Shown here piece by piece: positions 1 to 64,000 of a stretch of DNA of 64,000 bases. This DNA comes from Nocardia goodfellowii (GTDB lineage: Bacteria > Actinomycetota > Actinomycetes > Mycobacteriales > Mycobacteriaceae). The stretch is taken from NCBI RefSeq assembly GCF_017875645.1, contig NZ_JAGGMR010000001.1, forward strand, positions 4,340,001 through 4,404,000, given 5' to 3'. The notes beneath the pieces were generated by a model. That model made no database searches and had not been told where the DNA came from. It worked only from the letters and a program-made list of their open reading frames with translations. The position numbers were made by a program, and so were the translations under genes. The first letter of the stretch is position 1. The number at the start of each line of letters is the position of its first letter.

Positions 1-600
1 GTACTCCGCCGAGGTGCTCCAGTCGAAGTTGTCGCCGCCGATGGTGTAGGCGGGCTCGAGCTGCCCGCCCAGGGTGTATTCCGCACGGGCGCAACCGCGC
101 CCGGGCAGCAGTTGCCATTGCATCTCCGCGGCCAGGCTGAGGCGTTCCCTGCGGCGGGCTTGCAGGTAGAGGTCGGTGTCGCGTTCGGCGACGATCAGTT
201 CGTGGCCCAGCATGGTGCCCAGTCCGGCCAGGATGTCCTGTCGGTCGCCGCTGGGCGCGGACGGCAAGTGGGCTCGCAGGATGCCCAGCCGGTCGCCGCG
301 CACGGTCACTGGCAGATGGATCACGACGCCTTCGGCTCCCGGTCCGGGTTCCAGGAGCACCTGCTGAGCGCTGAACGCGCGCCCGGCGGTTGTTGTCCTG
401 ATCGCCAAAGGTGTTGCGGTGTGCGGCAATTCGGTGACCGGTTGCAGCACCGACAGGCGGTAGTCGGCCAGCAGCAGGTCCACCGAGGTCGCGGCGAAAT
501 CCTGCTGCAGCGTGGCCCGGAGCACGTCGAGCAGTGCGTGGGGTGCGCTGGCGCGCAGTGCCCGCTCGGCGTGCCCGAGCGAGTCACCGGTGCGAGTCAT
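1..600 (-). CDS. PP2C (SpoIIE/RsbU-type) serine phosphatase, cut by window edge
   Basis: Reading the minus strand from the ATG at 600 gives 200 open codons that run off the left edge. The N-terminal ~150 residues look like a GAF-type sensor region. They lead into a linker containing RRERLSLAAEMQWQLLPGRG and then LEPAYTIGGDNFDW, which is the entry to a PP2C SpoIIE domain (the second motif carries the first metal-binding Asp). The catalytic remainder lies outside the window. In this family the enzyme dephosphorylates a STAS anti-anti-sigma factor, and two STAS genes lie just to the right. It is divergent from the MarR gene at 740. The long plus-strand reading frame over the same DNA is a shadow. 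Confidence 0.8.
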   Translation of the reverse strand, partial: MTRTGDSLGHAERALRASAPHALLDVLRATLQQDFAATSVDLLLADYRLSVLQPVTELPHTATPLAIRTTTAGRAFSAQQVLLEPGPGAEGVVIHLPVTVRGDRLGILRAHLPSAPSGDRQDILAGLGTMLGHELIVAERDTDLYLQARRRERLSLAAEMQWQLLPGRGCARAEYTLGGQLEPAYTIGGDNFDWSTSAEY

Positions 601-660
601 GTGGCCTCCGAGAGTCGGCGCGCCCCCGAGGGCTACGTTGCTGCGGTCGATCGCAACGAT

Positions 661-672
661 TGTCGCGCGACA
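661..672. promoter_or_regulatory. 12-bp perfect palindrome between divergent genes
   Basis: TGTCGCGCGACA is self-complementary and sits in the 139-bp space between the PP2C gene (minus) and the MarR gene (plus). Its position suits an operator for the MarR protein, but this is inference from symmetry and place only. Confidence 0.35.
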
Positions 673-739
673 TAAGTTAGATGACGTTACCGCGTGCCAG
701 GGGTATCGTCGCACCGGGCCGACGTGTCACAGTAGTGGC

Positions 740-1222
740 ATGAGCAGTGCGCGGCGGCCGGACCGATCCGGGACCGATCTTGCCGCGACCCTGGAAGAAG
801 CGGCGGCGCGCCTGGTAGTGCTGTGGGGCCAGGCTCAGCAGGCTGTCGGGACTCGGGTGTCCCCGTCGCAATTGCAGGCCCTGACCATTGTGCAACGGCA
901 CGGCCAGATCAACCTCAACGGGCTGGCCGCCGAACTCGACGCGATGCCGTCCTCGGCCAGCCGGCTGTGCGACCGGCTGCAGGCGGCGGGATTGCTTGCC
1001 CGCACCGCGAGCCCGGCCAACCGCCGGGAAGTGATGCTCGCGTTGACCAGGGACGGCCAGCGGTTGCTCGCCGAGATCAGTACCACCAGGCGGCGCGCGC
1101 TGGCCCAGGTCCTGCAGGGGATGAGCGCCGCTGGGCGCGTGGCCCTGCTGACCGGGCTGGAGGAATTCACCGCCAGCGCCGAGCAAAGCCCTGTCGTCGC
1201 GGATCAGCAGCGTCGAGCCTGA
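740..1222 (+). CDS. MarR-family transcriptional regulator
   Basis: This 160-residue protein has the winged-helix layout of MarR proteins: a first helix (about residues 12-35), then VSPSQLQALTIVQRHG, a recognition-helix region LAAELDAMPSSASRLCDRLQ and a wing TASPANRREVMLALTRDGQRL. The open frame extends upstream to 512, but the ATG at 740 matches the family length. Part of the upstream extension runs over the divergent PP2C gene. Its ligand is unknown. It probably controls itself or the neighbouring phosphatase/STAS genes. Confidence 0.8.
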   Translation: MSSARRPDRSGTDLAATLEEAAARLVVLWGQAQQAVGTRVSPSQLQALTIVQRHGQINLNGLAAELDAMPSSASRLCDRLQAAGLLARTASPANRREVMLALTRDGQRLLAEISTTRRRALAQVLQGMSAAGRVALLTGLEEFTASAEQSPVVADQQRRA

Positions 1223-1494
1223 CCGGCCCCGCGGTGATCGTTAGTTTCCGTGCGGCAATCGATCAGATATCTGGCGGCTACGGCGTCGAGAGCCCATGGC
1301 GGAGAAGGCAATCAACCGCAACTGACGCTGACGGTGTGCGGTGGCCGAGTGTGTGCGATCGTCGAGGGTCGCCACCCAGCAGGGTCATTGTCCGGGCGCG
1401 CGAATGTTGCCCCGGGGTTGGCTCGTCAACATTTGTCATGAGACAATCGTTTGGTGGATCGCGCCGGACCGATCCCGTGGAGGTGAGGTCGGTA

Positions 1495-1845
1495 GTGAGT
1501 TCATCCAGCGCCGTCCCGGCGATAGGCCCGAGGTCACAACGGTATCGCAACATCGGACCGGGTGAGGTGCGGTGTTTTCCGCAGGAAGTGCCCCCGCGGG
1601 TGGCACTGCGCGGCGAGATCGACTTGACCACGGGTCCGCAGCTGGACCTGGCCTATCAGGAACTCGCGCAACTCCCTGCGGGCGATGTCGTGCTCGACCT
1701 GACCGAAGTCACCTTCCTCGGATGCGTGGCACTCCGCCTCGTGTTCGGGCTCACCGCCCGACTGGCGCCGACCGGACACGAGGTCGTCATTCACGCGCCG
1801 AGCCCGCCCGCCCGGCGCCTGCTCGAGCTCGCGGGCTTCCTGTAG
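1495..1845 (+). CDS. STAS-domain protein (anti-sigma factor antagonist type)
   Basis: This protein of about 116 residues has the STAS signature: VALRGEIDLTTGPQLDLAYQ, then VVLDLTEVTFLGCVALRLVF, ending in a C-terminal helix (PPARRLLELAGFL). The position where antagonists carry the phosphorylatable Ser/Thr (usually D-S or D-x-S-G) reads FLGCVALR. It has no obvious Ser, so this copy may not be phosphoregulated in the standard way. I chose the GTG at 1495 because a GGAGGTGAGG run ends about 6 bp before it; in-frame starts also exist at 1438 (ATG), 1477 and 1483. About 270 bp separate it from the MarR gene, and I see nothing coding there. Confidence 0.7.
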   Translation: MSSSSAVPAIGPRSQRYRNIGPGEVRCFPQEVPPRVALRGEIDLTTGPQLDLAYQELAQLPAGDVVLDLTEVTFLGCVALRLVFGLTARLAPTGHEVVIHAPSPPARRLLELAGFL

Positions 1846-2066
1846 GGACCGCTCGAATGCGATCAACTGCCCCGCGAGAGATCCGGTAACGCGGTCACCG
1901 CGTTCGACGACTAGATTTTTGTGCGTGGGTGCGTGCCCGGATACTCTGTGTAGCCGGGAAGTTGATTCTTCTCCGGTCTGGTTGTAATAGTCACGCTGCG
2001 ACGGTGATGCAGGCGTCCGAGTGCGGATGCTCCCCGCGCGGCAGTCGAGTCAGAAGGGTATCGAGC

Positions 2067-2375
2067 ATGGCTGCTCTAGAGGTGAAGCCATTGCCCGATC
2101 GTCCCGGACTGCGGGCCAGCGGTGAGATCACCGCGGTGACCCGATCGTCGTGGGAAGGCGCCTTGGCGGAGTTGGCTCGGCGGCATGCGGATGTGTCGTT
2201 CGTCGAGCTGTCGGAGGTGGAGTTCGTCGATGTGTCCGGGGCGACGGCGTTGGCGGTGACCGCGTTGAACTTGACCGCCGGGCGGGTCGTGATAGAACGC
2301 CCGCCGTCACATTTGTCGCGCGTTCTGGAATTGTTTTGGCCGAACCTGCACCGAATCGAGGTGACGCCGCGATGA
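2067..2375 (+). CDS. STAS-domain anti-anti-sigma factor
   Basis: This 102-residue STAS protein contains GLRASGEITAVTRSSWEGAL and a central strand VSFVELSEVEFVDVSGATAL. The VDVSGA segment has a Ser at the place where SpoIIAA/RsbV-type proteins are phosphorylated. The ATG at 2067 is preceded by AGAAGGG at good spacing; the frame upstream to 1929 lacks family character. Its stop overlaps the ATG of the next gene (ATGA at 2372), so this STAS protein and the HATPase protein are translated together. That is the usual pairing of antagonist with anti-sigma kinase. Confidence 0.8.
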   Translation: MAALEVKPLPDRPGLRASGEITAVTRSSWEGALAELARRHADVSFVELSEVEFVDVSGATALAVTALNLTAGRVVIERPPSHLSRVLELFWPNLHRIEVTPR

Positions 2376-3301
2376 GCGCACCTGCCGCGAGTGAGGCGTT
2401 CGTGCATCCCGCCCTGTTCTATCGCACCGCCGAGGAGTACACGCAGCAGACCGTGTCCTTCCTACGCGAGGGCATGGCGGCGGGTGAACCGATGGCTGTC
2501 GCCGTGCCCGGACCCAACCTGGAATTGATCCGGCGCGGGATGGGCTCGGCGGCCGAGGACATTGTGTTCCTGGATATGACCGAAGCCGGCCGCAATCCCG
2601 GACGGATCATCCCCAAGGTGCTCCGGGGATTCGCCGACGCGCATCCGCAGGGGCGGGTGCGTATCATCGGCGAGCCGATCTGGGCTGGGCGCAGCGTGAC
2701 CGAGTATCCCGCGTGCGCACAGCACGAAGCCCTGATCAACGCGGCCTTCGAGGGACGTCCGGTCACGATCCTGTGCCCCTATGACGAAACCCACCTGGAC
2801 GCGGCCGTCCTGGCCGACGCGCGAGTGACCCACCCGACGCTGATCAGCGGAGGCCTCGAGCAGAGCAGCGACTCCTACGATTGGCAGTCGGTCGTGGCGC
2901 GCTACAACGAACCGCTGTCCCCGGCACCGAATGCCGCTGTCTTCTCCTTCGGCGAGGCGGAACTCCGGGAAGTCCGTTACTTCGCGGTGGAGCAGGCCGG
3001 ACGGTTGGGCCTGACGGGCACGCGATTGCAGGATGCCGAGTTGGCGGTCGGTGAACTGACCACCAACAGCGTCGTGCACGGTGGCGGCAGCGGCACACTC
3101 GCGATCTGGGCCGAGCAAGGTCAGGTCGTGTGCGATATTCGCGACGGCGGCCGGTTCACCGATCCGCTGGCCGGTCGCAAACCACCGGAGCCGGGACAGC
3201 TGGGCGGCCGGGGCTTGATCCTGGTCAATTACATGGCCGATCTGGTTCGGGTGCACACCAGCGCCGAGGGCACGACGATCCGCTTCTACCTCAACCTCTG
3301 A
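2372..3301 (+). CDS. MEDS sensor + HATPase_c protein (RsbW-like anti-sigma kinase)
   Basis: A 309-residue two-domain protein. Residues ~10-190 match the MEDS (DcmR-type sensory) domain pattern: FVHPALFYRTAEEYTQQ near the N-terminus and a later LCPYDETHLD segment. Residues ~200-305 form an RsbW-like ATPase, with the N-box ELAVGELTTNSVVHGGG and a G-box region ending LGGRGLILVNYMADLV. Proteins of this design in actinomycetes act as anti-sigma factors or regulators that bind a STAS partner; here the partner is encoded immediately upstream with a 4-bp overlap. No sigma-B-type sigma gene is visible next to it, so the target is unknown. The longer frame starting at 2150 is an artefact of overlapping the STAS gene. 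Confidence 0.78.
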   Translation: MSAPAASEAFVHPALFYRTAEEYTQQTVSFLREGMAAGEPMAVAVPGPNLELIRRGMGSAAEDIVFLDMTEAGRNPGRIIPKVLRGFADAHPQGRVRIIGEPIWAGRSVTEYPACAQHEALINAAFEGRPVTILCPYDETHLDAAVLADARVTHPTLISGGLEQSSDSYDWQSVVARYNEPLSPAPNAAVFSFGEAELREVRYFAVEQAGRLGLTGTRLQDAELAVGELTTNSVVHGGGSGTLAIWAEQGQVVCDIRDGGRFTDPLAGRKPPEPGQLGGRGLILVNYMADLVRVHTSAEGTTIRFYLNL

Positions 3302-3496
3302 AGCTCCGAAAAATCTGATCTGTAGACGGCTTCACCACGTACGCGCACGGCGTAAAGTCACCGTGCGGGTGGGTCTTCCGCAACCGGCGACACATCGTTC
3401 GTCGCCGAATTCTCGTGTGGCGTGGCGACGGTTCGGCGTGCCCGCCAGGGCCGGACAGCTGTTCGGTTCTGACCGGTCGATCAACAAGGATGGGGA

Positions 3497-7746
<4,250 letters not shown>

Positions 7747-7750
<4 letters not shown>

Positions 7751-10128
7751 TCGAGCCGAACAGCGACGACGCCGCGCTCGAGCCGGCGAGCGGACCGTCG
7801 GCACCGCCCGCGGTCACTCGCCTCGCGGCGACGGTGGAGCGCCTACGCAACCAGGTCCAGCAGGCGCAGGCCACCGCGGACGGTCGGGCGCTGCTCGAGA
7901 TGGCCAAAGGCGTACTGGTCGAACGACTGCGGTGCGGGCCCGCGGAGGCGGCGGCTCAACTCGACACGCTGTCCGCCCAATCCGGTGTCACCGCACTGGA
8001 ATTGGCCGCGGAGCTGGTCAACCAGGCGGCGCAGGACAAGATCGGTGCGGCGGTGGGGGAGTTCCTGCTCGGCACCGCCACGCCGGCCGAGTCGGCCACG
8101 GCGGTGCGGCTGCGCACCGCCGAGAGCGGGTTGCTGGCGGCCGGGGATACCCAGCGCGTGGCGGAAGCGCTGCTCGAGCATGCCGCGGCGCCCTTGGGCG
8201 CCACGGCCGTGGCGATCTGGTCGGCGGGTACCGATTCGTCGTTGACCCTGGTGGGTTTCGCCGGAATCGCCGCACCGGAAGCCGAGCGGTGGCGGTATGT
8301 GCCGCCGGGGGTCGCGACCCCGGCGCGGCAGGTGCTGATGCGGCGCGAGGCGCTGTGGATCGAGGATATGAGCGGGTCCGGGCTGCCGTCGATCGGCGAC
8401 CGGCATGGTGGCCGCGCCGCGCTGCCGGTGGCGGCCGGCGGCAAGCTGCTCGGCGTCCTCGAGATCAGCTGGCCGCGCCCGATCGCGCCGCAGCCGCCGC
8501 AGATCCACCGGCAACTGGAAGCGCTGGCCGAATTGTGCGCGCACACTTTGGAATCCGACCTGACCGCCGTGCGCGCCGCGGAGCGGCACGCTGCCGCCGA
8601 GCTCGTCCGGCTGGCCGACGGCTTGTTCGACCCCGCACTGGTGCTGACTCCGCATCTCGATGACGACGGCACCCTCACCGACTTCCGCATTCACCACGTC
8701 AATACCTGCTTCGTCGACCTGGCGGGACGTCCCAGTGGGCTGGTGCACGGTTCCCTGCTGCTCGAGATGTATCCGATGGCCGCCACCGAGGGCCAGTTGT
8801 TCGAGCTGACCGAGCATGTCTTCGCCACCGGCGAGACCTACCGCGCCGACCGGGTCGCGCTGACCGAACTGGTCGACCAGATTCCGCTGACCGTCGCGGC
8901 CGCGCTCAGTATCAGCCGCCACGGCGACGCCGTCCTCATGGTGTGGCGGATCGAGGACGAGACGGCGCGGTTGGCGTCGCTGTTGCAGCATGCCCAGCGC
9001 CTGGGCCGGGTCGGCGGGTTCGAGGAGAACGCGGCTACCAGCGAAATAACTTGGAGTGAACAGCTTTTCGGGCTCTACGGCCTGCCGCCGTCCGGCGAAC
9101 CGATCCCGCTGTCCGAGCTGCCGGCGCACGTGCACGCAGCGGACGCCGACACCGCGCGGCGATTCCTGCGGACCTTGCTGCGCTATCGCCGACCGGCGTC
9201 CACGGCGTGCCGCCTGATCCGGTCGGACGGTGTGACCCGTCATATCCGGATCATCGCCGAACCGGTGCTGGACGCGGCGGGACACCTGCTGGCGATTCGC
9301 GGTGCCTACCAAGATGTCTCGTCGCAGCACTGGACCGAGATCGCGCTGTCGGCCACCCGTGACCGGCTGACGCACACGGAGGTACACGCCGCCGAGCAGA
9401 GTCGCCTGGCGCGGCAGCTTCAGCAGGCGATCATGCCGGACGCGCAACCGGCCACCGACGCCTTCGGTTTGCGGATCGCGGTGCGCTACCGGCCGACCGA
9501 GCAGGACCATCTCGTCGGCGGCGACTGGTACGACACGCTCGTTTTGCCCTCCAAAGAGATCCTGGTGTCGGTCGGCGACATCACCGGCCACGGCATCGCG
9601 GCCGCGACCGGAATGGTCGTGCTGCGCAACGCTCTTCGCGGTCTCGCCGCCACCGGCGCCGGACCGGGCCAGATGATGTCCTGGTTGAACCAGGTGGCCC
9701 ACCATCTGACCGACAGCATCTTCGCCACCGCGATCTGCGGCCTGTACGACCCGCACACCCGGATTCTGCGCTGGGCCAGGGCGGGGCATCTGCCGCCGGT
9801 GCTGATCCGTGCCGGCCGGGCCACGCCGCTTCCCGAGCTCAAGGGCGTGATCCTCGGCGCATTGTCGGAGACCACGTATGAGGAGGGTGAGCTGCGACTC
9901 GAAACCGACGACACGTTGCTGCTCTACACCGACGGTCTGATCGAACGTCGCGACCGCGAGCTCGATGACTGCATACAGCGACTGCTCACGCTATCGGCCG
10001 AATTCACCGGAACCCTGGACGAGCGTCTGGACCAATTGCTCGACGGCAGTGACGCCGATACCGACGACGACACCTGCGTGGTCGGTATCGAAGTCGGCTC
10101 CGGCCAAGGGTTTTCGTCACCGCGCTGA
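7747..10128 (+). CDS. ANTAR-like/GAF/PAS/PP2C SpoIIE phosphatase
   Basis: A 793-residue multi-domain phosphatase. Residues ~20-95 resemble an ANTAR helical domain (ALLEMAKGVLVERL...AELVNQAAQ). Residues ~120-290 are GAF-like, with LPVAAGGKLLGVLEISW near the end. Residues ~300-540 hold two PAS-like segments, the second with WSEQLFGLYGLPPSGEPI and a PAC-type end. Residues ~550-790 are PP2C SpoIIE: RQLQQAIMPDAQPA, VGGDWYDTL, VGDITGHGIAAATGM, LLLYTDGLIERRDRELDD and the final TDDDTCVVGIEV. These carry the metal-binding Asp residues. It begins inside the stop of the hybrid kinase, so kinase and phosphatase are co-translated. It is the likely output phosphatase for STAS partners such as those at 1495 and 2067. 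Confidence 0.9.
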
Positions 10129-10422
10129 TGTTCCGCCGATAGCCGCTGACTGTCCCCGGGACCTGCCGAGAGCACCGCGAATAATTCGGTGGCGGAGAGC
10201 GGCCGGCCGTTGCTACGGTGCCCGGGTGCGGACGACGCGCATCCGATTCGACTGGCGGAAGGACTGATTTATGCCCCGGCCCGCGCCGAGAGCGCCTCAG
10301 AGTGCGTACTCGGCTTGCCTTTCCGCCAGCCGCACGCACTGACCGGCTTTCCGCGTCGTCGAGGCGCGCTCGGCCTACTCCTGCCGTTTGCATATCAGCT
10401 TTCTGCCAAGGAGTGATCCGGG

Positions 10423-10803
10423 TTGCCCCATCAAATTTCCGCCCAGAACGAACCCAGTCCGGCCGTAAAGACCGGCACCTTCACCTGTATCCGCTGCGGG
10501 CTCACCGTTTCCGTGCTCGCGCCCGGCAACAGCCGGCGCAATCACTGTCCGAGCTGCCTGCACTCGTGTCACACCGTCGACCATGTCGAGGGTGGCGTAT
10601 CCGAGTGCCACGGACGCATGGCTCCGCTGTCGATCGCGGTGCGCCGCGGCGGTGACTGGGCCATCGTGCATCGGTGTGCGCGCTGCTACGAGCTGGCATT
10701 GCATGCGGTCAGCGAGGATGACAATCAGCTGATCCTCATGCGCCTGGCAGTGCGCCCGCTCGCGGAGCCGCCGTTCCCGCTCGAAGTCTTCGGCGACCTC
10801 TAG
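10423..10803 (+). CDS. RNHCP domain protein (first copy)
   Basis: This small protein of 126 residues belongs to the RNHCP family, named for the motif present here as SRRNHCPSCLHS. Cys pairs FTCIRCG and RNHCPSC, and a later RCARC, suggest one or two zinc sites. The start is TTG at 10423, supported by AAGGAG nine bases upstream. The family's role is unknown. A second copy follows nine bases after the stop. The 294 bp upstream of it (10129-10422) hold no gene I can support. Confidence 0.8.
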   Translation: MPHQISAQNEPSPAVKTGTFTCIRCGLTVSVLAPGNSRRNHCPSCLHSCHTVDHVEGGVSECHGRMAPLSIAVRRGGDWAIVHRCARCYELALHAVSEDDNQLILMRLAVRPLAEPPFPLEVFGDL

Positions 10804-10812
10804 GCGGTCGCG

Positions 10813-11226
10813 ATGCCTCGAAGGAACAAGACGGTCTCCGCTCGACCGCAACGCGGCAAAACCGTATTGCACGGTCTCGGTGGGGAATCCGGTGCGAGCT
10901 TCCGGTGTATCGGCTGTCGTCTGGATGTGCCGATCGCCGTACCGGGTACTTCGCACCGAAATCACTGTCCACACTGTTTGACCAGCCGCCATGTCGATGG
11001 CCGCATCCCCGGCGACCGCGCGAACAGCTGCCGCGGCCGTATGCTCGCGGTCAGTTCGACCGTGCGCGACAACGGGGAATGGGCACTGGTCCACCAGTGC
11101 CTGGAGTGCGGGACATTGAAACTGAATCGCATTGCCGCGGACGACAATGCGCTGGCGCTGCTGCGAATCGCACTGCGTCCCTTGGCGGATCCACGTATCG
11201 GCCGCCGGGCGCTGTTCGCACTGTGA
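10813..11226 (+). CDS. RNHCP domain protein (second copy)
   Basis: A 137-residue paralogue of the gene before it, sharing FRCIGC, SHRNHCPHCLTSRHVDG, an SCRGRM block, an H-Q-C-L-E-C block and the tail ALLRIALRPLADP. The N-terminal ~25 residues (RRNKTVSARPQRGKT) are basic and differ from copy one. The pair looks like a tandem duplication that has diverged well. They form a two-gene operon closed by a strong hairpin terminator. No function can be assigned beyond probable zinc binding. Confidence 0.8.
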   Translation: MPRRNKTVSARPQRGKTVLHGLGGESGASFRCIGCRLDVPIAVPGTSHRNHCPHCLTSRHVDGRIPGDRANSCRGRMLAVSSTVRDNGEWALVHQCLECGTLKLNRIAADDNALALLRIALRPLADPRIGRRALFAL

Positions 11227-11229
11227 CCG

Positions 11230-11262
11230 CCGGTCCCCACCACCGTGTGTGGTGGGGACCGG
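11230..11262. terminator. Perfect 14-bp stem hairpin, probably bidirectional terminator
   Basis: Positions 11230-11243 (CCGGTCCCCACCAC) pair exactly with 11249-11262 around a 5-base loop. It starts three bases after the second RNHCP stop and lies between convergent genes, so it can end transcription from both sides. There is no T-run, as is common in high-GC actinobacteria. Confidence 0.8.
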
Positions 11263-11288
11263 AATTCGCGGGCGAATGCCGCCGGTGT

Positions 11289-12467
11289 CTACGCCGTGCC
11301 CTTTTCCCGTAAAACACCTGCCGCGCACGCGGTGACAGCACACAGGGCCACCGGCAGCAGGAACGTGATATTCAGTGGCATGAAGTGCGTCATCGGACCG
11401 ATCACTGCGGGACCGGCCAGCACTCCGAGATAGCCGATCCCCGCGACCCGCGCGACGTTGCTCCCGGCGGCGGTCTGATCGGCATGCCCTGCGGCGCTGA
11501 ACAATTGGGGCACGCACCCCGACAGCCCGATTCCGGCGATCGTCCAGCCGATCAGCGCCACCGGGATCCACGGCGACATCGCCGCGATCGCCAGCCCGAT
11601 GGCCGCTATCGCGGCGCCGTAGCGCAGGATCGCGATCGCGCCGAATCGGGCGGACATGCCATCCGCGAGGAATCGTCCGACGGTCATCGCCGTCGCGAAC
11701 GCACCATAGGCGAAGGCGGCGGTGGCCGCGGAGGCACCGAGGATGTCGCGTAAATGCAGCGCACTCCAATCGTTGGCCACCCCTTCACACAGCATGAGCA
11801 TCAGTGCGAGCGCCGCCATGATCCAGATGCGGCGCGGTGTTCGCGTCGGCTCGGCGGCCGTGTCGGTGCCGGGCGACGGCGCACGCTCCGGCCGCAGCAA
11901 CAAGGTGCGGCACGCCACGGACACGGCTATCCCGGCAGCTGCCGCGGACCCCAGCGTGAGCGCCGCATTCCAGCCCAGGCTGAGCGTCGCCGCGCCGACC
12001 AGAGCGGCCAGGACGCCGCCGATGGAAAAGGTCGCATGGAACGCTGACATGACCGGACGCCCGTAGCCCCGTTCCACCTGCACGGCGTGCACGTTCATGC
12101 TGACGTCCATGGCGCCGTTGCCGCAGCCGACCAGCAGTAGCGCCGCACCCAAAGTCCAAGCGTCGGTGGCGATTCCGGGTAGAACCAAAGCAACGCTGAA
12201 CAACGCCGCGCTGACCGGGACCACCGTTCGCGCCCCGAAGCGATCGGTCAGCGGACCGACGACCTGCATTCCCGCGAAGGCGCCCGCGCCGAGCAACAGC
12301 AGTAGCCACCCGAGTACTGCGTGGCTGACCTCCGTACGGTGCGCGATCGCTGGAATGTGCACGATCCACATACCCAACAGGAAACCGTTGAGTCCGAAGT
12401 AGACGAAGGTGGCCAGACGTCCCGCCCGCAGGGTGTCAAGAGGTTTGCGATACGTGGTTTGGTGCAT
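11289..12467 (-). CDS. MFS transporter
   Basis: A 392-residue, about 12-helix major facilitator. It has an N-terminal half with FVYFGLNGFLLGMWIVHIP and a loop GPLTDRFGARTVV (the family's G-x-x-x-D-R-x-G-R-type motif A). A second half opens with RIWIMAALALMLMLCEG. The pattern resembles YbjJ-like/fucose-permease-like MFS proteins. It is divergent from a DeoR regulator over a 73-bp space containing an inverted repeat, so it is probably the DeoR target. DeoR partners usually move or process sugars or nucleosides, but the substrate cannot be read from sequence. Confidence 0.85.
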   Translation of the reverse strand: MHQTTYRKPLDTLRAGRLATFVYFGLNGFLLGMWIVHIPAIAHRTEVSHAVLGWLLLLLGAGAFAGMQVVGPLTDRFGARTVVPVSAALFSVALVLPGIATDAWTLGAALLLVGCGNGAMDVSMNVHAVQVERGYGRPVMSAFHATFSIGGVLAALVGAATLSLGWNAALTLGSAAAAGIAVSVACRTLLLRPERAPSPGTDTAAEPTRTPRRIWIMAALALMLMLCEGVANDWSALHLRDILGASAATAAFAYGAFATAMTVGRFLADGMSARFGAIAILRYGAAIAAIGLAIAAMSPWIPVALIGWTIAGIGLSGCVPQLFSAAGHADQTAAGSNVARVAGIGYLGVLAGPAVIGPMTHFMPLNITFLLPVALCAVTACAAGVLREKGTA

Positions 12468-12480
12468 GTTACGAACATAA

Positions 12481-12499
12481 CTAACACTGTCGATGTTAG
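12481..12499. promoter_or_regulatory. Inverted repeat, likely DeoR operator
   Basis: CTAACA at 12481-12486 and TGTTAG at 12494-12499 form an inverted repeat with a 7-base spacer. It lies between the divergent MFS and DeoR genes. A further TGTTAG half-site lies near 12527, close to the DeoR start. The spacing suits control of both promoters. Confidence 0.55.
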
Positions 12500-12540
12500 A
12501 AAGCCTATGAATAGAACAGAGAATCTGTTAGTTTTGCGGC

Positions 12541-13296
12541 ATGGCGGGTTCTGACAGATTGCGGCAGATCACCGAAGCCGTCCGCGAAGCGGGCCGGCTG
12601 GGCATCGCGGAACTGGCGGAAATCACCGGCGCTTCGGAAATGACCGTCCGGCGCGACCTCGAGGCGCTGGCCGAACAGGGTGTCCTCGAACGCTATCGCG
12701 GGGGAGCCCGCAGCCTCCTGCTGCGCGGCGAGGAACCACCCTTCGGCCTGCGGCTGCGCGAAGGCGTGGAGGCCAAACGCCGGATCGCCGCCGAAGTCGC
12801 CGCATTCATCTCCGACGGCGAGTCCGTCGTCCTCGACAGCGGCACCACCTGCCTGGAAGTAGCCCGCGCCCTCACCCACCGCCGGCTCACCGTCATGCCA
12901 CTCTCGCTACACGCCGTCAACGCCCTCACCGGCGCCCCCCACCTGACACTGCTGGTCCCCGGCGGTCAACCGCGCCCCGTCGAACTGGCCCTGACCGGCC
13001 CCCTAACCGAATCCTCCCTAGCCGCACTACGTTTCGACACCGCGGTGCTCGGCTGCTGCGGTCTCTCCGAAACCGGTCTCACCGCCTACGACTTAGGCGA
13101 CGCCGCGATCAAACGCGCAGCCATAGCTTCATCCCGCCGCGTCATCGCCGCCGCCGAGGGCGCGAAGCTCACCCGAACCGCCTTGGCCTTTGTCGCCCCC
13201 GCCGCCGCCCTGCACGCTGTCATCACGGATGAGACCGCGCCGGAGGATGCGAGGCAAGCGCTCGCCGCGGCGGGCGTGAGTGTACGAACGGTCTGA
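12541..13296 (+). CDS. DeoR/GlpR-family transcriptional regulator
   Basis: A 251-residue DeoR repressor. The N-terminal winged helix reads LGIAELAEITGASEMTVRRD followed by LEALAEQGVLERYRGGA. The C-terminal DeoRC ligand domain (~residues 75-240) has DGESVVLDSGTTCLEVARAL and the phosphosugar-binding-like block AVLGCCGLSETGLTAYD. Family members answer to sugar phosphates. It is divergent from the MFS gene with a shared operator-like repeat. Codon use in the last third shifts to more A-ending codons, but the frame is intact. Confidence 0.88.
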   Translation: MAGSDRLRQITEAVREAGRLGIAELAEITGASEMTVRRDLEALAEQGVLERYRGGARSLLLRGEEPPFGLRLREGVEAKRRIAAEVAAFISDGESVVLDSGTTCLEVARALTHRRLTVMPLSLHAVNALTGAPHLTLLVPGGQPRPVELALTGPLTESSLAALRFDTAVLGCCGLSETGLTAYDLGDAAIKRAAIASSRRVIAAAEGAKLTRTALAFVAPAAALHAVITDETAPEDARQALAAAGVSVRTV

Positions 13297-13299
13297 CTC

Positions 13300-13326
13300 G
13301 CGAGGCGAGGAGGAGCGTCGCCTCGC
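13300..13326 (+). terminator. 9-bp stem hairpin after the DeoR gene
   Basis: GCGAGGCGA at 13300-13308 pairs exactly with TCGCCTCGC at 13318-13326, only three bases past the DeoR stop. The stem is GC-rich with no T-run. The rest of the space to 13495 contains nothing I recognise. Confidence 0.6.
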
Positions 13327-13495
13327 AGAGGAGACGGCACATCCCTGTTTATGAATATGCGCATCTATTGATTCAGACGGGCTAGCTGCCTTTGACAAAC
13401 GAACCGGTGGGATCTTGGCCCGGTTCCGAATAGCTGATGAGAGGCCGAGGCTCCGGCAGGAGATTGAAACGGCACTATCCTCCGCGAAACCAGTG

Positions 13496-14167
13496 TCAGG
13501 GGCGTTCGGTCCAGCTGCCCACGAAGTGCCCCACCTCATAGGGCTCCGGCATCAGAAGCAAATCCGCCTGCAATCGTGCTCCCTCGGCGGCTCCCGCCAG
13601 CACCTGCCATGCCGCCCGGCCGGTGGCATCACCCCGTAGCGCCGTGCCTCCCACCAGCACCAGCATTGCGACCCGCTCGGCCCGAGTGGCCAAATCCCGG
13701 CCCAGGGTCGCGCATTCCTGCGGGGTGGCATCGAAGCAGACAGCCTGATACTCGACATCGGCCGTCAGCATTCCAGGAGGGCGGCCGAAATGTAGAAGCC
13801 ATTCGCCGACCGAGAGCGACAGTGGCAGGGGCTCCGGATCGGTGTGGGTTTGCCCCCATCCGGACTGCCAGTCGATGCCGTGCACCCGAAGGCTTGGATA
13901 GGCGGCGGCGGGGTCGAAGGTCCGCGTCGTCTCGTCCCCGCCGACGAGCACCAGCAGTTGCGCTGCCTTCTCGTCGACGGGACGAGCGCCGAAACCCGTG
14001 CGGCAGGCGTACCCGTTCTCGTTCACGCCCAGCTGTGGAAGTTGTAGTCGCTGAATCGATTCCACGCACGCATCGCGAAGTCGATCCCATCGTGAACAGT
14101 CGTCACCCGCGACTTCGGGTATCAATCCTGGCGGATGCGGACATACGGCAGCGGAGATCAGCGTCAC
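13496..14167 (-). CDS. LigB-like (class III extradiol dioxygenase-type) conserved protein
   Basis: A protein of about 223 residues beginning VTLISAAVCPHPPGLIPEVAG. The early ...CPHPP...PE pattern, the central LLVLVGGDETT and the late MLVLVGGTALRGDATGRAAW fit the LigB-like family conserved in mycobacteria and relatives. Its members are annotated as class III extradiol ring-cleavage-like but have no proven reaction. The GTG at 14167 overlaps the upstream gene's stop (GTGA) and has CCGGAGAA ahead of it. I therefore prefer it over the longer frame to 14263. In mycobacteria the homologue sits near miaA/dapF; that context is absent here. Confidence 0.65.
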   Translation of the reverse strand: MTLISAAVCPHPPGLIPEVAGDDCSRWDRLRDACVESIQRLQLPQLGVNENGYACRTGFGARPVDEKAAQLLVLVGGDETTRTFDPAAAYPSLRVHGIDWQSGWGQTHTDPEPLPLSLSVGEWLLHFGRPPGMLTADVEYQAVCFDATPQECATLGRDLATRAERVAMLVLVGGTALRGDATGRAAWQVLAGAAEGARLQADLLLMPEPYEVGHFVGSWTERP

Positions 14168-14580
14168 GTATTCTCCGGCTTCCCGCCAGTGTCGAAACCT
14201 GGTGCCGGATTGTTGGTGAATCCACCGATCTGCTCGCAGTGCCCATCTGTAGTCGTGGCCCACACCTCTGTATCGGCGGGGCGCCAGATGGCCAGCGTGT
14301 CGGGATAGTGTGTCAGTTCGGCCAGCATGGAGTCCGGTCCGCGAAACATCAGCACAACCTTGATTGCGGCCGGAAACTCGTAGGTCATCCCTTCGGGCTC
14401 CACGATGATCGAGTATCGATGGCTGTCAGGTGACGCTGTGACCGCCAGTTGGAACTCCATCGGCCAATCATGCCGGACGGACCAATTTTTCGGCCGGTTG
14501 TCGTCGAGCCGGTGGTCCAGGCAGGCTCTTAAGAACATCAGTGAATCGGCCACCGCGGGATCGCTCAGGTTCTCGATCAC
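14164..14580 (-). CDS. Hypothetical protein coupled to the LigB-like gene
   Basis: I do not recognise a family. The readable part is 138 residues from the GTG at 14580 (VIENLSDPAVADSLMFLRAC...), with RYSIIVEPEGMTYEFPAAIK and LAELTHYPDTLAIWRPADTE in the middle. It is soluble with mixed charge. The open frame reaches 14763, but its first ~50 residues are Arg/Pro-rich and look non-coding. No clear ribosome-binding site marks the start, so the N-terminus is uncertain. Its stop overlaps the GTG of the LigB-like gene, implying co-translation. Confidence 0.5.
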   Translation of the reverse strand: MIENLSDPAVADSLMFLRACLDHRLDDNRPKNWSVRHDWPMEFQLAVTASPDSHRYSIIVEPEGMTYEFPAAIKVVLMFRGPDSMLAELTHYPDTLAIWRPADTEVWATTTDGHCEQIGGFTNNPAPGFDTGGKPENT

Positions 14581-14722
14581 TACACGCCGCAACGGTGTGC
14601 GGTGGTCTTCGACTACTTCGCCTTTGTCGCGCCCGCCTTCCGGGCGTAATCGAGGAGCCCGGCGCTGAGAACGCAGGCACGGCTCGATTGCATAGGGGTT
14701 CAAGGGTTTTGGTGTGGGCGAG

Positions 14723-15232
14723 TTACCGCGCCGCCGCAACCGGTATCTGCGGCGGGGCGTCATCCGAGTCGCGGGCCGCGGCGCGTAAGGCGAGCAGGAT
14801 TATCAGGGCGAAGGCGAGGAGTGCTGTGCCGGTGCGTAGGTAGTGGAAGTTGTCCCATCGGGTGAGGATTTCGGCGTAGTCGGTGGGTGCGCCTGCGGTG
14901 ACCCATCTGTTGATTTGGTGGTTGATCGGGACGTTTCCGAAGCGGGTGATCACGAAAGTTGCCGCGACCAAGGCGCCGGACAGGGTGGCGAGTAGGCGAG
15001 GGCGTCCCGTGGTTACGGCGGCGAGGGCTGCGCAGGCCAGTGCGGCGAGGGCCATGGTGAGTTGCATGCTGATGCTGTTGTTCCGCATCAGTTCGGTGTG
15101 GAACTCGAGCCGCATCTGTAATGGGACGCGACGGAAGGTGGGGGCGAGGTTGGCTGCGCCGTAACCGAAGGCGCCGGCGAGTAGGCCGGTGGTGAGCAGG
15201 GCGAGGGCATGGGTGAGTCGGACGCGATTCAT
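14723..15232 (-). CDS. DUF1772 / anthrone-oxygenase-like membrane protein
   Basis: A 169-residue protein with four hydrophobic helices (about 8-28, 55-75, 82-98, 133-150). It has the DUF1772 hallmarks: a charged stretch PTFRRVPLQMRLEFHTELMR after helix one and FGNVPINHQINRW between helices three and four, then TRWDNFHYLRTG. A few relatives have been tied to anthrone oxidation, but most are unstudied. It is divergent from a TetR gene with an inverted repeat between them, the usual arrangement for a TetR-controlled DUF1772 gene. Confidence 0.8.
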   Translation of the reverse strand: MNRVRLTHALALLTTGLLAGAFGYGAANLAPTFRRVPLQMRLEFHTELMRNNSISMQLTMALAALACAALAAVTTGRPRLLATLSGALVAATFVITRFGNVPINHQINRWVTAGAPTDYAEILTRWDNFHYLRTGTALLAFALIILLALRAAARDSDDAPPQIPVAAAR

Positions 15233-15254
15233 GGGGACTCCAGCGATAGAATTC

Positions 15255-15268
15255 TTACAGTGCTGTAA
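15255..15268. promoter_or_regulatory. TetR operator candidate
   Basis: TTACAG and CTGTAA flank a 2-base centre in the 76-bp space between the divergent DUF1772 and TetR genes. A further TGTAAG half-site touches the TetR start at 15301. Symmetry and location suggest autoregulation plus control of DUF1772. Confidence 0.55.
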
Positions 15269-15308
15269 AGGCTAGGGCCGTCGCGTAATTTTGACAAGGA
15301 TGTAAGAG

Positions 15309-15908
15309 TTGACCGGAGACCGGGAACCGAAGCGGCGAGCCGACGCCGAGCGCAGCAGGGCACTCATTCTGGAGGCGGCCGCTCGGTTGCTCTCCGAGCA
15401 ACCTGGGGCGGGGATGGCCACGATCGCGGAAGCAGCCGGGCTGACGCGCCAGACGGTGTACGCCCATTTCGCGTCCCGCGACGAATTGCTCACCGCCACT
15501 GTCGATCACATCACCGCCCAGGCCAAAGCGGCGTTCGACGCCGCCGACCTCGATGTCGGGCCGGCCACCGACGCCCTGTTGCGGCTGCTCGATATCGGCT
15601 GGCGGTTCTTCCGGAAATCGCCGATTCTGCACCACGTCGGAGCCTTCGCGGGGCCGGGTGTCCGCAGCCGCGCCGTTCCACTGAACGCTCGCTTGCTGGC
15701 CCTGATCCGGCGTGGCCAGGAAGGGGGCGAATTCGACGCCACTGCTTCCCCGCAATGGCTGGTCGCCGCCATCATCGCGCTCGGAAATACGGCCGGTGAC
15801 GAGGTGCGCGCCAACCGTATGACCGTCGCTGAAGCCCAGAAGGTATTGCGTCATAGCGCGTTACGGCTGCTGTGTAGCCGACCGGAACCCGGTTTCGAAC
15901 GGCACTGA
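15309..15908 (+). CDS. TetR-family transcriptional regulator
   Basis: A 199-residue TetR repressor. The N-terminal helix-turn-helix is ALILEAAARLLSEQPGAGMA / IAEAAGLTRQTVYAHFASRDELL. The C-terminal ligand region (from ~65) has the IGWRFFRKSPILHHVGAF pattern and no recognised ligand class. The start is TTG at 15309 with AAGGA eight bases upstream (15296-15300); an ATG at 15300 is followed at once by a stop. It probably represses the divergent DUF1772 gene. Confidence 0.85.
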   Translation: MTGDREPKRRADAERSRALILEAAARLLSEQPGAGMATIAEAAGLTRQTVYAHFASRDELLTATVDHITAQAKAAFDAADLDVGPATDALLRLLDIGWRFFRKSPILHHVGAFAGPGVRSRAVPLNARLLALIRRGQEGGEFDATASPQWLVAAIIALGNTAGDEVRANRMTVAEAQKVLRHSALRLLCSRPEPGFERH

Positions 15909-16026
15909 CGGCCGGTGCCTCTTCATGCCGTCGCAAATGGCTGAAGTCCGTGGCGAATCCGATGCGACCGGTGCGGGACGGCGTCGTCACTTCCACGGAC
16001 GGCGACCGAAAGTGATGCCTAAGTGA

Positions 16027-16047
16027 TGCAATCGGCAAACCGTTGCA
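16027..16047. promoter_or_regulatory. Inverted repeat TGCAA(T)CGG...CCGTTGCA
   Basis: The left arm TGCAATCGG and the right arm CCGTTGCA are complementary except for one extra T, around a short CAAA centre. It is about 600 bp upstream of crtE, in a region without genes. It may be an operator. Confidence 0.3.
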
Positions 16048-16294
16048 TGGGGGAGACGTAGGACGCTGCGGTTGCGCGGACGGCGTTCATTCGGGGCGAT
16101 GCCCTATGGCTCAATTGTCGGACGGTCCGGCGCGGCGTCCTGCTAGAAGTCCACGGCGCTGAACTCAGCCGCCCGTGCCGGTGGAGCGCCTACATACCTC
16201 GGCGGGCCTGGCTCAGAACCGATGGCTTCGGCGATCCCGCCGTCCCACTTGCACAGCCTGTCCGACGCGGTTGATCGGCCGAGTCGCCCTTAGG

Positions 16295-16315
16295 TGCATC
16301 GTTTTTGCATCGTTT
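16295..16315 (+). promoter_or_regulatory. Tandem direct repeat TGCATCGTTT, 11-bp phase
   Basis: TGCATCGTTT occurs at 16295-16304 and again at 16306-16315, one helical turn apart, just before the sequence TTAGGATAAT. Same-face tandem sites next to a -10-like box suggest an activator or repressor site for the carotenoid operon. Confidence 0.35.
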
Positions 16316-16623
16316 GCGTTAGGATAATTTCCGAGGAACTGGGACGTACACGGCCGTGGCTCCCGCTCGCGGTCGGCAGCAGCCACTACGATTCGCAGCG
16401 AGTCGCGGGTGCAGGTCTGCGTTGACGCAGTCGCGCACTTCGGTGGGATCGCGTTGTGTCAGGTGCCGGACGTAGCAGCAACGACCAGCGAAGGAAACGC
16501 GGCATTGGGTCGATATCTGGTGGCAGCCACTCCGATACCCGGACATGTGTCCCCGCTGCCGGCTGAACTCGGTGCGGACCGATCCATGGCCATCGATCCG
16601 TCCTCGGGAAGGGGATAATTCCT

Positions 16624-17730
16624 GTGAGCACTGTCGCCTTCGATTCAGCGCGGGTGCCTTTCGGCTCGCCGGCGCCGGGCTTGGACGCGGGTTTCGAGCA
16701 CTGGCATCGTGCGACCCGTTCGCGAGTGCGCGACGAGCTGACGGAATTCCTGCGGCGGGTGCGGGTGGACGAACTGCGCGCCGCCGGCGTGGACGAGGTG
16801 CTCGCCCAGTACGCCGTCGGTGGCAAATGCCTGCGTTCGACCTTCATGTATCTGGGCTGGCTGTGCGTCCGGGACCCTGATCCCGTCGCTTTGCGCGCCG
16901 CGGCCAGTCTGGAGTTGCTGCACGCTTTCGCGCTGTTGCAGGACGACGTGATGGACGACGCGGTGCTGCGCCGCGGTGCCGACGCGGCCCACGTTCGACT
17001 ATCGGCGTGGCATCAGGGTCGTCCGGAGGCCGCGGCGGGATTCGGGGCGTCGGCGGCGACCCTGGTCGGTGACATGTGCCTGGTGTGGGCCGAACAGATG
17101 CTCCGGGAGAGCGGAGTCGGTGACCACGCGTTGTCGCGGCTGTGGCCGCGATACGACGCCATGCGGATCGAATTGGCGGTCGGGCAGTTCGCGGACCTGG
17201 CCAACGACGCCCGCGAAAGTCCGGCGTTGACCACGGTTCTCGATATCGCCCGCGCGAAATCGGGCAACTACACCGTCCGGCGGCCGCTGGAACTCGGTGC
17301 GGCCCTGGCCGGTGGAACCGAGCCGATCCTGGGCACCCTCGGCCACTACGGAACGCTCATCGGCGAGGCTTTTCAACTGCGTGATGATCTGCTCGGCATC
17401 TTCGGAGCCGCCGGTCGCACCGGCAAGACCGAGGACAGCGATCTGGGGCAGCGCAAGGCCACCAGTGTGGTGGTCGCCGCCCTCGAGATGGCGGAAAGCG
17501 CTGTGCGAGAAGAACTATCGAGTCTATTGGCGCGACCCGACCTCGACGTGGACGCGATCGCCCGCTGCCGGGCGCTGATCGAGATCTCCGGTGCCCCAGG
17601 GCATATCGAGGCGATGATCGCCGACCGGGTCGCCGACGCCCGGCTCGCCTTGCGCGACAGCGTGCTGGACGACGGTCCGCGGCTGGCACTGGAGCACATG
17701 GCGTCGCTGTGCACCGCACGGAATGTGTGA
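16624..17730 (+). CDS. crtE: Geranylgeranyl diphosphate synthase (polyprenyl synthetase)
   Basis: A 368-residue trans-prenyltransferase, called crtE or idsB in relatives. It has the first Asp-rich motif LLQDDVMDDAVLRRG, the second in FQLRDDLLGIFG, and the basic GGKCLRSTFMYLGW near the N-terminus. It condenses C5 units to C20 geranylgeranyl diphosphate, the substrate of phytoene synthase. The GTG at 16624 has an AAGGGGA-type site upstream. As the first gene of a tightly packed operon it feeds crtB. The second motif is DDLLG, seen in several actinobacterial GGPP synthases. Confidence 0.9.
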   Translation: MSTVAFDSARVPFGSPAPGLDAGFEHWHRATRSRVRDELTEFLRRVRVDELRAAGVDEVLAQYAVGGKCLRSTFMYLGWLCVRDPDPVALRAAASLELLHAFALLQDDVMDDAVLRRGADAAHVRLSAWHQGRPEAAAGFGASAATLVGDMCLVWAEQMLRESGVGDHALSRLWPRYDAMRIELAVGQFADLANDARESPALTTVLDIARAKSGNYTVRRPLELGAALAGGTEPILGTLGHYGTLIGEAFQLRDDLLGIFGAAGRTGKTEDSDLGQRKATSVVVAALEMAESAVREELSSLLARPDLDVDAIARCRALIEISGAPGHIEAMIADRVADARLALRDSVLDDGPRLALEHMASLCTARNV

Positions 17731-17743
17731 GGAGAGGACGAGG

Positions 17744-19279
17744 ATGCGCACGGTCAAAGGACGCGGCGACCATATCGTGGTCGTGGGAGCAGGCCTGGCG
17801 GGGTTGTCCGCCGCACTCCATCTGGCCGGGCGCGGGCGGCAGGTGACCGTTGTCGAACGCGAATCGGTGCCGGGCGGACGAATGGGCCGACTGGACCTGA
17901 ACGGCTACCGTATCGACACCGGCCCAACGGTTTTGACCATGCCCGAACTGCTGGACGAACTCTTCGACGCGGTCGGGGAGCGAACCCGTGACCGTCTGGA
18001 CCTGGACCCGGTGGACCCGGCCTACCGGGCGCACTACGCGGACGGCCGAACCTTCGATGTGCACAGCGACGAGAATCGGATGATCGACTCGATCACCGAG
18101 TTCGCCGGTCCCGCCCAAGCCGCGGGGTATCGGGCGCTGCGGTCCTGGCTCACCCGGTTGTACACCGCCGAGTTCGACCGGTTCGTCGCCGCGAACTTCG
18201 ATTCACCGCTGTCGATGTCGATCCCGGCGCTGGCGCGATTGACCGCGCTGGGCGGATTCCGCGGCTGGGACCGCAAGGTGGGACAGTTCATCACCGACCC
18301 GGATCTGCGGCGGGTGTTCACCTTTCAATCGCTCTACGCCGGAGTCGCGCCCGAGCGGGCGTTGGCCGCCTACGCGGTGATCGCCTATATGGACACCGTG
18401 GCCGGAGTGTACTTCCCGCGCGGAGGCATGCGGGCCGTGCCGGATGCGCTCGCGGCCGCGGCCGAAGCCGCGGGAGTGCGCTTCCACTATCGGACCTCGG
18501 TGACCGAACTCGAGCGTGTGGCCGGAAAAGTGCTCGCAGTGCGCACCGAGGAGGGCGAACGGATCGAGTGCGACGCCTTGGTGCTGACCACCGAACGACA
18601 CCGGGCCCACCAGCTGCTCGCCCACCGCTCGCGTCGTCCGATCGCCGTGCGGCCGGCACCCTCGGCGGTGGTGCTGCACGTCGCCTGTGCCCGGGACCGG
18701 CGAATACCGCACCACAGCCTGCTGTTCGGCGCGGCGTGGAACGACAGCTTCCGCGAAATCATCGACGAGGGACGAGTCATGACCGATCCGTCGATCCTGG
18801 TGACCAAGCCGACAGCGGGTGACGGCGAACTCGCCCCCGACGGTCGTGACCTGCTGTACATCCTGGCCCCCGCCCCGAATCTCGGGCGCGGTGGAATCGA
18901 TTGGGAGCGAACGGGTGAGGGATACGCGCAGGAGATTCTTGAGCTCGCCGGACACCGTCTCGGCACCGCCCGTCCGCGCGACACCGAGTTGCTGCGCGTG
19001 GTCACGCCCGCGGACTGGGCGCGCCAGGACATGCTGGCGGGCAGTCCATTCGCCCTGGCGCACACCTTCGCGCAAACCGGTCCATTCCGGCCCGCCAACA
19101 TGATTCGCGGTATCGACAATGTAGTGCTGGCGGGCGGATCGACCCTGCCGGGTGTCGGCATCCCGCCGGTTCTGATCTCCGGGCGGCTGGCCGCCGACCG
19201 GATCACCGGCCCACCCGGGCGCGGGCATCGGGCCACTGCCGTCGCGGTGGCCTCCCGCGCGGATCGGCAGGCGACATGA
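17744..19279 (+). CDS. crtI: Phytoene desaturase (CrtI type)
   Basis: A 511-residue FAD enzyme that desaturates phytoene to lycopene. The dinucleotide-binding motif is VVVGAGLAGLSAALHLAGRG with VVERESVPGGRMG. The C-terminal FAD signature is LAGGSTLPGVGIPPVLISGRLAADR. I chose the ATG at 17744 because GAGGAGAGGACGAGG precedes it; an ATG at 17723 would overlap the crtE stop. The length matches bacterial CrtI (about 490-520). The next gene begins in its stop codon (ATGA), so CrtI and CrtB are co-translated. Confidence 0.92.
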   Translation: MRTVKGRGDHIVVVGAGLAGLSAALHLAGRGRQVTVVERESVPGGRMGRLDLNGYRIDTGPTVLTMPELLDELFDAVGERTRDRLDLDPVDPAYRAHYADGRTFDVHSDENRMIDSITEFAGPAQAAGYRALRSWLTRLYTAEFDRFVAANFDSPLSMSIPALARLTALGGFRGWDRKVGQFITDPDLRRVFTFQSLYAGVAPERALAAYAVIAYMDTVAGVYFPRGGMRAVPDALAAAAEAAGVRFHYRTSVTELERVAGKVLAVRTEEGERIECDALVLTTERHRAHQLLAHRSRRPIAVRPAPSAVVLHVACARDRRIPHHSLLFGAAWNDSFREIIDEGRVMTDPSILVTKPTAGDGELAPDGRDLLYILAPAPNLGRGGIDWERTGEGYAQEILELAGHRLGTARPRDTELLRVVTPADWARQDMLAGSPFALAHTFAQTGPFRPANMIRGIDNVVLAGGSTLPGVGIPPVLISGRLAADRITGPPGRGHRATAVAVASRADRQAT

Positions 19280-20265
19280 CGCGCGCCGAACTGGACGCGG
19301 CCGGAATCACCGATTCGAGTCTGCGTCGGTCCTATCTGTGTTGCCGTGAGCTCAACGCCGCCCACGGTAAGACGTTCTTCCTCGCGACCAGGTTGCTCGC
19401 ACCCGACCAGCGCCCGGCTGTGCACGCGCTCTACGGTTTCGCCCGCCGCGCCGACGATATCCTCGACGACTTCGATCCGGTGCTGACGCCCGCCGATCGC
19501 GCACAGCGTTTGCGCTCGCTCGCCACCCAATTCGACCGCGCGGATACCGCCGGTGACCCGGTGCTGGCCGCCGTGCTGCACACCGCCCAGACCTATCGGA
19601 TACCCCGGCACCTGTTCGAGGCCTTCCTGAGGTCCATGCGGATGGACCTGACGGTGACCGACTATCCCGATCGGGCCGCGCTGGACCATTACGTCTACGG
19701 TTCCGCGGAGGTGATCGGGATGCAACTGCTGCCGGTTCTGGGCACCACCGAATCCGTCGAGGCCGCAACGCCTTTCGCTGCCGCGCTGGGAAAGGCCTTT
19801 CAGCTCACCAACTTTCTCCGCGACGTCGACGAGGACCTGGCGCGCGACCGGGTGTATCTCCCCGCCGACGAACTCGCCGCCTACGGGGTGGATCGGGGAC
19901 TGCTGGAGTGGTGCCGCCGGCGTCGCCGGGTCGACCCGAAGGTCCGCCGAGCATTGGCCGAACAGCATCGGATCACCCGGGACATCTACGCCGAAGCGCG
20001 GCGCGGCATCGAACTGCTGGCGCCACGCTCGCGTCCCTGCGTGGAAACGGCGGCGGTGTTGTACGGGGAGATCCTCGATCGCATCGAGAGTGCTGACTTC
20101 GAGGTATTCGGACGGCGCGCCAGAGTCGGGACCAGGCGTCGCCTGCGGGTCGGTGCGGCAGGATGGCTGCGCGCCCGACGGGCTCGGCGCATACCGCACA
20201 GCCCGGCCGGTCCGGGCACGAGTTCAGAACCGTTCGACACCGCCGAATTCCGTGAACACGGCTGA
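19276..20265 (+). CDS. crtB: Phytoene synthase
   Basis: A 329-residue squalene/phytoene synthase that joins two GGPP into phytoene. It has both Asp-rich signatures: GFARRADDILDDFD and NFLRDVDEDLARDRVYLP. The block YVYGSAEVIGMQLLPVLG is typical of the family. The last ~30 residues are Arg-rich and then weakly ordered. It starts within the crtI stop and ends nine bases before crtYc. Confidence 0.93.
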   Translation: MTRAELDAAGITDSSLRRSYLCCRELNAAHGKTFFLATRLLAPDQRPAVHALYGFARRADDILDDFDPVLTPADRAQRLRSLATQFDRADTAGDPVLAAVLHTAQTYRIPRHLFEAFLRSMRMDLTVTDYPDRAALDHYVYGSAEVIGMQLLPVLGTTESVEAATPFAAALGKAFQLTNFLRDVDEDLARDRVYLPADELAAYGVDRGLLEWCRRRRRVDPKVRRALAEQHRITRDIYAEARRGIELLAPRSRPCVETAAVLYGEILDRIESADFEVFGRRARVGTRRRLRVGAAGWLRARRARRIPHSPAGPGTSSEPFDTAEFREHG

Positions 20266-20273
20266 GGAGAACA

Positions 20274-20624
20274 ATGGAGCACTGGCACTACTCGTTGGTC
20301 CTGGCGGCATGTCTGGCGCTGACCGCCCCGCTCGAGTTTGTCGGACCCGGTGTCTATCGACGTCCGCACCTGCTGTTTCAAGCCCTGTGGCCGGCCGCGG
20401 CGCTCTTCGTCGTCTGGGACCTGGTGGCGATCGCGGCGGGCGTGTGGGATTTCAACGAGCGCTACACCCTCGGAGTGCTGTTGCCGGGCCGGATGCCGGT
20501 GGAGGAGTTGCTGTTCTTTCTCGTGGTACCGCTGTGCGGGCTGCTGACTTTCGTGGCGGTCCAAACGCTCCTCGACCTGGCCGCCCGCCGACGTGGCCTC
20601 GTCTCGAAATCGGCCGGTCGATGA
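20274..20624 (+). CDS. crtYc: Lycopene beta-cyclase subunit CrtYc
   Basis: A 116-residue protein with three predicted membrane helices, matching one half of the heterodimeric actinobacterial lycopene cyclase. The conserved R-x-x-L-x-P-x-R-x-P-x-E-E core is present around YTLGVLLPGRMPVEELLFFL. The start ATG at 20274 follows TGAGGAGAACA. Together with CrtYd it cyclises the ends of lycopene to beta-rings. It overlaps crtYd by 4 bp, in keeping with assembly as a pair. Confidence 0.88.
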   Translation: MEHWHYSLVLAACLALTAPLEFVGPGVYRRPHLLFQALWPAAALFVVWDLVAIAAGVWDFNERYTLGVLLPGRMPVEELLFFLVVPLCGLLTFVAVQTLLDLAARRRGLVSKSAGR

Positions 20625-20953
20625 ACCTCACCAGTGTCGGGTACACGCTGCCGGTGCTGCTGGCGGTCCTCGCCGTGTGCGTGGCCGAGGTGCGGTGGCT
20701 GCGCACGGGATTGTTCCGCCGTCCGGCCTACTGGCTGACGATGTCGATCGTGCTGGGATTTCAGATCCCGGTGGACGGCTGGCTCACGCGACTCGACGCG
20801 CCGATCGTGCTGTACAACCCCGAACATATTCTCGGCGTGCGGTTTCCGTGGGATATCCCGGTCGAGGACTTCTTGTTCGGATTCGCGCTGGTTACCGCGG
20901 CGCTCCTCGGGTGGGAACGTGGCCGGCAGCGGCGCGCGGGTGCCCAGCGGTGA
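20621..20953 (+). CDS. crtYd: Lycopene beta-cyclase subunit CrtYd
   Basis: A 110-residue partner of CrtYc with three hydrophobic helices and the second copy of the core motif, PWDIPVEDFLFGFAL. HILGVRFPWDIP is typical of CrtYd. It begins at the ATG at 20621, which overlaps the crtYc stop, and its own stop overlaps the GTG of crtU. The open frame extends far upstream but has no family character before 20621. Confidence 0.88.
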   Translation: MNLTSVGYTLPVLLAVLAVCVAEVRWLRTGLFRRPAYWLTMSIVLGFQIPVDGWLTRLDAPIVLYNPEHILGVRFPWDIPVEDFLFGFALVTAALLGWERGRQRRAGAQR

Positions 20954-22536
20954 CCGCGGCACATACCGGCTACGGCCGCGATCGGCGGCGCGTACGGCTA
21001 CCCGCGGCGCCTGGGCACCGCAATCTCGGACGCACCACCTCCGCACCGCACGTGGTGGTGGTCGGCGCGGGGATCGCGGGCCTCGCGGCGGCCACGGGGT
21101 TGGCCGAGCGTGGCTGTGACGTCGACATCGTCGAGCGGGAAGAGTATCTGGGCGGCCGAGTCGGCGGGTGGACCGAACGGCTCTCCGACGGGACGCCGGT
21201 GGGGATGAACCGCGGCTTCCACGCCTTCTTCGCCCAGTATTACAACCTGCGAAAGTTGTTGGGGCGTAGCGATCCCCGCTTGGACCGGTTGGTCCGGCTC
21301 ACCGATTATCCGCTGATCGACGCCCAGGGCCGCCGCGACACCTTCCGCGGGCTGCCCCGCACCCCGCCGTGGAACGCGCTGGCCTTCGCGCTGCGCAGCC
21401 CTAGCTTCCGGCTGCGCGACCTGATCCGCATGGACCCGCGAGCCGCCGCGCCCCTGGCCGCGGTGTCGGTCCCCGACATCTACGCCCAACTCGATGACGT
21501 GGACGCGCAAACGTTCCTGCGCGACATCAATTTTCCGGCCCCCGCCCGGCACCTGGCGTTCGAGGTGTTCTCGCGCAGCTTCTTCATCGAGCCCGACCGC
21601 ATGTCGGCCGCTGAACTCGCGACGATGTTCCACATCTACTTTCTCGGATCGAGCGAGGGGCTGGTCTTCGATGTGGCGCGCGACAACTTCGACGTCGGCC
21701 TCTGGTCGCCGCTCGCGGAGTATCTGACCGCACCGCGCACAGCGAGCAAGCCGGGGACCGTGCGCATCCACCGAAAGACATCCATCGAACGCGTCGAGCC
21801 CAAAGGGGCCGGGTTTCTGCTCGTCGACGACACCGGTGCGACGAGGGAGGCCGACGCGGTGGTGCTCGCCGCCGATATCGCCGGTCTCCGTCGCATCGTC
21901 GCCGCCTCACCCGAACTCGGAACTTCCGAATGGCGTTCCCGCATAGCCGCTTTGGCGCTGGCGCCCGCTTTCGCGGTGCATCGGCTCTGGCTGGATCGGC
22001 CGGTGCGCCCGCACCGGCCGGGATTCCTCGGCACCGGCGGAATGGATCCGCTCGACAACATCAGCGTGCTGGATCGCTATGAACGCGGAGCCGCCGAATG
22101 GGCCGCGGCCACCGGGGGAGGGGTCGTCGAACTGCATGCCTATGCCGCGGCCGCGACGATCCCCCCGCCGACCACCCGCAACCAGGTGCGCGATCGGCTG
22201 CTGGCGCGGCTCCACGCGATCTATCCGGAGACCGCGGCGGCGACCATCGTGGGCGAATCGATGTTGTGGCGACAGGATTGTCCACGGTTCTCGCCCGGCG
22301 ACTTCGCCGGCCGTCCCGGCATCGAGACCCCGCACCCACGGCTGGCGCTGGCCGGAGACGGTATCCGGGTCGACCTGCCCGTGGCACTGATGGAACGCGC
22401 CGCGACCACCGGTTGGCTCGCGGCCAACACGCTGCTGCGGCAGTGGGGTGCGGCGGGGCACGAACTGCACTCGGTGCCGGTCCGCGGGCGCTCGACGCTG
22501 CTGCGCGAGTTCGCGTCTCGGGAGCGGGCTCGATGA
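20950..22536 (+). CDS. crtU: Carotenoid beta-ring desaturase/methyltransferase (CrtU-like)
   Basis: A 528-residue FAD-dependent amine-oxidase-fold protein. About 35 Arg-rich residues precede the FAD motif VVVVGAGIAGLAAATGLAERG. EREEYLGGRVGGW, GMNRGFHAFFAQYYNLR and a C-terminal LALAGDGIRVDLPVALMERA follow. CrtU enzymes turn beta-rings into aromatic phi-rings by desaturation with methyl shift, giving isorenieratene or chlorobactene. Position directly after crtYcd supports this; a carotenoid isomerase-like role is the alternative. The GTG start at 20950 overlaps the crtYd stop (GTGA). Confidence 0.85.
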   Translation: MTAAHTGYGRDRRRVRLPAAPGHRNLGRTTSAPHVVVVGAGIAGLAAATGLAERGCDVDIVEREEYLGGRVGGWTERLSDGTPVGMNRGFHAFFAQYYNLRKLLGRSDPRLDRLVRLTDYPLIDAQGRRDTFRGLPRTPPWNALAFALRSPSFRLRDLIRMDPRAAAPLAAVSVPDIYAQLDDVDAQTFLRDINFPAPARHLAFEVFSRSFFIEPDRMSAAELATMFHIYFLGSSEGLVFDVARDNFDVGLWSPLAEYLTAPRTASKPGTVRIHRKTSIERVEPKGAGFLLVDDTGATREADAVVLAADIAGLRRIVAASPELGTSEWRSRIAALALAPAFAVHRLWLDRPVRPHRPGFLGTGGMDPLDNISVLDRYERGAAEWAAATGGGVVELHAYAAAATIPPPTTRNQVRDRLLARLHAIYPETAAATIVGESMLWRQDCPRFSPGDFAGRPGIETPHPRLALAGDGIRVDLPVALMERAATTGWLAANTLLRQWGAAGHELHSVPVRGRSTLLREFASRERAR

Positions 22537-23621
22537 AGGAACCAGAAGGAGCAGTACCACGAGCCGTCGTTTTCCGGGAGGTCTCAGCAGTGAAGGTAGT
22601 CAAGGCCGTCGGCGCTCGTGTCGACCGCATCGCATGGCTGGAAAAGTCACCGTTGCAACGGTTTTCACCGGAGGTATGGTCGCGGCAGCGGCCCACCTAT
22701 TCGGACGCCGACCCCGCCCTGATCACCGCCGCCCTGAAATGGTCACAGCGACGGCCCTCCGGAAACTGGTATGTCGTAGCCGCGAGCCGTGCCATTCGCC
22801 GCGACCGGCCCCTGGGCTTCCGGATCGGGGGCAGGGAGGTCGTGGCCTGGCGCGACGAGGCCGGCGGCCTGCACACCGGGCCGGGCGCCTGCCCGCATCT
22901 CGGTGCGCCGTTGACCTCGGCGGAAGTCGACGACGACGCGCTGATCTGCCGATGGCACGGCATGCGGGTCGGCCCGCACGACAGCGCGTCCCGATGGTGC
23001 CCCTATCCCAGTTTCGACGACGGCGTGCTGGCATGGGTGCGACTGGACTCCGTGGGCGGCGAAACCCCGACCGACGCACCGATCATCGGCCCGCGACCCG
23101 CCGACACGACGGTGCACGCGGTGACCCGGCTGATCGGTGGCTGCGAGCCGCGCGACATCATCGCCAATCGCCTCGACCCCTGGCATGGATCCTGGTTTCA
23201 CCCCTACTCGTTCGCGTGCCTGGAGGTGACGCGTACGCCGCCGCGCGACGAGATCACCGAGGAGAACCACGGTTTCCTGCTGAATGTGACCTTCCGGGTG
23301 ACCCGCGGGCTCGGCGTGCCCGTCCAGGCGGAGTTCACCTGCCCTGACCCGCGCACCATCGTCATGCGCATCGTCGAGGGGGAGGGTAAGGGCAGCGTCG
23401 TCGAAACCCACGCCACCCCACTGGGTCCCGGCCCCGACGGCCGCGCGCGCACGGCGGTGGTGGAGGCGACCATCGCCGATTCCGAGCGGCCGGGATTCCG
23501 CTACGCGCGTCGCGCGGCACCGCTGCTGCGCCCGCTGATCAATCACGCGGCCACCCGGCTCTGGCGTGATGACATGGCCTACGCCGAGCGCCGATATCAG
23601 TTACGCACGCACCAGTGCTGA
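22533..23621 (+). CDS. Rieske non-heme iron oxygenase, last gene of the carotenoid operon
   Basis: A 362-residue protein. The Rieske [2Fe-2S] site is C120-P-H122 and C139-R-W-H142 (C-x-H-x16-C-x2-H). Downstream, D215-x2-H218-x4-H223 (DPWHGSWFH) matches the 2-His-1-Asp mononuclear iron site of Rieske oxygenases. So it looks catalytically complete and not a stray ferredoxin-like domain. The C-terminal part may be the DUF5914-type domain found beside crtU in other actinomycetes (recalled, not checked). The ATG at 22533 overlaps the crtU stop; a GTG at 22590 with GGGAGG before it is possible. It probably oxidises the aromatic carotenoid or an intermediate. No dedicated reductase is in the operon. 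Confidence 0.8.
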   Translation: MKEPEGAVPRAVVFREVSAVKVVKAVGARVDRIAWLEKSPLQRFSPEVWSRQRPTYSDADPALITAALKWSQRRPSGNWYVVAASRAIRRDRPLGFRIGGREVVAWRDEAGGLHTGPGACPHLGAPLTSAEVDDDALICRWHGMRVGPHDSASRWCPYPSFDDGVLAWVRLDSVGGETPTDAPIIGPRPADTTVHAVTRLIGGCEPRDIIANRLDPWHGSWFHPYSFACLEVTRTPPRDEITEENHGFLLNVTFRVTRGLGVPVQAEFTCPDPRTIVMRIVEGEGKGSVVETHATPLGPGPDGRARTAVVEATIADSERPGFRYARRAAPLLRPLINHAATRLWRDDMAYAERRYQLRTHQC

Positions 23622-23666
23622 CCGGTGGACATCGTTGTCCGGTGCGGCGCGCCGACGCCTTCGCGA

Positions 23667-24863
23667 CTACCCCGCATGCGCCGCCGCGGGGGATCGGTCG
23701 GTGTATCGGCGCACGATCAGCGCCGACCGCAGTCGCCACAGACCCGCGACGCTGCAGGGATCGCAGCCGGTCAGTTGGTGAATCCTTTTGAGCCGATAGT
23801 CGATGGTGTTGGTGTGCACGTGCAGTTTCTTGGCCGTGCGCTGGCGATTCATGTCGTTGGCGAGATGCGTCGTCAGGGTGTGCAGTAGTTCGGGATGGTC
23901 GTCCAGCGGAATCAGCAAGGCGCGCAACACGTCTCGCGCCGGCCCCGGCCGGGTGAGCTGAAAATGCAGACCGAGATCGCTCATCCGGTACAGGCCCGGT
24001 TCCACGTGCATGGCCGTGGCCGTATCGAGGAAGTCGTGCGCCTGCCGGTCGGCCGCGGGGATATCGGAGGTGGCGGCTGTGAGTGCCACCGCGATCAAAG
24101 GTTGCCGTGTCGCCTCTGCCAGCGCGTCGAACAATTCGCCGAGTCCGCTGTCCTCGACGAAATCATGCGGGATCAGCAGTGTGCCGCCGTCGGCGCCGAC
24201 GATCGACAACGCCTGTGGCCCACAGTATTCGGTCAGGGCGGCGTCGATGCGGGTGGCCGTGGCCGGGCCGTTCTCGGACTTGCTCCGATCCGCGACTGCC
24301 GGAACCCCCAGGGCGATGACGTGGTAGCGGGCGCTGATCGGAATGCCGCAGTGGCGGGCGAGCGGACCGGCGTGGTCCCCGCGCAGTAGAGCGACGGCGA
24401 GGTTACGGGTCGCCGCGTGGTGGGAGTTCGCGGGTGCCGGTAGCTGGCATGTGTAGACACGGCTGAGCCGCACGTGCACCGATTCCAGGGTGTCGAGTTG
24501 CCGCCGGGTCGCCATGCGCCATTCGTCGGCGGAGAGTTGCCGCCCGTCGACCCGCTCGGACCCCGCACGGAAACCGGCGTACACCGCTTGCTGGAGACGG
24601 TCCAGGCCGAGGCCGAGTTTCGCCCATAGCCGCGCCGAGGATTCTAGCTCGGCGATCCGGCCGGCCAGGTCTTCGCCCCGGTAGCCGGCGACCGCCAGTT
24701 CCGTGCAGGCATGAATGACCTGCGCGCTCAGGTCGGCAGGAGGGACTTCGCCGCGCTCGAGTGCGGCGGCCGACGGCGGCGTCGCTGCCGGAGCGGAACC
24801 GCGCGAAATGTGCACCGAACGAGCGCGCGCGGATGCTGTGCTGTGCCGAACTGTTGTATTCAC
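23667..24863 (-). CDS. PucR-family transcriptional regulator (CdaR/GGDEF-like + HTH_30)
   Basis: A 398-residue regulator. The first half holds a helical sensor region (ELAVAGYRGEDLAGRIAELE). The middle has a degenerate GGDEF-like part (YHVIALGVPAV...GGTLLIPHDF). The C-terminus is the PucR helix-turn-helix: LLHTLTTHLANDMNRQRTAKKLHVHTNTIDYRLKRIHQLTG. The GTG at 24863 has GAAGGAAG at good distance, so I prefer it to the longer frame at 24962. It is divergent from the membrane protein at 25097 and convergent with the carotenoid operon. The target is unknown, but the shared intergenic inverted repeat suggests the membrane protein and itself. Confidence 0.85.
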   Translation of the reverse strand: MNTTVRHSTASARARSVHISRGSAPAATPPSAAALERGEVPPADLSAQVIHACTELAVAGYRGEDLAGRIAELESSARLWAKLGLGLDRLQQAVYAGFRAGSERVDGRQLSADEWRMATRRQLDTLESVHVRLSRVYTCQLPAPANSHHAATRNLAVALLRGDHAGPLARHCGIPISARYHVIALGVPAVADRSKSENGPATATRIDAALTEYCGPQALSIVGADGGTLLIPHDFVEDSGLGELFDALAEATRQPLIAVALTAATSDIPAADRQAHDFLDTATAMHVEPGLYRMSDLGLHFQLTRPGPARDVLRALLIPLDDHPELLHTLTTHLANDMNRQRTAKKLHVHTNTIDYRLKRIHQLTGCDPCSVAGLWRLRSALIVRRYTDRSPAAAHAG

Positions 24864-24920
24864 GGAATCCGACTTCCTTCCACCGACCGTTTGGTGACCG
24901 TGGCCAGCGGTCAGCAGATC

Positions 24921-24945
24921 GTACAAGATCAGTGCACAGTTGTAC
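24921..24945. promoter_or_regulatory. GTACAA-N13-TTGTAC inverted repeat
   Basis: A perfect 6-bp inverted repeat in the 233-bp space between PucR and the divergent membrane protein. GTGCAC occurs in its centre and twice more near 25009-25021. It is a likely regulator site, with PucR the obvious candidate. Confidence 0.4.
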
Positions 24946-25096
24946 ACTGAGTGGAACGACAACGGACCGGCCTTCGGATTCGAGCGACTGCTGTGGAAGG
25001 CATGTCAGTGCACATGCGTGCACGTTCGAGCCTGCGACCGCTATCTTTGTGCTACTTTCCGTAACGCTAAGTTGCGGTTCGTGATGGAGGTCTGTG

Positions 25097-26941
25097 GTGC
25101 CCGACACTGTCGACGGGGACATCGTCCGGCTCGCCCAATCGGGCAGCGAAGGCGGTGGGGCAGCGTTGGATCAGGTGGCGCTGATGTCCGGCTCCGCCGG
25201 CGTCATCGGCCTGATCCTGCTGTGGATCGGATATCTGCACCGCGCTCGGCGGATCAGCTGGCTGCAGCGCGTCGCGGACGGCCTCGGACGCCTGTTCAAC
25301 CGTCCCGGCTGGGTAGCGCTGCCGGTGGCCTTGTTCCTGGCCACGATCCTCACCGCCCTGCTCGGCTTCATCTGGGACGTCAGCCTGCATATCGGTAACG
25401 GCCGCGACGAGGGGCCCCTGGCCAACCCGGCCCACTATTTCATCCTCGTGGGACTGTTCTTCCTGTTCACCGCCGGCATGACGGCCATCGTGCTGCCCCT
25501 CGACGAGAAGCCGGGCCCGGCCGCGGTGCGCATCACCCGCACCTGGTACGCCCCGGTCGGCGGCATCCTCATCGCCGGCGCCGGCCTGTACGCTCTGATC
25601 GGGTTTCCGCTCGACGACATCTGGCATCGGATGTTCGGCCAAGACGTAACCCTGTGGGGCCCAACGCATCTGATGCTCATCGGCGGTGCGGGACTCTCCC
25701 TCGTCGGTGTGCTGCTGCTGGAGTACGAGGGCCGCCGCAACCGGCCCGATCCCGGCCGCCCCGAAGGCGGGTGGCTGATCCGCTCGTTCGCCTTCGGCGG
25801 GTTGCTGATCGGCTTGTCGGTGTTCCAAGTGGAGTTCGATTTCGGGGTCGAGCAGTTCCGGCTGGTGCTGCAGCCCATGCTGATCGTCGCGGCATCCGCT
25901 GTTGCCCTGGTCGCCGCTCGGATCACGCTCGGTCCGTTCAGCACGCTCGTGGTGGTGGCCTTCGCGGCAGTGGTCCGGGGGGCCGTGGCCTGGCTGGTCG
26001 GCGGACCGATCATCGACGCACCACGCAACGTGTTTCCCCTCTATCTCGGCGCCGCGATCGTGGTGGAGGTAGCGGCGCTGCTGCCGCTGGCACGGCGGCG
26101 GCCGATCTGGTGGGGTGCGGCCACCGGGTTCGGCATCGCCACCGTGGGACTGTGGCTCGAATCCTGGTGGATCCAGCGGATGTTCGTCGACGCGTGGCCC
26201 GCCGCGATGTGGCCCGAGATGCTCGCGATGGCTGTCCCGGTCGGAGTCGCGGGCGGTGCGGTCGGCGCGATGCTGGCGATCGTCCTGCGCGGCGAACCAC
26301 TACCGCGCCCCGCGATCCGCCGTGGCCTGGTGTGCGCGGCCGTGGTGGTCGCCGCCGCCGCTACCGCGAACGGTTTGACCATCCACGTCCCGCAGAACGC
26401 CTCGGCCGAGGTCACCTTGACCGACGCCGAACCCGATGCCGGTCGGATGGTGACCGCCGAAATCCGCCTCAGCCCAGCCGATCTCGTCGGCGCGGACCCG
26501 GAATGGGTGCAGATCCTGGCCTGGCAGGGCGGCATCGGAAGCGACAGCCCCGGGCGCGGCCTGGTGGTCGATCAGCTCGAACGGCTGAGCGCGGGCCACT
26601 ATCGGTCGACCCGCCCGGTTCCGGTGCACGGCACCTGGAAGACGGTCCTGCGCGTGCAAGATGGCCGCACACAGACCGCGATGCCGATCTACATGGCCGC
26701 CGATCCAGGGATAGGCGCCGAGGAGGTGCCCGCGCTGGCGTCGTTCCAACGGGACTTCGTCGCTGAGATCACCGTCCTGCAGCGAGAGCGCTCCTTCGAC
26801 CATCCCGCCTGGTTGTTCAGTGCCGCTTCCCTGGTCGTGCTGTTGTGCAGCCTCGCATTGATCGCCGCGCTGTCCTGGGGAGCCGCCCGGATCAACGATC
26901 GATATCTGGCGGAAGACCGGGTTCCCGCACCCGCACCGTGA
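25097..26941 (+). CDS. Polytopic membrane protein with C-terminal extracytoplasmic beta domain
   Basis: I do not recognise a named family. The ~614-residue protein has roughly 11 N-terminal membrane helices between residues 25 and 435, with a histidine/aspartate-containing loop (FIWDVSLHIGNGRDEGPLANPAHYF). A ~160-residue exposed domain (AEVTLTDAEPDAGRMVTAEIRL... through PIYMAADPGIG) resembles FixH/YtkA- or CopC-like beta-sandwiches. A last helix precedes a short basic tail. The start is GTG at 25097 (or 25094), after GATGGAGG. Its stop overlapped the GTG of a now broken sigma-factor gene. A role in metal or redox handling is only a guess. Confidence 0.7.
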   Translation: MPDTVDGDIVRLAQSGSEGGGAALDQVALMSGSAGVIGLILLWIGYLHRARRISWLQRVADGLGRLFNRPGWVALPVALFLATILTALLGFIWDVSLHIGNGRDEGPLANPAHYFILVGLFFLFTAGMTAIVLPLDEKPGPAAVRITRTWYAPVGGILIAGAGLYALIGFPLDDIWHRMFGQDVTLWGPTHLMLIGGAGLSLVGVLLLEYEGRRNRPDPGRPEGGWLIRSFAFGGLLIGLSVFQVEFDFGVEQFRLVLQPMLIVAASAVALVAARITLGPFSTLVVVAFAAVVRGAVAWLVGGPIIDAPRNVFPLYLGAAIVVEVAALLPLARRRPIWWGAATGFGIATVGLWLESWWIQRMFVDAWPAAMWPEMLAMAVPVGVAGGAVGAMLAIVLRGEPLPRPAIRRGLVCAAVVVAAAATANGLTIHVPQNASAEVTLTDAEPDAGRMVTAEIRLSPADLVGADPEWVQILAWQGGIGSDSPGRGLVVDQLERLSAGHYRSTRPVPVHGTWKTVLRVQDGRTQTAMPIYMAADPGIGAEEVPALASFQRDFVAEITVLQRERSFDHPAWLFSAASLVVLLCSLALIAALSWGAARINDRYLAEDRVPAPAP

Positions 26942-27167
26942 CAGCGGATGCCGTTGTCGCCGGGAGTGGTTCACGGCCAACGCTCCTCGACTGTCGCGGG
27001 CGGTTGGCGGCGATCGCCTACCGCCTGCTCGGGTCGGCCGACCAGCTGACGTCGGCGCGCGCCGCGAAACCTATGTGGGACAACGGCTCCCCGAGACCTT
27101 GTTCGCCGGAGACCCGATGTCGGGCCCCGCCGATACCGTCGCCGGTGCCACAGATCGGCGGCAATAA
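26938..27167 (+). pseudogene. Remnant of an ECF41 (SigJ-like) sigma factor gene
   Basis: The GTG at 26938 overlaps the upstream stop (GTGA) and opens a frame with LLDCRGRLAAIAYRLLGSAD, which is region 2.1 of ECF41/SigJ-type sigma factors. Near 27058 the meaning jumps to another frame reading ARRETYVGQRLPETLFAGD. That is the linker these sigma factors carry after region 2. It then continues MSGPADTVAG to a stop at 27165-27167. So region 2.2-2.4 is deleted with a frameshift, and regions 4 and SnoaL-like C-terminus are gone. It was once co-translated with the membrane protein. Confidence 0.7.
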
Positions 27168-27249
27168 AGAACGAATCGGCGGATGCGCCACCGGCTGTCA
27201 CCGGAACGGCGGATACTTCAGTGGCATCAGCGCGCTGGAAGGCCAACCG

Positions 27250-28185
27250 ATGGAGAAGGCGACAGAGACAGGCCGGCACGACCTTCGCTCGTCTGCCTGG
27301 TTCCGAGACCAGCGGGATTTCTGGTGGAACGATGACTTCATCGCGCTGCTCGCCGAAAGATGGCGTCTTGACGAGGCGCACTCGCTGGCCGACATCGGGT
27401 GCGGTCTCGGTCATTGGGCACGGTTGCTCTTCCCGTTCCTGGGTCCTGATGCTCGACTGACCGGGGTCGATCGAGAGGTGACCTGGCTGGCGCGTGCGCG
27501 GGAGGTATTCCTCGATGCTTACCCGGCTGCTGTGGCTGCGGGACGCGTGGAATTCGATCAAGGCGACGTGAACTCGCTCGCTCTTCCTGCCGACACATTC
27601 GACGTGGTCACCTGCCAAACTCTTTTGATGCATCTCGACAAACCCGAGCGAGGTTTGGCCGAAATGTTTCGTATCGCGAAGTCCGGGGGTCTCGTCGTTT
27701 GTGTCGAGCCCAGCAATCTGTTCAATATGATGTCGTTCGATTCATGCACCTCTGAACAGTCCACCGAGGACTTGGTGCGGAATTTCGAGTTTTGGCTTCG
27801 ATTCCAGCGCGGCCGGATCGCTTTGGGTAAGGGCGATATTTCGATAGGAGAGCGCCTGCCCGGAATGTTCGCGGAAATAGGCTCGACCGATATAAACGTC
27901 TATCTCCGCGATAAAGCGTTCCCGGTCTACCCTCCGTATTCAGGTCCGGAACAGGAAGCCACACTGGAGCCGATAAAGGCTTGGGAAAGCAGCGACACAG
28001 GGCCGTGGAATTACGCACAACTGGCGCGTTATTTCCTGGCAGGCGAAGGAACCGCGCCGATGCTGGAGTCTCAGCTGGCGGCCATGCGTGCGGAAGGAGA
28101 ACGGCAGTTCAACGCTGTTTCTGAAAAACGATATTCATGCGGCGGCGGCGCTGTCGTATATATCGTCAGCGGCCGGAAACCTTGA
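27250..28185 (+). CDS. SAM-dependent class I methyltransferase
   Basis: A 311-residue protein. Motif I is ADIGCGLGHWARLL, motif II is the acidic end TGVDRE, and LPADTFDVVTCQTLLMHL is the motif IV region, giving a Rossmann methyltransferase of the Methyltransf_11/25 kind. The C-terminal ~120 residues are specific and unassigned. The ATG at 27250 has GGAAGG six bases before it. The gene is visibly richer in A/T than the crt and PKS genes, especially after 27700, and it reads toward the lanthipeptide precursor. It may be part of that locus and methylate the peptide, or be an independent enzyme. Confidence 0.8.
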   Translation: MEKATETGRHDLRSSAWFRDQRDFWWNDDFIALLAERWRLDEAHSLADIGCGLGHWARLLFPFLGPDARLTGVDREVTWLARAREVFLDAYPAAVAAGRVEFDQGDVNSLALPADTFDVVTCQTLLMHLDKPERGLAEMFRIAKSGGLVVCVEPSNLFNMMSFDSCTSEQSTEDLVRNFEFWLRFQRGRIALGKGDISIGERLPGMFAEIGSTDINVYLRDKAFPVYPPYSGPEQEATLEPIKAWESSDTGPWNYAQLARYFLAGEGTAPMLESQLAAMRAEGERQFNAVSEKRYSCGGGAVVYIVSGRKP

Positions 28186-28489
28186 TCTGAGCTCGTCGGC
28201 AACGCCGACAGCCCGTCCGTCGAGCCGTCCGGACAGCCGGCCGCCGGAGCCGGGCTTAAGCCGAAGGGCGCCTTGGCGACCCGGTCGGAACCTCCTCGAT
28301 CGCCGGCGGCCCGTGTCGACGCGCGCAACCCATCTGACGGCGCGGAAATGACCTTGGATCGGACGGCAAGAAGTCTCGGCAACACCGAAAAAATGCGGCT
28401 CCGCAGTCATATACTGGTATGGGTCGTGGGGCGGTCCGTCGAAAAATTCGAACGCGTGCGCCCTGAGGCTCAACACCCAAGGAGGAGCC
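28186..28489 (+). other. 304-bp leader region before the lanthipeptide precursor
   Basis: No gene is supported here. It should hold the precursor promoter: a TATACT box lies at 28410-28415, but no convincing -35 hexamer is at standard distance, so an activator may be needed. AAGGAGGAG just before 28490 is a strong ribosome-binding site for the precursor, suiting high-level translation. Confidence 0.45.
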
Positions 28490-28726
28490 ATGCTCGACCA
28501 GGTCGAAATTGCACATGCGCTCAAGGATAAAAATTACTTCCACTCTCTTCGGCCGGCGGAGCAAGAAGCCGTCGTCACCGCTGGCGGAATCGGGGCTGTC
28601 GATATCAGCGACGAGAGCCTCGAGTCCGTCAGCAGCGGCCTTGAAGGTGGAAGTCAAATGCTTTACACTGGCACGGATGCGCAGGAGGAGGGGGGCTCCC
28701 AGACAATGATCATTTGCACGTGCTGA
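28490..28726 (+). CDS. lanA: Class II lanthipeptide precursor, mersacidin/lichenicidin-like leader
   Basis: A 78-residue peptide. The leader (1-50) has the family opening MLDQVEIAHALKDKNYFHSL and the acidic recognition stretch VDISDESLESVSSG typical of mersacidin/lichenicidin-type leaders. The rest reads LEGGSQMLYTGTDAQEEGG (51-69) and SQTMIICTC (70-78). Candidate cleavage points are Ser-Gly at 50, Gly-Gly at 54 and Gly-Gly at 69. The two Cys are at 76 and 78; Ser/Thr partners are S55, T60, T62, S70, T72 and T77. The CTC end recalls the CIC end of mersacidin. AAGGAGGAG precedes the ATG. The modifying enzyme follows after a hairpin. Confidence 0.85.
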   Translation: MLDQVEIAHALKDKNYFHSLRPAEQEAVVTAGGIGAVDISDESLESVSSGLEGGSQMLYTGTDAQEEGGSQTMIICTC

Positions 28727-28742
28727 GTGATTGGCGATGGTA

Positions 28743-28770
28743 TCTGCGGATGGCTCCAGCCATCCGCAGA
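28743..28770 (+). terminator. Perfect 28-base palindrome between precursor and synthetase (attenuator)
   Basis: Positions 28743-28755 (TCTGCGGATGGCT) pair with 28758-28770 (AGCCATCCGCAGA), followed by ACTTCCTTTT. It begins 16 bases after the precursor stop. A partial terminator here would yield much precursor mRNA and little synthetase mRNA, as in many lantibiotic operons. Confidence 0.8.
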
Positions 28771-28771
28771 A

Positions 28772-28787
28772 CTTCCTTTTGAGGAAG
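28772..28787 (+). promoter_or_regulatory. Small hairpin covering the lanM ribosome-binding site
   Basis: CTTCCT at 28772-28777 pairs exactly with AGGAAG at 28782-28787 across a TTTG loop. AGGAAG is the ribosome-binding site for the ATG at 28795. This would lower LanM translation further, next to the upstream attenuator. The stem is short, so the effect may be modest. Confidence 0.5.
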
Positions 28788-28794
28788 CGCAGCT

Positions 28795-31700
28795 ATGGGC
28801 TCTCTACCTTTTGGTGCGGAGTGGTGGACTTCTCTTACGCTGAATGAGCGCCAGACGCTCCAGGCGGTCGCGCCGCCGGAACCATCGAATACCGAAAATT
28901 CCGCGACGGTCCGCCGCCGGTTCGAGCAGTGGAAATCCCAATCCCCTTTTTGCCGGGAAGACTACTTTGTGCGGCGCCTGGCATTCGACGATCTGGATGA
29001 ATCATCCTTCAGCGATCTGCTGGGCGAGTCCGCGACGGCACTGCAACGTCGGTTCCCACAGGTGCCCTCGTGGCTTGCGCGCATCCAGTCCGCCTACAGC
29101 GCAACGAGTCCCAGCCGCCTGCCGGTAGTGGGGCCCTTGATCGAAAGCGCGAACGCCGAACTGAGTAGAAAAGTCGAAGAGCTCGCGCGCGCGTGGCCGG
29201 ATGTCGATGCCGAATGGGGTTCTCTCGTCGAACAATTGATCAGTGCGATGGTCGCTCGGATCGATGACCGGATCAGCCGGACGGTGGTCCTCGAGATGAG
29301 GGTGGCGGCCCTGCAGGGGACCTTGACGGGCGATGACCCGAGTGCGCGTTTCCGGACTTTCCTGGACCGGTTGCGAGACCCGCGCCATGCGCTACTTTTC
29401 TTGGCACAGTATCCGGTCCTCGCGCGGACGTTGACAGACTGCGTCGACGATTGGACCGAGGCTTCGATCGAGCTGCTGGAACGTGTGTGTGCCGACTGGG
29501 CGAGCATCCAGAGCACCTTCTTGCCCGGCCGCGACGCCGCGCTGACGAGCATCGAAATGGGCTTGGGTGACCTCCACCGCCGAGGTCGTGAGGTATGTGT
29601 CCTGCGTTTCGCTTCCATCGGGCGCGTGCTCTACAAGCCACGGTCCCTGGCGATCGACCAGCACTTCGCACTCTTGCTGAGCTGGCTGCACGAACGAGGT
29701 GCGCCGGCCTTACGCCTGCCGCGCATAGTGGATCGCGGCAGCTATGGCTGGTCCGAGTTCGTCTCGCCGGCTCCGTGCCGCGACCGGGCGGAAGCAGGTG
29801 AGTTCTACCTGCGTCAAGGCGCATTGCTCGCGGTTCTCTACCTGTTGAACGCCAACGACTTTCACTACGCGAATCTGATCGCGGCCGCGGGGTACCCCGT
29901 CCCCGTCGATCTCGAGACCCTCTGCGGTCCGGATTTCGGGCAAGCGCAGGAGGACTCCTACGATTCGTACTCAGCATTCGAACTGGCGACCTCGGTGGTC
30001 GGCACCATGCTGCTGCCGTACTCGGACGACAATGCGGGCCGGCGTGCGGTCGACCGCAGCGGACTGGGCTCGCGCGAAGGGCAGCTGTCGGCCGATCCGA
30101 TGCCGCGATGGGATCACCTCGGTACCGACGAAGCCCGCCTGTCGTTCGAGCGGCGTACGTTGTCCGCGGGACACAATCGGCCCGAACTCGACGGTTCTGC
30201 CTTGCATGCGTGCGAGTTCACCGCGGAAGTCGAAACAGGATTCTCCGCGATGTATCGCCTGCTTGAGTCGAATCGCGAAGACCTGGTATCGCCCGCGGGT
30301 CCGCTGACCGCCATGCTGAATGACGAAGTGCGCGTGGTCTTTCGAGCGACACAGTTCTACGAGAAGATCCTTCGCCAGAGCTACCACCCGGACTACCTCA
30401 GCGATGCGCTCGATCGCGAGCGGCTTTTCGATCGCCTCTGGTTCGGCATGGATCGGACGCAGTTCCCCCACATCACACGTCGATTGCTGTCGAGCGAACG
30501 CCAGGATCTCTGGCGCGGCGAAGTCCCTTATTTCAGTACGTGCGTCGGGTCACCGGATCTGACCGCGAGCGACGGCAGACGTATCGACCAGTTCTTCATC
30601 CGTTCGGGATGGGACATGGTTCAGCACCGGCTGGCTTCGCTGGGAGAAACGGACCTGCGCACGCAACTCTGGTACATCCGCGCCTCGCTCAGCACCCTCG
30701 CGCTCAACAACGAGACCACCTTCCAGCGTTACCAGGCCCCGGTCGACGCACGACCGGCCGATCGCGACCGCCTGCTTGTTCAGGCCACAGCGATCGCCCA
30801 GCGTATTTCCCGGCTCGCTCGATGGCGAGAGGACCGCGCGTCATGGCTCGGGCTGGCCTACGGGGAAAGCCGTGGCTGGCAACTGCGTCCGCTGCAAACC
30901 GACCTGTACAGCGGCCTACCCGGCGTCATCCTGTTTCTCGCCTATACGGAATCGCTGGACGGGCGGGGCGAGTTCGGGGCTGTGGCACAGGGGGCGATGC
31001 GGACACTGCGCCAGCAGATGAACCGCCGCCGCACCGGATCGGAAGGCATCGGCGGATTCGACGGCTGGGGCGGGCTCCTCTATCTCTGGGCGCATCTTTC
31101 CCAGCTGTGGAGCGACCCAGGGCTGTTGGGCGAGACCGACGCGATGGTTTCCCGGGTCGAGTCGCTGGCGAACTCCGACGATCACCTCGATGTCATCCAG
31201 GGAACAGCCGGCGCGATCGTTCCGCTGCTGAACCTGCACACAATGACTGGTGCGGTGCGGCCGCTCGAGGTGGCCCGAAAACTCGGTGACCGTCTTGTCG
31301 AACGAGCGCAGCCCGCCACCGGAGGGGTTGGCTGGCTCGGCACTACGTTCCCCACCCACCCTTTGACCGGGTTCTCGCATGGCGCGTCCGGGTTCGCGTG
31401 GGCGTTGGCGGAACTCTTCGCCGCCACAGGCGACGACAGCTACGCGCGCACCGCGCTCCGAGCCGTCGCCTTCGAACGCGCCCACTTGTCGCGAGATTCC
31501 GGAAACTGGGCGGATCTCAGGCAATCTCGGCGAGGGCGGAATCTTCGGGAGATGACCGCGTGGTGCCACGGTGCGTGCGGCATCGGCATGAGCCGCTTGC
31601 GGATGCTCGACATCCTCGGCGACTCGACTCTCGCCGAGGATCTGGATATCGCGCTCCGGACGACATACCGGCAGGGGTTCGGCGTGAATCACTCGCTGTG

Positions 31701-32040
31701 CCACGGCGATCTCGGATCTCTGGATCTGCTCCTCCAGGCCGGCCGTCGCTTTCCTGCGGCGGGTTGGGAATTACTGCTGTCCGAACGGGTCTCGTCGAGC
31801 CTTGCCGGCATGGAAGAGCATGGCTGGCGGTGCGGCGTTCCGCTGGACGTGGAGACTCCCGGCCTGATGGATGGGCTGGCCGGGATCGGTTACCAGCTCT
31901 TGCGCCTGGCCGAGCCGGATGGGATCCCCTCGGTGCTGATCTTGGAAGGACCCCGTGGGGTCACGCTCCCGGCGACCCGAATATCGACATCGTCTGCGAG
32001 GGAAGGATATTTCCACCATGGTGCAGGATCGAACACATAG
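28795..32040 (+). CDS. lanM: Class II lanthipeptide synthetase LanM
   Basis: A 1081-residue bifunctional enzyme. The N-terminal dehydratase (DUF4135, about residues 120-700) has the kinase-like residues in RVLYKPRSLAID, the catalytic NDFHYANLI at ~354-362 and VPVDLETL at ~373-379. These phosphorylate and eliminate Ser/Thr. The C-terminal LanC domain (~700-1070) has the zinc ligands C924 in WCHGACGIG and C969-H970 in LCHGDLG, i.e. the normal Cys-Cys-His set. It installs lanthionine/methyllanthionine in the LanA peptide. The length is typical of LanM. The next gene starts inside its last 23 bp, in another frame, so the two are co-translated. Confidence 0.93.
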   Translation: MGSLPFGAEWWTSLTLNERQTLQAVAPPEPSNTENSATVRRRFEQWKSQSPFCREDYFVRRLAFDDLDESSFSDLLGESATALQRRFPQVPSWLARIQSAYSATSPSRLPVVGPLIESANAELSRKVEELARAWPDVDAEWGSLVEQLISAMVARIDDRISRTVVLEMRVAALQGTLTGDDPSARFRTFLDRLRDPRHALLFLAQYPVLARTLTDCVDDWTEASIELLERVCADWASIQSTFLPGRDAALTSIEMGLGDLHRRGREVCVLRFASIGRVLYKPRSLAIDQHFALLLSWLHERGAPALRLPRIVDRGSYGWSEFVSPAPCRDRAEAGEFYLRQGALLAVLYLLNANDFHYANLIAAAGYPVPVDLETLCGPDFGQAQEDSYDSYSAFELATSVVGTMLLPYSDDNAGRRAVDRSGLGSREGQLSADPMPRWDHLGTDEARLSFERRTLSAGHNRPELDGSALHACEFTAEVETGFSAMYRLLESNREDLVSPAGPLTAMLNDEVRVVFRATQFYEKILRQSYHPDYLSDALDRERLFDRLWFGMDRTQFPHITRRLLSSERQDLWRGEVPYFSTCVGSPDLTASDGRRIDQFFIRSGWDMVQHRLASLGETDLRTQLWYIRASLSTLALNNETTFQRYQAPVDARPADRDRLLVQATAIAQRISRLARWREDRASWLGLAYGESRGWQLRPLQTDLYSGLPGVILFLAYTESLDGRGEFGAVAQGAMRTLRQQMNRRRTGSEGIGGFDGWGGLLYLWAHLSQLWSDPGLLGETDAMVSRVESLANSDDHLDVIQGTAGAIVPLLNLHTMTGAVRPLEVARKLGDRLVERAQPATGGVGWLGTTFPTHPLTGFSHGASGFAWALAELFAATGDDSYARTALRAVAFERAHLSRDSGNWADLRQSRRGRNLREMTAWCHGACGIGMSRLRMLDILGDSTLAEDLDIALRTTYRQGFGVNHSLCHGDLGSLDLLLQAGRRFPAAGWELLLSERVSSSLAGMEEHGWRCGVPLDVETPGLMDGLAGIGYQLLRLAEPDGIPSVLILEGPRGVTLPATRISTSSAREGYFHHGAGSNT

Positions 32041-33220
32041 CTTTGCCGGCCTGATCGCCCCGGTGACGAAGAGCGAATTCATCGACAAGTACTGGGGGAA
32101 GTCGACATTGGTGCTGCATCGAACCGAGCCTGACTACTTCGGTAGCCTGTTCTCGCTGGCGGACTTGGATGCTTGCCTGATGACGGCAGCGAACAGATCG
32201 TCGAAGATCCTGCAGGTAATTCCGCCGCCGAGCAGCGGGCGTAGCTCGATACTCACTTCGGTGTCCGCACTCTCCAAAGATCGGCTCTACGACGCGTATC
32301 TCTCCGGAGATACGATCAGGCTGCTCGGCGTCGAGAAAGTATGGCCCCCGTTCGAGCTGTTGGCGGCCGACGTTCGTGAAGCCCTCGACGTGGAAATCGG
32401 ATTCAATCTCTTCCTGACCCCGCCGAACTCGCAAGGGTTCCCGACTCACGTCGACACACTGGACTCGTTCATCGTTCAAATAGCGGGAGCCAAACAATGG
32501 TACATCTGGGATCCGATATATGATCGGCCGTTGGGCTCGCAACGCTCGAATGAGTTAGTTGCCGGTATGAAGTGGGCCGAAGAAGAATTGACGCTTCGCG
32601 ACAAGCCGGTCCTGAAGGCCGGTGATGTGGCATATCTGCCCCGTGGCTTCTTTCACAAAGCTGTCGCGGGGGACGAGTTCTCGCTTCATGTGACGATTTC
32701 TTTTCATCCGCTGACCTGGGTCGACTTCTTCGGTCGGGCTGTGGAGTTGGCGGCTATGGAGGATCTGGAACTTCGTCAGGATCTGCCGCCGGGGTTCGTT
32801 CAAGATCGAGAGAAGCAGGAGCACATGTCGCTTGTCTTCGCGCATCTGCTGGACCGGCTCAGTAAGACATTGTCCTTCGAAGCAACCCTCGGTTCACTGG
32901 TCGACGAGCAGGTGAGCGCGCGGACCTTTCCACCGGACGGCCACTTCTCTGTTCTCGCCGGTCTCGACGAGATCGGCCCGAATTCGACCGTCAACCGGAG
33001 AAGCGGCCTGGCTTGCCTCGTCGAAAACGCCGGGAGTACCGCGGTGATCAGGTTCGGGCCGAAAAGGGTGGAAGGTCCGAAGGGGATTCTCTCGACCCTC
33101 GAGTTCATTCGTGATCACCGCACCTTCCGCGTCCGCGATCTGCCGGACTCGGTGAGCCTGAACAGCAAGATCACCCTGGTCCGGCGATTGATCCGCGACG
33201 GGCTGCTCCGCCCGGTGTGA
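32018..33220 (+). CDS. JmjC-type Fe(II)/2-oxoglutarate oxygenase (MINA53/NO66/RoxA-like)
   Basis: A 400-residue protein with a double-stranded beta-helix. The iron triad is H144 and D146 in FPTHVDTLDSFIVQIAGAK plus H224 in EFSLHVTISFHPLTW. The stretch LKAGDVAYLPRGFFHKAV is typical of ribosomal-oxygenase-like JmjC proteins, which hydroxylate peptide side chains (His or Arg). A wHTH-like C-terminal tail (FRVRDLPDSVSLN...LIRDGLLRPV) also matches that subgroup. The ATG at 32018 has GGAAGGA upstream and overlaps lanM by 23 bp. Its tight coupling to LanM suggests it hydroxylates the lanthipeptide or its precursor; a ribosomal role cannot be excluded. Confidence 0.82.
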   Translation: MVQDRTHSFAGLIAPVTKSEFIDKYWGKSTLVLHRTEPDYFGSLFSLADLDACLMTAANRSSKILQVIPPPSSGRSSILTSVSALSKDRLYDAYLSGDTIRLLGVEKVWPPFELLAADVREALDVEIGFNLFLTPPNSQGFPTHVDTLDSFIVQIAGAKQWYIWDPIYDRPLGSQRSNELVAGMKWAEEELTLRDKPVLKAGDVAYLPRGFFHKAVAGDEFSLHVTISFHPLTWVDFFGRAVELAAMEDLELRQDLPPGFVQDREKQEHMSLVFAHLLDRLSKTLSFEATLGSLVDEQVSARTFPPDGHFSVLAGLDEIGPNSTVNRRSGLACLVENAGSTAVIRFGPKRVEGPKGILSTLEFIRDHRTFRVRDLPDSVSLNSKITLVRRLIRDGLLRPV

Positions 33221-33240
33221 TCCATCAGCGGCGCTCGCCG

Positions 33241-34452
33241 TTACGCCATCGCGAGCACACATGGCAGGCTGTCGGGCGCTGACAGCCGCAACAGCGAGTA
33301 CCCGATGCCCGCAACGCCTGGAAAGAGCCGCGGGTCGACGTCCGTGCCGTTTGCGAGCTTCAACGAGTAGCGACCCTGCTCCCGCGCTCGCTGCATTACC
33401 CGGGTCGCTATCGCAGCTGCCGCATCGAGATAGCCGGGTTCCCGCAGGGCACTGGCCGCATAGACCAAAACATCTATCCGGCCACTGTTTCCGCAGCAGA
33501 GGTCATCCGTTTCAGATAGTCCCGGCGCACCGGTTGTTTCGAGCATGTGCACGGTATCGCCGGGCTGCCGACGAGAGGTGACCCTGCTCAGCGCGATGTG
33601 TCCCAGGGCGATTCCGGGGGCGCCTTTGCACCAAGAGTTCAGGAAGCGGTCGTCCAGGGTCGGTGCCTGCCGCGGCCCGGATGGCCCCGAGGAGGCCACG
33701 TCAGCAAACAGTCGCGGCACCATCTGCCACAGTTCAGGACGGTTCGTTCGTTCGTAGAGCCGCGCGAAAGCGGCGCCGATGCCCGCCCTTCCATGGCAGA
33801 AGCCTGCTGCCGCAGGCCCTTCGGCCGATATCCATTCGTCGGACCGCGAAAGGTGACGTGCACAGCGCACGGCAAGCTCCAGGGGCCGTTCGCCGCCCGC
33901 AATTCTCTTCGGACGCCGTTCGGCGAGCGCCAGCAGAGCCATTATGGCGCCGGCACTGCCGATCATGACATCGTGTTTCGCGGCGGCGATACGGTCGGCA
34001 CTCAGCAGCCTGGCAGCGATCTGTGCATCGTCGGCGAACGATTCGTCGTTCAACAGATCGCCGATCCGCACCAGGGTATAGATGACCGATCCGAGGCCGG
34101 CGAGTCCGCCGAGCGGTTGCTGGAGTCGTTGCATTCGGACCGGGTCGGCACAGATCTGACGAATGTCGGCGCGCACCGGGGCGATCGCCCGCTCGGAGAT
34201 CTCGCGGAATTCGTCAGCATCGAAGACTTTCGCCATCGCTGCGAAGAACAGAGAGATGCCCGCGGTGCCGGCGTAAAGATGTGGTCCTAGAACTGGCGGT
34301 CGAGCCGACGGGACCGGTTGGTGCCAGTACATACCTCCGTCGCGCGCGATACGCGCATTCCCCCGGAGCAGATCGGCAACCTCCACCGTGGCTTGCACCA
34401 GCGAAGTCTGGAAGCCCGCGTTTCGATGGGCCATGACCCGCCCGTCAGGCAC
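33241..34452 (-). CDS. Stand-alone LanC-like cyclase with Cys-Cys-Gly zinc motif
   Basis: A 403-residue (alpha/alpha)6-barrel protein of the LanC family. Motifs are LYAGTAGISLFFAAM, AGFCHGRAGIGAAFA, NSWCKGAPGIALGH and DLCCGNSGRIDVL, with a final FPGVAGIGYSLLRL. The first zinc Cys is in WCKG. At the usual Cys-His pair it has Cys-Cys (CCGN), the arrangement of ProcM-like LanM cyclases, so zinc would be held by three Cys. It is a free-standing protein on the opposite strand to lanM, ending 20 bp from the JmjC gene. GTG 34452 lies just after the upstream stop; ATG 34434 is the alternative start. It may finish or redirect ring formation. Confidence 0.85.
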   Translation of the reverse strand: MPDGRVMAHRNAGFQTSLVQATVEVADLLRGNARIARDGGMYWHQPVPSARPPVLGPHLYAGTAGISLFFAAMAKVFDADEFREISERAIAPVRADIRQICADPVRMQRLQQPLGGLAGLGSVIYTLVRIGDLLNDESFADDAQIAARLLSADRIAAAKHDVMIGSAGAIMALLALAERRPKRIAGGERPLELAVRCARHLSRSDEWISAEGPAAAGFCHGRAGIGAAFARLYERTNRPELWQMVPRLFADVASSGPSGPRQAPTLDDRFLNSWCKGAPGIALGHIALSRVTSRRQPGDTVHMLETTGAPGLSETDDLCCGNSGRIDVLVYAASALREPGYLDAAAAIATRVMQRAREQGRYSLKLANGTDVDPRLFPGVAGIGYSLLRLSAPDSLPCVLAMA

Positions 34453-34455
34453 GGC

Positions 34456-35298
34456 TCAGCGATAGGCGCCGATGCCATGCATGCGCATCTCCAGCAGATC
34501 ATCGACTGGTACGCCATCGTGGCCTCGGTCTCGGACGCCGCGAATGAACTGCGGTGTCACGCCATGTATTCGCATAATGGTCAGTTGCTCGGGTGTGGTC
34601 GAGTTCTGATAGCCGAGTGTCTGAAGTTCCTGAATCAGCGCCGGGCTGACGCCGTGGATCCGCATCTCCAGCAGATCATCGACCGAAATACCGTCATAGC
34701 CGAGATCGTGAAGCGCACGGATGAATTCCGGTGTCACGCCGTGGATCCGCATGAGAATCAGCTGCTCGACGGTGATCGAGTTCCGGTAGCCGAGTGTCTG
34801 GAGTTCCTGAATCAGCGCCGGGCTGACGCCGTGGATCCGCATCTCCAGCAGATCATCGACCGGCACCCCTTGATGGCCCAGAGCGCTCAGCTCCCGGAGA
34901 AAGGCCATGCCGATATTGTGAATCGCCAGCCGGAAAAGGTCTGCGACGGAGAAACTTCCGTAGCCGACGCTGCGCATGGCCGCGGTGAACCCCGTGCTGG
35001 GCTGGAAGACAAACTCTCCGCCGCCCTGGCCCGCACCGACATGACCTTCGAACGCGATGGCCCCGGTATCGCGGATAAGCTTGAAGCGCGCTTGCGCATG
35101 TTGGGAGAGCAGTTCCTCCGGTGCTAGGCCGGGCAGCGCCGAAAGCCGAACTCCCACCGCACTGGTGGAATTGGGTGCACCGCTGGTCGGGCGAATAGTC
35201 AGATGGACCAGATCGTCCGGTTTTGCGTATCTGACCGCCCACGTGCCCGCGAGCGCTACGGTTGGACGATCTTTGTCGAAATCCTGACGTGCGTCCAT
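34456..35298 (-). CDS. HGV-repeat protein of unknown function
   Basis: A ~280-residue soluble protein. Residues 1-~105 form an unassigned beta-rich N-domain (TWAVRYAKPDDLVHLTIRP, then LAPEELLSQHAQARFKLIRD). From ~120 to the end run five helical repeats of 29-30 residues with the consensus RIHGV-[ST]-P-x-[LF]-I-x-x-L-x-x-L-G-Y...[DE]-x-L. The first has diverged (AIHNIGMAFLRELSALGH) and a sixth is cut short (RMHGIGAYR). Such repeats occur in M56-peptidase-like and other proteins of acidobacteria and bacteroidetes, where they are also unassigned. The stop is 4 bp before the LanC-like gene, so the two form one operon. ATG 35298 or GTG 35310 could be the start; neither has a good ribosome-binding site. 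Confidence 0.75.
   Translation of the reverse strand: MDARQDFDKDRPTVALAGTWAVRYAKPDDLVHLTIRPTSGAPNSTSAVGVRLSALPGLAPEELLSQHAQARFKLIRDTGAIAFEGHVGAGQGGGEFVFQPSTGFTAAMRSVGYGSFSVADLFRLAIHNIGMAFLRELSALGHQGVPVDDLLEMRIHGVSPALIQELQTLGYRNSITVEQLILMRIHGVTPEFIRALHDLGYDGISVDDLLEMRIHGVSPALIQELQTLGYQNSTTPEQLTIMRIHGVTPQFIRGVRDRGHDGVPVDDLLEMRMHGIGAYR
34470..34960 (-). repeat. Coding tandem repeats, 59-residue (177-bp) higher-order unit
   Basis: Two alternating 29/30-residue HGV repeats form a 177-bp unit. The segment around 34620-34680 recurs almost exactly around 34797-34857. Within the gene, copies alternate between an ALIQELQTLGY type and an FIRALHDLGY type. High DNA identity suggests recent duplication of the unit. 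Confidence 0.75.
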
Positions 35299-35403
35299 GC
35301 CGAATAACACTACGCTTCGGGCCTGTCAGGCGGACCTGAATCAGCCAGTCGAAGGCGCTTTTCGGTGCGATCCGGTCAGCGCGCGCGGTACGCCTGTGCG
35401 GAA

Positions 35404-35436
35404 ATAGAGCCGCAGGTTTCCGACCCACGGCTCTAT
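35404..35436 (-). terminator. 9-bp stem hairpin downstream of the DHA2 MFS gene
   Basis: ATAGAGCCG at 35404-35412 pairs exactly with CGGCTCTAT at 35428-35436. On the minus strand it follows the MFS stop by about 11 bases and runs into TATTTCC, so it probably ends that transcript before the HGV-repeat gene. Confidence 0.65.
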
Positions 35437-35447
35437 CTCTCCGATGC

Positions 35448-36953
35448 TCACGCAGGGGCGGGCGACAGTTCGGTGTCGACTGTCTTCTCTTCGGCGTCAA
35501 GGTGTTTGGCGCGGAGGAACGCGGCGACCAGTACGGCACCGAGTAGCACGATGAGGGCGTCGACCAGGATCGAGAATCGGACCCCGCCGAGGATGGTGTC
35601 GGGTGGTTGAGAGGCAAGGTCGCCGGATACTCCCATCCAGGCCACGGCGATGGCGCTGAGAATGGGAGTGCCGAGTGTGAAGCCGATTTGCTGGGTCAGT
35701 GAGGCCAATGCGGTGGCCAAACCCTGTTCACTGTCGGGCAGGGCCGAGGTGGCGGTGATGGTGTAGGAGACGACGGCCCAGACGTGGCCGACTCCGCTGA
35801 TCGCGGAAGCGATGAGCAGGACTGTCATGCCGGTGCCGGTCCGCTCGCCGATCAGCAGCAGGGCGGCGGTCGCGACGGCTTGCACGATCAGGCCGAGGAT
35901 GAGGGTATCCCGAGGCCCGAAGCGGGCGACGACCTTCGGTGCGATCATGCCGCCGCTGAACACGCCGAGACCGAGCAGGGCGAAGGCCAGTCCGGTGGTG
36001 AGTACGGAAAGACCGAGGACCTGTTGCATATAGATGGTGAGCAGGAACGAGAGCCCACTTTGCATGGACAGAGTGAACAGCCCGGCGATATTGCCCCACT
36101 TCACCGTCTTCCTGGTGAGCACCCGCAGGGGCGCGAGCGGCTCCGGGGCGCGGAGTTCGATGAGGATGAATGCAGTCAGCAGGGCGGCGGCGATCAGGAG
36201 GGTCACCAGAGTTTCGGCGCTGGCCCATCCGTTGGTCTGGGCGCCGGTGAGGCCGTAGATCAGTGCGAGCAGGCCCAGGGTGACGGTGAACGCGCCCGGC
36301 AGATCCAGTCGTTTGGCCTGTTCGCCCCGACTGGGCGCGAGCACCAGTGGCGCGCAGATCAAAATAAGGATTCCCACCGGCACGTTGACGAAGAAGTTCC
36401 AACGCCAGCTGAGCAGATCGGTGAGCACCCCGCCGAGCAGGGCGCCGAAGGCGAACCCGAGCGACAGCAATGCGCCGTTGAAACTCAGGGCCTTGTTGCG
36501 CAGCGGACCTTCCGGGAACGAGGTGGTCAGCAGTGCGAGAGCGGCGGGCAGTACCGCCGCGGTGGCCAGACCCTGGGCTACCCGCGCGGCCAGCAGCACG
36601 CCCGGATCCTGGGCGAGCCCGCCGATCAGCGAACCGACGGTGAGCACGGCGATCCCCGCGAGGAATATCCGGCGCCGCCCGATGCGGTCGCCGATGCGCG
36701 AGAACAGCAGCATGAACCCCGCCGAGGCGAGCGCGAAGGCGGTGATGATCCATTGCAGATTGCTGAGGGAGAACCCCAGGTCTTCGCCGATGACCGGTAG
36801 CGAGACGGTGAGAATCGAGAAGTCGACGGCGATCATGAACGTCGCGCCGAGGAGCGCGGCCAGGGTGAGTCGGTGACGGGATGTCATGCGTGGCTCGGCA
36901 TCGGCCGGCTCGTCGGCGACCGCGGCGGGCGCGCGGTCGTTGGTGTCTGTCAT
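35448..36953 (-). CDS. DHA2-family MFS multidrug transporter (EmrB/QacA type)
   Basis: A 501-residue, 14-helix drug:H+ antiporter. It opens with RHRLTLAALLGATFMIAVDFSILTVSLPVI and has motif A FSRIGDRIGRRRIFLAG. VAQGLATAAVLPAALALLTT and the motif C-like GFAFGALLGGVLTDLLSWRWNFFVNVP are typical of DHA2. A cytoplasmic tail of ~30 polar residues ends it. It is divergent from a MarR gene, the usual repressor for such pumps. It could export a product of the neighbouring clusters but could equally be plain drug resistance. Confidence 0.9.
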   Translation of the reverse strand: MTDTNDRAPAAVADEPADAEPRMTSRHRLTLAALLGATFMIAVDFSILTVSLPVIGEDLGFSLSNLQWIITAFALASAGFMLLFSRIGDRIGRRRIFLAGIAVLTVGSLIGGLAQDPGVLLAARVAQGLATAAVLPAALALLTTSFPEGPLRNKALSFNGALLSLGFAFGALLGGVLTDLLSWRWNFFVNVPVGILILICAPLVLAPSRGEQAKRLDLPGAFTVTLGLLALIYGLTGAQTNGWASAETLVTLLIAAALLTAFILIELRAPEPLAPLRVLTRKTVKWGNIAGLFTLSMQSGLSFLLTIYMQQVLGLSVLTTGLAFALLGLGVFSGGMIAPKVVARFGPRDTLILGLIVQAVATAALLLIGERTGTGMTVLLIASAISGVGHVWAVVSYTITATSALPDSEQGLATALASLTQQIGFTLGTPILSAIAVAWMGVSGDLASQPPDTILGGVRFSILVDALIVLLGAVLVAAFLRAKHLDAEEKTVDTELSPAPA

Positions 36954-37009
36954 CGGTCAATGCCTTTCGGGATGGTGAAGAGCGGGCACTGCGCAGTGCG
37001 ATTAGCTTA

Positions 37010-37045
37010 AAGCCAGAACTATTAAAGCTGCAAGTATTCAGGCTT
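37010..37045. promoter_or_regulatory. Imperfect inverted repeat between MFS and MarR genes
   Basis: AAGCCAGAA at 37010-37018 and TTCAGGCTT at 37037-37045 are complementary except at one position, in the A/T-rich space between the divergent genes. A smaller GCTTAAAGC palindrome overlaps the left arm. It is a plausible MarR operator covering both promoters. Confidence 0.45.
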
Positions 37046-37069
37046 GATGCTGTTTGCTACGCTGGTCTC

Positions 37070-37522
37070 ATGGGAAACGCCAGGTCGAGCGCCGAATTGT
37101 CCGCACGCGATCTGTGCGGCTTGGTCAATCAGCTGGCCCGGCAGATCCAGGACCATGTCCACGTCTGCGCCGCCGGCCTCGGTCTCACCGCCCCGCAGGC
37201 GATGGCGCTGCACGAGCTGGGCGCGGCGCTGACCATGCGCCAGTTGGCCGATCGGATGGCCTGCGAGCCGTCGAACATCACCTTCGTCATCGACAAGATG
37301 GAGAATCTGGACCTGGTCGAACGCCGGCCCCATCCACACGACCGGCGCGCCAAGCAATTGGTCCTCACCCCGCGCGGTCGCGACCTGCGCACCGAACTGC
37401 TGCACGTGATGTCGCTGGAGTCCCCGCTCGGCGAATTGACCGCGGGGGACCAGGACCAGCTGCGCGAGCTGTTGCTGCGAGCGGTCGGCCGCGGAGCTGA
37501 ATCCGAGTCGGCCCGAATTTAG
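37070..37522 (+). CDS. MarR-family regulator of the divergent efflux pump
   Basis: A 150-residue MarR protein: an N-terminal dimer helix (LSARDLCGLVNQLARQIQDH), the recognition region LADRMACEPSNITFVIDKME and the wing RRPHPHDRRAKQLVLTPRG. The D-x-R-x wing signature (HDRRAK) is typical. The ATG at 37070 is preceded by the operator-like repeat; the frame upstream to 36881 overlaps the MFS start and is not used. It very likely represses the DHA2 pump. Confidence 0.85.
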   Translation: MGNARSSAELSARDLCGLVNQLARQIQDHVHVCAAGLGLTAPQAMALHELGAALTMRQLADRMACEPSNITFVIDKMENLDLVERRPHPHDRRAKQLVLTPRGRDLRTELLHVMSLESPLGELTAGDQDQLRELLLRAVGRGAESESARI

Positions 37523-37596
37523 ATCTTCTTTGGCCTTGCCACGGATCCTTTGATCACCGGTGAGCGGTGTGATGATCTGACGGAAAGGCTCTTTCG

Positions 37597-38013
37597 ATGC
37601 TCCAGCAGAACACGACCAAACGGCTCGGCTATTGGCTGCTACTGCTGCACCAGCTGTTCGAAGACGATATGGCCGCGGCATTACGCGACCAGGGGCTGGA
37701 CCGCAGGAAGTGGCAGGTTCTGCACGCGCTGGCCATCGGCGTGCGGAAACAGGTGGAGATCGACACCGCGTTCGCGCCGTTCCTGGTCGTGGACGGCCTG
37801 CGAACCTACGCCACGATCGTGACCGACTTCGTCGACCGCGGCTGGGCAACCGTCGCGGGCGACACCATTTCGCTCACCGAAGCCGGTGTCGCCGCCCACG
37901 AGCGGGCAGAAGTCGTGGTGAACACCCAGGCTGTCGACATTCTCGCCGGGATCACCGAGGACGAATTCCTCGTCGCCAACGATGTGCTGCGCCGGATCTC
38001 GCTGAACATGTAG
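37597..38013 (+). CDS. Winged-helix-like hypothetical protein
   Basis: A 138-residue soluble protein. KRLGYWLLLLHQLFEDDMAA, WQVLHALAIGVRKQVEI and FVDRGWATVAGDTISLTEAGVAAHERA have the helix-wing-helix rhythm of MarR/PadR-type regulators. Sequence matches to either family are not obvious, so the name is tentative. The ATG at 37597 has GAAAGG upstream. It lies 57 bp ahead of the MFS gene in the same direction and may regulate it. Confidence 0.6.
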   Translation: MLQQNTTKRLGYWLLLLHQLFEDDMAAALRDQGLDRRKWQVLHALAIGVRKQVEIDTAFAPFLVVDGLRTYATIVTDFVDRGWATVAGDTISLTEAGVAAHERAEVVVNTQAVDILAGITEDEFLVANDVLRRISLNM

Positions 38014-38069
38014 TCCGGAACGGGGCCAGATATGCGAAACAACTTCAGCGGCAATCGAATCGACCTCGC

Positions 38070-39287
38070 ATGAGCGCGCCACCCGCGCCGCCGGGCACGA
38101 CCCGCGCCGAGCGCGGCAAGTGGGTCCTGCTGTTCGTGCTGTCCGGCAATATGGTGCTGGACTCGATCGAAGGCTCCGTGCTCCTGCTCGCGATGCCCGC
38201 CATCGGCCGCCAACTCGGTGTCCCGCTGGCCACGACGCAGTGGATGCTGAGCGGGTTCGCCTTCGGCTTCGCCGCCTTCATCGTGCTCGGCCCGGCCCTG
38301 ACCGCCCGATGGGGCAGGCGCGCAATCTATCTCGGGGCGATGCTGGCATTCACGGTGGCCTCGGTGGCCGGCGGTGTCGTGGAAAACACGGCGGTGTTGA
38401 TCGCCGCTCGCGTCGTCAAGGGGTGCTGCGTCGCGCTGACCGCGCCCGCCGGCCTGGCTTTGATCAGTACGGCCTTTCCGGACGGACCTCGACAGCGGCG
38501 TGCGGTCACCATCTATTCATTGTTCGGCGCGTCCGGGTTCACGATCGGATTGCTGCTCTCCGGTTCGTTCGCCGAATGGGACTGGCGCTGGACGTTTCTC
38601 GCACCGGCGGCGGTCGCGCTGGTGCTATTGCTGGTCGCGCCGAAGGTCATCCCGTCCGCACCCGCCCCGCGGCTGCCACGGCTCACCGCCGCGGTGTTGC
38701 GCGACGGTTCGCTGATGCGCTCGACCCTGGGCGCTGCCACCCTCAACGGTGCGTATATCGGTCTGTTGCTACTCATCTCGATCCAGCTGAGTGAACGCTA
38801 TGAATGGCCGTCCTGGCAGATCGCGGTTGCCCTGCTTCCCGCCTGCGTCCCGCTGGTGATCTCGGTGCCGTTCGCGGGTGGGCTGGTCCGGCGGTTCGGG
38901 ACCGTCCGGTTGATCGCGATCGGGGCGGGGGCAGCGGTCCTGGGTGACCTGTTGTACCTCTGGCGACCCGTGCCGGCGCCGTATCCGGCGGGTTTGCTGC
39001 CGGTGTTGTTGTTGATCGAGACCGGACTGGTGCTGTCGTTCGCCGCGCTCAACATGCAGTCGACGTCGACGATCGAACCACGGCTCAGGCCGGTGGCCGT
39101 GGCCTGCTACCAGACCGGTGTCCAGCTGGGCGCGGGCGTACTGCTGGCAGTCACCGGCATCTTGCTCAGTGCCGCCGGCAGCTACCGTCCCGCGCTGCTC
39201 GTCATCGCGGCGGCCGGGGCGCTCGGCTGCGGGATCGCAGTCGCGGGATTGCGAAAGAACTTGCCCGAGAGAGAGTTTCACTCATGA
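38070..39287 (+). CDS. MFS transporter
   Basis: A ~405-residue MFS protein with about 12 helices. The first helices (WVLLFVLSGNMVLDSIEGSVLLLAMPAI) are followed by motif A-like GPALTARWGRRAIYLGAM and ARVVKGCCVALTAPAGLALI. It resembles the N-terminal part of DHA2 pumps but is shorter. The start is ATG 38070; there is no strong ribosome-binding site, and the frame runs on upstream in the shadow of the wHTH gene. Its stop overlaps the next gene's ATG (ATGA at 39284). The substrate is unknown. Confidence 0.82.
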   Translation: MSAPPAPPGTTRAERGKWVLLFVLSGNMVLDSIEGSVLLLAMPAIGRQLGVPLATTQWMLSGFAFGFAAFIVLGPALTARWGRRAIYLGAMLAFTVASVAGGVVENTAVLIAARVVKGCCVALTAPAGLALISTAFPDGPRQRRAVTIYSLFGASGFTIGLLLSGSFAEWDWRWTFLAPAAVALVLLLVAPKVIPSAPAPRLPRLTAAVLRDGSLMRSTLGAATLNGAYIGLLLLISIQLSERYEWPSWQIAVALLPACVPLVISVPFAGGLVRRFGTVRLIAIGAGAAVLGDLLYLWRPVPAPYPAGLLPVLLLIETGLVLSFAALNMQSTSTIEPRLRPVAVACYQTGVQLGAGVLLAVTGILLSAAGSYRPALLVIAAAGALGCGIAVAGLRKNLPEREFHS

Positions 39288-39874
39288 CCGACCAACCGCT
39301 GCGTGTCGCGATCATCATCGGAAGTGTCCGGGACGGCAGATTCGGGCCGACCGCCGCGCGCTGGACGGCAGCGCGAGCCGAGGCTTACTCGGGACTCGTC
39401 GTCGACGTTATCGATCTCAGGGACTATTTGCTGCCGCTGGTGATGCCGGAGCCGGATCGCGCGCCGGATACCGAGACCGCGAAAGTCCGCGACGCACTCG
39501 GGGTCCGGCTCGGCGCGGCGGACGCGTTCATCGTGGTGACTCCGGAATACAACCACACTCTGCCTGCCGCGCTGAAAAACACGATCGACTGGTTCTTCGA
39601 TGAATGGGCCGCGAAGGCAGTGGCTTTCGTGTCCTACGGCGGGATGAGCGGTGGCCTGCGGGCCGTGGAACACCTGCGGCAGATCTTCGCCGAACTGCAC
39701 GCCGTGAGCATCCGGGAGTCACTGAGTTTTCACAATCCGTGGGACACCTTCGACGGTGCGAATCCGCGGGACTTCGAGAGCGCCGAGAGCGCCGCGAAAA
39801 CGATGCTGGACCGGCTGGTCTGGTGGGCGCGGGCGCTGCGCACCGCACGCACCGACCATCCCTTCGAACGCTGA
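39284..39874 (+). CDS. NAD(P)H-dependent FMN reductase
   Basis: A 196-residue flavodoxin-fold reductase. The phosphate-binding loop is IIIGSVRDGRFGPTAARW and the family signature TPEYNHTLPAALKNTIDWFF is intact, followed by KAVAFVSYGGMSGG. It reduces FMN (or quinones/azo bonds) with NAD(P)H. It overlaps the MFS stop and is followed by an LLM oxidoreductase 43 bp on. It could supply reduced flavin to a partner oxygenase. Confidence 0.88.
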   Translation: MTDQPLRVAIIIGSVRDGRFGPTAARWTAARAEAYSGLVVDVIDLRDYLLPLVMPEPDRAPDTETAKVRDALGVRLGAADAFIVVTPEYNHTLPAALKNTIDWFFDEWAAKAVAFVSYGGMSGGLRAVEHLRQIFAELHAVSIRESLSFHNPWDTFDGANPRDFESAESAAKTMLDRLVWWARALRTARTDHPFER

Positions 39875-39917
39875 CCACCTCGAATCGACGCCGTACAAAC
39901 ATTCCCCGGAGGGTGCG

Positions 39918-40805
39918 ATGACTACGATCCATGAGCGAGATTTCCGGTTCACCGTCTGTGTTTTCAGTCCTGCCGACCGGGACGGCTGGATTCACAAGGC
40001 CCGCCGGGCCGAGCAACTCGGCTATGACGTCATGGCGGTCTCGGATCATCTCGGCGCCTTCGCGCCGGTCCCGACGATCGCCGTCGTGGCCGAAGCCACC
40101 GAGCGGCTGCGGCTGGCAATCTATGTCTCCAGCAGCACCCTCTATCAGCCGAGGGTGCTGGCGCGAGACTACGCGACGCTGGACCAATACTCCGGCGGGC
40201 GGATCGAGATCGGCCTCGGGGCGGGCTACAGCCGCGCCGAATTCGAGAACGCGGGCCTACCGTGGCGGCCCGCCGGCGAGCGAGTGACTCTGCTGGAACG
40301 CGCGACCGCGGAATTTCGCCAGGTGCTGGGCGATCCCGAGTTTCGGCCGCGATTCGTACAGCCGTCGGGACCGCCCGTAGTGATCGCGGGCCGCGGTGAC
40401 CGTGTGCTCCGGCTGGCCGCACGGCACGCCGATGTCATCGGTTTCTCCGGATCGGCGCCGGTGCCGGATGGAGATCCGCTACGGCTGGCCGATATGGCCG
40501 AGATCCGCGACCGGGTCGCGTTCGTCGAAGCTCAGCTCGGTGAGCGGATCCACCAGGTGCAGTTCGGCATTCCGGTGCATCGGGTGCTGCCACCCGGAAC
40601 GCGCACCGGAATCACCGACGTCTGGCAGAACGACGTGACATTCTCGCCCGACGAACTGGCCGAGCACCCGTCCATCCTGATCGGCACGCCCGCCGAGAAC
40701 GCGGACAAGCTGCGCGCTTTGCGGGCGAAATTCGGCTTCAGTTACTTCAATGTCATGGAGAGCGAGATGGATTCGTTCGCCGAGATCATTGCGCTGCTGC
40801 GCTGA
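39918..40805 (+). CDS. LLM-class (F420-dependent type) oxidoreductase
   Basis: A 295-residue luciferase-like TIM barrel. RRAEQLGYDVMAVSDHLGAFAPVPTIA and the block DYATLDQYSGGRIEIGLGAGY are typical of the F420-dependent TIGR03621/MSMEG_2516-like group in mycobacteria and nocardiae. CCCCGGAGGGTGCG precedes the ATG at 39918. The cofactor could be F420 or FMN; the FMN reductase upstream keeps both options open. Its 3' end overlaps the convergent DsbA-like gene by 20 bp. Confidence 0.85.
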   Translation: MTTIHERDFRFTVCVFSPADRDGWIHKARRAEQLGYDVMAVSDHLGAFAPVPTIAVVAEATERLRLAIYVSSSTLYQPRVLARDYATLDQYSGGRIEIGLGAGYSRAEFENAGLPWRPAGERVTLLERATAEFRQVLGDPEFRPRFVQPSGPPVVIAGRGDRVLRLAARHADVIGFSGSAPVPDGDPLRLADMAEIRDRVAFVEAQLGERIHQVQFGIPVHRVLPPGTRTGITDVWQNDVTFSPDELAEHPSILIGTPAENADKLRALRAKFGFSYFNVMESEMDSFAEIIALLR

Positions 40806-41439
40806 GCGCGGCCTGCTGTAGCGCTTCGAGGTATACCGCCGAGGGCTGCGCGCCGCCCACCGTGAACCGCTGATCGATGATCGCGGTCGGGACGCCGGAG
40901 ACTCCGAGCCGCCGCCCCTCGCGGTGGTCCGTACGCACCGAATCGGCGTAGTCGTCGCTGTCCAGCAGAGCCCGCACCGCGTCCTCCTCGAGTCCGGCTT
41001 CGAGGCCGAGCCTGAGCAAGGTGTGGTGATCGGCGAGATTCGCGGCCTCGCCGGTGTAAGCCCGCAGCAGCCGTTCCCGCACTTCGTGATCGCGGCCCGC
41101 CGCGGCCGCGAAGTGCGTCAGGCGGTGCGCATCGAACGAATTCACCAGCAGCGCATCGCGCATCCGATAATCGAGACCGACTTCCGCGGCCAGTGCGCCG
41201 ACCTGGTCCACAGCGGCCTCGGCGGCGGCCCGCGTGAGCCCGAGATCGCGCTCCAGGCGACGCGGGATGGTCAGATCCGGTACTTTGCTCTCGCCGGGGT
41301 GCAGGTCATAGCTGCGCCAACGCACTCGCACGTCCTCGTCCCGATCGAAATCGGCGAGAGCGGCCTCGAACCGCCTTTTACCGATATAGCACCAGGGGCA
41401 CAAATAGTCGAACCAGAATTCCACATTAATTTCGGCCAT
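40786..41439 (-). CDS. DsbA-family (FrnE/HCCA isomerase-like) oxidoreductase
   Basis: A 217-residue thioredoxin-fold protein with the active-site Cys pair in FDYLCPWCYIGKRRFE, an inserted helical domain, and the cis-Pro region GVSGVPTAIIDQRFTVGGAQP. No signal peptide is present, so it acts in the cytoplasm. FrnE-type proteins were first seen in polyketide clusters and in general stress. It is divergent from an HxlR gene, which senses quinones or thiol stress in other bacteria. That pairing suggests a redox-responsive unit. Confidence 0.88.
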   Translation of the reverse strand: MAEINVEFWFDYLCPWCYIGKRRFEAALADFDRDEDVRVRWRSYDLHPGESKVPDLTIPRRLERDLGLTRAAAEAAVDQVGALAAEVGLDYRMRDALLVNSFDAHRLTHFAAAAGRDHEVRERLLRAYTGEAANLADHHTLLRLGLEAGLEEDAVRALLDSDDYADSVRTDHREGRRLGVSGVPTAIIDQRFTVGGAQPSAVYLEALQQAALSAAAQ

Positions 41440-41477
41440 GTGCTCACGATATAGATTGCGCCTCCCGCTGGAAAGAA

Positions 41478-41493
41478 CTTACTATTTAGTTAG
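41478..41493. promoter_or_regulatory. HxlR operator candidate
   Basis: CTTACTA and TAGTTAG flank a 2-base centre (one mismatch) between the divergent DsbA-like and HxlR genes. This A/T-rich symmetry is typical of HxlR sites. It lies 32 bp before the HxlR ATG. Confidence 0.55.
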
Positions 41494-41524
41494 CTCCTTA
41501 CGGACCGGAAAGAATAGAGGACTG

Positions 41525-41971
41525 ATGGCTACCTCGCTGCCGCTGACCGACGTCTTCCCGAAGGACTGCCCGGGTCGGCCGGTGTTCGAACAGGTAACCG
41601 GTCGATGGGGACTGTTCATTCTCATCGCGCTCGATCCGGGGCCGCTGAGATTTGCCCAGTTACGTGACCGAATCGGCGGGATCAGCGACAAGATGCTCGC
41701 GCAGAACCTGCGTGCGCTGGTCCGTAGCGGCTTGGCCGAACGCAGTGTGGAGCCTAGTAGCCCGCCGCGAGTCTCCTACGCGCTCACCGCGCTTGGGCGC
41801 GATCTGGCGGAGCGGCTGCGCGGGCTGGTCGAATGGAGCGATCAGCACGCGGCGGACATCCTCTCCGCCCAGCGTCGGCACGACGACGCCGAGTCGGCGG
41901 AAAAAGCCGAGGCCTCCGACCGGCCTGTAATACACACCCCGGGACAGCTATCGATCGGCCACCGTGATTGA
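41525..41971 (+). CDS. HxlR-family transcriptional regulator
   Basis: A 148-residue HxlR winged helix: CPGRPVFEQVTGRWGLFILIALDPGP has the family's N-terminal Cys (C15) followed by the G-x-W pattern. RFAQLRDRIGGISDKMLAQNLRALVRSG is the recognition region, and the wing SSPPRVSYALTALGRDL follows. The single Cys near the N-terminus can act as an oxidation sensor in this family. The ATG at 41525 follows GAAAGAATAGAGGACTG. The last ~30 residues are a polar tail. It likely controls the divergent DsbA-like gene. Confidence 0.87.
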   Translation: MATSLPLTDVFPKDCPGRPVFEQVTGRWGLFILIALDPGPLRFAQLRDRIGGISDKMLAQNLRALVRSGLAERSVEPSSPPRVSYALTALGRDLAERLRGLVEWSDQHAADILSAQRRHDDAESAEKAEASDRPVIHTPGQLSIGHRD

Positions 41972-42315
41972 TTGCCGCAATTCCATGACAGTCAATCGGT
42001 AGCTACTCGCGGATTATTAATGACGAGTGCTGGATTTGCCACACTCGCCGATCTGGGTAAATCCGACAGAGGTGTGATGTTCGCCACTTTCAAACATGCT
42101 CGCCGAGCTGAACTCGAAAGTGTCGAGATAAGATCGGTATCGGCATCAACTGGGGGATCGGCTTTATAGTACATCGTGGTTCGCGCCGAGTGCCTTGAAC
42201 AATGGGTTGGTTTCGATATCCGGGTCGGAAAAATGCCCGGGTATCTCCGGACCTGTCGCTTCGCGCCGAATGCATAGTGGCATCGCAGGTTCGACTGGAT
42301 GTAGGGGGCGAACTC
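41972..42315 (+). other. 344-bp intergenic region before the polyketide cluster
   Basis: No gene is supported. A 65-codon frame at 41972-42169 lacks a ribosome-binding site and any family pattern. The region is less GC-rich than its surroundings and contains a TTTATAGTAC stretch near 42161 that could be part of a promoter for the LuxR gene. I see no clear repeats. Confidence 0.4.
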
Positions 42316-45126
42316 GTGGGCGGTCCTAGGCAGCGACGTTCCGATCACATCATTCGTGACGCTGAACTCGCGCAGGTGCTCGAGCGGATCGGGGCCAAAC
42401 CTACCGGCGTCACTCTGATCGATATCGTCGGTGATCCGGGCTCCGGTAAGACGTATCTACTCGGGGCGGTGCAGCGGGCGGCGGAGCGCAATGGCGTGCC
42501 GACGCTGGTCGCCCATTGCGCGGAGGCCGATCCCCGCACTCCGTTCCTGCCGGTGATCAACGCGTTGGGTGCCCGCGCCGAGCTCTCCCCGGCCGCCGTC
42601 GAGGTACTGACCCGGCTCAGTGCGCCGGTCGGCGCGGGCCCGGTGCTGGACGGGAGGCTGCTCAGCGCGATCCGCCGGCTGCTCGGCGAGGCTCCGGGGC
42701 GTGGGGCGATGATCGTGCTCGACGATTTTCATCTGGCCGACGACGGCTCGATCGAGCTGATCGGCTTTTTGCTGCGATGCGCCACGCCGACACCGCTCAC
42801 CGTGATACTCGCCCGCCGCCCGCGACCGATTCCGCCGCGCGCACAGGCTTTTCTGGTCAACAGTCCGGACTCCGAAGCCGCCTTCCGGATCGTCCTCGAG
42901 TCGTTGCCGATAACCCGGGCGGCGGAGCTGCTCGAATTGGGCCCTGAGGATCCGGTACTCGCGGATCTGTATCGCAGAGCCGGCGGCAATCCGCTCTATC
43001 TGCGGACATTGTGTGAACTCGCGACCGAGCCCGGCCTGGACTTGGCCGATACCGCTTTCGGCGCAAGGGTATTGAGCGAGATCGTGACATTGGATCCGGC
43101 TCAATTGACTGTCTTGGAGGCCGTAGCCGTTGTCGGTGAGCCCTGCGATGTGGACACCCTCACGGCGGTTACCCGGCTGGATCGGAGTCAGGTCTGCGCG
43201 GCGGCCACCGCGCTGCTCGGCCGGGACCTGGTGCGGCGGTGTTCGGCACACCAGGACGGTCTCACCATCCGGCACTGCCTGGTCGGTGCGCTGGTGCTCG
43301 CACAGGCCGACCCCTGTCGCCGTGCTCGGACGCACCGCAGGATCGCCGATCTGCTCGAAAAACGGGGCGCACCGCCGATCGCCCGCGCACCGCACCTGGT
43401 GAGCATCGGCGCCAGCACGGCCCGTGATCTCGATGTATTGATCGCCGCTGCCGGGGAAGCGATGCCGGCTGCGCCGGAATCGGCAGTCCATTGGCTGACC
43501 GCGGTGCTGCGCCGGACCGAGCAACCGATGCTGCCCGATCGGGTCGATGTGCTGGTCGCTTTGACGCGCGCGTCCTTCGCGGCAGGCGCCATCGATCAGG
43601 CCCGCGGCCTGCTGCGGGAGCTTCAGACGTGGGTGCCCGCCGTCACGGTCGACGCGATCGAGTTCTGCGCCGTGGTCACCGCGTCGTTCGGCGGGTACGC
43701 CGAGGCGCTGGAAATCCTCCGGACCGCGCTCGGCACCGGAGATTTCCGTAGTCCGACCGAGACCCTCGCGTTGCTGCTCGCCAAAGGCACGGCGCAGTTC
43801 CTGACCGGTGATCTCCCGTCCTGCCACGATCTCGCCGAGCTGCGGCGGTTGGCCGAGGTCGCCGGTGATCCCGCGCAGTGCGCGATGGTTTCCGCGCTGT
43901 GCGGCCTGCGTGAGGTATGGCATCGAGCTACCACGCAGTCGTCGGTGACCCTGGCCCGGTGCGCCTGGATCGTCGACAGCACACCGGATTCCGCCTTCGC
44001 CACCAGTCCGGCCTGTTTCGCGGTGCTGGGTTGGGCGGAGGCCCTCGTCGGGCATCTCGCCGAGGCCGAGCGTCATCTCAGCCGGGGTGTCCTGCTGGCG
44101 GGCCGCCAGGGCGACAACTACCTCCATCCCGTCCTGCTCGCCGGATTGGGTTACACCTATCAAGAACTCGGCCGCTTCGTCGAGGCGGAGCGCGCGATCC
44201 TGGAGGCCGCCGCGGCGCAGCACGAGTTGGTCGACGACAGCGAGCCGGCCTTGATCATCGGACTTCAGGCGCGCAACGTCGCCACCACTCGGCGATTACA
44301 TCGCACCGTTGGCGACGCCGACGACTACGAGGCGATGTGTGCGCTGTGGCCGCGAGATTCCCGATGGACCCGAATCGCGGTGCTGGCATTGGCGGATGCG
44401 GCGTTGCTGATCCAAGACTTCGAATTGTCCGCGTCGCTCGTCCTGCGAGCCGGTGGCGGAGTCGAATTGCGGGACCTGCCATCATCTTTGAGACCGCGCT
44501 GCTACCAGGCGCTGACCGCCGCGTCGGTGCACGCGTCGGCTGCCGCCGACCGGTGGGCCGAGTACGCGGCCGAGTCCGCCGCGGCGTCGCTGCCGCAGGA
44601 GCACGCGTTCGTGATCACCGCGCGTGGACATCTCGATCGCAGCCGCGGTGATGTTCGGGCCGCGGCCCGGCGGTATGAGGAAGCAGCCGAGCTGTTCTCG
44701 ATCGCGAAGATGCCCGGAGCGCAAGCGCGTGCCCTGCTCGAGGCGGCGCGCTCGGCCACCGAAGCCGGCGACACCGCGGCAGCGACGGCGCTGCTCGTTC
44801 TCACCAAACAGCTTGCGCGCGAGTGTGCTTCGGCAGGGGTGTATGAGGCGGCCGAGGAGGTCGCCCGGATGCTCGGCCGGCTGGACCCCGAACTCCTCGA
44901 TCCGACGCCCGCGTTCGCCGAGTTGACCGGACGTGAACGGGAGATCGCCCGGCTGATCGCCACTACCGGGATGCGGACCCGCGAGATCGCCGAACAGCTC
45001 GGTGTCAGCCCGCGCACCGTCGATGCGCACTTGGCCCGTATCTACCGCAAGCTCAACATCAGTTCGCGTGCGGCCCTGGCGGCCTTGAGCGCCGGTACGT
45101 TCCCGCTGTCCACGTCGCCCCTGTGA
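42316..45126 (+). CDS. LAL-type LuxR regulator (ATPase + LuxR HTH)
   Basis: A ~936-residue large ATP-binding LuxR regulator. Walker A is GDPGSGKT at ~41-48 and Walker B is AMIVLDDFHLAD. A long TPR-like middle follows. The C-terminal LuxR helix-turn-helix is LTGREREIARLIATTGMRTREIAEQLGVSPRTVDAHLARIYRKL. I chose the GTG at 42316 because AGGGGGCG precedes it; the frame reaches 42202. Such proteins often switch on antibiotic clusters. It heads the polyketide locus and contains one TTA leucine codon at 44296. Confidence 0.87.
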   Translation: MGGPRQRRSDHIIRDAELAQVLERIGAKPTGVTLIDIVGDPGSGKTYLLGAVQRAAERNGVPTLVAHCAEADPRTPFLPVINALGARAELSPAAVEVLTRLSAPVGAGPVLDGRLLSAIRRLLGEAPGRGAMIVLDDFHLADDGSIELIGFLLRCATPTPLTVILARRPRPIPPRAQAFLVNSPDSEAAFRIVLESLPITRAAELLELGPEDPVLADLYRRAGGNPLYLRTLCELATEPGLDLADTAFGARVLSEIVTLDPAQLTVLEAVAVVGEPCDVDTLTAVTRLDRSQVCAAATALLGRDLVRRCSAHQDGLTIRHCLVGALVLAQADPCRRARTHRRIADLLEKRGAPPIARAPHLVSIGASTARDLDVLIAAAGEAMPAAPESAVHWLTAVLRRTEQPMLPDRVDVLVALTRASFAAGAIDQARGLLRELQTWVPAVTVDAIEFCAVVTASFGGYAEALEILRTALGTGDFRSPTETLALLLAKGTAQFLTGDLPSCHDLAELRRLAEVAGDPAQCAMVSALCGLREVWHRATTQSSVTLARCAWIVDSTPDSAFATSPACFAVLGWAEALVGHLAEAERHLSRGVLLAGRQGDNYLHPVLLAGLGYTYQELGRFVEAERAILEAAAAQHELVDDSEPALIIGLQARNVATTRRLHRTVGDADDYEAMCALWPRDSRWTRIAVLALADAALLIQDFELSASLVLRAGGGVELRDLPSSLRPRCYQALTAASVHASAAADRWAEYAAESAAASLPQEHAFVITARGHLDRSRGDVRAAARRYEEAAELFSIAKMPGAQARALLEAARSATEAGDTAAATALLVLTKQLARECASAGVYEAAEEVARMLGRLDPELLDPTPAFAELTGREREIARLIATTGMRTREIAEQLGVSPRTVDAHLARIYRKLNISSRAALAALSAGTFPLSTSPL

Positions 45127-45229
45127 TTCAGATTACTGACCATGCGGTATTTTTGCCGATGCGCGGATACCGCCGGGGATGAAAAACTGAGTACGCCCGA
45201 TAGAAATCGAAGTTCTCCTGGGGGCGACG

Positions 45230-46027
45230 TTGAAATATCAGCTGCTCGGTACTCTACAGATAGTCGCGCCCGACGGAAGCGCGGGTCCGGCTCTGCCGCG
45301 ACAAGTCCAGGCATTGCTCGTTATCCTGCTGATGCAGGACAATCAAACCGTATCCACGGCGCACCTCGTCGACCAATTATGGAACGGCCGCCCGCCCCGC
45401 CGGGCCCATGCCGCGTTGCACGTCTATATATCCCAGCTTCGTAAGGGTCTCGCCGGCACGGACGGTACGGCCCTGGTTACCCGGAAGCCCGGCTATCGAC
45501 TGACCACCGGAACCGACGACGTCGATCTGCGGGTTTTCCGCGAGCTGGTTCAGCGGGGGCGGACCGCGTCGCGCGCCGGTGATCGGGAAGCGGCGGCGGG
45601 ACTGCTGGGCGCGGCCTTGCGCATGTGGCGCGGACCGGTGCTCCCCGACCTCCAGGACAACGCCGCGATCAGCGCGTATACCGCCTGGCTGGAAGAACTT
45701 CGGACCGAATGCGTGGTGCTCTTCGTCGAAACCCAGTGGGATCGCGACCGCGCTTGGACGACCATCGGTCTGCTCCGCGAAATGGTGCGCCAGTACCCCT
45801 TGCACGAAATCTATTACGGACAGTTGATGCGCGTGCTGCACCGTTCCGGTCGCCGTGCGGAGGCGCTGCACACCTTCACGGTGGCACGTCGCGTACTCGC
45901 CACCGAACTCGGTGTCGAACCCTGCCGGGAATTGCGGGATCTATACGGACGAATACTGCTGGACAAGGAGCCGCCGCAGTCGCTGGTCATTTACTCGGCC
46001 GCTCGAGCCATGGAGTCGTCGCGATGA
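45230..46027 (+). CDS. SARP-family activator (OmpR-type DNA-binding + BTAD)
   Basis: A 265-residue Streptomyces antibiotic regulatory protein. Residues 1-95 form the OmpR-like DNA-binding domain (QVQALLVILLMQDNQTVSTA, HLVDQLWNG, ALHVYISQLRKGL, GYRL). Residues ~100-250 are the BTAD helical domain (REAAAGLLGAALRMWRGPVL, ALHTFTVARRVLATELGVEP). The start is TTG at 45230 after a GGGGGC-type site. SARPs bind direct repeats near -35 and activate type II PKS genes; this is the likely pathway activator. A TTA codon is at 45377-45379. Confidence 0.9.
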   Translation: MKYQLLGTLQIVAPDGSAGPALPRQVQALLVILLMQDNQTVSTAHLVDQLWNGRPPRRAHAALHVYISQLRKGLAGTDGTALVTRKPGYRLTTGTDDVDLRVFRELVQRGRTASRAGDREAAAGLLGAALRMWRGPVLPDLQDNAAISAYTAWLEELRTECVVLFVETQWDRDRAWTTIGLLREMVRQYPLHEIYYGQLMRVLHRSGRRAEALHTFTVARRVLATELGVEPCRELRDLYGRILLDKEPPQSLVIYSAARAMESSR

Positions 46028-46087
46028 GGCATTCGATGTCGCGGAATCATTCGAGACGCTGTGACGGTGAACAATTGCGAGGGGACA

Positions 46088-47299
46088 ATGAATAGCGTGG
46101 CGGACCGGCGGAAATGGGGGAACGAGTATTCCGTCATGGCCGACGGGGATGAAACTCAGGGCGCGGACATCCAATTCGCATATCGAGGCGTGCACAGGTC
46201 GGCGGCGATTCAACGCGCCGAATCGACGCTCTCCGGGATGAACGGCCGTCCCGAGGCGGCGCGCGCCTGGGCGGCACTGCTGGATTTGATCTACGCGGAC
46301 CGGTTCACCGACGTCTCGGCGCACTGCGATCGGATCGTGCGGGAGGGTCGGCCGTCACGCTCGATGCTGCAGGTGATCACGCTGGTGCGCGCCCGGGTCG
46401 CGAGCCTGACCGGCGATACGGACGCCGCGGTCGCTGACATGAAAGTACTTCTGGCCGAAGGAGTTCCGGCCGCACTGCACGGGCGGACGGTCGCCTGGCT
46501 CGTCGCGGCCCTGGTACAGGCGGGCGATACCGAGCAGGCTTATCGGCTGGTGCTCGGGGATCGGGCCGCTCCGATCGAGACACTGTCGGATCGGGCGCAC
46601 GTGCTGGCCGCTCGCGGCGCCCTCTACCTGGCCGGCGGTCGGATCGAGCGGAGTCTCGCCGACTACCTGGAATGCGGCCGGGTGCTGACGACGCTCAATG
46701 TGACCAATCCGGCGGTCATTCCGTGGCGTTCCAGGGCGGCCCTGGTCGCCCTCGCGCTGGATCGCACCGATCTCGCCACAGCCCTCGCCGAAGAGGAATT
46801 GGCGGCGGCCCGGCGGTGGGGGTCGCCCGGTGCGGTCGGGTGCGCGTTGCATGCCCTCGGGATGGCGCTGCGCGATCATCGATCCACCGAACTGCTGGAA
46901 CGCTCGGTCGAACTACTCGAACTCGTGAACGCCAGACACGAGTTGGTGCCGACACTGTGCGATTTGGGGTTGCTGTATGCCGAGCGCGGCGACACCGCGG
47001 GTGCCCGTGCCACTTTGGCGGCGGCCGCGGATGCGGTCGCGGGAAACACGGCCTGGTCGAGGCGGATCGAGACCGTACTGTCCATGATCGGGGATCGGCG
47101 CCATACGCTCGAGCTGACCAGACAGGAACGCAAGATCGCGGGTCTGGCCCGGGACGGCCACCGCAACAAGGCGATTGCCGAGATCATGTTCCTGACGGTA
47201 CGCACGGTGGAGTTCCATCTGTCGAATGTGTATCGCAAACTTGGGATTTCGGGTCGGCACGAGCTGCACGAGGCGATGACGACGCGCTCGTGCGCCTGA
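46088..47299 (+). CDS. LuxR-family regulator with TPR-like N-terminus
   Basis: A ~403-residue regulator. The first ~330 residues are Ala/Leu-rich helical repeats (TPR-like; RTVAWLVAALVQAGDTEQAY, ARGALYLAGGRIERSLADYL). The C-terminal LuxR HTH is LTRQERKIAGLARDGHRNKAIAEIMFLTVRTVEFHLSNVYRKL. It looks like the C-terminal half of a LAL protein without the ATPase. I chose the ATG at 46088, with AGGGGA just upstream (short spacing); GTG 46061 and 46097 are alternatives. It is the third regulator in a row at the PKS edge. Confidence 0.85.
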   Translation: MNSVADRRKWGNEYSVMADGDETQGADIQFAYRGVHRSAAIQRAESTLSGMNGRPEAARAWAALLDLIYADRFTDVSAHCDRIVREGRPSRSMLQVITLVRARVASLTGDTDAAVADMKVLLAEGVPAALHGRTVAWLVAALVQAGDTEQAYRLVLGDRAAPIETLSDRAHVLAARGALYLAGGRIERSLADYLECGRVLTTLNVTNPAVIPWRSRAALVALALDRTDLATALAEEELAAARRWGSPGAVGCALHALGMALRDHRSTELLERSVELLELVNARHELVPTLCDLGLLYAERGDTAGARATLAAAADAVAGNTAWSRRIETVLSMIGDRRHTLELTRQERKIAGLARDGHRNKAIAEIMFLTVRTVEFHLSNVYRKLGISGRHELHEAMTTRSCA

Positions 47300-47324
47300 A
47301 ACCCGCACTCGGGCAGTCGTTCCC

Positions 47325-48602
47325 GTGGACCGCGTACTGAGGCGGTTCGCCGATCGGCCGGGTTCGAGGTTCTCGGTGCTGGCGATCCGCAATTTCCGGC
47401 TCTTCGTGGCGGGCCAGGTCACCTCGGTGACCGGAACCTGGATGATGGTGGCGGCCCAGGACTGGCTGGTGCTGGAGCTGACGGACGATTCGGCGATGGC
47501 GCTGGCTCTGCTGACGGTGTGCCAGTTCGCGCCGGCCGTGCTGCTGCCGGTCGGAGCGGGGCTGCTCGCCGATCGAATCGCCAAACGGACGCTGTTGGTC
47601 ATCGCGAATCTCGCAGCGGCGCTTGTGGCCTCGATTCAGGCGGTAGTGGTGCTGTCGGGCCGGGTGGAGCTGTGGCAGCTGTATCTGGTCGCACTCGCCA
47701 TCGGGATCGTCATGTCGATCGAGACGCCGATTCGCATGTCGTTCATCAGCGAGATCGTCGGTGACGAGCGGTTTCGGGATGCCTCCGCGCTGAGTGCGAT
47801 GTATTTCAGCGTCGCGCAACTCTGCGGTCCGGCCGCCGCGGGTTTGCTCATCGGCCTCTTCGGTACCGGGACCGCGATGGCGGTCAATGCGGTGAGCTAC
47901 TCGGCCACCGTGCTCGGCCTGGTGCTGATGCGGCCCGGTGACCTGGTATCGGCCGCTCCACGCGCCGCCGCACTGGATGTGCTGCGGGGATGGCGGCGCA
48001 TACGGAACAGCGACTCGCTGATGTGGGCGACCGTCCTGCTCGCCGGGGTCGGCTTCTTCGCGCTGAATCTGCGGGTCACCGCACCGCTGCTGGCCAAGAG
48101 CGCGTTCGAGGTGAATCCGGCGGCGTTCGGGCTTGTCACCGCCGCGTTGGCAGCCGGGTCGCTGCTCGCGGCGCTGCTGGTCGGCGGTCGGGGCCGGCCG
48201 TCGTTGCATGCCGCACTCGGGTACGCGGCCCTGCTCGGCGGTGCGGAGGCCGCGCTCGGGTTAGCGACCTATCTGCCGGTGGCGATGCTCCTGCTGGTCC
48301 TCTGCGGCGCGGCGATGACGGCCTTTCTGCAAGCCACGAACCATCATCTGCAACTCGGCAGCGGCCCGGCGTATCGGACGCACGTCATCGCGGTCTATAC
48401 GACGATTGTGCAAGGGGTGACGCCGCTGGCCGCGCTCGCGGTCGGATTCTTCGCCCATCGTGTGGGGGTGCGGCCGGTGGTCTCCCTCGGCGGGCTCGCT
48501 GCGGTATGCGTCGCGGCCGCGATCTTTTTCACCTGTGGTCGCCGCAAAGAACCTACGGGTGCGCCGGTGCCGCCGGGGGAGAAACCTACGGTCGGACCGT
48601 AG
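47325..48602 (+). CDS. MFS exporter (MFS_3/EntS type)
   Basis: A 425-residue MFS protein with about 12 helices. It begins [25 protein letters not shown], with the motif [20 protein letters not shown], as in the enterobactin-exporter-like MFS_3 group. It lies directly after the LuxR gene and before the biosynthetic genes, so it is the probable exporter for the polyketide. The start is GTG at 47325. Its stop lies inside a perfect palindrome. Confidence 0.87.
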
Positions 48603-48603
48603 G
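48585..48603. promoter_or_regulatory. 19-base perfect palindrome at the MFS stop codon
   Basis: CCTACGGTCGGACCGTAGG is self-complementary around one central base and contains the TAG stop (48600-48602). A related ACCTACGGGT lies ~35 bp upstream. It could act as an operator for the 163-bp promoter space before the accC gene or as a short terminator; sequence alone does not decide. Confidence 0.4.
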
Positions 48604-48765
48604 GTTGCCCGTCCGGCCTTGAACCGCCCCGGGATCTGCCGGAGCATTTCCATTGTTCGGCAAAGGCATTGCCGCCGAATCGAATTCGAGATTCTTTTGC
48701 TGTCGCCCCGCATCGGCGCCGGGCCTGCTTCGTCTGAAATCCACTGTGCTGCGAGGGATGCGGAT

Positions 48766-50529
48766 ATGCGTAAGGTGCTCATTGCCAATCGAGGCGAGAT
48801 CGCGGTGCGAATTGCCCGCGCCTGCCGAGACGCCGGACTCACCGCCGTGGCTGTCTACGCCGATCCGGATCGTGACGGCATGCACGCACGGTTGGCGGAC
48901 GAGGCCTACGCACTCGGCGGCGACACTCCGGTGACGAGCTATCTCGATGCGGGCAAGATCCTGCGCGTCGCGATCGAATCCGGTGCCGACGCCGTGCACC
49001 CCGGTTACGGGTTCCTTTCCGAGAACGCTGATTTCGCGCAGGCGGTAATCGACGCCGGACTCACCTGGATCGGCCCTCCTCCGGCCGCGATCCGCATGCT
49101 CGGCGACAAGGTCGCCGCGCGCCGGATCGCCCGGGCGGTCGGTGCACCGCTGGTCCCGGGCACACCGGAGCCGGTCGCCGAGGCCGGGGAAGCGATGGCC
49201 TTCGCTGATCGGCACGGGCTGCCGATCGCTATCAAGGCGGCCTTCGGCGGCGGTGGACGTGGGTTGAAGGTGGCTCGGGTCCGCGCGGAGATTCCGGAAC
49301 TGTTCGACTCGGCGGTCCGCGAGGCGACGATGGCCTTCGGCCGCGGTGAGTGCTTCGTCGAGCGCTATCTCGACGCGCCGCGGCATGTGGAAACCCAGTG
49401 TCTAGCAGATACTTTCGGCAATGTCGTGGTCGTCTCCACTCGGGACTGCACGTTGCAGCGCCGACACCAGAAGTTGGTGGAGGAAGCGCCCGCGCCGTTC
49501 CTCACCGCGGACCAGCGTGCCGAGCTCTACCGGGCCTCCAAGGCGATTCTCGCGCACGCGGGCTATGTCGGCGCCGGGACGTGTGAGTTCCTGATCGGCC
49601 GGGACGGCGTGGTCTCGTTCCTCGAGGTCAACACCCGCCTGCAGGTGGAACACCCGGTGACCGAGGAGGTCACCGGAATCGACCTGGTGCGCGAGATGTT
49701 CCGGATCGCGAACGGCGAGCCGCTGGGCTACGACGACCCCGAACCGCGCGGGCACGCGGTGGAGTTCCGGATCAACGGTGAGGACCCCGGCCGGGGGTTC
49801 CTGCCCGCGCCGGGCACTGTCACAGGATTCGCGCCGCCGTCGGGGCCGGGTGTCCGGCTCGACACCGGAGTCGAGTCGGGCACCGTGGTCGGCCCCGCGT
49901 GGGATTCGTTGCTGGCCAAGCTGATTGTTCTCGGCGCGACGCGGGAGCAGGCCCTGCGGCGCGCGGCCCGGGCGCTGGCCGAGTTCGTGGTCGAGGGGCT
50001 GCCGACCACGCTGCCGTTCCACCGGGCGGTAGTCGAGGATCCCGCGTTCATCGGTGACCCGTTCCGGGTGCACACCCGCTGGATCGAGACCGAGTTCGAC
50101 AATCGGATCGCGGCCCAGCCGCTCGACTCCGCCGTGGCGGAACCGCCGGAACGCGAGACCGTGGTGGTGGAGATCGGCGGGCGGCGACTGGAGGTCTCAC
50201 TGCCCGCTGTCGCCCCTGCGGGGCGACCTGCCGTTGTCCGCCCCGCGGGGCACTTCCGGCGGCGAACCGGCTCGGCGGGACCTGCCGGGTCGTCGGACGC
50301 GACGCTGTTCGCCCCGATGCAGGGCACCGTCGTGCAAGTCGCTGTCGCAGAGGGACAACGCGTCGACGCCGGGGACCTGGTCGTGGTCGTCGAGGCGATG
50401 AAGATGGAGCAGCCGTTGACCGCGCACCGGGCGGGCGTGGTCCGTGACCTGACCGCATCGGTCGGCGCCACGCTGAGTGCCGGCGCGACCATTTGCCGGC
50501 TCGTGGACTCCGAAACGACCGCCGCATGA
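48766..50529 (+). CDS. accC: Acyl-CoA carboxylase alpha subunit (biotin carboxylase + BCCP)
   Basis: A 587-residue protein. It opens [20 protein letters not shown], with [15 protein letters not shown], the ATP-grasp glycine loop [13 protein letters not shown] and [20 protein letters not shown]. The C-terminal biotinyl domain has biotinylated K546 in VEAMKMEQP. It carboxylates biotin for malonyl-CoA (or methylmalonyl-CoA) supply. GCGAGGGATG precedes the ATG at 48766. It is the first biosynthetic gene; its carboxyltransferase and epsilon partners are at 58939 and 60507. JadJ plays this role in jadomycin clusters. Confidence 0.92.
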
Positions 50530-50549
50530 ACGGAATCGAGGAGTTGAAG

Positions 50550-52031
50550 ATGGACGTTGCGCAATCGAACGTGGACGCATCGGTGATCATCGTCGGAGCG
50601 GGCCCGGCCGGGCTCATGCTGGCCGCCGAACTTCGCCTGGCCGGTGTGGATGTCGTTGTCCTGGAGAAGCTTTCCGAGCGCAGCGGCGAATCGCGCGGCA
50701 TCGGTCTCACGCTGCGCACCATGGAGGTGTTCGACCAGCGCGGCCTGCTGCCCCGCTTCGGCGAGTTGGAGGTCAGCTCGGCCGGGCATTTCGGCGGCAT
50801 CGCGCTGGATCTCGAGGTGCTGGGCGCGCCGCTGCGGGCGGCACGCACCGTGCCGCAATCGACGACCGAAACCGTACTCGAATCCTGGGCGGCCGAGCTG
50901 GGCGCCGACATCCAGCGCGGTCAGGAGCTGATCGGCATCGATCCCGACGCCGACCGGGTGACGGCGCGGCTACGCGATGGGCGAGCCCTTACGGCGCGGT
51001 ACGTCGTCGGCTGCGACGGCGGGCGCAGCGTGGTGCGCCGATCGGTGGGTTTCGACTTCCCTGGCACCCCGGCGACGACGGAACTGTATCTCGCTGATAT
51101 TCGCGGTGTGGAGATCGCGCCGCGGATGATCGGCGAGGTGCTGCCCGGCGGCATGGTGATGGCCGCGCGGCTACCCGATGGCGCACACCGGATCATCGTC
51201 AGCGAACGGGGGATACCGCCACAGCGGCGTACCGGCCCACCGAGCTTCGCCGAGGTGGCCGATATCTGGAAGCGGTTGACCGGAACCGATATCTCGCACG
51301 GAGAGCCGGTGTGGGTGAGCGCTTTCGGTGACGCCGCGCGCTTGGTCACCACCTATCGGCGCGGCAGGGTCCTGCTGGCCGGTGATGCCGCGCACGTCCA
51401 CCTGCCCGCGGGCGGCCAAGGGATGAACACCAGCATCCAGGACGCGGTGAACCTGGGTTGGAAGCTGGGTGCGGTTCTGCGGGGAACCGCGCCGGAGGCA
51501 CTGCTGGACACTTATCACACCGAGCGGCACGAGGTCGGCCGCAAGTTGCTGGTCAACACCCGTGCGCAGAGTCTGTTCATCCTCGGTGGCGAGGAAGTGG
51601 CGCCGCTGCGCGAGGTACTCACCGAACTGGTCGGAATTCCTGCGGTGGAGCGCCATCTCGCTGCCCGCGTCAGCGGCCTCGACATCCGCTATGACGTCGG
51701 CGGCGGGACGCATCCCATGCTCGGCGCGCGGCTGCCCCGGACATCGCTGACCCGGAACGGCCGTGCGACCGATACCGCCGAACTGCTGCGGTCCGGCCGC
51801 GGTGTGCTGCTCGACCTCGCGGACAATCCGGCGCTGCGTCGCCGGGCCGCCGGATGGACAGACCGGATCGATCTGGTGACCGCGACACCCGACCGATCCG
51901 GCGCCGCGGACCAACTCGTGGGCACCACTGCGCTGCTGGTGCGGCCGGATGGCCATATCGCTTGGGCCGCGCCGGGCAGCCGGCACGACCTGCCGATGGC
52001 CCTGGACCGCTGGTTCGGACCAGCCAGATGA
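50550..52031 (+). CDS. FAD-dependent aromatic polyketide hydroxylase (PgaE/JadH-like)
   Basis: A 493-residue flavoprotein monooxygenase. The GxGxxG FAD motif is IIVGAGPAGLMLAAELRLAG, the DG motif is YVVGCDGGRSVVRRSVGFDF, and the GD motif is RVLLAGDAAHVHLPAGGQGM. A C-terminal thioredoxin-like part without cysteines ends in LVRPDGHIAWAA. This is the class that hydroxylates angucycline and tetracycline intermediates. The ATG at 50550 has GAGGAG six bases before it; ATG 50526 overlaps the accC stop. It is the first of two such flavoenzymes in the cluster. Confidence 0.88.
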   Translation: MDVAQSNVDASVIIVGAGPAGLMLAAELRLAGVDVVVLEKLSERSGESRGIGLTLRTMEVFDQRGLLPRFGELEVSSAGHFGGIALDLEVLGAPLRAARTVPQSTTETVLESWAAELGADIQRGQELIGIDPDADRVTARLRDGRALTARYVVGCDGGRSVVRRSVGFDFPGTPATTELYLADIRGVEIAPRMIGEVLPGGMVMAARLPDGAHRIIVSERGIPPQRRTGPPSFAEVADIWKRLTGTDISHGEPVWVSAFGDAARLVTTYRRGRVLLAGDAAHVHLPAGGQGMNTSIQDAVNLGWKLGAVLRGTAPEALLDTYHTERHEVGRKLLVNTRAQSLFILGGEEVAPLREVLTELVGIPAVERHLAARVSGLDIRYDVGGGTHPMLGARLPRTSLTRNGRATDTAELLRSGRGVLLDLADNPALRRRAAGWTDRIDLVTATPDRSGAADQLVGTTALLVRPDGHIAWAAPGSRHDLPMALDRWFGPAR

Positions 52032-52051
52032 CATCGGACAAGGAGAGAGAA

Positions 52052-52378
52052 ATGTTCAGCACACTGATCGTGGCCAGAATGCGGCCCACCGCGGCCGATG
52101 ACGTCGCAGCATTGTTTCGGGCATTCGACGAAACCGAGATGCCGCACCGGATGGGTACGCGCCGCCGTCAGCTCTTCGCTTACCACGGCTTGTATTTCCA
52201 TTTGCAAGATTTCGATTCCGATGACGGCGGCGAACGCATCGCCGGCGTCCGGACCGCACCGGAATTCGTCAAGATCAGCGAGGATCTGCAGCCGTTCATC
52301 GAAGCCTACGATCCGCAGACCTGGCGCTCACCCGCTGACGCCATGGCCGGTCGCTTCTACACCTGGAGTGCGTTGTGA
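52052..52378 (+). CDS. TcmI-family type II polyketide cyclase
   Basis: A 108-residue ferredoxin-like cyclase: [40 protein letters not shown] and [16 protein letters not shown] match the TcmI/JadI-like group, which closes the last ring of tetracyclic or angular polyketides. AAGGAGAGAGAA precedes the ATG at 52052. Its stop overlaps the GTG of the KS-alpha gene. In angucycline clusters this position is held by JadI/PgaF-like proteins. Confidence 0.88.
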
Positions 52379-53652
52379 ACGCCGGGCGGCGGCGGGTGGT
52401 CATCACCGGAATAGGTGTCACCGCGCCGGGGGGAGTGGGTACCAAGAGTTTCTGGGACCTGATCTCCAACGGCCGCACCGCGACTCGGCGAGTCTCGTTC
52501 TTCGACCCGTCCGCCTTCCGCTCGCAGATCGCGGCGGAGATCGACTTCGATGCCGAGATGCACGGGCTGAGCCCGCAGGAGATCCGGCGAATGGATCGCG
52601 CCGCGCAACTCGCGGTGGTCAGCGCTCGGGAGGCCATCACCGACAGCGGTCTGGAATTCGGCGCGCTGGACCCGCATCGCACGGGAGTCACCATCGGCAG
52701 CGCGGTCGGGGCCACCATGGGGCTGGACGAGGAATATCGAACCGTCAGCGACGGCGGCCGGCTGGAACTGGTCGACCACAACTACGCGGTACCCCATCTC
52801 TACAACTACCTGGTGCCCAGTTCGTTCGCGACGGAGGTGGGATGGGCCATCGGCGCGCAGGGACCCAGCGCGGTCGTCTCCACGGGCTGCACCTCGGGCC
52901 TGGACGCTGTCGGCTACGCCGCCGAGGTCCTGCGTGACGGTGGCGCCGACGTGATGATCGCGGGCGCCACCGACGCGCCGATCAGCCCCATCACGGTGGC
53001 GTGTTTCGATGCGATCAAAGCGACCACCTCGCGCAACGACGACCCGGAGCACGCATCACGTCCCTTCGACGCCACCCGCAACGGGTTCGTGCTCGGCGAG
53101 GGCGCTGCGGTGTTCGTGCTCGAGGAACTGGGCAGCGCCCGGCGTCGCGGTGCGCATATCTACGCCGAATTGGCCGGGCACGCAACACGTTCGAACGCCT
53201 TCCACATGACCGGGTTGCGTCCGGACGGTAAGGAGATGGCCGAGGCGATCCGGGTCGCGCTGGCCGAAGCGCAGATCAATACCTCCGAGATCGACTACAT
53301 CAACGCGCACGGTTCCGGCACCAAGCAGAACGATCGGCACGAAACCGCCGCGTACAAGCGAAGTTTGGGCGAGCACGCCTACCGCACACCGATCAGCTCC
53401 ATCAAATCGATGGTCGGGCACTCCCTCGGAGCGATCGGGTCGATCGAGATCGCCGCTTCCGTACTGGCGATGACCAACAACGTGGTCCCGCCGACGGCGA
53501 ACCTGCACACCGCCGATCCCGAATGCGACCTGGACTATGTGCCACTGACCGCCCGTGATCACCAGGTCGACGTGGTGTTGTCGGTCGGCAGTGGGTTCGG
53601 CGGATTCCAGAGCGCCGTGGTGCTGGCCGACCCCTTCCGGAGCCGGTCATGA
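52375..53652 (+). CDS. Type II PKS ketosynthase alpha (KS-alpha)
   Basis: A 425-residue ketosynthase. The active-site Cys is C172 in [15 protein letters not shown]. The two catalytic His lie in [14 protein letters not shown] and [13 protein letters not shown]. It condenses malonyl-ACP units with the chain-length factor encoded next, which starts inside its stop (ATGA at 53649). All catalytic residues are present. Its GTG start overlaps the cyclase stop. Confidence 0.95.
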
Positions 53653-54872
53653 CCAGCACCGTGGTGACCGGGTTGGGAGTAGCCGCGCCCACCGGGCTCG
53701 GCCTGGAGCAGTATTGGACCGCGACGCTGGCCGCGCGCACCGGGATCCGGCGGATCTCCCGGTTCGACCCCTCCTCCTATCCGGCTCAATTGGCCGGGGA
53801 GATCACCGGTTTCAGTGCCGAGGCACACCTGCCGAGCAGGTTGCTGCCGCAGACCGATCGGATGACGCGGATCGCGCTGGTGAGTGCCGACTGGGCGTTC
53901 GCCGATGCCGGTGTGCGACCGGGCGATCTGGGCGAGTACTCCGCCGGTGTCATCACCGCGAGCCATTCTGGTGGGTTCGAGTTCGGTCAGAACGAACTGA
54001 AAGCCCTGTGGAGCCGGGGCGGGGAATACGTCAGTGCCTACCAGTCATTTGCCTGGTTCTACGCGGTCAACAGCGGTCAGATCTCCATCCGCAACGGTTT
54101 GCGCGGGCCGAGCAGCGTGGTGGTCAGTGACCAGGCCGGCGGTCTGGACGCGGTGGCGCACGCGCGCAGGCAGATCAGGAAGGGAACCGCGCTGATCGTC
54201 TCGGGCGCGATCGACGCGTCGATCTGCCCGTGGGGCTGGGTGGCGCAGTTGGCCGGCGGCGGTCTCAGTACCGAAACCGACCCGGAGCGGGCGTATCTGC
54301 CCTTCGACGCCGGCGCCAGCGGCTACGTGCCGGGCGAGGGTGGCGCCTTGCTGGTGCTCGAGGATGCCCGGCACGCCGAGCAGCGCGGTGCGCGGCAGAT
54401 CTACGGCGAGATCGCCGGTCACGCCGCCACGCTGGATCCGCCGCCTGGTCCCGGCGGCGAATCCGGATTGCGCCGGGCCCTGGAGCTCGCACTGCGGGAC
54501 GCGGGCTGCTCGGCCGCGGAGATCGACGTCGTCTTCGCCGATGCCGCCGGAATCACGGCGCTGGATCGCAGCGAGGCCGCCGCCATCACCGCGGTGTTCG
54601 GCGCCCGCGCCGTACCGGTCACCGCGCCGAAAACGATGACGGGCCGGCTGTATTCCGGGGCGGCCCCACTCGATCTGGCCGCCGCGTTCCTGTCGATCCG
54701 CGACCGCGTGATCCCGCCGACCATCGGCAGCTCACTGGCCGAGGAATACGAACTCGACCTGGTCACTACGGCACGGGAGGCGCCGGTCCGCACCGCGCTC
54801 GTGCTGGCTCGTGGTGCGGGCGGCTTCAACTCCGCGATGGTCGTGCGCGGTCCTGGTCGAAACCTCAACTGA
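53649..54872 (+). CDS. Chain-length factor (KS-beta)
   Basis: A 407-residue ketosynthase-like partner in which the Cys is replaced by Gln: Q162 in [16 protein letters not shown], the mark of KS-beta. It sets chain length with KS-alpha and starts the chain by decarboxylating malonyl-ACP. The chain length cannot be read directly. The operon's other genes suggest a decaketide-type angular product. It is followed 13 bp later by the ACP gene. Confidence 0.94.
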
Positions 54873-54885
54873 CGAAAGGAAAGTC

Positions 54886-55143
54886 ATGCCATTCACCCTC
54901 GAAGATCTCCGGCGCATCCTGCGGGAGGGCTCCGGCGACACCGGCCTGCTGGACGGCGACATCGACGAGCTCGAGTTCGAAGAACTCGGCTACGAATCGC
55001 TGGCACTGCTGGAGACGACCGGCCGCATCAAACGCGAATTCGGCGTCGCCCTCGACGACGAGGAGGCGGCCGCGGCGAGTACGCCGCGGGCCCTGGTGGC
55101 CCTGGTCAACGCGCACCTGCTCGGCGCCTCCCAGCCCGGCTGA
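54886..55143 (+). CDS. Type II PKS acyl carrier protein
   Basis: An 85-residue ACP. S38 in the ELGYESLALLE motif is the phosphopantetheine site; many aromatic-PKS ACPs have Asp before this Ser, and here it is Glu. GAAAGGAAAG precedes the ATG at 54886. It carries the growing chain for the KS-alpha/CLF pair. No phosphopantetheinyl transferase gene is visible in the window. Confidence 0.93.
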   Translation: MPFTLEDLRRILREGSGDTGLLDGDIDELEFEELGYESLALLETTGRIKREFGVALDDEEAAAASTPRALVALVNAHLLGASQPG

Positions 55144-55176
55144 AGCCAAAACCTCTATTAGACAAGGAGATTCGCT

Positions 55177-55959
55177 ATGTCTCGAGACGACAGGGTGGCA
55201 TTGGTCACCGGCGCGACCAGCGGCATCGGCTTGGCGTCGGTACGGCAACTGGCCGAGCAGGGACACCGGGTGTTTCTCTGCGCCCGCGACAAGGAAGCCG
55301 TCAGCGATACCGTGGCGCGATTACGCGACGCGGGCCTCGACGTCGACGGCACTACCGCCGATGTTCGTTCGCAGGAGGACATTTCGGCCCTGGTACGCGC
55401 GGCGGTCGACCGGTTCGGTCCGATCGACGTGCTGGTCAACAACGCGGGCCGCAGTGGGGGCGGGGTGACCGCCGACATCCCGGACGAACTGTGGTTCGAC
55501 GTGATCGCGACCAACCTGCACAGCGTCTTCCTGATCACCCGCGAAGTTCTCACCAGCGGCGGGATGCGCGCGAAGCAGCGCGGCCGAATCATCAACATCG
55601 CCTCCACCGCCGGAAAACAGGGCGTCGTGCTCGGTGCGCCCTATTCGGCGTCCAAACACGGCGTCGTCGGCTTCACCAAGGCACTCGGCAACGAGCTGGC
55701 TCCGACCGGGATCACCGTCAACGCGGTCTGCCCGGGGTACGTGGAAACGCCCATGGCGCAACGAGTCCGGAGCGGATACGCCGAGGCCTGGGACACCACC
55801 GAAGACGCCATCCTGGCGAAATTCCAGGCCAAGATCCCGCTCGGTCGCTATTCGACGCCGCAGGAGGTCGCGGGCCTGGTCGGCTACCTGGCCTCCGACC
55901 TCGCCGCCTCCATCACCGCACAGGCACTCAATGTCTGTGGGGGCCTGGGCAACTTCTGA
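55177..55959 (+). CDS. Polyketide C9-type ketoreductase (SDR)
   Basis: A 260-residue SDR of the ActIII/JadE type: the NADPH loop is VTGATSGIGLASVRQL, then LVNNAGRSGGG. The catalytic Ser is in INIASTAGKQG and the Tyr/Lys pair in PYSASKHGVVG. It ends TAQALNVCGGLGNF, typical of this family. It reduces the poly-keto chain, usually at C9. AAGGAG precedes the ATG. A TTA codon is present at 55321. Confidence 0.94.
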   Translation: MSRDDRVALVTGATSGIGLASVRQLAEQGHRVFLCARDKEAVSDTVARLRDAGLDVDGTTADVRSQEDISALVRAAVDRFGPIDVLVNNAGRSGGGVTADIPDELWFDVIATNLHSVFLITREVLTSGGMRAKQRGRIINIASTAGKQGVVLGAPYSASKHGVVGFTKALGNELAPTGITVNAVCPGYVETPMAQRVRSGYAEAWDTTEDAILAKFQAKIPLGRYSTPQEVAGLVGYLASDLAASITAQALNVCGGLGNF

Positions 55960-55988
55960 TTTCGACCACCTGATTCGAAGGAAAAGTC

Positions 55989-56933
55989 ATGAGCGCACAC
56001 ACGCGTGAGGTCGAGCACGCCATCACCGTGCAGGCACCGGCCGGTGAGGTCTATCGCATGCTCGCCGAGGTGGAGAACTGGCCGCGGTTGTTCCCGCCGT
56101 CGGTCTACGTCGATCGGATCGAGCAGACCGGCAACGAGGAACGCATCCGGATCTGGGCGACGGCCAACGGTGTACCCAAGAACTGGGTGTCACGGCGCGT
56201 CCTGGACCCGGAGTCTCATCGAATCACGTTCTGGCAGGAGGTTTCCGCGCCGCCGGTAGCGCAGATGAACGGCACCTGGATCATCGAGGACCAGGGCGAG
56301 CGGCGGACCCGGCTACGGCTGCTGCACAGCTATCGCGCGGTCGACGACGATCCAGCGGGGCTGGACTGGATCGAGCGGGCGGTCGACGAGAACAGCAGGG
56401 CCGAATTACCCGGCTTGAAGGCGGCGGTCGAGTCGGCCGTGCGGACCAGCGAGCTGACCCTGTCCTTCGTGGATTCGGTCCAGGTCAACGGCTCGGCCAA
56501 GGACATGTTCGACTTCGTCAACGAGGCGAACCGGTGGACCGAGCGGTTGCCGCACGTCGACGCCGTCGAGCTGACCGAGTCCGCTCCGGGCCTGCAGGTG
56601 CTGCGCATGCAGACCCTGACCAAGGACGGTTCGAGTCACACCACCGAGTCGGTCCGGGTCTGCTTCCCGCACCACCGCATCGCCTACAAGCAGACAACCC
56701 TGCCCGCCCTGATGGATCTGCATACCGGGTACTGGCAGTTCGATGCGGATGCCGACGGCGGCACCACCGCCTCCTCGCAGCACACGGTGATCATCAACGC
56801 CGATCGGATCACCGAGATCCTCGGCCCGGACGCTGGCATCGCGGAGGCGCGCACGTTCATCCGCGACGCCCTCGGCAACAACAGTCGCGCCACCTTGGCG
56901 CACGCCAAAGCGTATGCGGAAGAACGGCGTTGA
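55989..56933 (+). CDS. Didomain aromatase/cyclase (ARO/CYC)
   Basis: A 314-residue protein with two START/helix-grip domains. The first (~10-145) opens AITVQAPAGEVYRMLAEVENWPRLFPP and the second (~155-310) reads SVQVNGSAKDMFDFVNEANRWTERLPH. Such didomain enzymes act after C9 ketoreduction and aromatise the first ring, as in actinorhodin and angucycline paths. AAGGAAAAG precedes the ATG. The next gene begins only three bases after its stop. Confidence 0.93.
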   Translation: MSAHTREVEHAITVQAPAGEVYRMLAEVENWPRLFPPSVYVDRIEQTGNEERIRIWATANGVPKNWVSRRVLDPESHRITFWQEVSAPPVAQMNGTWIIEDQGERRTRLRLLHSYRAVDDDPAGLDWIERAVDENSRAELPGLKAAVESAVRTSELTLSFVDSVQVNGSAKDMFDFVNEANRWTERLPHVDAVELTESAPGLQVLRMQTLTKDGSSHTTESVRVCFPHHRIAYKQTTLPALMDLHTGYWQFDADADGGTTASSQHTVIINADRITEILGPDAGIAEARTFIRDALGNNSRATLAHAKAYAEERR

Positions 56934-56936
56934 CCG

Positions 56937-58904
56937 ATGACCGGGCCGGCGGATCTCGACACCGACGTGGTGGTCGTCGGTGCGGGCCCGGTCGGGCTGT
57001 TGCTGGCCGGGGACCTGGCACACGGCGGAGTCCGGGTCACGGTGGTCGAGCAGCTGGCCGTACCCACTACCGAATCGCGAGCCTCGACACTGCACGCGCG
57101 CACCATGGACCTGCTGGCTGAACGCGGCATACTCGGCCGGCTCGGCCGGCTCGGCCGATTGCCCCAGGGCGGTCCCGGCCACTTCGGTGGCATCCAGCTC
57201 GAGCTGACCGATGCCGATCCGGCGCATCCCTATGCGGGCCAATGGAAATGCCCGCAGGCCCGGCTCGAAGCCGTGCTGCAGGACCGGGTCGTCGAGGCGG
57301 GTGGTCACGTGGCGCGCGGACAGCGGGTGGTCGGGCTGAGCGTCTCCGATGATCGAGTCCGGGTCGCGATCGTGACCGCCGCGGGCCTGCGGCGGTCGAT
57401 GGCGGCCGCCTACGTCGTCGGCTGCGACGGCGAGCGGAGCACGGTGCGTGCGCTGGCCGGGTTCGACTTCGCCGGGACCGCGGCCACCAAGGAGATGCTG
57501 CGTGCCGACGTGGCCGGGCTCGACCTTCCGTCCCGGCGTTTCGAGCGGCTTGCCAACGGGCTCGCGACCGCCGCGCGCTGGCCCGACGGCAGCACCCGGG
57601 TGATGGTGCATGTGTATGGCGCCGAACCCCGGGCGGGGCAGGCCGAACCCGGATTCGACGAGATCGCCGACGCGTGGGCGAAGGTCACCGGTGAAGCCAT
57701 CGGTCATGGAAATCCACTGTGGTGCAACGTTTTCGACGACACCAGTCGTCAAGTCACCGAGTACCGGCGGGGCCGGGTACTCCTGGCCGGCGATGCCGCC
57801 CATCGGCAGCTACCGGTCGGCGGGCAGGCCCTCAACCTCGGCCTGCAGGACGCCGCCGAACTCGGCGGCCGGCTCGCCGGGCGGATCACCGGCACGGGCG
57901 GCGACGAACTCCTCGACGGCTACCACCGTGCCCGGCACCGTACCGGCGCCCGCACCTTGACCAACATCCGGGCGCAGACCCTGCTGCTGCTCGGTGGCCC
58001 CGAGGTCGAACCGGTCCGGGAGCTGTTCACCGAGCTCATGCGCTCGGACCCGGTCCGCGCCCGGCTGGCGCGCATGATCAGCGGCCTGCCCGAACCAGGC
58101 CCGAAACACCCCATCAACCGCAAGGAGACAACCATCATGGGCAGCCTGACGAACAAGACCGCACTGGTCACCGGGTCGAGCCGAGGCATCGGACGGGCCA
58201 CGGCGCAGCGCCTCGCTGCCAAAGGCGCGCTGGTCGTCGTGCACTACGCGGGCAACGAGACAGCCGCGCGGGAAACCGTCGAGTCGATCGAGAACGACGG
58301 CGGCCGAGCGTTTTCCGTTCGTGCCGAGCTGGGTGTGCCCGGCGACGTGCACGAGCTGTTCCTCGGAGTGGAACACGGTCTCAAGGAGCGCACCGGACAG
58401 ACGACGCTCGACATCCTGATCAACAACGCGGGCGTGACCACCCCGGCGGGAGTCGCCCCGGAAGAGGTGAGCGCCCAGGAATTCGACCGGCTTTTCGCGG
58501 TGAACGCCAAAGCGCCGTTCTTCATCGTGCAGCGAGCACTGAGTCTGCTGCCCGACGGCGGCCGCATCGTCAACATCTCTTCTGGGCTGACCCGATTCGC
58601 CAATCCCGAGCAGGTGGCCTATTCGATGACAAAGGGCGCGGTCGAGCAGATCACGCTGCACTTCGCCCGCTATCTGGCGCCGCGTGCCATCACGGTCAAC
58701 AGCGTCGCGCCGGGCATCACCAACAACGGCAGCGCCTTGTTCGACATCCCGGAGGCGGTCGAGCAGATGTCGCAGATATCGGCGTTCAAACGGGTCGGTG
58801 AGGCCGTCGAGGTCGCCGACGTGGTGACTTTCCTGGCGACCGACGAGGCGCGCTGGATCACCGGCGCGTTCATCGACGCCACCGGCGGGACGCTACTCGG
58901 CTGA
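56937..58904 (+). CDS. Flavin oxygenase-SDR fusion (PgaM/CabV-like)
   Basis: A 655-residue fusion. Residues 1-~395 form an aromatic FAD hydroxylase (VVVVGAGPVGLLLAGDLAHG, YVVGCDGERSTVRA, LLAGDAAHRQLPVGGQALN). Residues 401-655 are a full SDR: LVTGSSRGIGRATAQRL, ILINNAGV, INISSGLTRF, the Y-x-x-x-K in VAYSMTKGAV, and ITGAFIDATGGTLLG. Unlike the hydroxylase at 50550, the flavin half lacks most of the C-terminal thioredoxin-like region. In gaudimycin-type angucycline pathways PgaM and CabV have this same fusion and also make the SDR alone from an internal start. Here such a start exists at 58137. It is the best pathway marker in the cluster. Confidence 0.9.
   Translation: MTGPADLDTDVVVVGAGPVGLLLAGDLAHGGVRVTVVEQLAVPTTESRASTLHARTMDLLAERGILGRLGRLGRLPQGGPGHFGGIQLELTDADPAHPYAGQWKCPQARLEAVLQDRVVEAGGHVARGQRVVGLSVSDDRVRVAIVTAAGLRRSMAAAYVVGCDGERSTVRALAGFDFAGTAATKEMLRADVAGLDLPSRRFERLANGLATAARWPDGSTRVMVHVYGAEPRAGQAEPGFDEIADAWAKVTGEAIGHGNPLWCNVFDDTSRQVTEYRRGRVLLAGDAAHRQLPVGGQALNLGLQDAAELGGRLAGRITGTGGDELLDGYHRARHRTGARTLTNIRAQTLLLLGGPEVEPVRELFTELMRSDPVRARLARMISGLPEPGPKHPINRKETTIMGSLTNKTALVTGSSRGIGRATAQRLAAKGALVVVHYAGNETAARETVESIENDGGRAFSVRAELGVPGDVHELFLGVEHGLKERTGQTTLDILINNAGVTTPAGVAPEEVSAQEFDRLFAVNAKAPFFIVQRALSLLPDGGRIVNISSGLTRFANPEQVAYSMTKGAVEQITLHFARYLAPRAITVNSVAPGITNNGSALFDIPEAVEQMSQISAFKRVGEAVEVADVVTFLATDEARWITGAFIDATGGTLLG
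58122..58139 (+). promoter_or_regulatory. Internal ribosome-binding site and ATG for a free SDR domain
   Basis: AAGGAG at 58122-58127 lies nine bases before an in-frame ATG at 58137, exactly at the domain boundary of the fusion. Translation from it would give a 255-residue stand-alone reductase, as reported for PgaM. This is a site inside a coding region, so its preservation suggests use. Confidence 0.7.
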
Positions 58905-58938
58905 ATCAGCCGGTCCCGCACCGAGAACAGGAGACCCG

Positions 58939-60510
58939 ATGACCACAGTGCAGGAACCGACACGGTTCACCGACCGGCTCGACGACCTGGACCGGCGCAA
59001 GCAGGACGCCCGGTCCGGGCCGGACCAGGCGGCCACCGACCGCCAGCACGCCAAGGGCAAGCTGACCGCCCGCGAACGCATCGATCTGTTGCTGGACCCG
59101 GGCACCTTCGTGGAGGTCGAACCGCTGCGGCGGCACCTCGCCACCGGCTTCGGCATGGAGGCTCGACGTCCGTACACCGACGGCGTGGTCACGGGCTGGG
59201 GAAAGGTCGACGGGCGCACCGTCTTCGTCTACGCCGCCGATTTCCGCATCTTCGGCGGAGCGCTCGGCGCGGCGCACGCGCAGAAGATCCACAAGATCAT
59301 GGATATGGCGATCACCGCCGGGGCACCACTGGTGTCGCTCAATGATGGTGCGGGCGCGCGCATTCAGGAGGGTGTCACCGCCCTGGCCGGCTATGGCGGC
59401 ATCTTCCGGCGCAACACCCGCGCCTCCGGTGTGATTCCGCAGATCAGCGTCATGCTCGGACCCTGCGCCGGGGGCGCGGCATATTCGCCCGCGCTCACCG
59501 ATTTCGTCTTCGTCGTCCGCGAGATCTCGCAGATGTTCATCACCGGCCCCGAGGTGGTCCGCACAGTGACCGGGGCGAACGTGACCATGGACGGTCTCGG
59601 CGGCGCCGATGTGCACGGAAGCACTTCTGGCGTAGCGCATTTCGTCCACGATGACGAGCAGTCCTGCCTGGCGGAGGTGCGGCTGCTGCTCTCGATGCTG
59701 CCCGGCAACAACCGGGAGCTGCCGCCGGTGGCTTTCACCGCCGATCCGGCCGACCGGAAAGCGGACGCCCTGCTGGACCTGGTGCCACTGGATGGCAACC
59801 GGCCCTACGACATTCGAGAGGTAATCGCCGAAATCGTCGACGACGGTGAGTATCTGGAAGTGCAAGCGTTGTGGGCGGGCAACCTGGTGTGCGCGCTGGC
59901 CAGGCTCGACGGTCACGTCGTCGGCGTGGTCGCGAGCCAGCCGATGGTGCTGGCCGGGGTACTCGATATCGACGCGAGCGAGAAAGGCGCGCGGTTCGTG
60001 CAGTTCTGCGACGCCTTCAATATTCCGCTGCTGACGTTGGTCGACGTGCCCGGGTTCCTGCCAGGCGTCGACCAAGAACACGGCGGCATCATCCGGCGCG
60101 GCGCGAAGCTGCTCTACGCCTACTGCAACGCCACCGTGCCGCGAGTCTCGCTGGTCTTGCGCAAGGCGTATGGCGGGGCGTACATCGTGATGGACTCGCT
60201 GTCCATCGGTACGGATCTGGCGCTGGCCTGGCCGACCAACGAGATCGCGGTAATGGGTGCCGAGGCCGCCGCCGACGTGGTGTTTCGCCGGGAGATCGCG
60301 GCCGCGGCCGATCCTGCGGCCACTCGCGATCTGAAGATCGCCGAATACCGCAGCGAACTGGTGCATCCGTACTACTCCGCCGAGCGCGGCCTGGTCGACG
60401 ATGTCATCGACCCCCGCGACACCCGCGGCATCGTGATCCGCGCTTTCGCGATGTTGCAGGGCAAGGACACCGACTTGCCGCGCCGCAAGCACGGGAATCC
60501 GCCGCAATGA
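58939..60510 (+). CDS. accB: Acyl-CoA carboxylase beta subunit (carboxyltransferase)
   Basis: A 523-residue carboxyltransferase with both crotonase-like halves. KGKLTARERIDLLLDPGTFVE opens it, GPCAGGAAYSPALTDF is the biotin-side loop, and the C-terminal half has VDVPGFLPGVDQE and YGGAYIVMDS. The specificity-setting residue in this family is Asp for acetyl/propionyl; the fold alone does not settle which acyl-CoA is used. GAACAGGAGACCCG precedes the ATG. With AccC (48766) and AccE (60507) it forms a complete enzyme for malonyl-CoA supply, split across the cluster. Confidence 0.93.
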   Translation: MTTVQEPTRFTDRLDDLDRRKQDARSGPDQAATDRQHAKGKLTARERIDLLLDPGTFVEVEPLRRHLATGFGMEARRPYTDGVVTGWGKVDGRTVFVYAADFRIFGGALGAAHAQKIHKIMDMAITAGAPLVSLNDGAGARIQEGVTALAGYGGIFRRNTRASGVIPQISVMLGPCAGGAAYSPALTDFVFVVREISQMFITGPEVVRTVTGANVTMDGLGGADVHGSTSGVAHFVHDDEQSCLAEVRLLLSMLPGNNRELPPVAFTADPADRKADALLDLVPLDGNRPYDIREVIAEIVDDGEYLEVQALWAGNLVCALARLDGHVVGVVASQPMVLAGVLDIDASEKGARFVQFCDAFNIPLLTLVDVPGFLPGVDQEHGGIIRRGAKLLYAYCNATVPRVSLVLRKAYGGAYIVMDSLSIGTDLALAWPTNEIAVMGAEAAADVVFRREIAAAADPAATRDLKIAEYRSELVHPYYSAERGLVDDVIDPRDTRGIVIRAFAMLQGKDTDLPRRKHGNPPQ

Positions 60511-60710
60511 GCGCCGTATTCCTACGGATCGAGAAGGGCACGGCCGATCCGGTCGAACTCGGGGTGCTCACCGCGCTGCTCTATGCCAGGGCACGCGCCG
60601 CCGCAGCCGCTGCCCCGGTGCCGGCGCGCGGCACCGCACGCTGGCGCCGGCTCGAACGACACCCAGGGTTCGCTGATCCCCGGGCCTGGACGAACACCAC
60701 GACCGGTTGA
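60507..60710 (+). CDS. accE: Acyl-CoA carboxylase epsilon subunit (AccE-like)
   Basis: A 67-residue protein. LRIEKGTADPVELGVLTALLYARARA is the epsilon-subunit signature (binding helix), and it ends WRRLERHPGFADPRAWTNT, close to other AccE proteins. It joins AccA/AccC-type and AccB-type subunits and raises activity. It overlaps the accB stop (ATGA at 60507), so both are made together. It is too short to be assigned by length alone, but motif and position agree. Confidence 0.88.
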   Translation: MSAVFLRIEKGTADPVELGVLTALLYARARAAAAAAPVPARGTARWRRLERHPGFADPRAWTNTTTG

Positions 60711-60726
60711 CGAACGGAGCCAGAAT

Positions 60727-61737
60727 ATGGATGTCGGACTGCTCTTCGATCTGCGAAATCCCGTCGCCTGGCAGCGGCCCTGGGCCGACCGCTACGCCCG
60801 CACCCTCGAGCTCTGCGAAGAAGCGGAGCAGCGCGGCGCGGATGGAGTCTGGTTCACCGAACATCACCTGTTCGACGACGGATACCTACCGCAACCGCTG
60901 ACCTTCGCCGCCGCGGTCGCGGCCCGCACGCGCACCGTGCGCATCGGCACCGCGGTCGTGCTCCCGGCGCTGCGTGCGCCCGCCCACCTCGCCGAGGAGG
61001 CGGCCCTGGTCGACCTGATCAGCGGTGGACGGCTCGAGCTCGGTCTCGGAGCTGGTTACCGGGTGCCCGAATATCAGCTGTTCGGTGCCGATTTCGGCCG
61101 CCGGTTCGCCCGCACCGGCGAGAACATCGCCGAGATCCGGCGATTGTGGGAGACCGGCGGCGTCACCCCGGGACCGATACAGCAGCCGGTGCCGCTGTGG
61201 GGCGGTTTCTACGGTCCGCGTGGCGCACGCCTGGCGGGCCGGCTCGGCATCGGGCTGCTGCACATCTCCCACGACTTGTTCGCGCACTATCGCGCGGGAC
61301 TGGCGGAGGGCGGCCATGATCCGGAGACCGCGCGGGTCTCGGACCTGCTTCCGGTGTTGCTCGCCGATGACCCCGAGGCCGCATGGGCCCGCGTCGCCCC
61401 GCACCTGGTGCACCAGATGAACTCCTACCGCCAGCTCTCGGTCGAGGGCACCGACCTGCCGCGGCCGCCCCTGCTCGAAGCCGCGGAATTGCGGCAGCGC
61501 CCGGCCGACGGTTCATGGGCCGCCCTGGAGATCCTGACGCCGGAGCAGGCGGCCGCGCGGATCCACGAACGGACGGCCGGGCTGCCGGTACGGCACCTGA
61601 TCTTCTGGGCTGACATCGCCGGGATGCCCGACGATCTGGTTGTCCGCAATATCGAGTTGGTCAGTACGCGACTTCCGCCGCTATTGGAAAAGCAGTTCGC
61701 GCAGGGAGGCGCGGTCGATGAACGAATTACCAGCTAG
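60727..61737 (+). CDS. LLM-class flavin-dependent oxidoreductase
   Basis: A 336-residue luciferase-like protein. It opens MDVGLLFDLRNPVAWQRPWA, continues GADGVWFTEHHLFDDGYLPQ, and has RTVRIGTAVVLPALRAPAHLAEEAALVDLISGGRLELGLGAGYRVPE. It could be FMN- or F420-dependent. Within a type II PKS operon it may carry out a late oxidation or reduction. GGAGCCAGAAT lies upstream. The next gene starts inside its last 20 bp in another frame. Confidence 0.87.
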   Translation: MDVGLLFDLRNPVAWQRPWADRYARTLELCEEAEQRGADGVWFTEHHLFDDGYLPQPLTFAAAVAARTRTVRIGTAVVLPALRAPAHLAEEAALVDLISGGRLELGLGAGYRVPEYQLFGADFGRRFARTGENIAEIRRLWETGGVTPGPIQQPVPLWGGFYGPRGARLAGRLGIGLLHISHDLFAHYRAGLAEGGHDPETARVSDLLPVLLADDPEAAWARVAPHLVHQMNSYRQLSVEGTDLPRPPLLEAAELRQRPADGSWAALEILTPEQAAARIHERTAGLPVRHLIFWADIAGMPDDLVVRNIELVSTRLPPLLEKQFAQGGAVDERITS

Positions 61738-62641
61738 TCCCACGGCGGCGCCGCGCTCACTCGGCCTGTTCCCGGGCCAAGGCTCGCAACGGCCCGGCAT
61801 GGCGGCCTGGATCACCGACCACCCGGTCGCCGAGAAAGTGCTGCGGCGGGCCGACGAGATCCTCGGGATCCCGCTGCGGAAACTCTGCACAGCGGGGACC
61901 GCGGCGGAGTTGCGAGCCACCGACGTCACCCAACCGGCTGTCGTCGCAACGAGTCTCGCGTTGATGGCGGTCCGCAGACAGCGTGGCTGGACACCGGCCG
62001 CGGTAGCGGGACACAGCCTGGGCGAATTCACCGCCCTGGCGATTGCCGGTGTCCTGGACGAGGAGTCGGTGCTCCGGCTGGTGCGCCGGCGTGGTGAGTT
62101 GATGGCCGAGGTTTCCGCGAGATCAGACGGTGCGATGAGCGCGGTCATCGGCCTGCCCCACGAACAGGTCGAAACCCTGTGCGCGACAGTCGAAGTCGGT
62201 CTGGTCGCGGTCGCGAACTACAATCAACCCGCCCAGACTGTGGTTTCCGGCCACACCGTCGCGGTCGCGGCGCTGGAGGACCTCGCCCGCGCCGCGGGCG
62301 CCCTGAAGGTGGTGCGGCTCAAGGTAGGCGGCCCATTCCATTGCGCACTCATGGGTGAGATCGCCGACGAATTCGGCGCCGAGCTCGACCGATACACAAT
62401 GCGTCCGCCGACGATACCCGTCTTCAGCGCGGTCACCGCCGACCACGTCGACGATCCCGCCCAGATCCGAGCTCTCCTGCGCACGCAACTCGTCACCCCT
62501 GTGCGCTGGGTGGAGACCATCCGCCGAGCGGTCTCCGAAGGGTACGACGAACTGGTGGAGCTGGGCCCGGGTCAGGTCCTCACCGGCTTCTCCCGCCGCA
62601 TCGCCCCGTCCATCTCGTCGATGACCGTCTCGGCCCCATAG
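61718..62641 (+). CDS. Malonyl-CoA:ACP acyltransferase (FabD-like)
   Basis: A 307-residue acyltransferase. The opening is LGLFPGQGSQRPGM, the nucleophile is S100 in AGHSLGEFTALAIAG, and PFHCALM holds the catalytic His. LVELGPGQVLTGFSRR is the conserved C-terminal block. It loads malonyl units onto the cluster ACP. GGGAGG precedes the ATG at 61718, which overlaps the LLM gene. Most type II PKS clusters borrow the fatty-acid enzyme, so a dedicated copy is a useful detail. Confidence 0.9.
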   Translation: MNELPASPTAAPRSLGLFPGQGSQRPGMAAWITDHPVAEKVLRRADEILGIPLRKLCTAGTAAELRATDVTQPAVVATSLALMAVRRQRGWTPAAVAGHSLGEFTALAIAGVLDEESVLRLVRRRGELMAEVSARSDGAMSAVIGLPHEQVETLCATVEVGLVAVANYNQPAQTVVSGHTVAVAALEDLARAAGALKVVRLKVGGPFHCALMGEIADEFGAELDRYTMRPPTIPVFSAVTADHVDDPAQIRALLRTQLVTPVRWVETIRRAVSEGYDELVELGPGQVLTGFSRRIAPSISSMTVSAP

Positions 62642-62952
62642 CACGCTGGCGGAATCTGACCAGCAAACGCGGCCGGAAGCCAGTTGCTCTGACACTGCTC
62701 GGATCACACCGACAAGCCCGTCGCCGCCAGGACGGCACCAAGGCAGCCTGAATCAGGACCGGCGTGCCCGTGCTGACCCTGGTCGGCATTGCCGGGGCCG
62801 TGCATCCTCGGTGCCGGTGCGCTGGAGTTTCTCGGCGGCATAGCGGGCCGCCCGCCTCATCACCGGCGGTCCCGCACTCGCCGCCAACCCTACCTTGACG
62901 AGTCAATGTAATGCCTTTACCTTGGATACTCAAGGTAAAGGGAGGGTGTGCT
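62642..62952 (+). other. 311-bp intergenic region at the cluster edge
   Basis: No gene is supported. The right half has a promoter-like TTGACG at 62895-62900, with TTACCT about 16 bp on, and the strong inverted repeat described separately. It marks the end of the PKS operon and the start of a separately controlled gene. Confidence 0.5.
62915..62940. promoter_or_regulatory. Perfect 10-bp inverted repeat with 6-base spacer (operator candidate)
   Basis: CTTTACCTTG (62915-62924) and CAAGGTAAAG (62931-62940) are exact complements. An extra TACCTTGA half-site lies at 62891-62898. The repeat sits over the presumed -10/+1 region, just before the alpha/beta hydrolase. It fits a TetR- or MerR-type operator; the cognate regulator is not in the window. 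Confidence 0.65.
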
Positions 62953-63858
62953 GTGCATCGACAATCAACGATTCCGGCGATGGTCGAGTTGGCGGCGTCG
63001 CTGGGTGTCACGATCCATGATCCGGCGCCGCCTCGGGAGATCGGATTCTCCCGGGCGGACTGCCGGCTGCACGGATTGGATTGGGGTGGAACACGATTCC
63101 CGGTACTGCTGCTGCACGGCGGCAGATTGACCGCGCACACTTGGGATTTCGTCTGCCTGGGCCTGCGCGGTGCCGCTCGGTTGGTCGCACTGGATCTGCG
63201 TGGACACGGTGACAGCGACTGGTCCGGCGACTACCGCATCGAGACCATGGCGGCGGATGTCGTCGCGGCTGCCGAGTATTTGGGTTTCGACCGGTTCGTG
63301 CTGGTCGGAATGTCACTCGGCGGCGTGGTCGCGGCCCACGTCGCCGGCCGGTGGCCCGACCGGGTGCAGCGGCTGGCGCTCATCGATATCGCACCCGGCG
63401 TGGACTTCGAAAGCACCCGGCGAATGCGGGCATTCATCACCGGGCTCGGCCCGGTGCGGGAACTCGACACGGTGGTTCGGGCCGCGATGCGGGTCAATCC
63501 ACGTGCCAACCGAGCGGCGGTCACCTATCGCATGAGCACGCTGTTTCGCCGTGCGCCCCATGGCGATTGGGTGCCGAAGGCCGATCCGAGGCCGCCCGAT
63601 TTCCCTGCCGTTCTCGCGGCCATCGACCGGCTGCCCGCGCAACTGACCCGGGTGCCGGTGCTCCTGGTGCGTGGCGCACGCAGCAGGGCGCTCCCGCAAG
63701 CCGCCGCCGAACAGCTGATCGAGCGCATTCCGGACGGGCAACTCGTGGTAATACCGGACGCGGGGCACAACGTCCAGGAGGACAATCCGGCCGCGCTGGT
63801 CACCGCGTTGCGCGCCTTCTTGACCCGCGGACCGTCCAACGATCTGTCGCACACCTGA
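62953..63858 (+). CDS. Alpha/beta hydrolase
   Basis: A ~301-residue hydrolase. LLLHGGRLTAHTWDF is the oxyanion region, DLRGHGDSDW follows, and the nucleophile Ser lies in VLVGMSLGGVVAAHVAG. The catalytic His lies in PDAGHNVQEDNP. The start GTG at 62953 has GGGAGG upstream. No substrate can be given. It has its own operator-like repeat and is probably outside the PKS operon. Confidence 0.85.
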   Translation: MHRQSTIPAMVELAASLGVTIHDPAPPREIGFSRADCRLHGLDWGGTRFPVLLLHGGRLTAHTWDFVCLGLRGAARLVALDLRGHGDSDWSGDYRIETMAADVVAAAEYLGFDRFVLVGMSLGGVVAAHVAGRWPDRVQRLALIDIAPGVDFESTRRMRAFITGLGPVRELDTVVRAAMRVNPRANRAAVTYRMSTLFRRAPHGDWVPKADPRPPDFPAVLAAIDRLPAQLTRVPVLLVRGARSRALPQAAAEQLIERIPDGQLVVIPDAGHNVQEDNPAALVTALRAFLTRGPSNDLSHT

Positions 63859-63917
63859 CGCGTGATCGGGTTGCGTGACGACCGGTCGGAGCAGCCCCTG
63901 ATGAGATCACCGAGGTG

Positions 63918-64000
63918 TCACAGGCTGCAGCGCGCGTCGACGGGCGGTGCTTGGAGGTCGAGAAGATACGCGTCGACGACGCGGTCGACGCACTCGCTGC
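63918..64000 (-). CDS. C-terminal end of a TAP-like alpha/beta hydrolase, cut by window edge
   Basis: On the minus strand the last 27 codons read SECVDRVVDAYLLDLQAPPVDARCSL before a TGA at 63918-63920. The pattern C-V...V-x-A-Y-L-x-[DG]...P-P...x-C is the usual tail of SlpD/E-type secreted hydrolases with a TAP-like C-terminal domain, whose two Cys pair. Only this tail is visible, so the call is moderate. It is convergent with the hydrolase at 62953. Confidence 0.5.
   Translation of the reverse strand, partial: SECVDRVVDAYLLDLQAPPVDARCSL

Follow-up and report, generated by a model that had tools for sequence, protein, structure and literature searches.

The locus at positions 27250 to 35298 of the window (the whole 64,000-nucleotide stretch of Nocardia goodfellowii DNA that we analysed) is, judging from its sequence, probably a class II lanthipeptide cluster that has moved horizontally and belongs to a distinct subfamily, characterized by two cyclases and a JmjC oxygenase. 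It is a real, conserved variant of class II lanthipeptide biosynthesis, apparently unreported in the open-licence literature. In the accessible portions of that literature we found neither a lanthipeptide cluster with a JmjC enzyme nor a matching product; the preliminary description of this DNA had named a published cluster of identical composition and known product as a finding that would refute its reading.

Genes and setting of the locus

All six genes lie where the preliminary description had placed them. On the plus strand, a class I SAM-dependent methyltransferase gene (MT; 27250..28185, ATG start; Methyltransf_11, 63.2 bits) precedes the gene for the LanA precursor (28490..28726), which encodes 78 aa, a 54-aa leader ending in GG and a 24-aa core SQMLYTGTDAQEEGGSQTMIICTC. 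An intergenic RNA hairpin (28743..28770, plus strand; fold z -3.74) separates lanA from the gene for the LanM class II synthetase (28795..32040), and the 3' part of lanM overlaps by 23 nt the gene for a JmjC oxygenase of the ribosomal-oxygenase type (32018..33220, ATG start). The stand-alone lanthionine cyclase gene (LanC-like; 33241..34452, minus strand) is convergent with jmjC at a distance of 20 nt, and forms a tight minus-strand pair with the gene for an HGV-repeat protein (HGV; 34456..35298, ATG start). LanM, JmjC, the LanC-like protein and MT passed curated family cut-offs; neither LanA nor HGV did so.

As had been noted, the locus is less GC-rich than its surroundings (62.4%, compared to 67.3% for the remaining window), and only 2 of 560 windows of the same size had equally low GC. 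The source genome comprises 7.98 Mb in two contigs. Elsewhere in the window, positions 16624-22536 hold consecutive carotenoid-like genes (polyprenyl synthetase, amine-oxidase-type desaturases and squalene/phytoene synthase), and positions 48460-61734 hold a type II polyketide-like cluster with biotin carboxylase, aromatic-ring hydroxylases, two ketosynthases, ketoreductases and polyketide cyclases.

Conservation and probable mobility of the gene set

We compared the locus with other genomes and found lanA-lanM-jmjC facing the stand-alone cyclase, in the same order, in Nocardia wallacei and Actinomadura sp. WMMA1423. By tblastn, the N. wallacei genes were 55% (lanA), 68% (lanM), 65% (jmjC) and 58% (cyclase) identical, and those of Actinomadura 78%, 68%, 72% and 56%, respectively. 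The search for the gene set in other nocardial genomes, suggested in the preliminary description, thus turned up this four-gene core in N. wallacei. The full set of six was present in Actinomadura, where an HGV homologue (47%) adjoins the cyclase and an MT homologue (68%) adjoins HGV, but not in N. wallacei, where HGV was not found at the locus and no close MT homologue was found in the genome (best match, 48.1 bits). MT and HGV are accessory, since both are missing at the N. wallacei locus. The claim of a distinct lanthipeptide system is supported as regards a second cyclase type and a probable oxygenase, the core being found in three loci and two genera, and is weaker for methylation and the HGV protein.

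Close relatives of the core genes were rare. JmjC matches occurred in 18 of 150 Nocardia genomes and LanC-like matches in 11 of 150 (source genome included in both), but only the source genome and N. wallacei gave JmjC matches above 500 bits (949 and 598; next, 159) or near-full-length LanC-like matches above 400 bits (892 and 466). In the family of the Actinomadura carrier, 341 genomes were compared; 142 had some JmjC match, and the carrier alone had a close one (659 bits; next, 178). One genome of this family carries three JmjC homologues inside 9.4 kb (L101, G434:C17:116331-125686). The flanks of the three loci have no ordered gene in common, and nearby MFS genes are 29-32% identical. Both other islands were also lower in GC than their flanks (58.5% vs 68.9%; 61.7% and 60.9% vs 70.5%). 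The cluster appears to have been horizontally acquired. In Actinomadura, jmjC and the cyclase gene are separated by a 4.2-kb stretch (L040:11203-15433) that is a later insertion, as indicated by its Mu-transposase and AbiEii-type genes and its GC content of 71.1%.

HGV has a different distribution. Its predicted model (pLDDT 88.1) combines a beta domain with helical-hairpin repeats. Among 148 Nocardia genomes it was detected in two, the source genome and one with a marginal 22.6-bit match within a universal-stress-like frame, and the family occurred in 30 of 199 Acidobacteriota genomes; it is mainly acidobacterial among the genomes searched. Five aligned acidobacterial HGV-repeat proteins share the beta domain and repeats at 31-43% identity. 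They start with signal-peptide-like stretches (read by eye), whereas the window's HGV starts without one. At the four of these five loci that were checked, HGV adjoins M56 (BlaR1) or MacB/FtsX permease genes; no M56 or MacB-type gene was found among the scanned neighbours of the window's HGV, nor among those ORFs that were scanned at the Actinomadura locus. No lan homologues were found in the acidobacterial HGV loci examined. The preliminary description had proposed that homologous loci with JmjC, LanC-like and HGV genes in the absence of lanA/lanM would count against the system; we found such loci for HGV only. The Nocardia and Actinomadura versions seem to share HGV and MT as a later addition, possibly from an acidobacterial source.

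Linkage beyond the sequenced loci was assessed by a proxy, identical longest-contig size between protein clusters, in which each row is one 90% cluster and the absence of a shared size has little meaning. We compared 36 JmjC, 110 of 112 LanC-like and 16 LanA rows. JmjC and LanC-like rows had 12 contig sizes in common, WMMA1423 among them (offset control mean 0.16, maximum 2), JmjC and LanA 8 (mean 0.015, maximum 1), and LanC-like and LanA 5 (mean 0.08, maximum 1); five sizes were common to all three. For two of the 12 matches, Nocardia sp. NPDC048505 and NPDC004068, the same organism name appeared in both lists. These contig sizes suggest 11 further JmjC/cyclase linkages beyond the sequenced loci. 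A 75,813-base Thermoanaerobaculia contig holds two JmjC homologues (P0017, P0032) and has no matching LanC-like row.

Pairwise distances of JmjC and LanC-like proteins were correlated (r 0.88, 14 pairs; 0 of 5000 shuffles as high), with 11 of the 14 pairs resting on contig size and not on read DNA. LanA and JmjC distances were also correlated (r 0.80, 8 pairs; 51 of 5000 shuffles as high), and LanA and LanC-like distances showed no clear correlation (r 0.30, 8 pairs; 935 of 5000). Because the shuffles ignore genome relatedness, the correlations support shared descent rather than prove interaction.

These results bear on a simpler account, in which LanA and LanM suffice for an ordinary class II cluster and the other four proteins (JmjC, stand-alone cyclase, HGV and MT) are carried along as passengers. 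Such an account gains from the bifunctional LanM, which has a CHG cyclase motif of its own, and from the absence of MT and HGV at the N. wallacei locus. However, jmjC overlaps and follows lanM and the cyclase faces jmjC in all three loci, and JmjC and cyclase recur together beyond chance. We consider the passenger explanation improbable and favor a core in which all four genes take part.

Precursor, cyclases, oxygenase and export

The LanA-LanM pair has the features of class II: LanA carries a GG-type leader, with Ser/Thr and Cys in the core. A protein search gave 16 LanA rows, including the window's own, and the alignment comprised 17. Mean pairwise identity was 70% for leaders and 38% for cores. 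In all 17 rows, position 60 is T, position 62 is T or S and the peptide ends in CxC, with the T-x-T/S and CxC motifs 15-22 residues apart. No core residue is invariant apart from these four, and the cores give no pointer to the JmjC target. The placement of T-x-T/S near the core start and of CxC at the end suggests two long thioether rings. Two core cysteines were present in 12 of the 17 rows; since the other five cores have three or four, ring patterns may differ between precursors. A second GG inside the window's core leaves open a shorter core. The lanA-lanM hairpin, also present in Actinomadura (z -4.53) and N. wallacei (z -5.18), is probably a partial terminator.

LanA had been called mersacidin-like, a label that proved too strong. 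The lipid II motif of mersacidin is CTxTxEC. Direct reading of the window's core did not reveal this motif, and the window's LanA matched no Pfam or NCBIfam family, TIGR03898 included, at E 0.01; the Actinomadura LanA scored 16.3 bits against TIGR03898, below the cut-off of 23.5.

LanM scored 914.3 bits against TIGR03897 (cut-off 304), 400.2 against PF13575 (DUF4135) and 215.9 against PF05147 (LANC_like), and resembles LicM2 (E 8.7e-145). Its CHG motif is also present in both partner LanMs of the other carriers. Acidobacterial LanMs 39-41% identical to that of the window were also detected (L142:13241-14000, L143:4506-5099); their loci each encode two or three short precursors with a common leader and RRCCP- or FHCC-type core ends.

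The stand-alone protein scored 141.5 bits against PF05147 (cut-off 23.2) and carries FCHG, WCKG and CCGN motifs. This fold and the zinc ligands WC and CC/CH-G place it in the stand-alone LanC superfamily. Against TIGR03897 it reached 232 bits across the cyclase portion of the model; the cut-off for a whole LanM is 304. The CCG motif was present in the 59 LanC-like rows inspected and WCKG in 38 of them. In a tree of 69 rows, a 100/99 branch split the WCKG group from the LanM group, and the clade containing the 38 WCKG rows comprised 40. We rejected the possibility that the protein is a fragment of its partner LanM, given the separate WCKG/CCG clade and the CHG of LanM. The second cyclase type that had been proposed is thus recognizable as a CCG-type stand-alone protein, in its own clade, beside a CHG LanM. 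In the parts of two papers available to us, the CCG zinc motif is described as a mark of more reactive, promiscuous cyclases (PMC10027976; PMC11251773).

It may be asked whether this protein still is a cyclase or has become a peptide-binding scaffold, or serves in proofreading or self-protection. LanM already supplies a cyclase, and the clade has Lys in WCKG where LanMs have His. Eukaryotic LanC-like proteins have other roles, which would also fit such a change of function. Conversely, the inspected rows keep both zinc-ligand motifs, WC and CCG, together with the HG of FCHG, as one would not expect of a dead scaffold. We regard the loss of cyclase function as unlikely, though somewhat less so than the passenger account, and retain the protein as a probable second cyclase.

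JmjC scored 73.9 bits against PF08007 (cut-off 22), and its predicted model is a full-length NO66 fold with barrel, dimer helices and C-terminal winged helix. Residues H144, D146, H213 and K159, which we take to be the NO66 iron ligands and 2OG-binding Lys, were unchanged across 19 JmjC rows, and the HxD...Q..GxK pattern was present in all 14 JmjC rows of the paired set. The protein is probably an oxygenase, and the hydroxylation proposed in the preliminary description is plausible from the modelled fold and the HxD...H set. The JmjC family in general has no fixed link to lanthipeptides: among 58 wider-family loci, many of them short, 56 showed no lan genes.

The nearest solved relatives of JmjC hydroxylate ribosomal proteins, and it might likewise act on a host protein, as NO66 and YcfD do, for self-protection rather than in peptide tailoring. 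Against this stand the co-conservation of the JmjC clade with lanA, lanM and the cyclase and the correlation of LanA and JmjC distances described above. A further argument is that, as far as the accessible portions of two reports go, the JmjC enzyme of the biphenomycin RiPP pathway (BipG/BpmG) gamma-hydroxylates ornithine in its precursor (PMC12707348; PMC12257519). We judge a host target to be of low probability, and peptide tailoring is our preferred reading.

No C39 peptidase was found in the window, and the only copy in the source genome lies 1.5 Mb from the locus, in agreement with the reported lack of LanT. That distant exporter gene (L124:8966-11242) has the active-site Cys region; its neighbours (transketolase, PhyH, inositol-phosphate synthase-like and BTAD) mark another biosynthetic locus. 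The same search detected C39 in 8 of 14 control genomes and none in N. wallacei (draft, about 390 contigs) or the Actinomadura genome. A LanT supplied in trans is accordingly possible in the source genome only, and C39 cleavage at GG is unlikely as a rule for this family, since the other two carriers have no detectable C39. When 30 further predicted ORFs in the window were scanned with Pfam, only three transporters were revealed, all MFS (11289, 35448 and 37632). The nearest, at 35448-36953, has a divergent MarR gene (36881-37522), as described earlier; no transporter is common to the three loci. The preliminary description took LanM to be normally paired with LanT in class II loci, which is too general, as cinnamycin-type clusters are not known to carry a C39 LanT.

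Proposed pathway and comparison with known systems

According to our model, the conserved leader of LanA would recruit the enzymes, and LanM would phosphorylate and eliminate Ser/Thr, including the invariant T-x-T/S, to give dehydro residues. The CxC cysteines would then add to the T-x-T/S sites and close two long methyllanthionine/lanthionine rings, either overlapping or nested, whose ring residues would be about 15-22 apart, with the LanM CHG cyclase and the stand-alone CCG cyclase sharing or correcting ring closure. JmjC, its winged helix holding leader or core, would hydroxylate the peptide; MT and HGV, where present, would be optional additions. An unlinked peptidase would cut the leader at GG, and the product would exit via an unlinked pump. 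Tentatively, and with less confidence than in the cluster itself, we picture the product as a doubly bridged hairpin with a variable loop, its rings split between the CHG and CCG cyclases and its scaffold oxidised by a JmjC enzyme whose winged helix would bind the leader.

If correct, this would be, within reach of our searches, the first case of a JmjC ribosomal-oxygenase enzyme in a lanthipeptide pathway and of a separate second cyclase in a class II one. An oxygenase family known for ribosomal-protein hydroxylation would be joined to lanthipeptide tailoring, ring formation would be divided between two cyclases that differ in zinc type, and the reason for the promiscuity of CCG cyclases could be tested in trans with a single natural substrate. 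The stretch separating the invariant ring residues varies freely, in sequence as well as in length, and this would make the scaffold attractive for variable-loop display.

Class II clusters of the LicM2/CylM type likewise have a LanM that combines DUF4135 with LANC_like and passes TIGR03897, and a GG-leader LanA; unlike them, the present locus adds a stand-alone second cyclase and a JmjC oxygenase and has no linked C39 LanT. The D-CCC LanMs (ProcM/SyncM-type) have the CCG zinc motif in common with the stand-alone cyclase, but at this locus the CCG domain forms a protein by itself, in its own clade, beside a CHG LanM. JmjC shares the fold and the HxD...H/Lys residues of the NO66/MINA ribosomal oxygenases (PF08007), from which it differs in being bacterial, about 25% identical and encoded by a gene overlapping lanM. 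DurX of duramycin and the P450 of NAI-107 belong to enzyme families other than the JmjC ribosomal-oxygenase type. In the part of the source available, both are linked to side-chain hydroxylation in lanthipeptides (PMC10373908), the role proposed here for JmjC. BipG/BpmG is likewise a JmjC enzyme that tailors a ribosomal peptide; in the portions available (PMC12707348; PMC12257519) its substrate is an ornithine in a non-lanthipeptide, whereas the core of the window's LanA contains neither Arg nor Lys.
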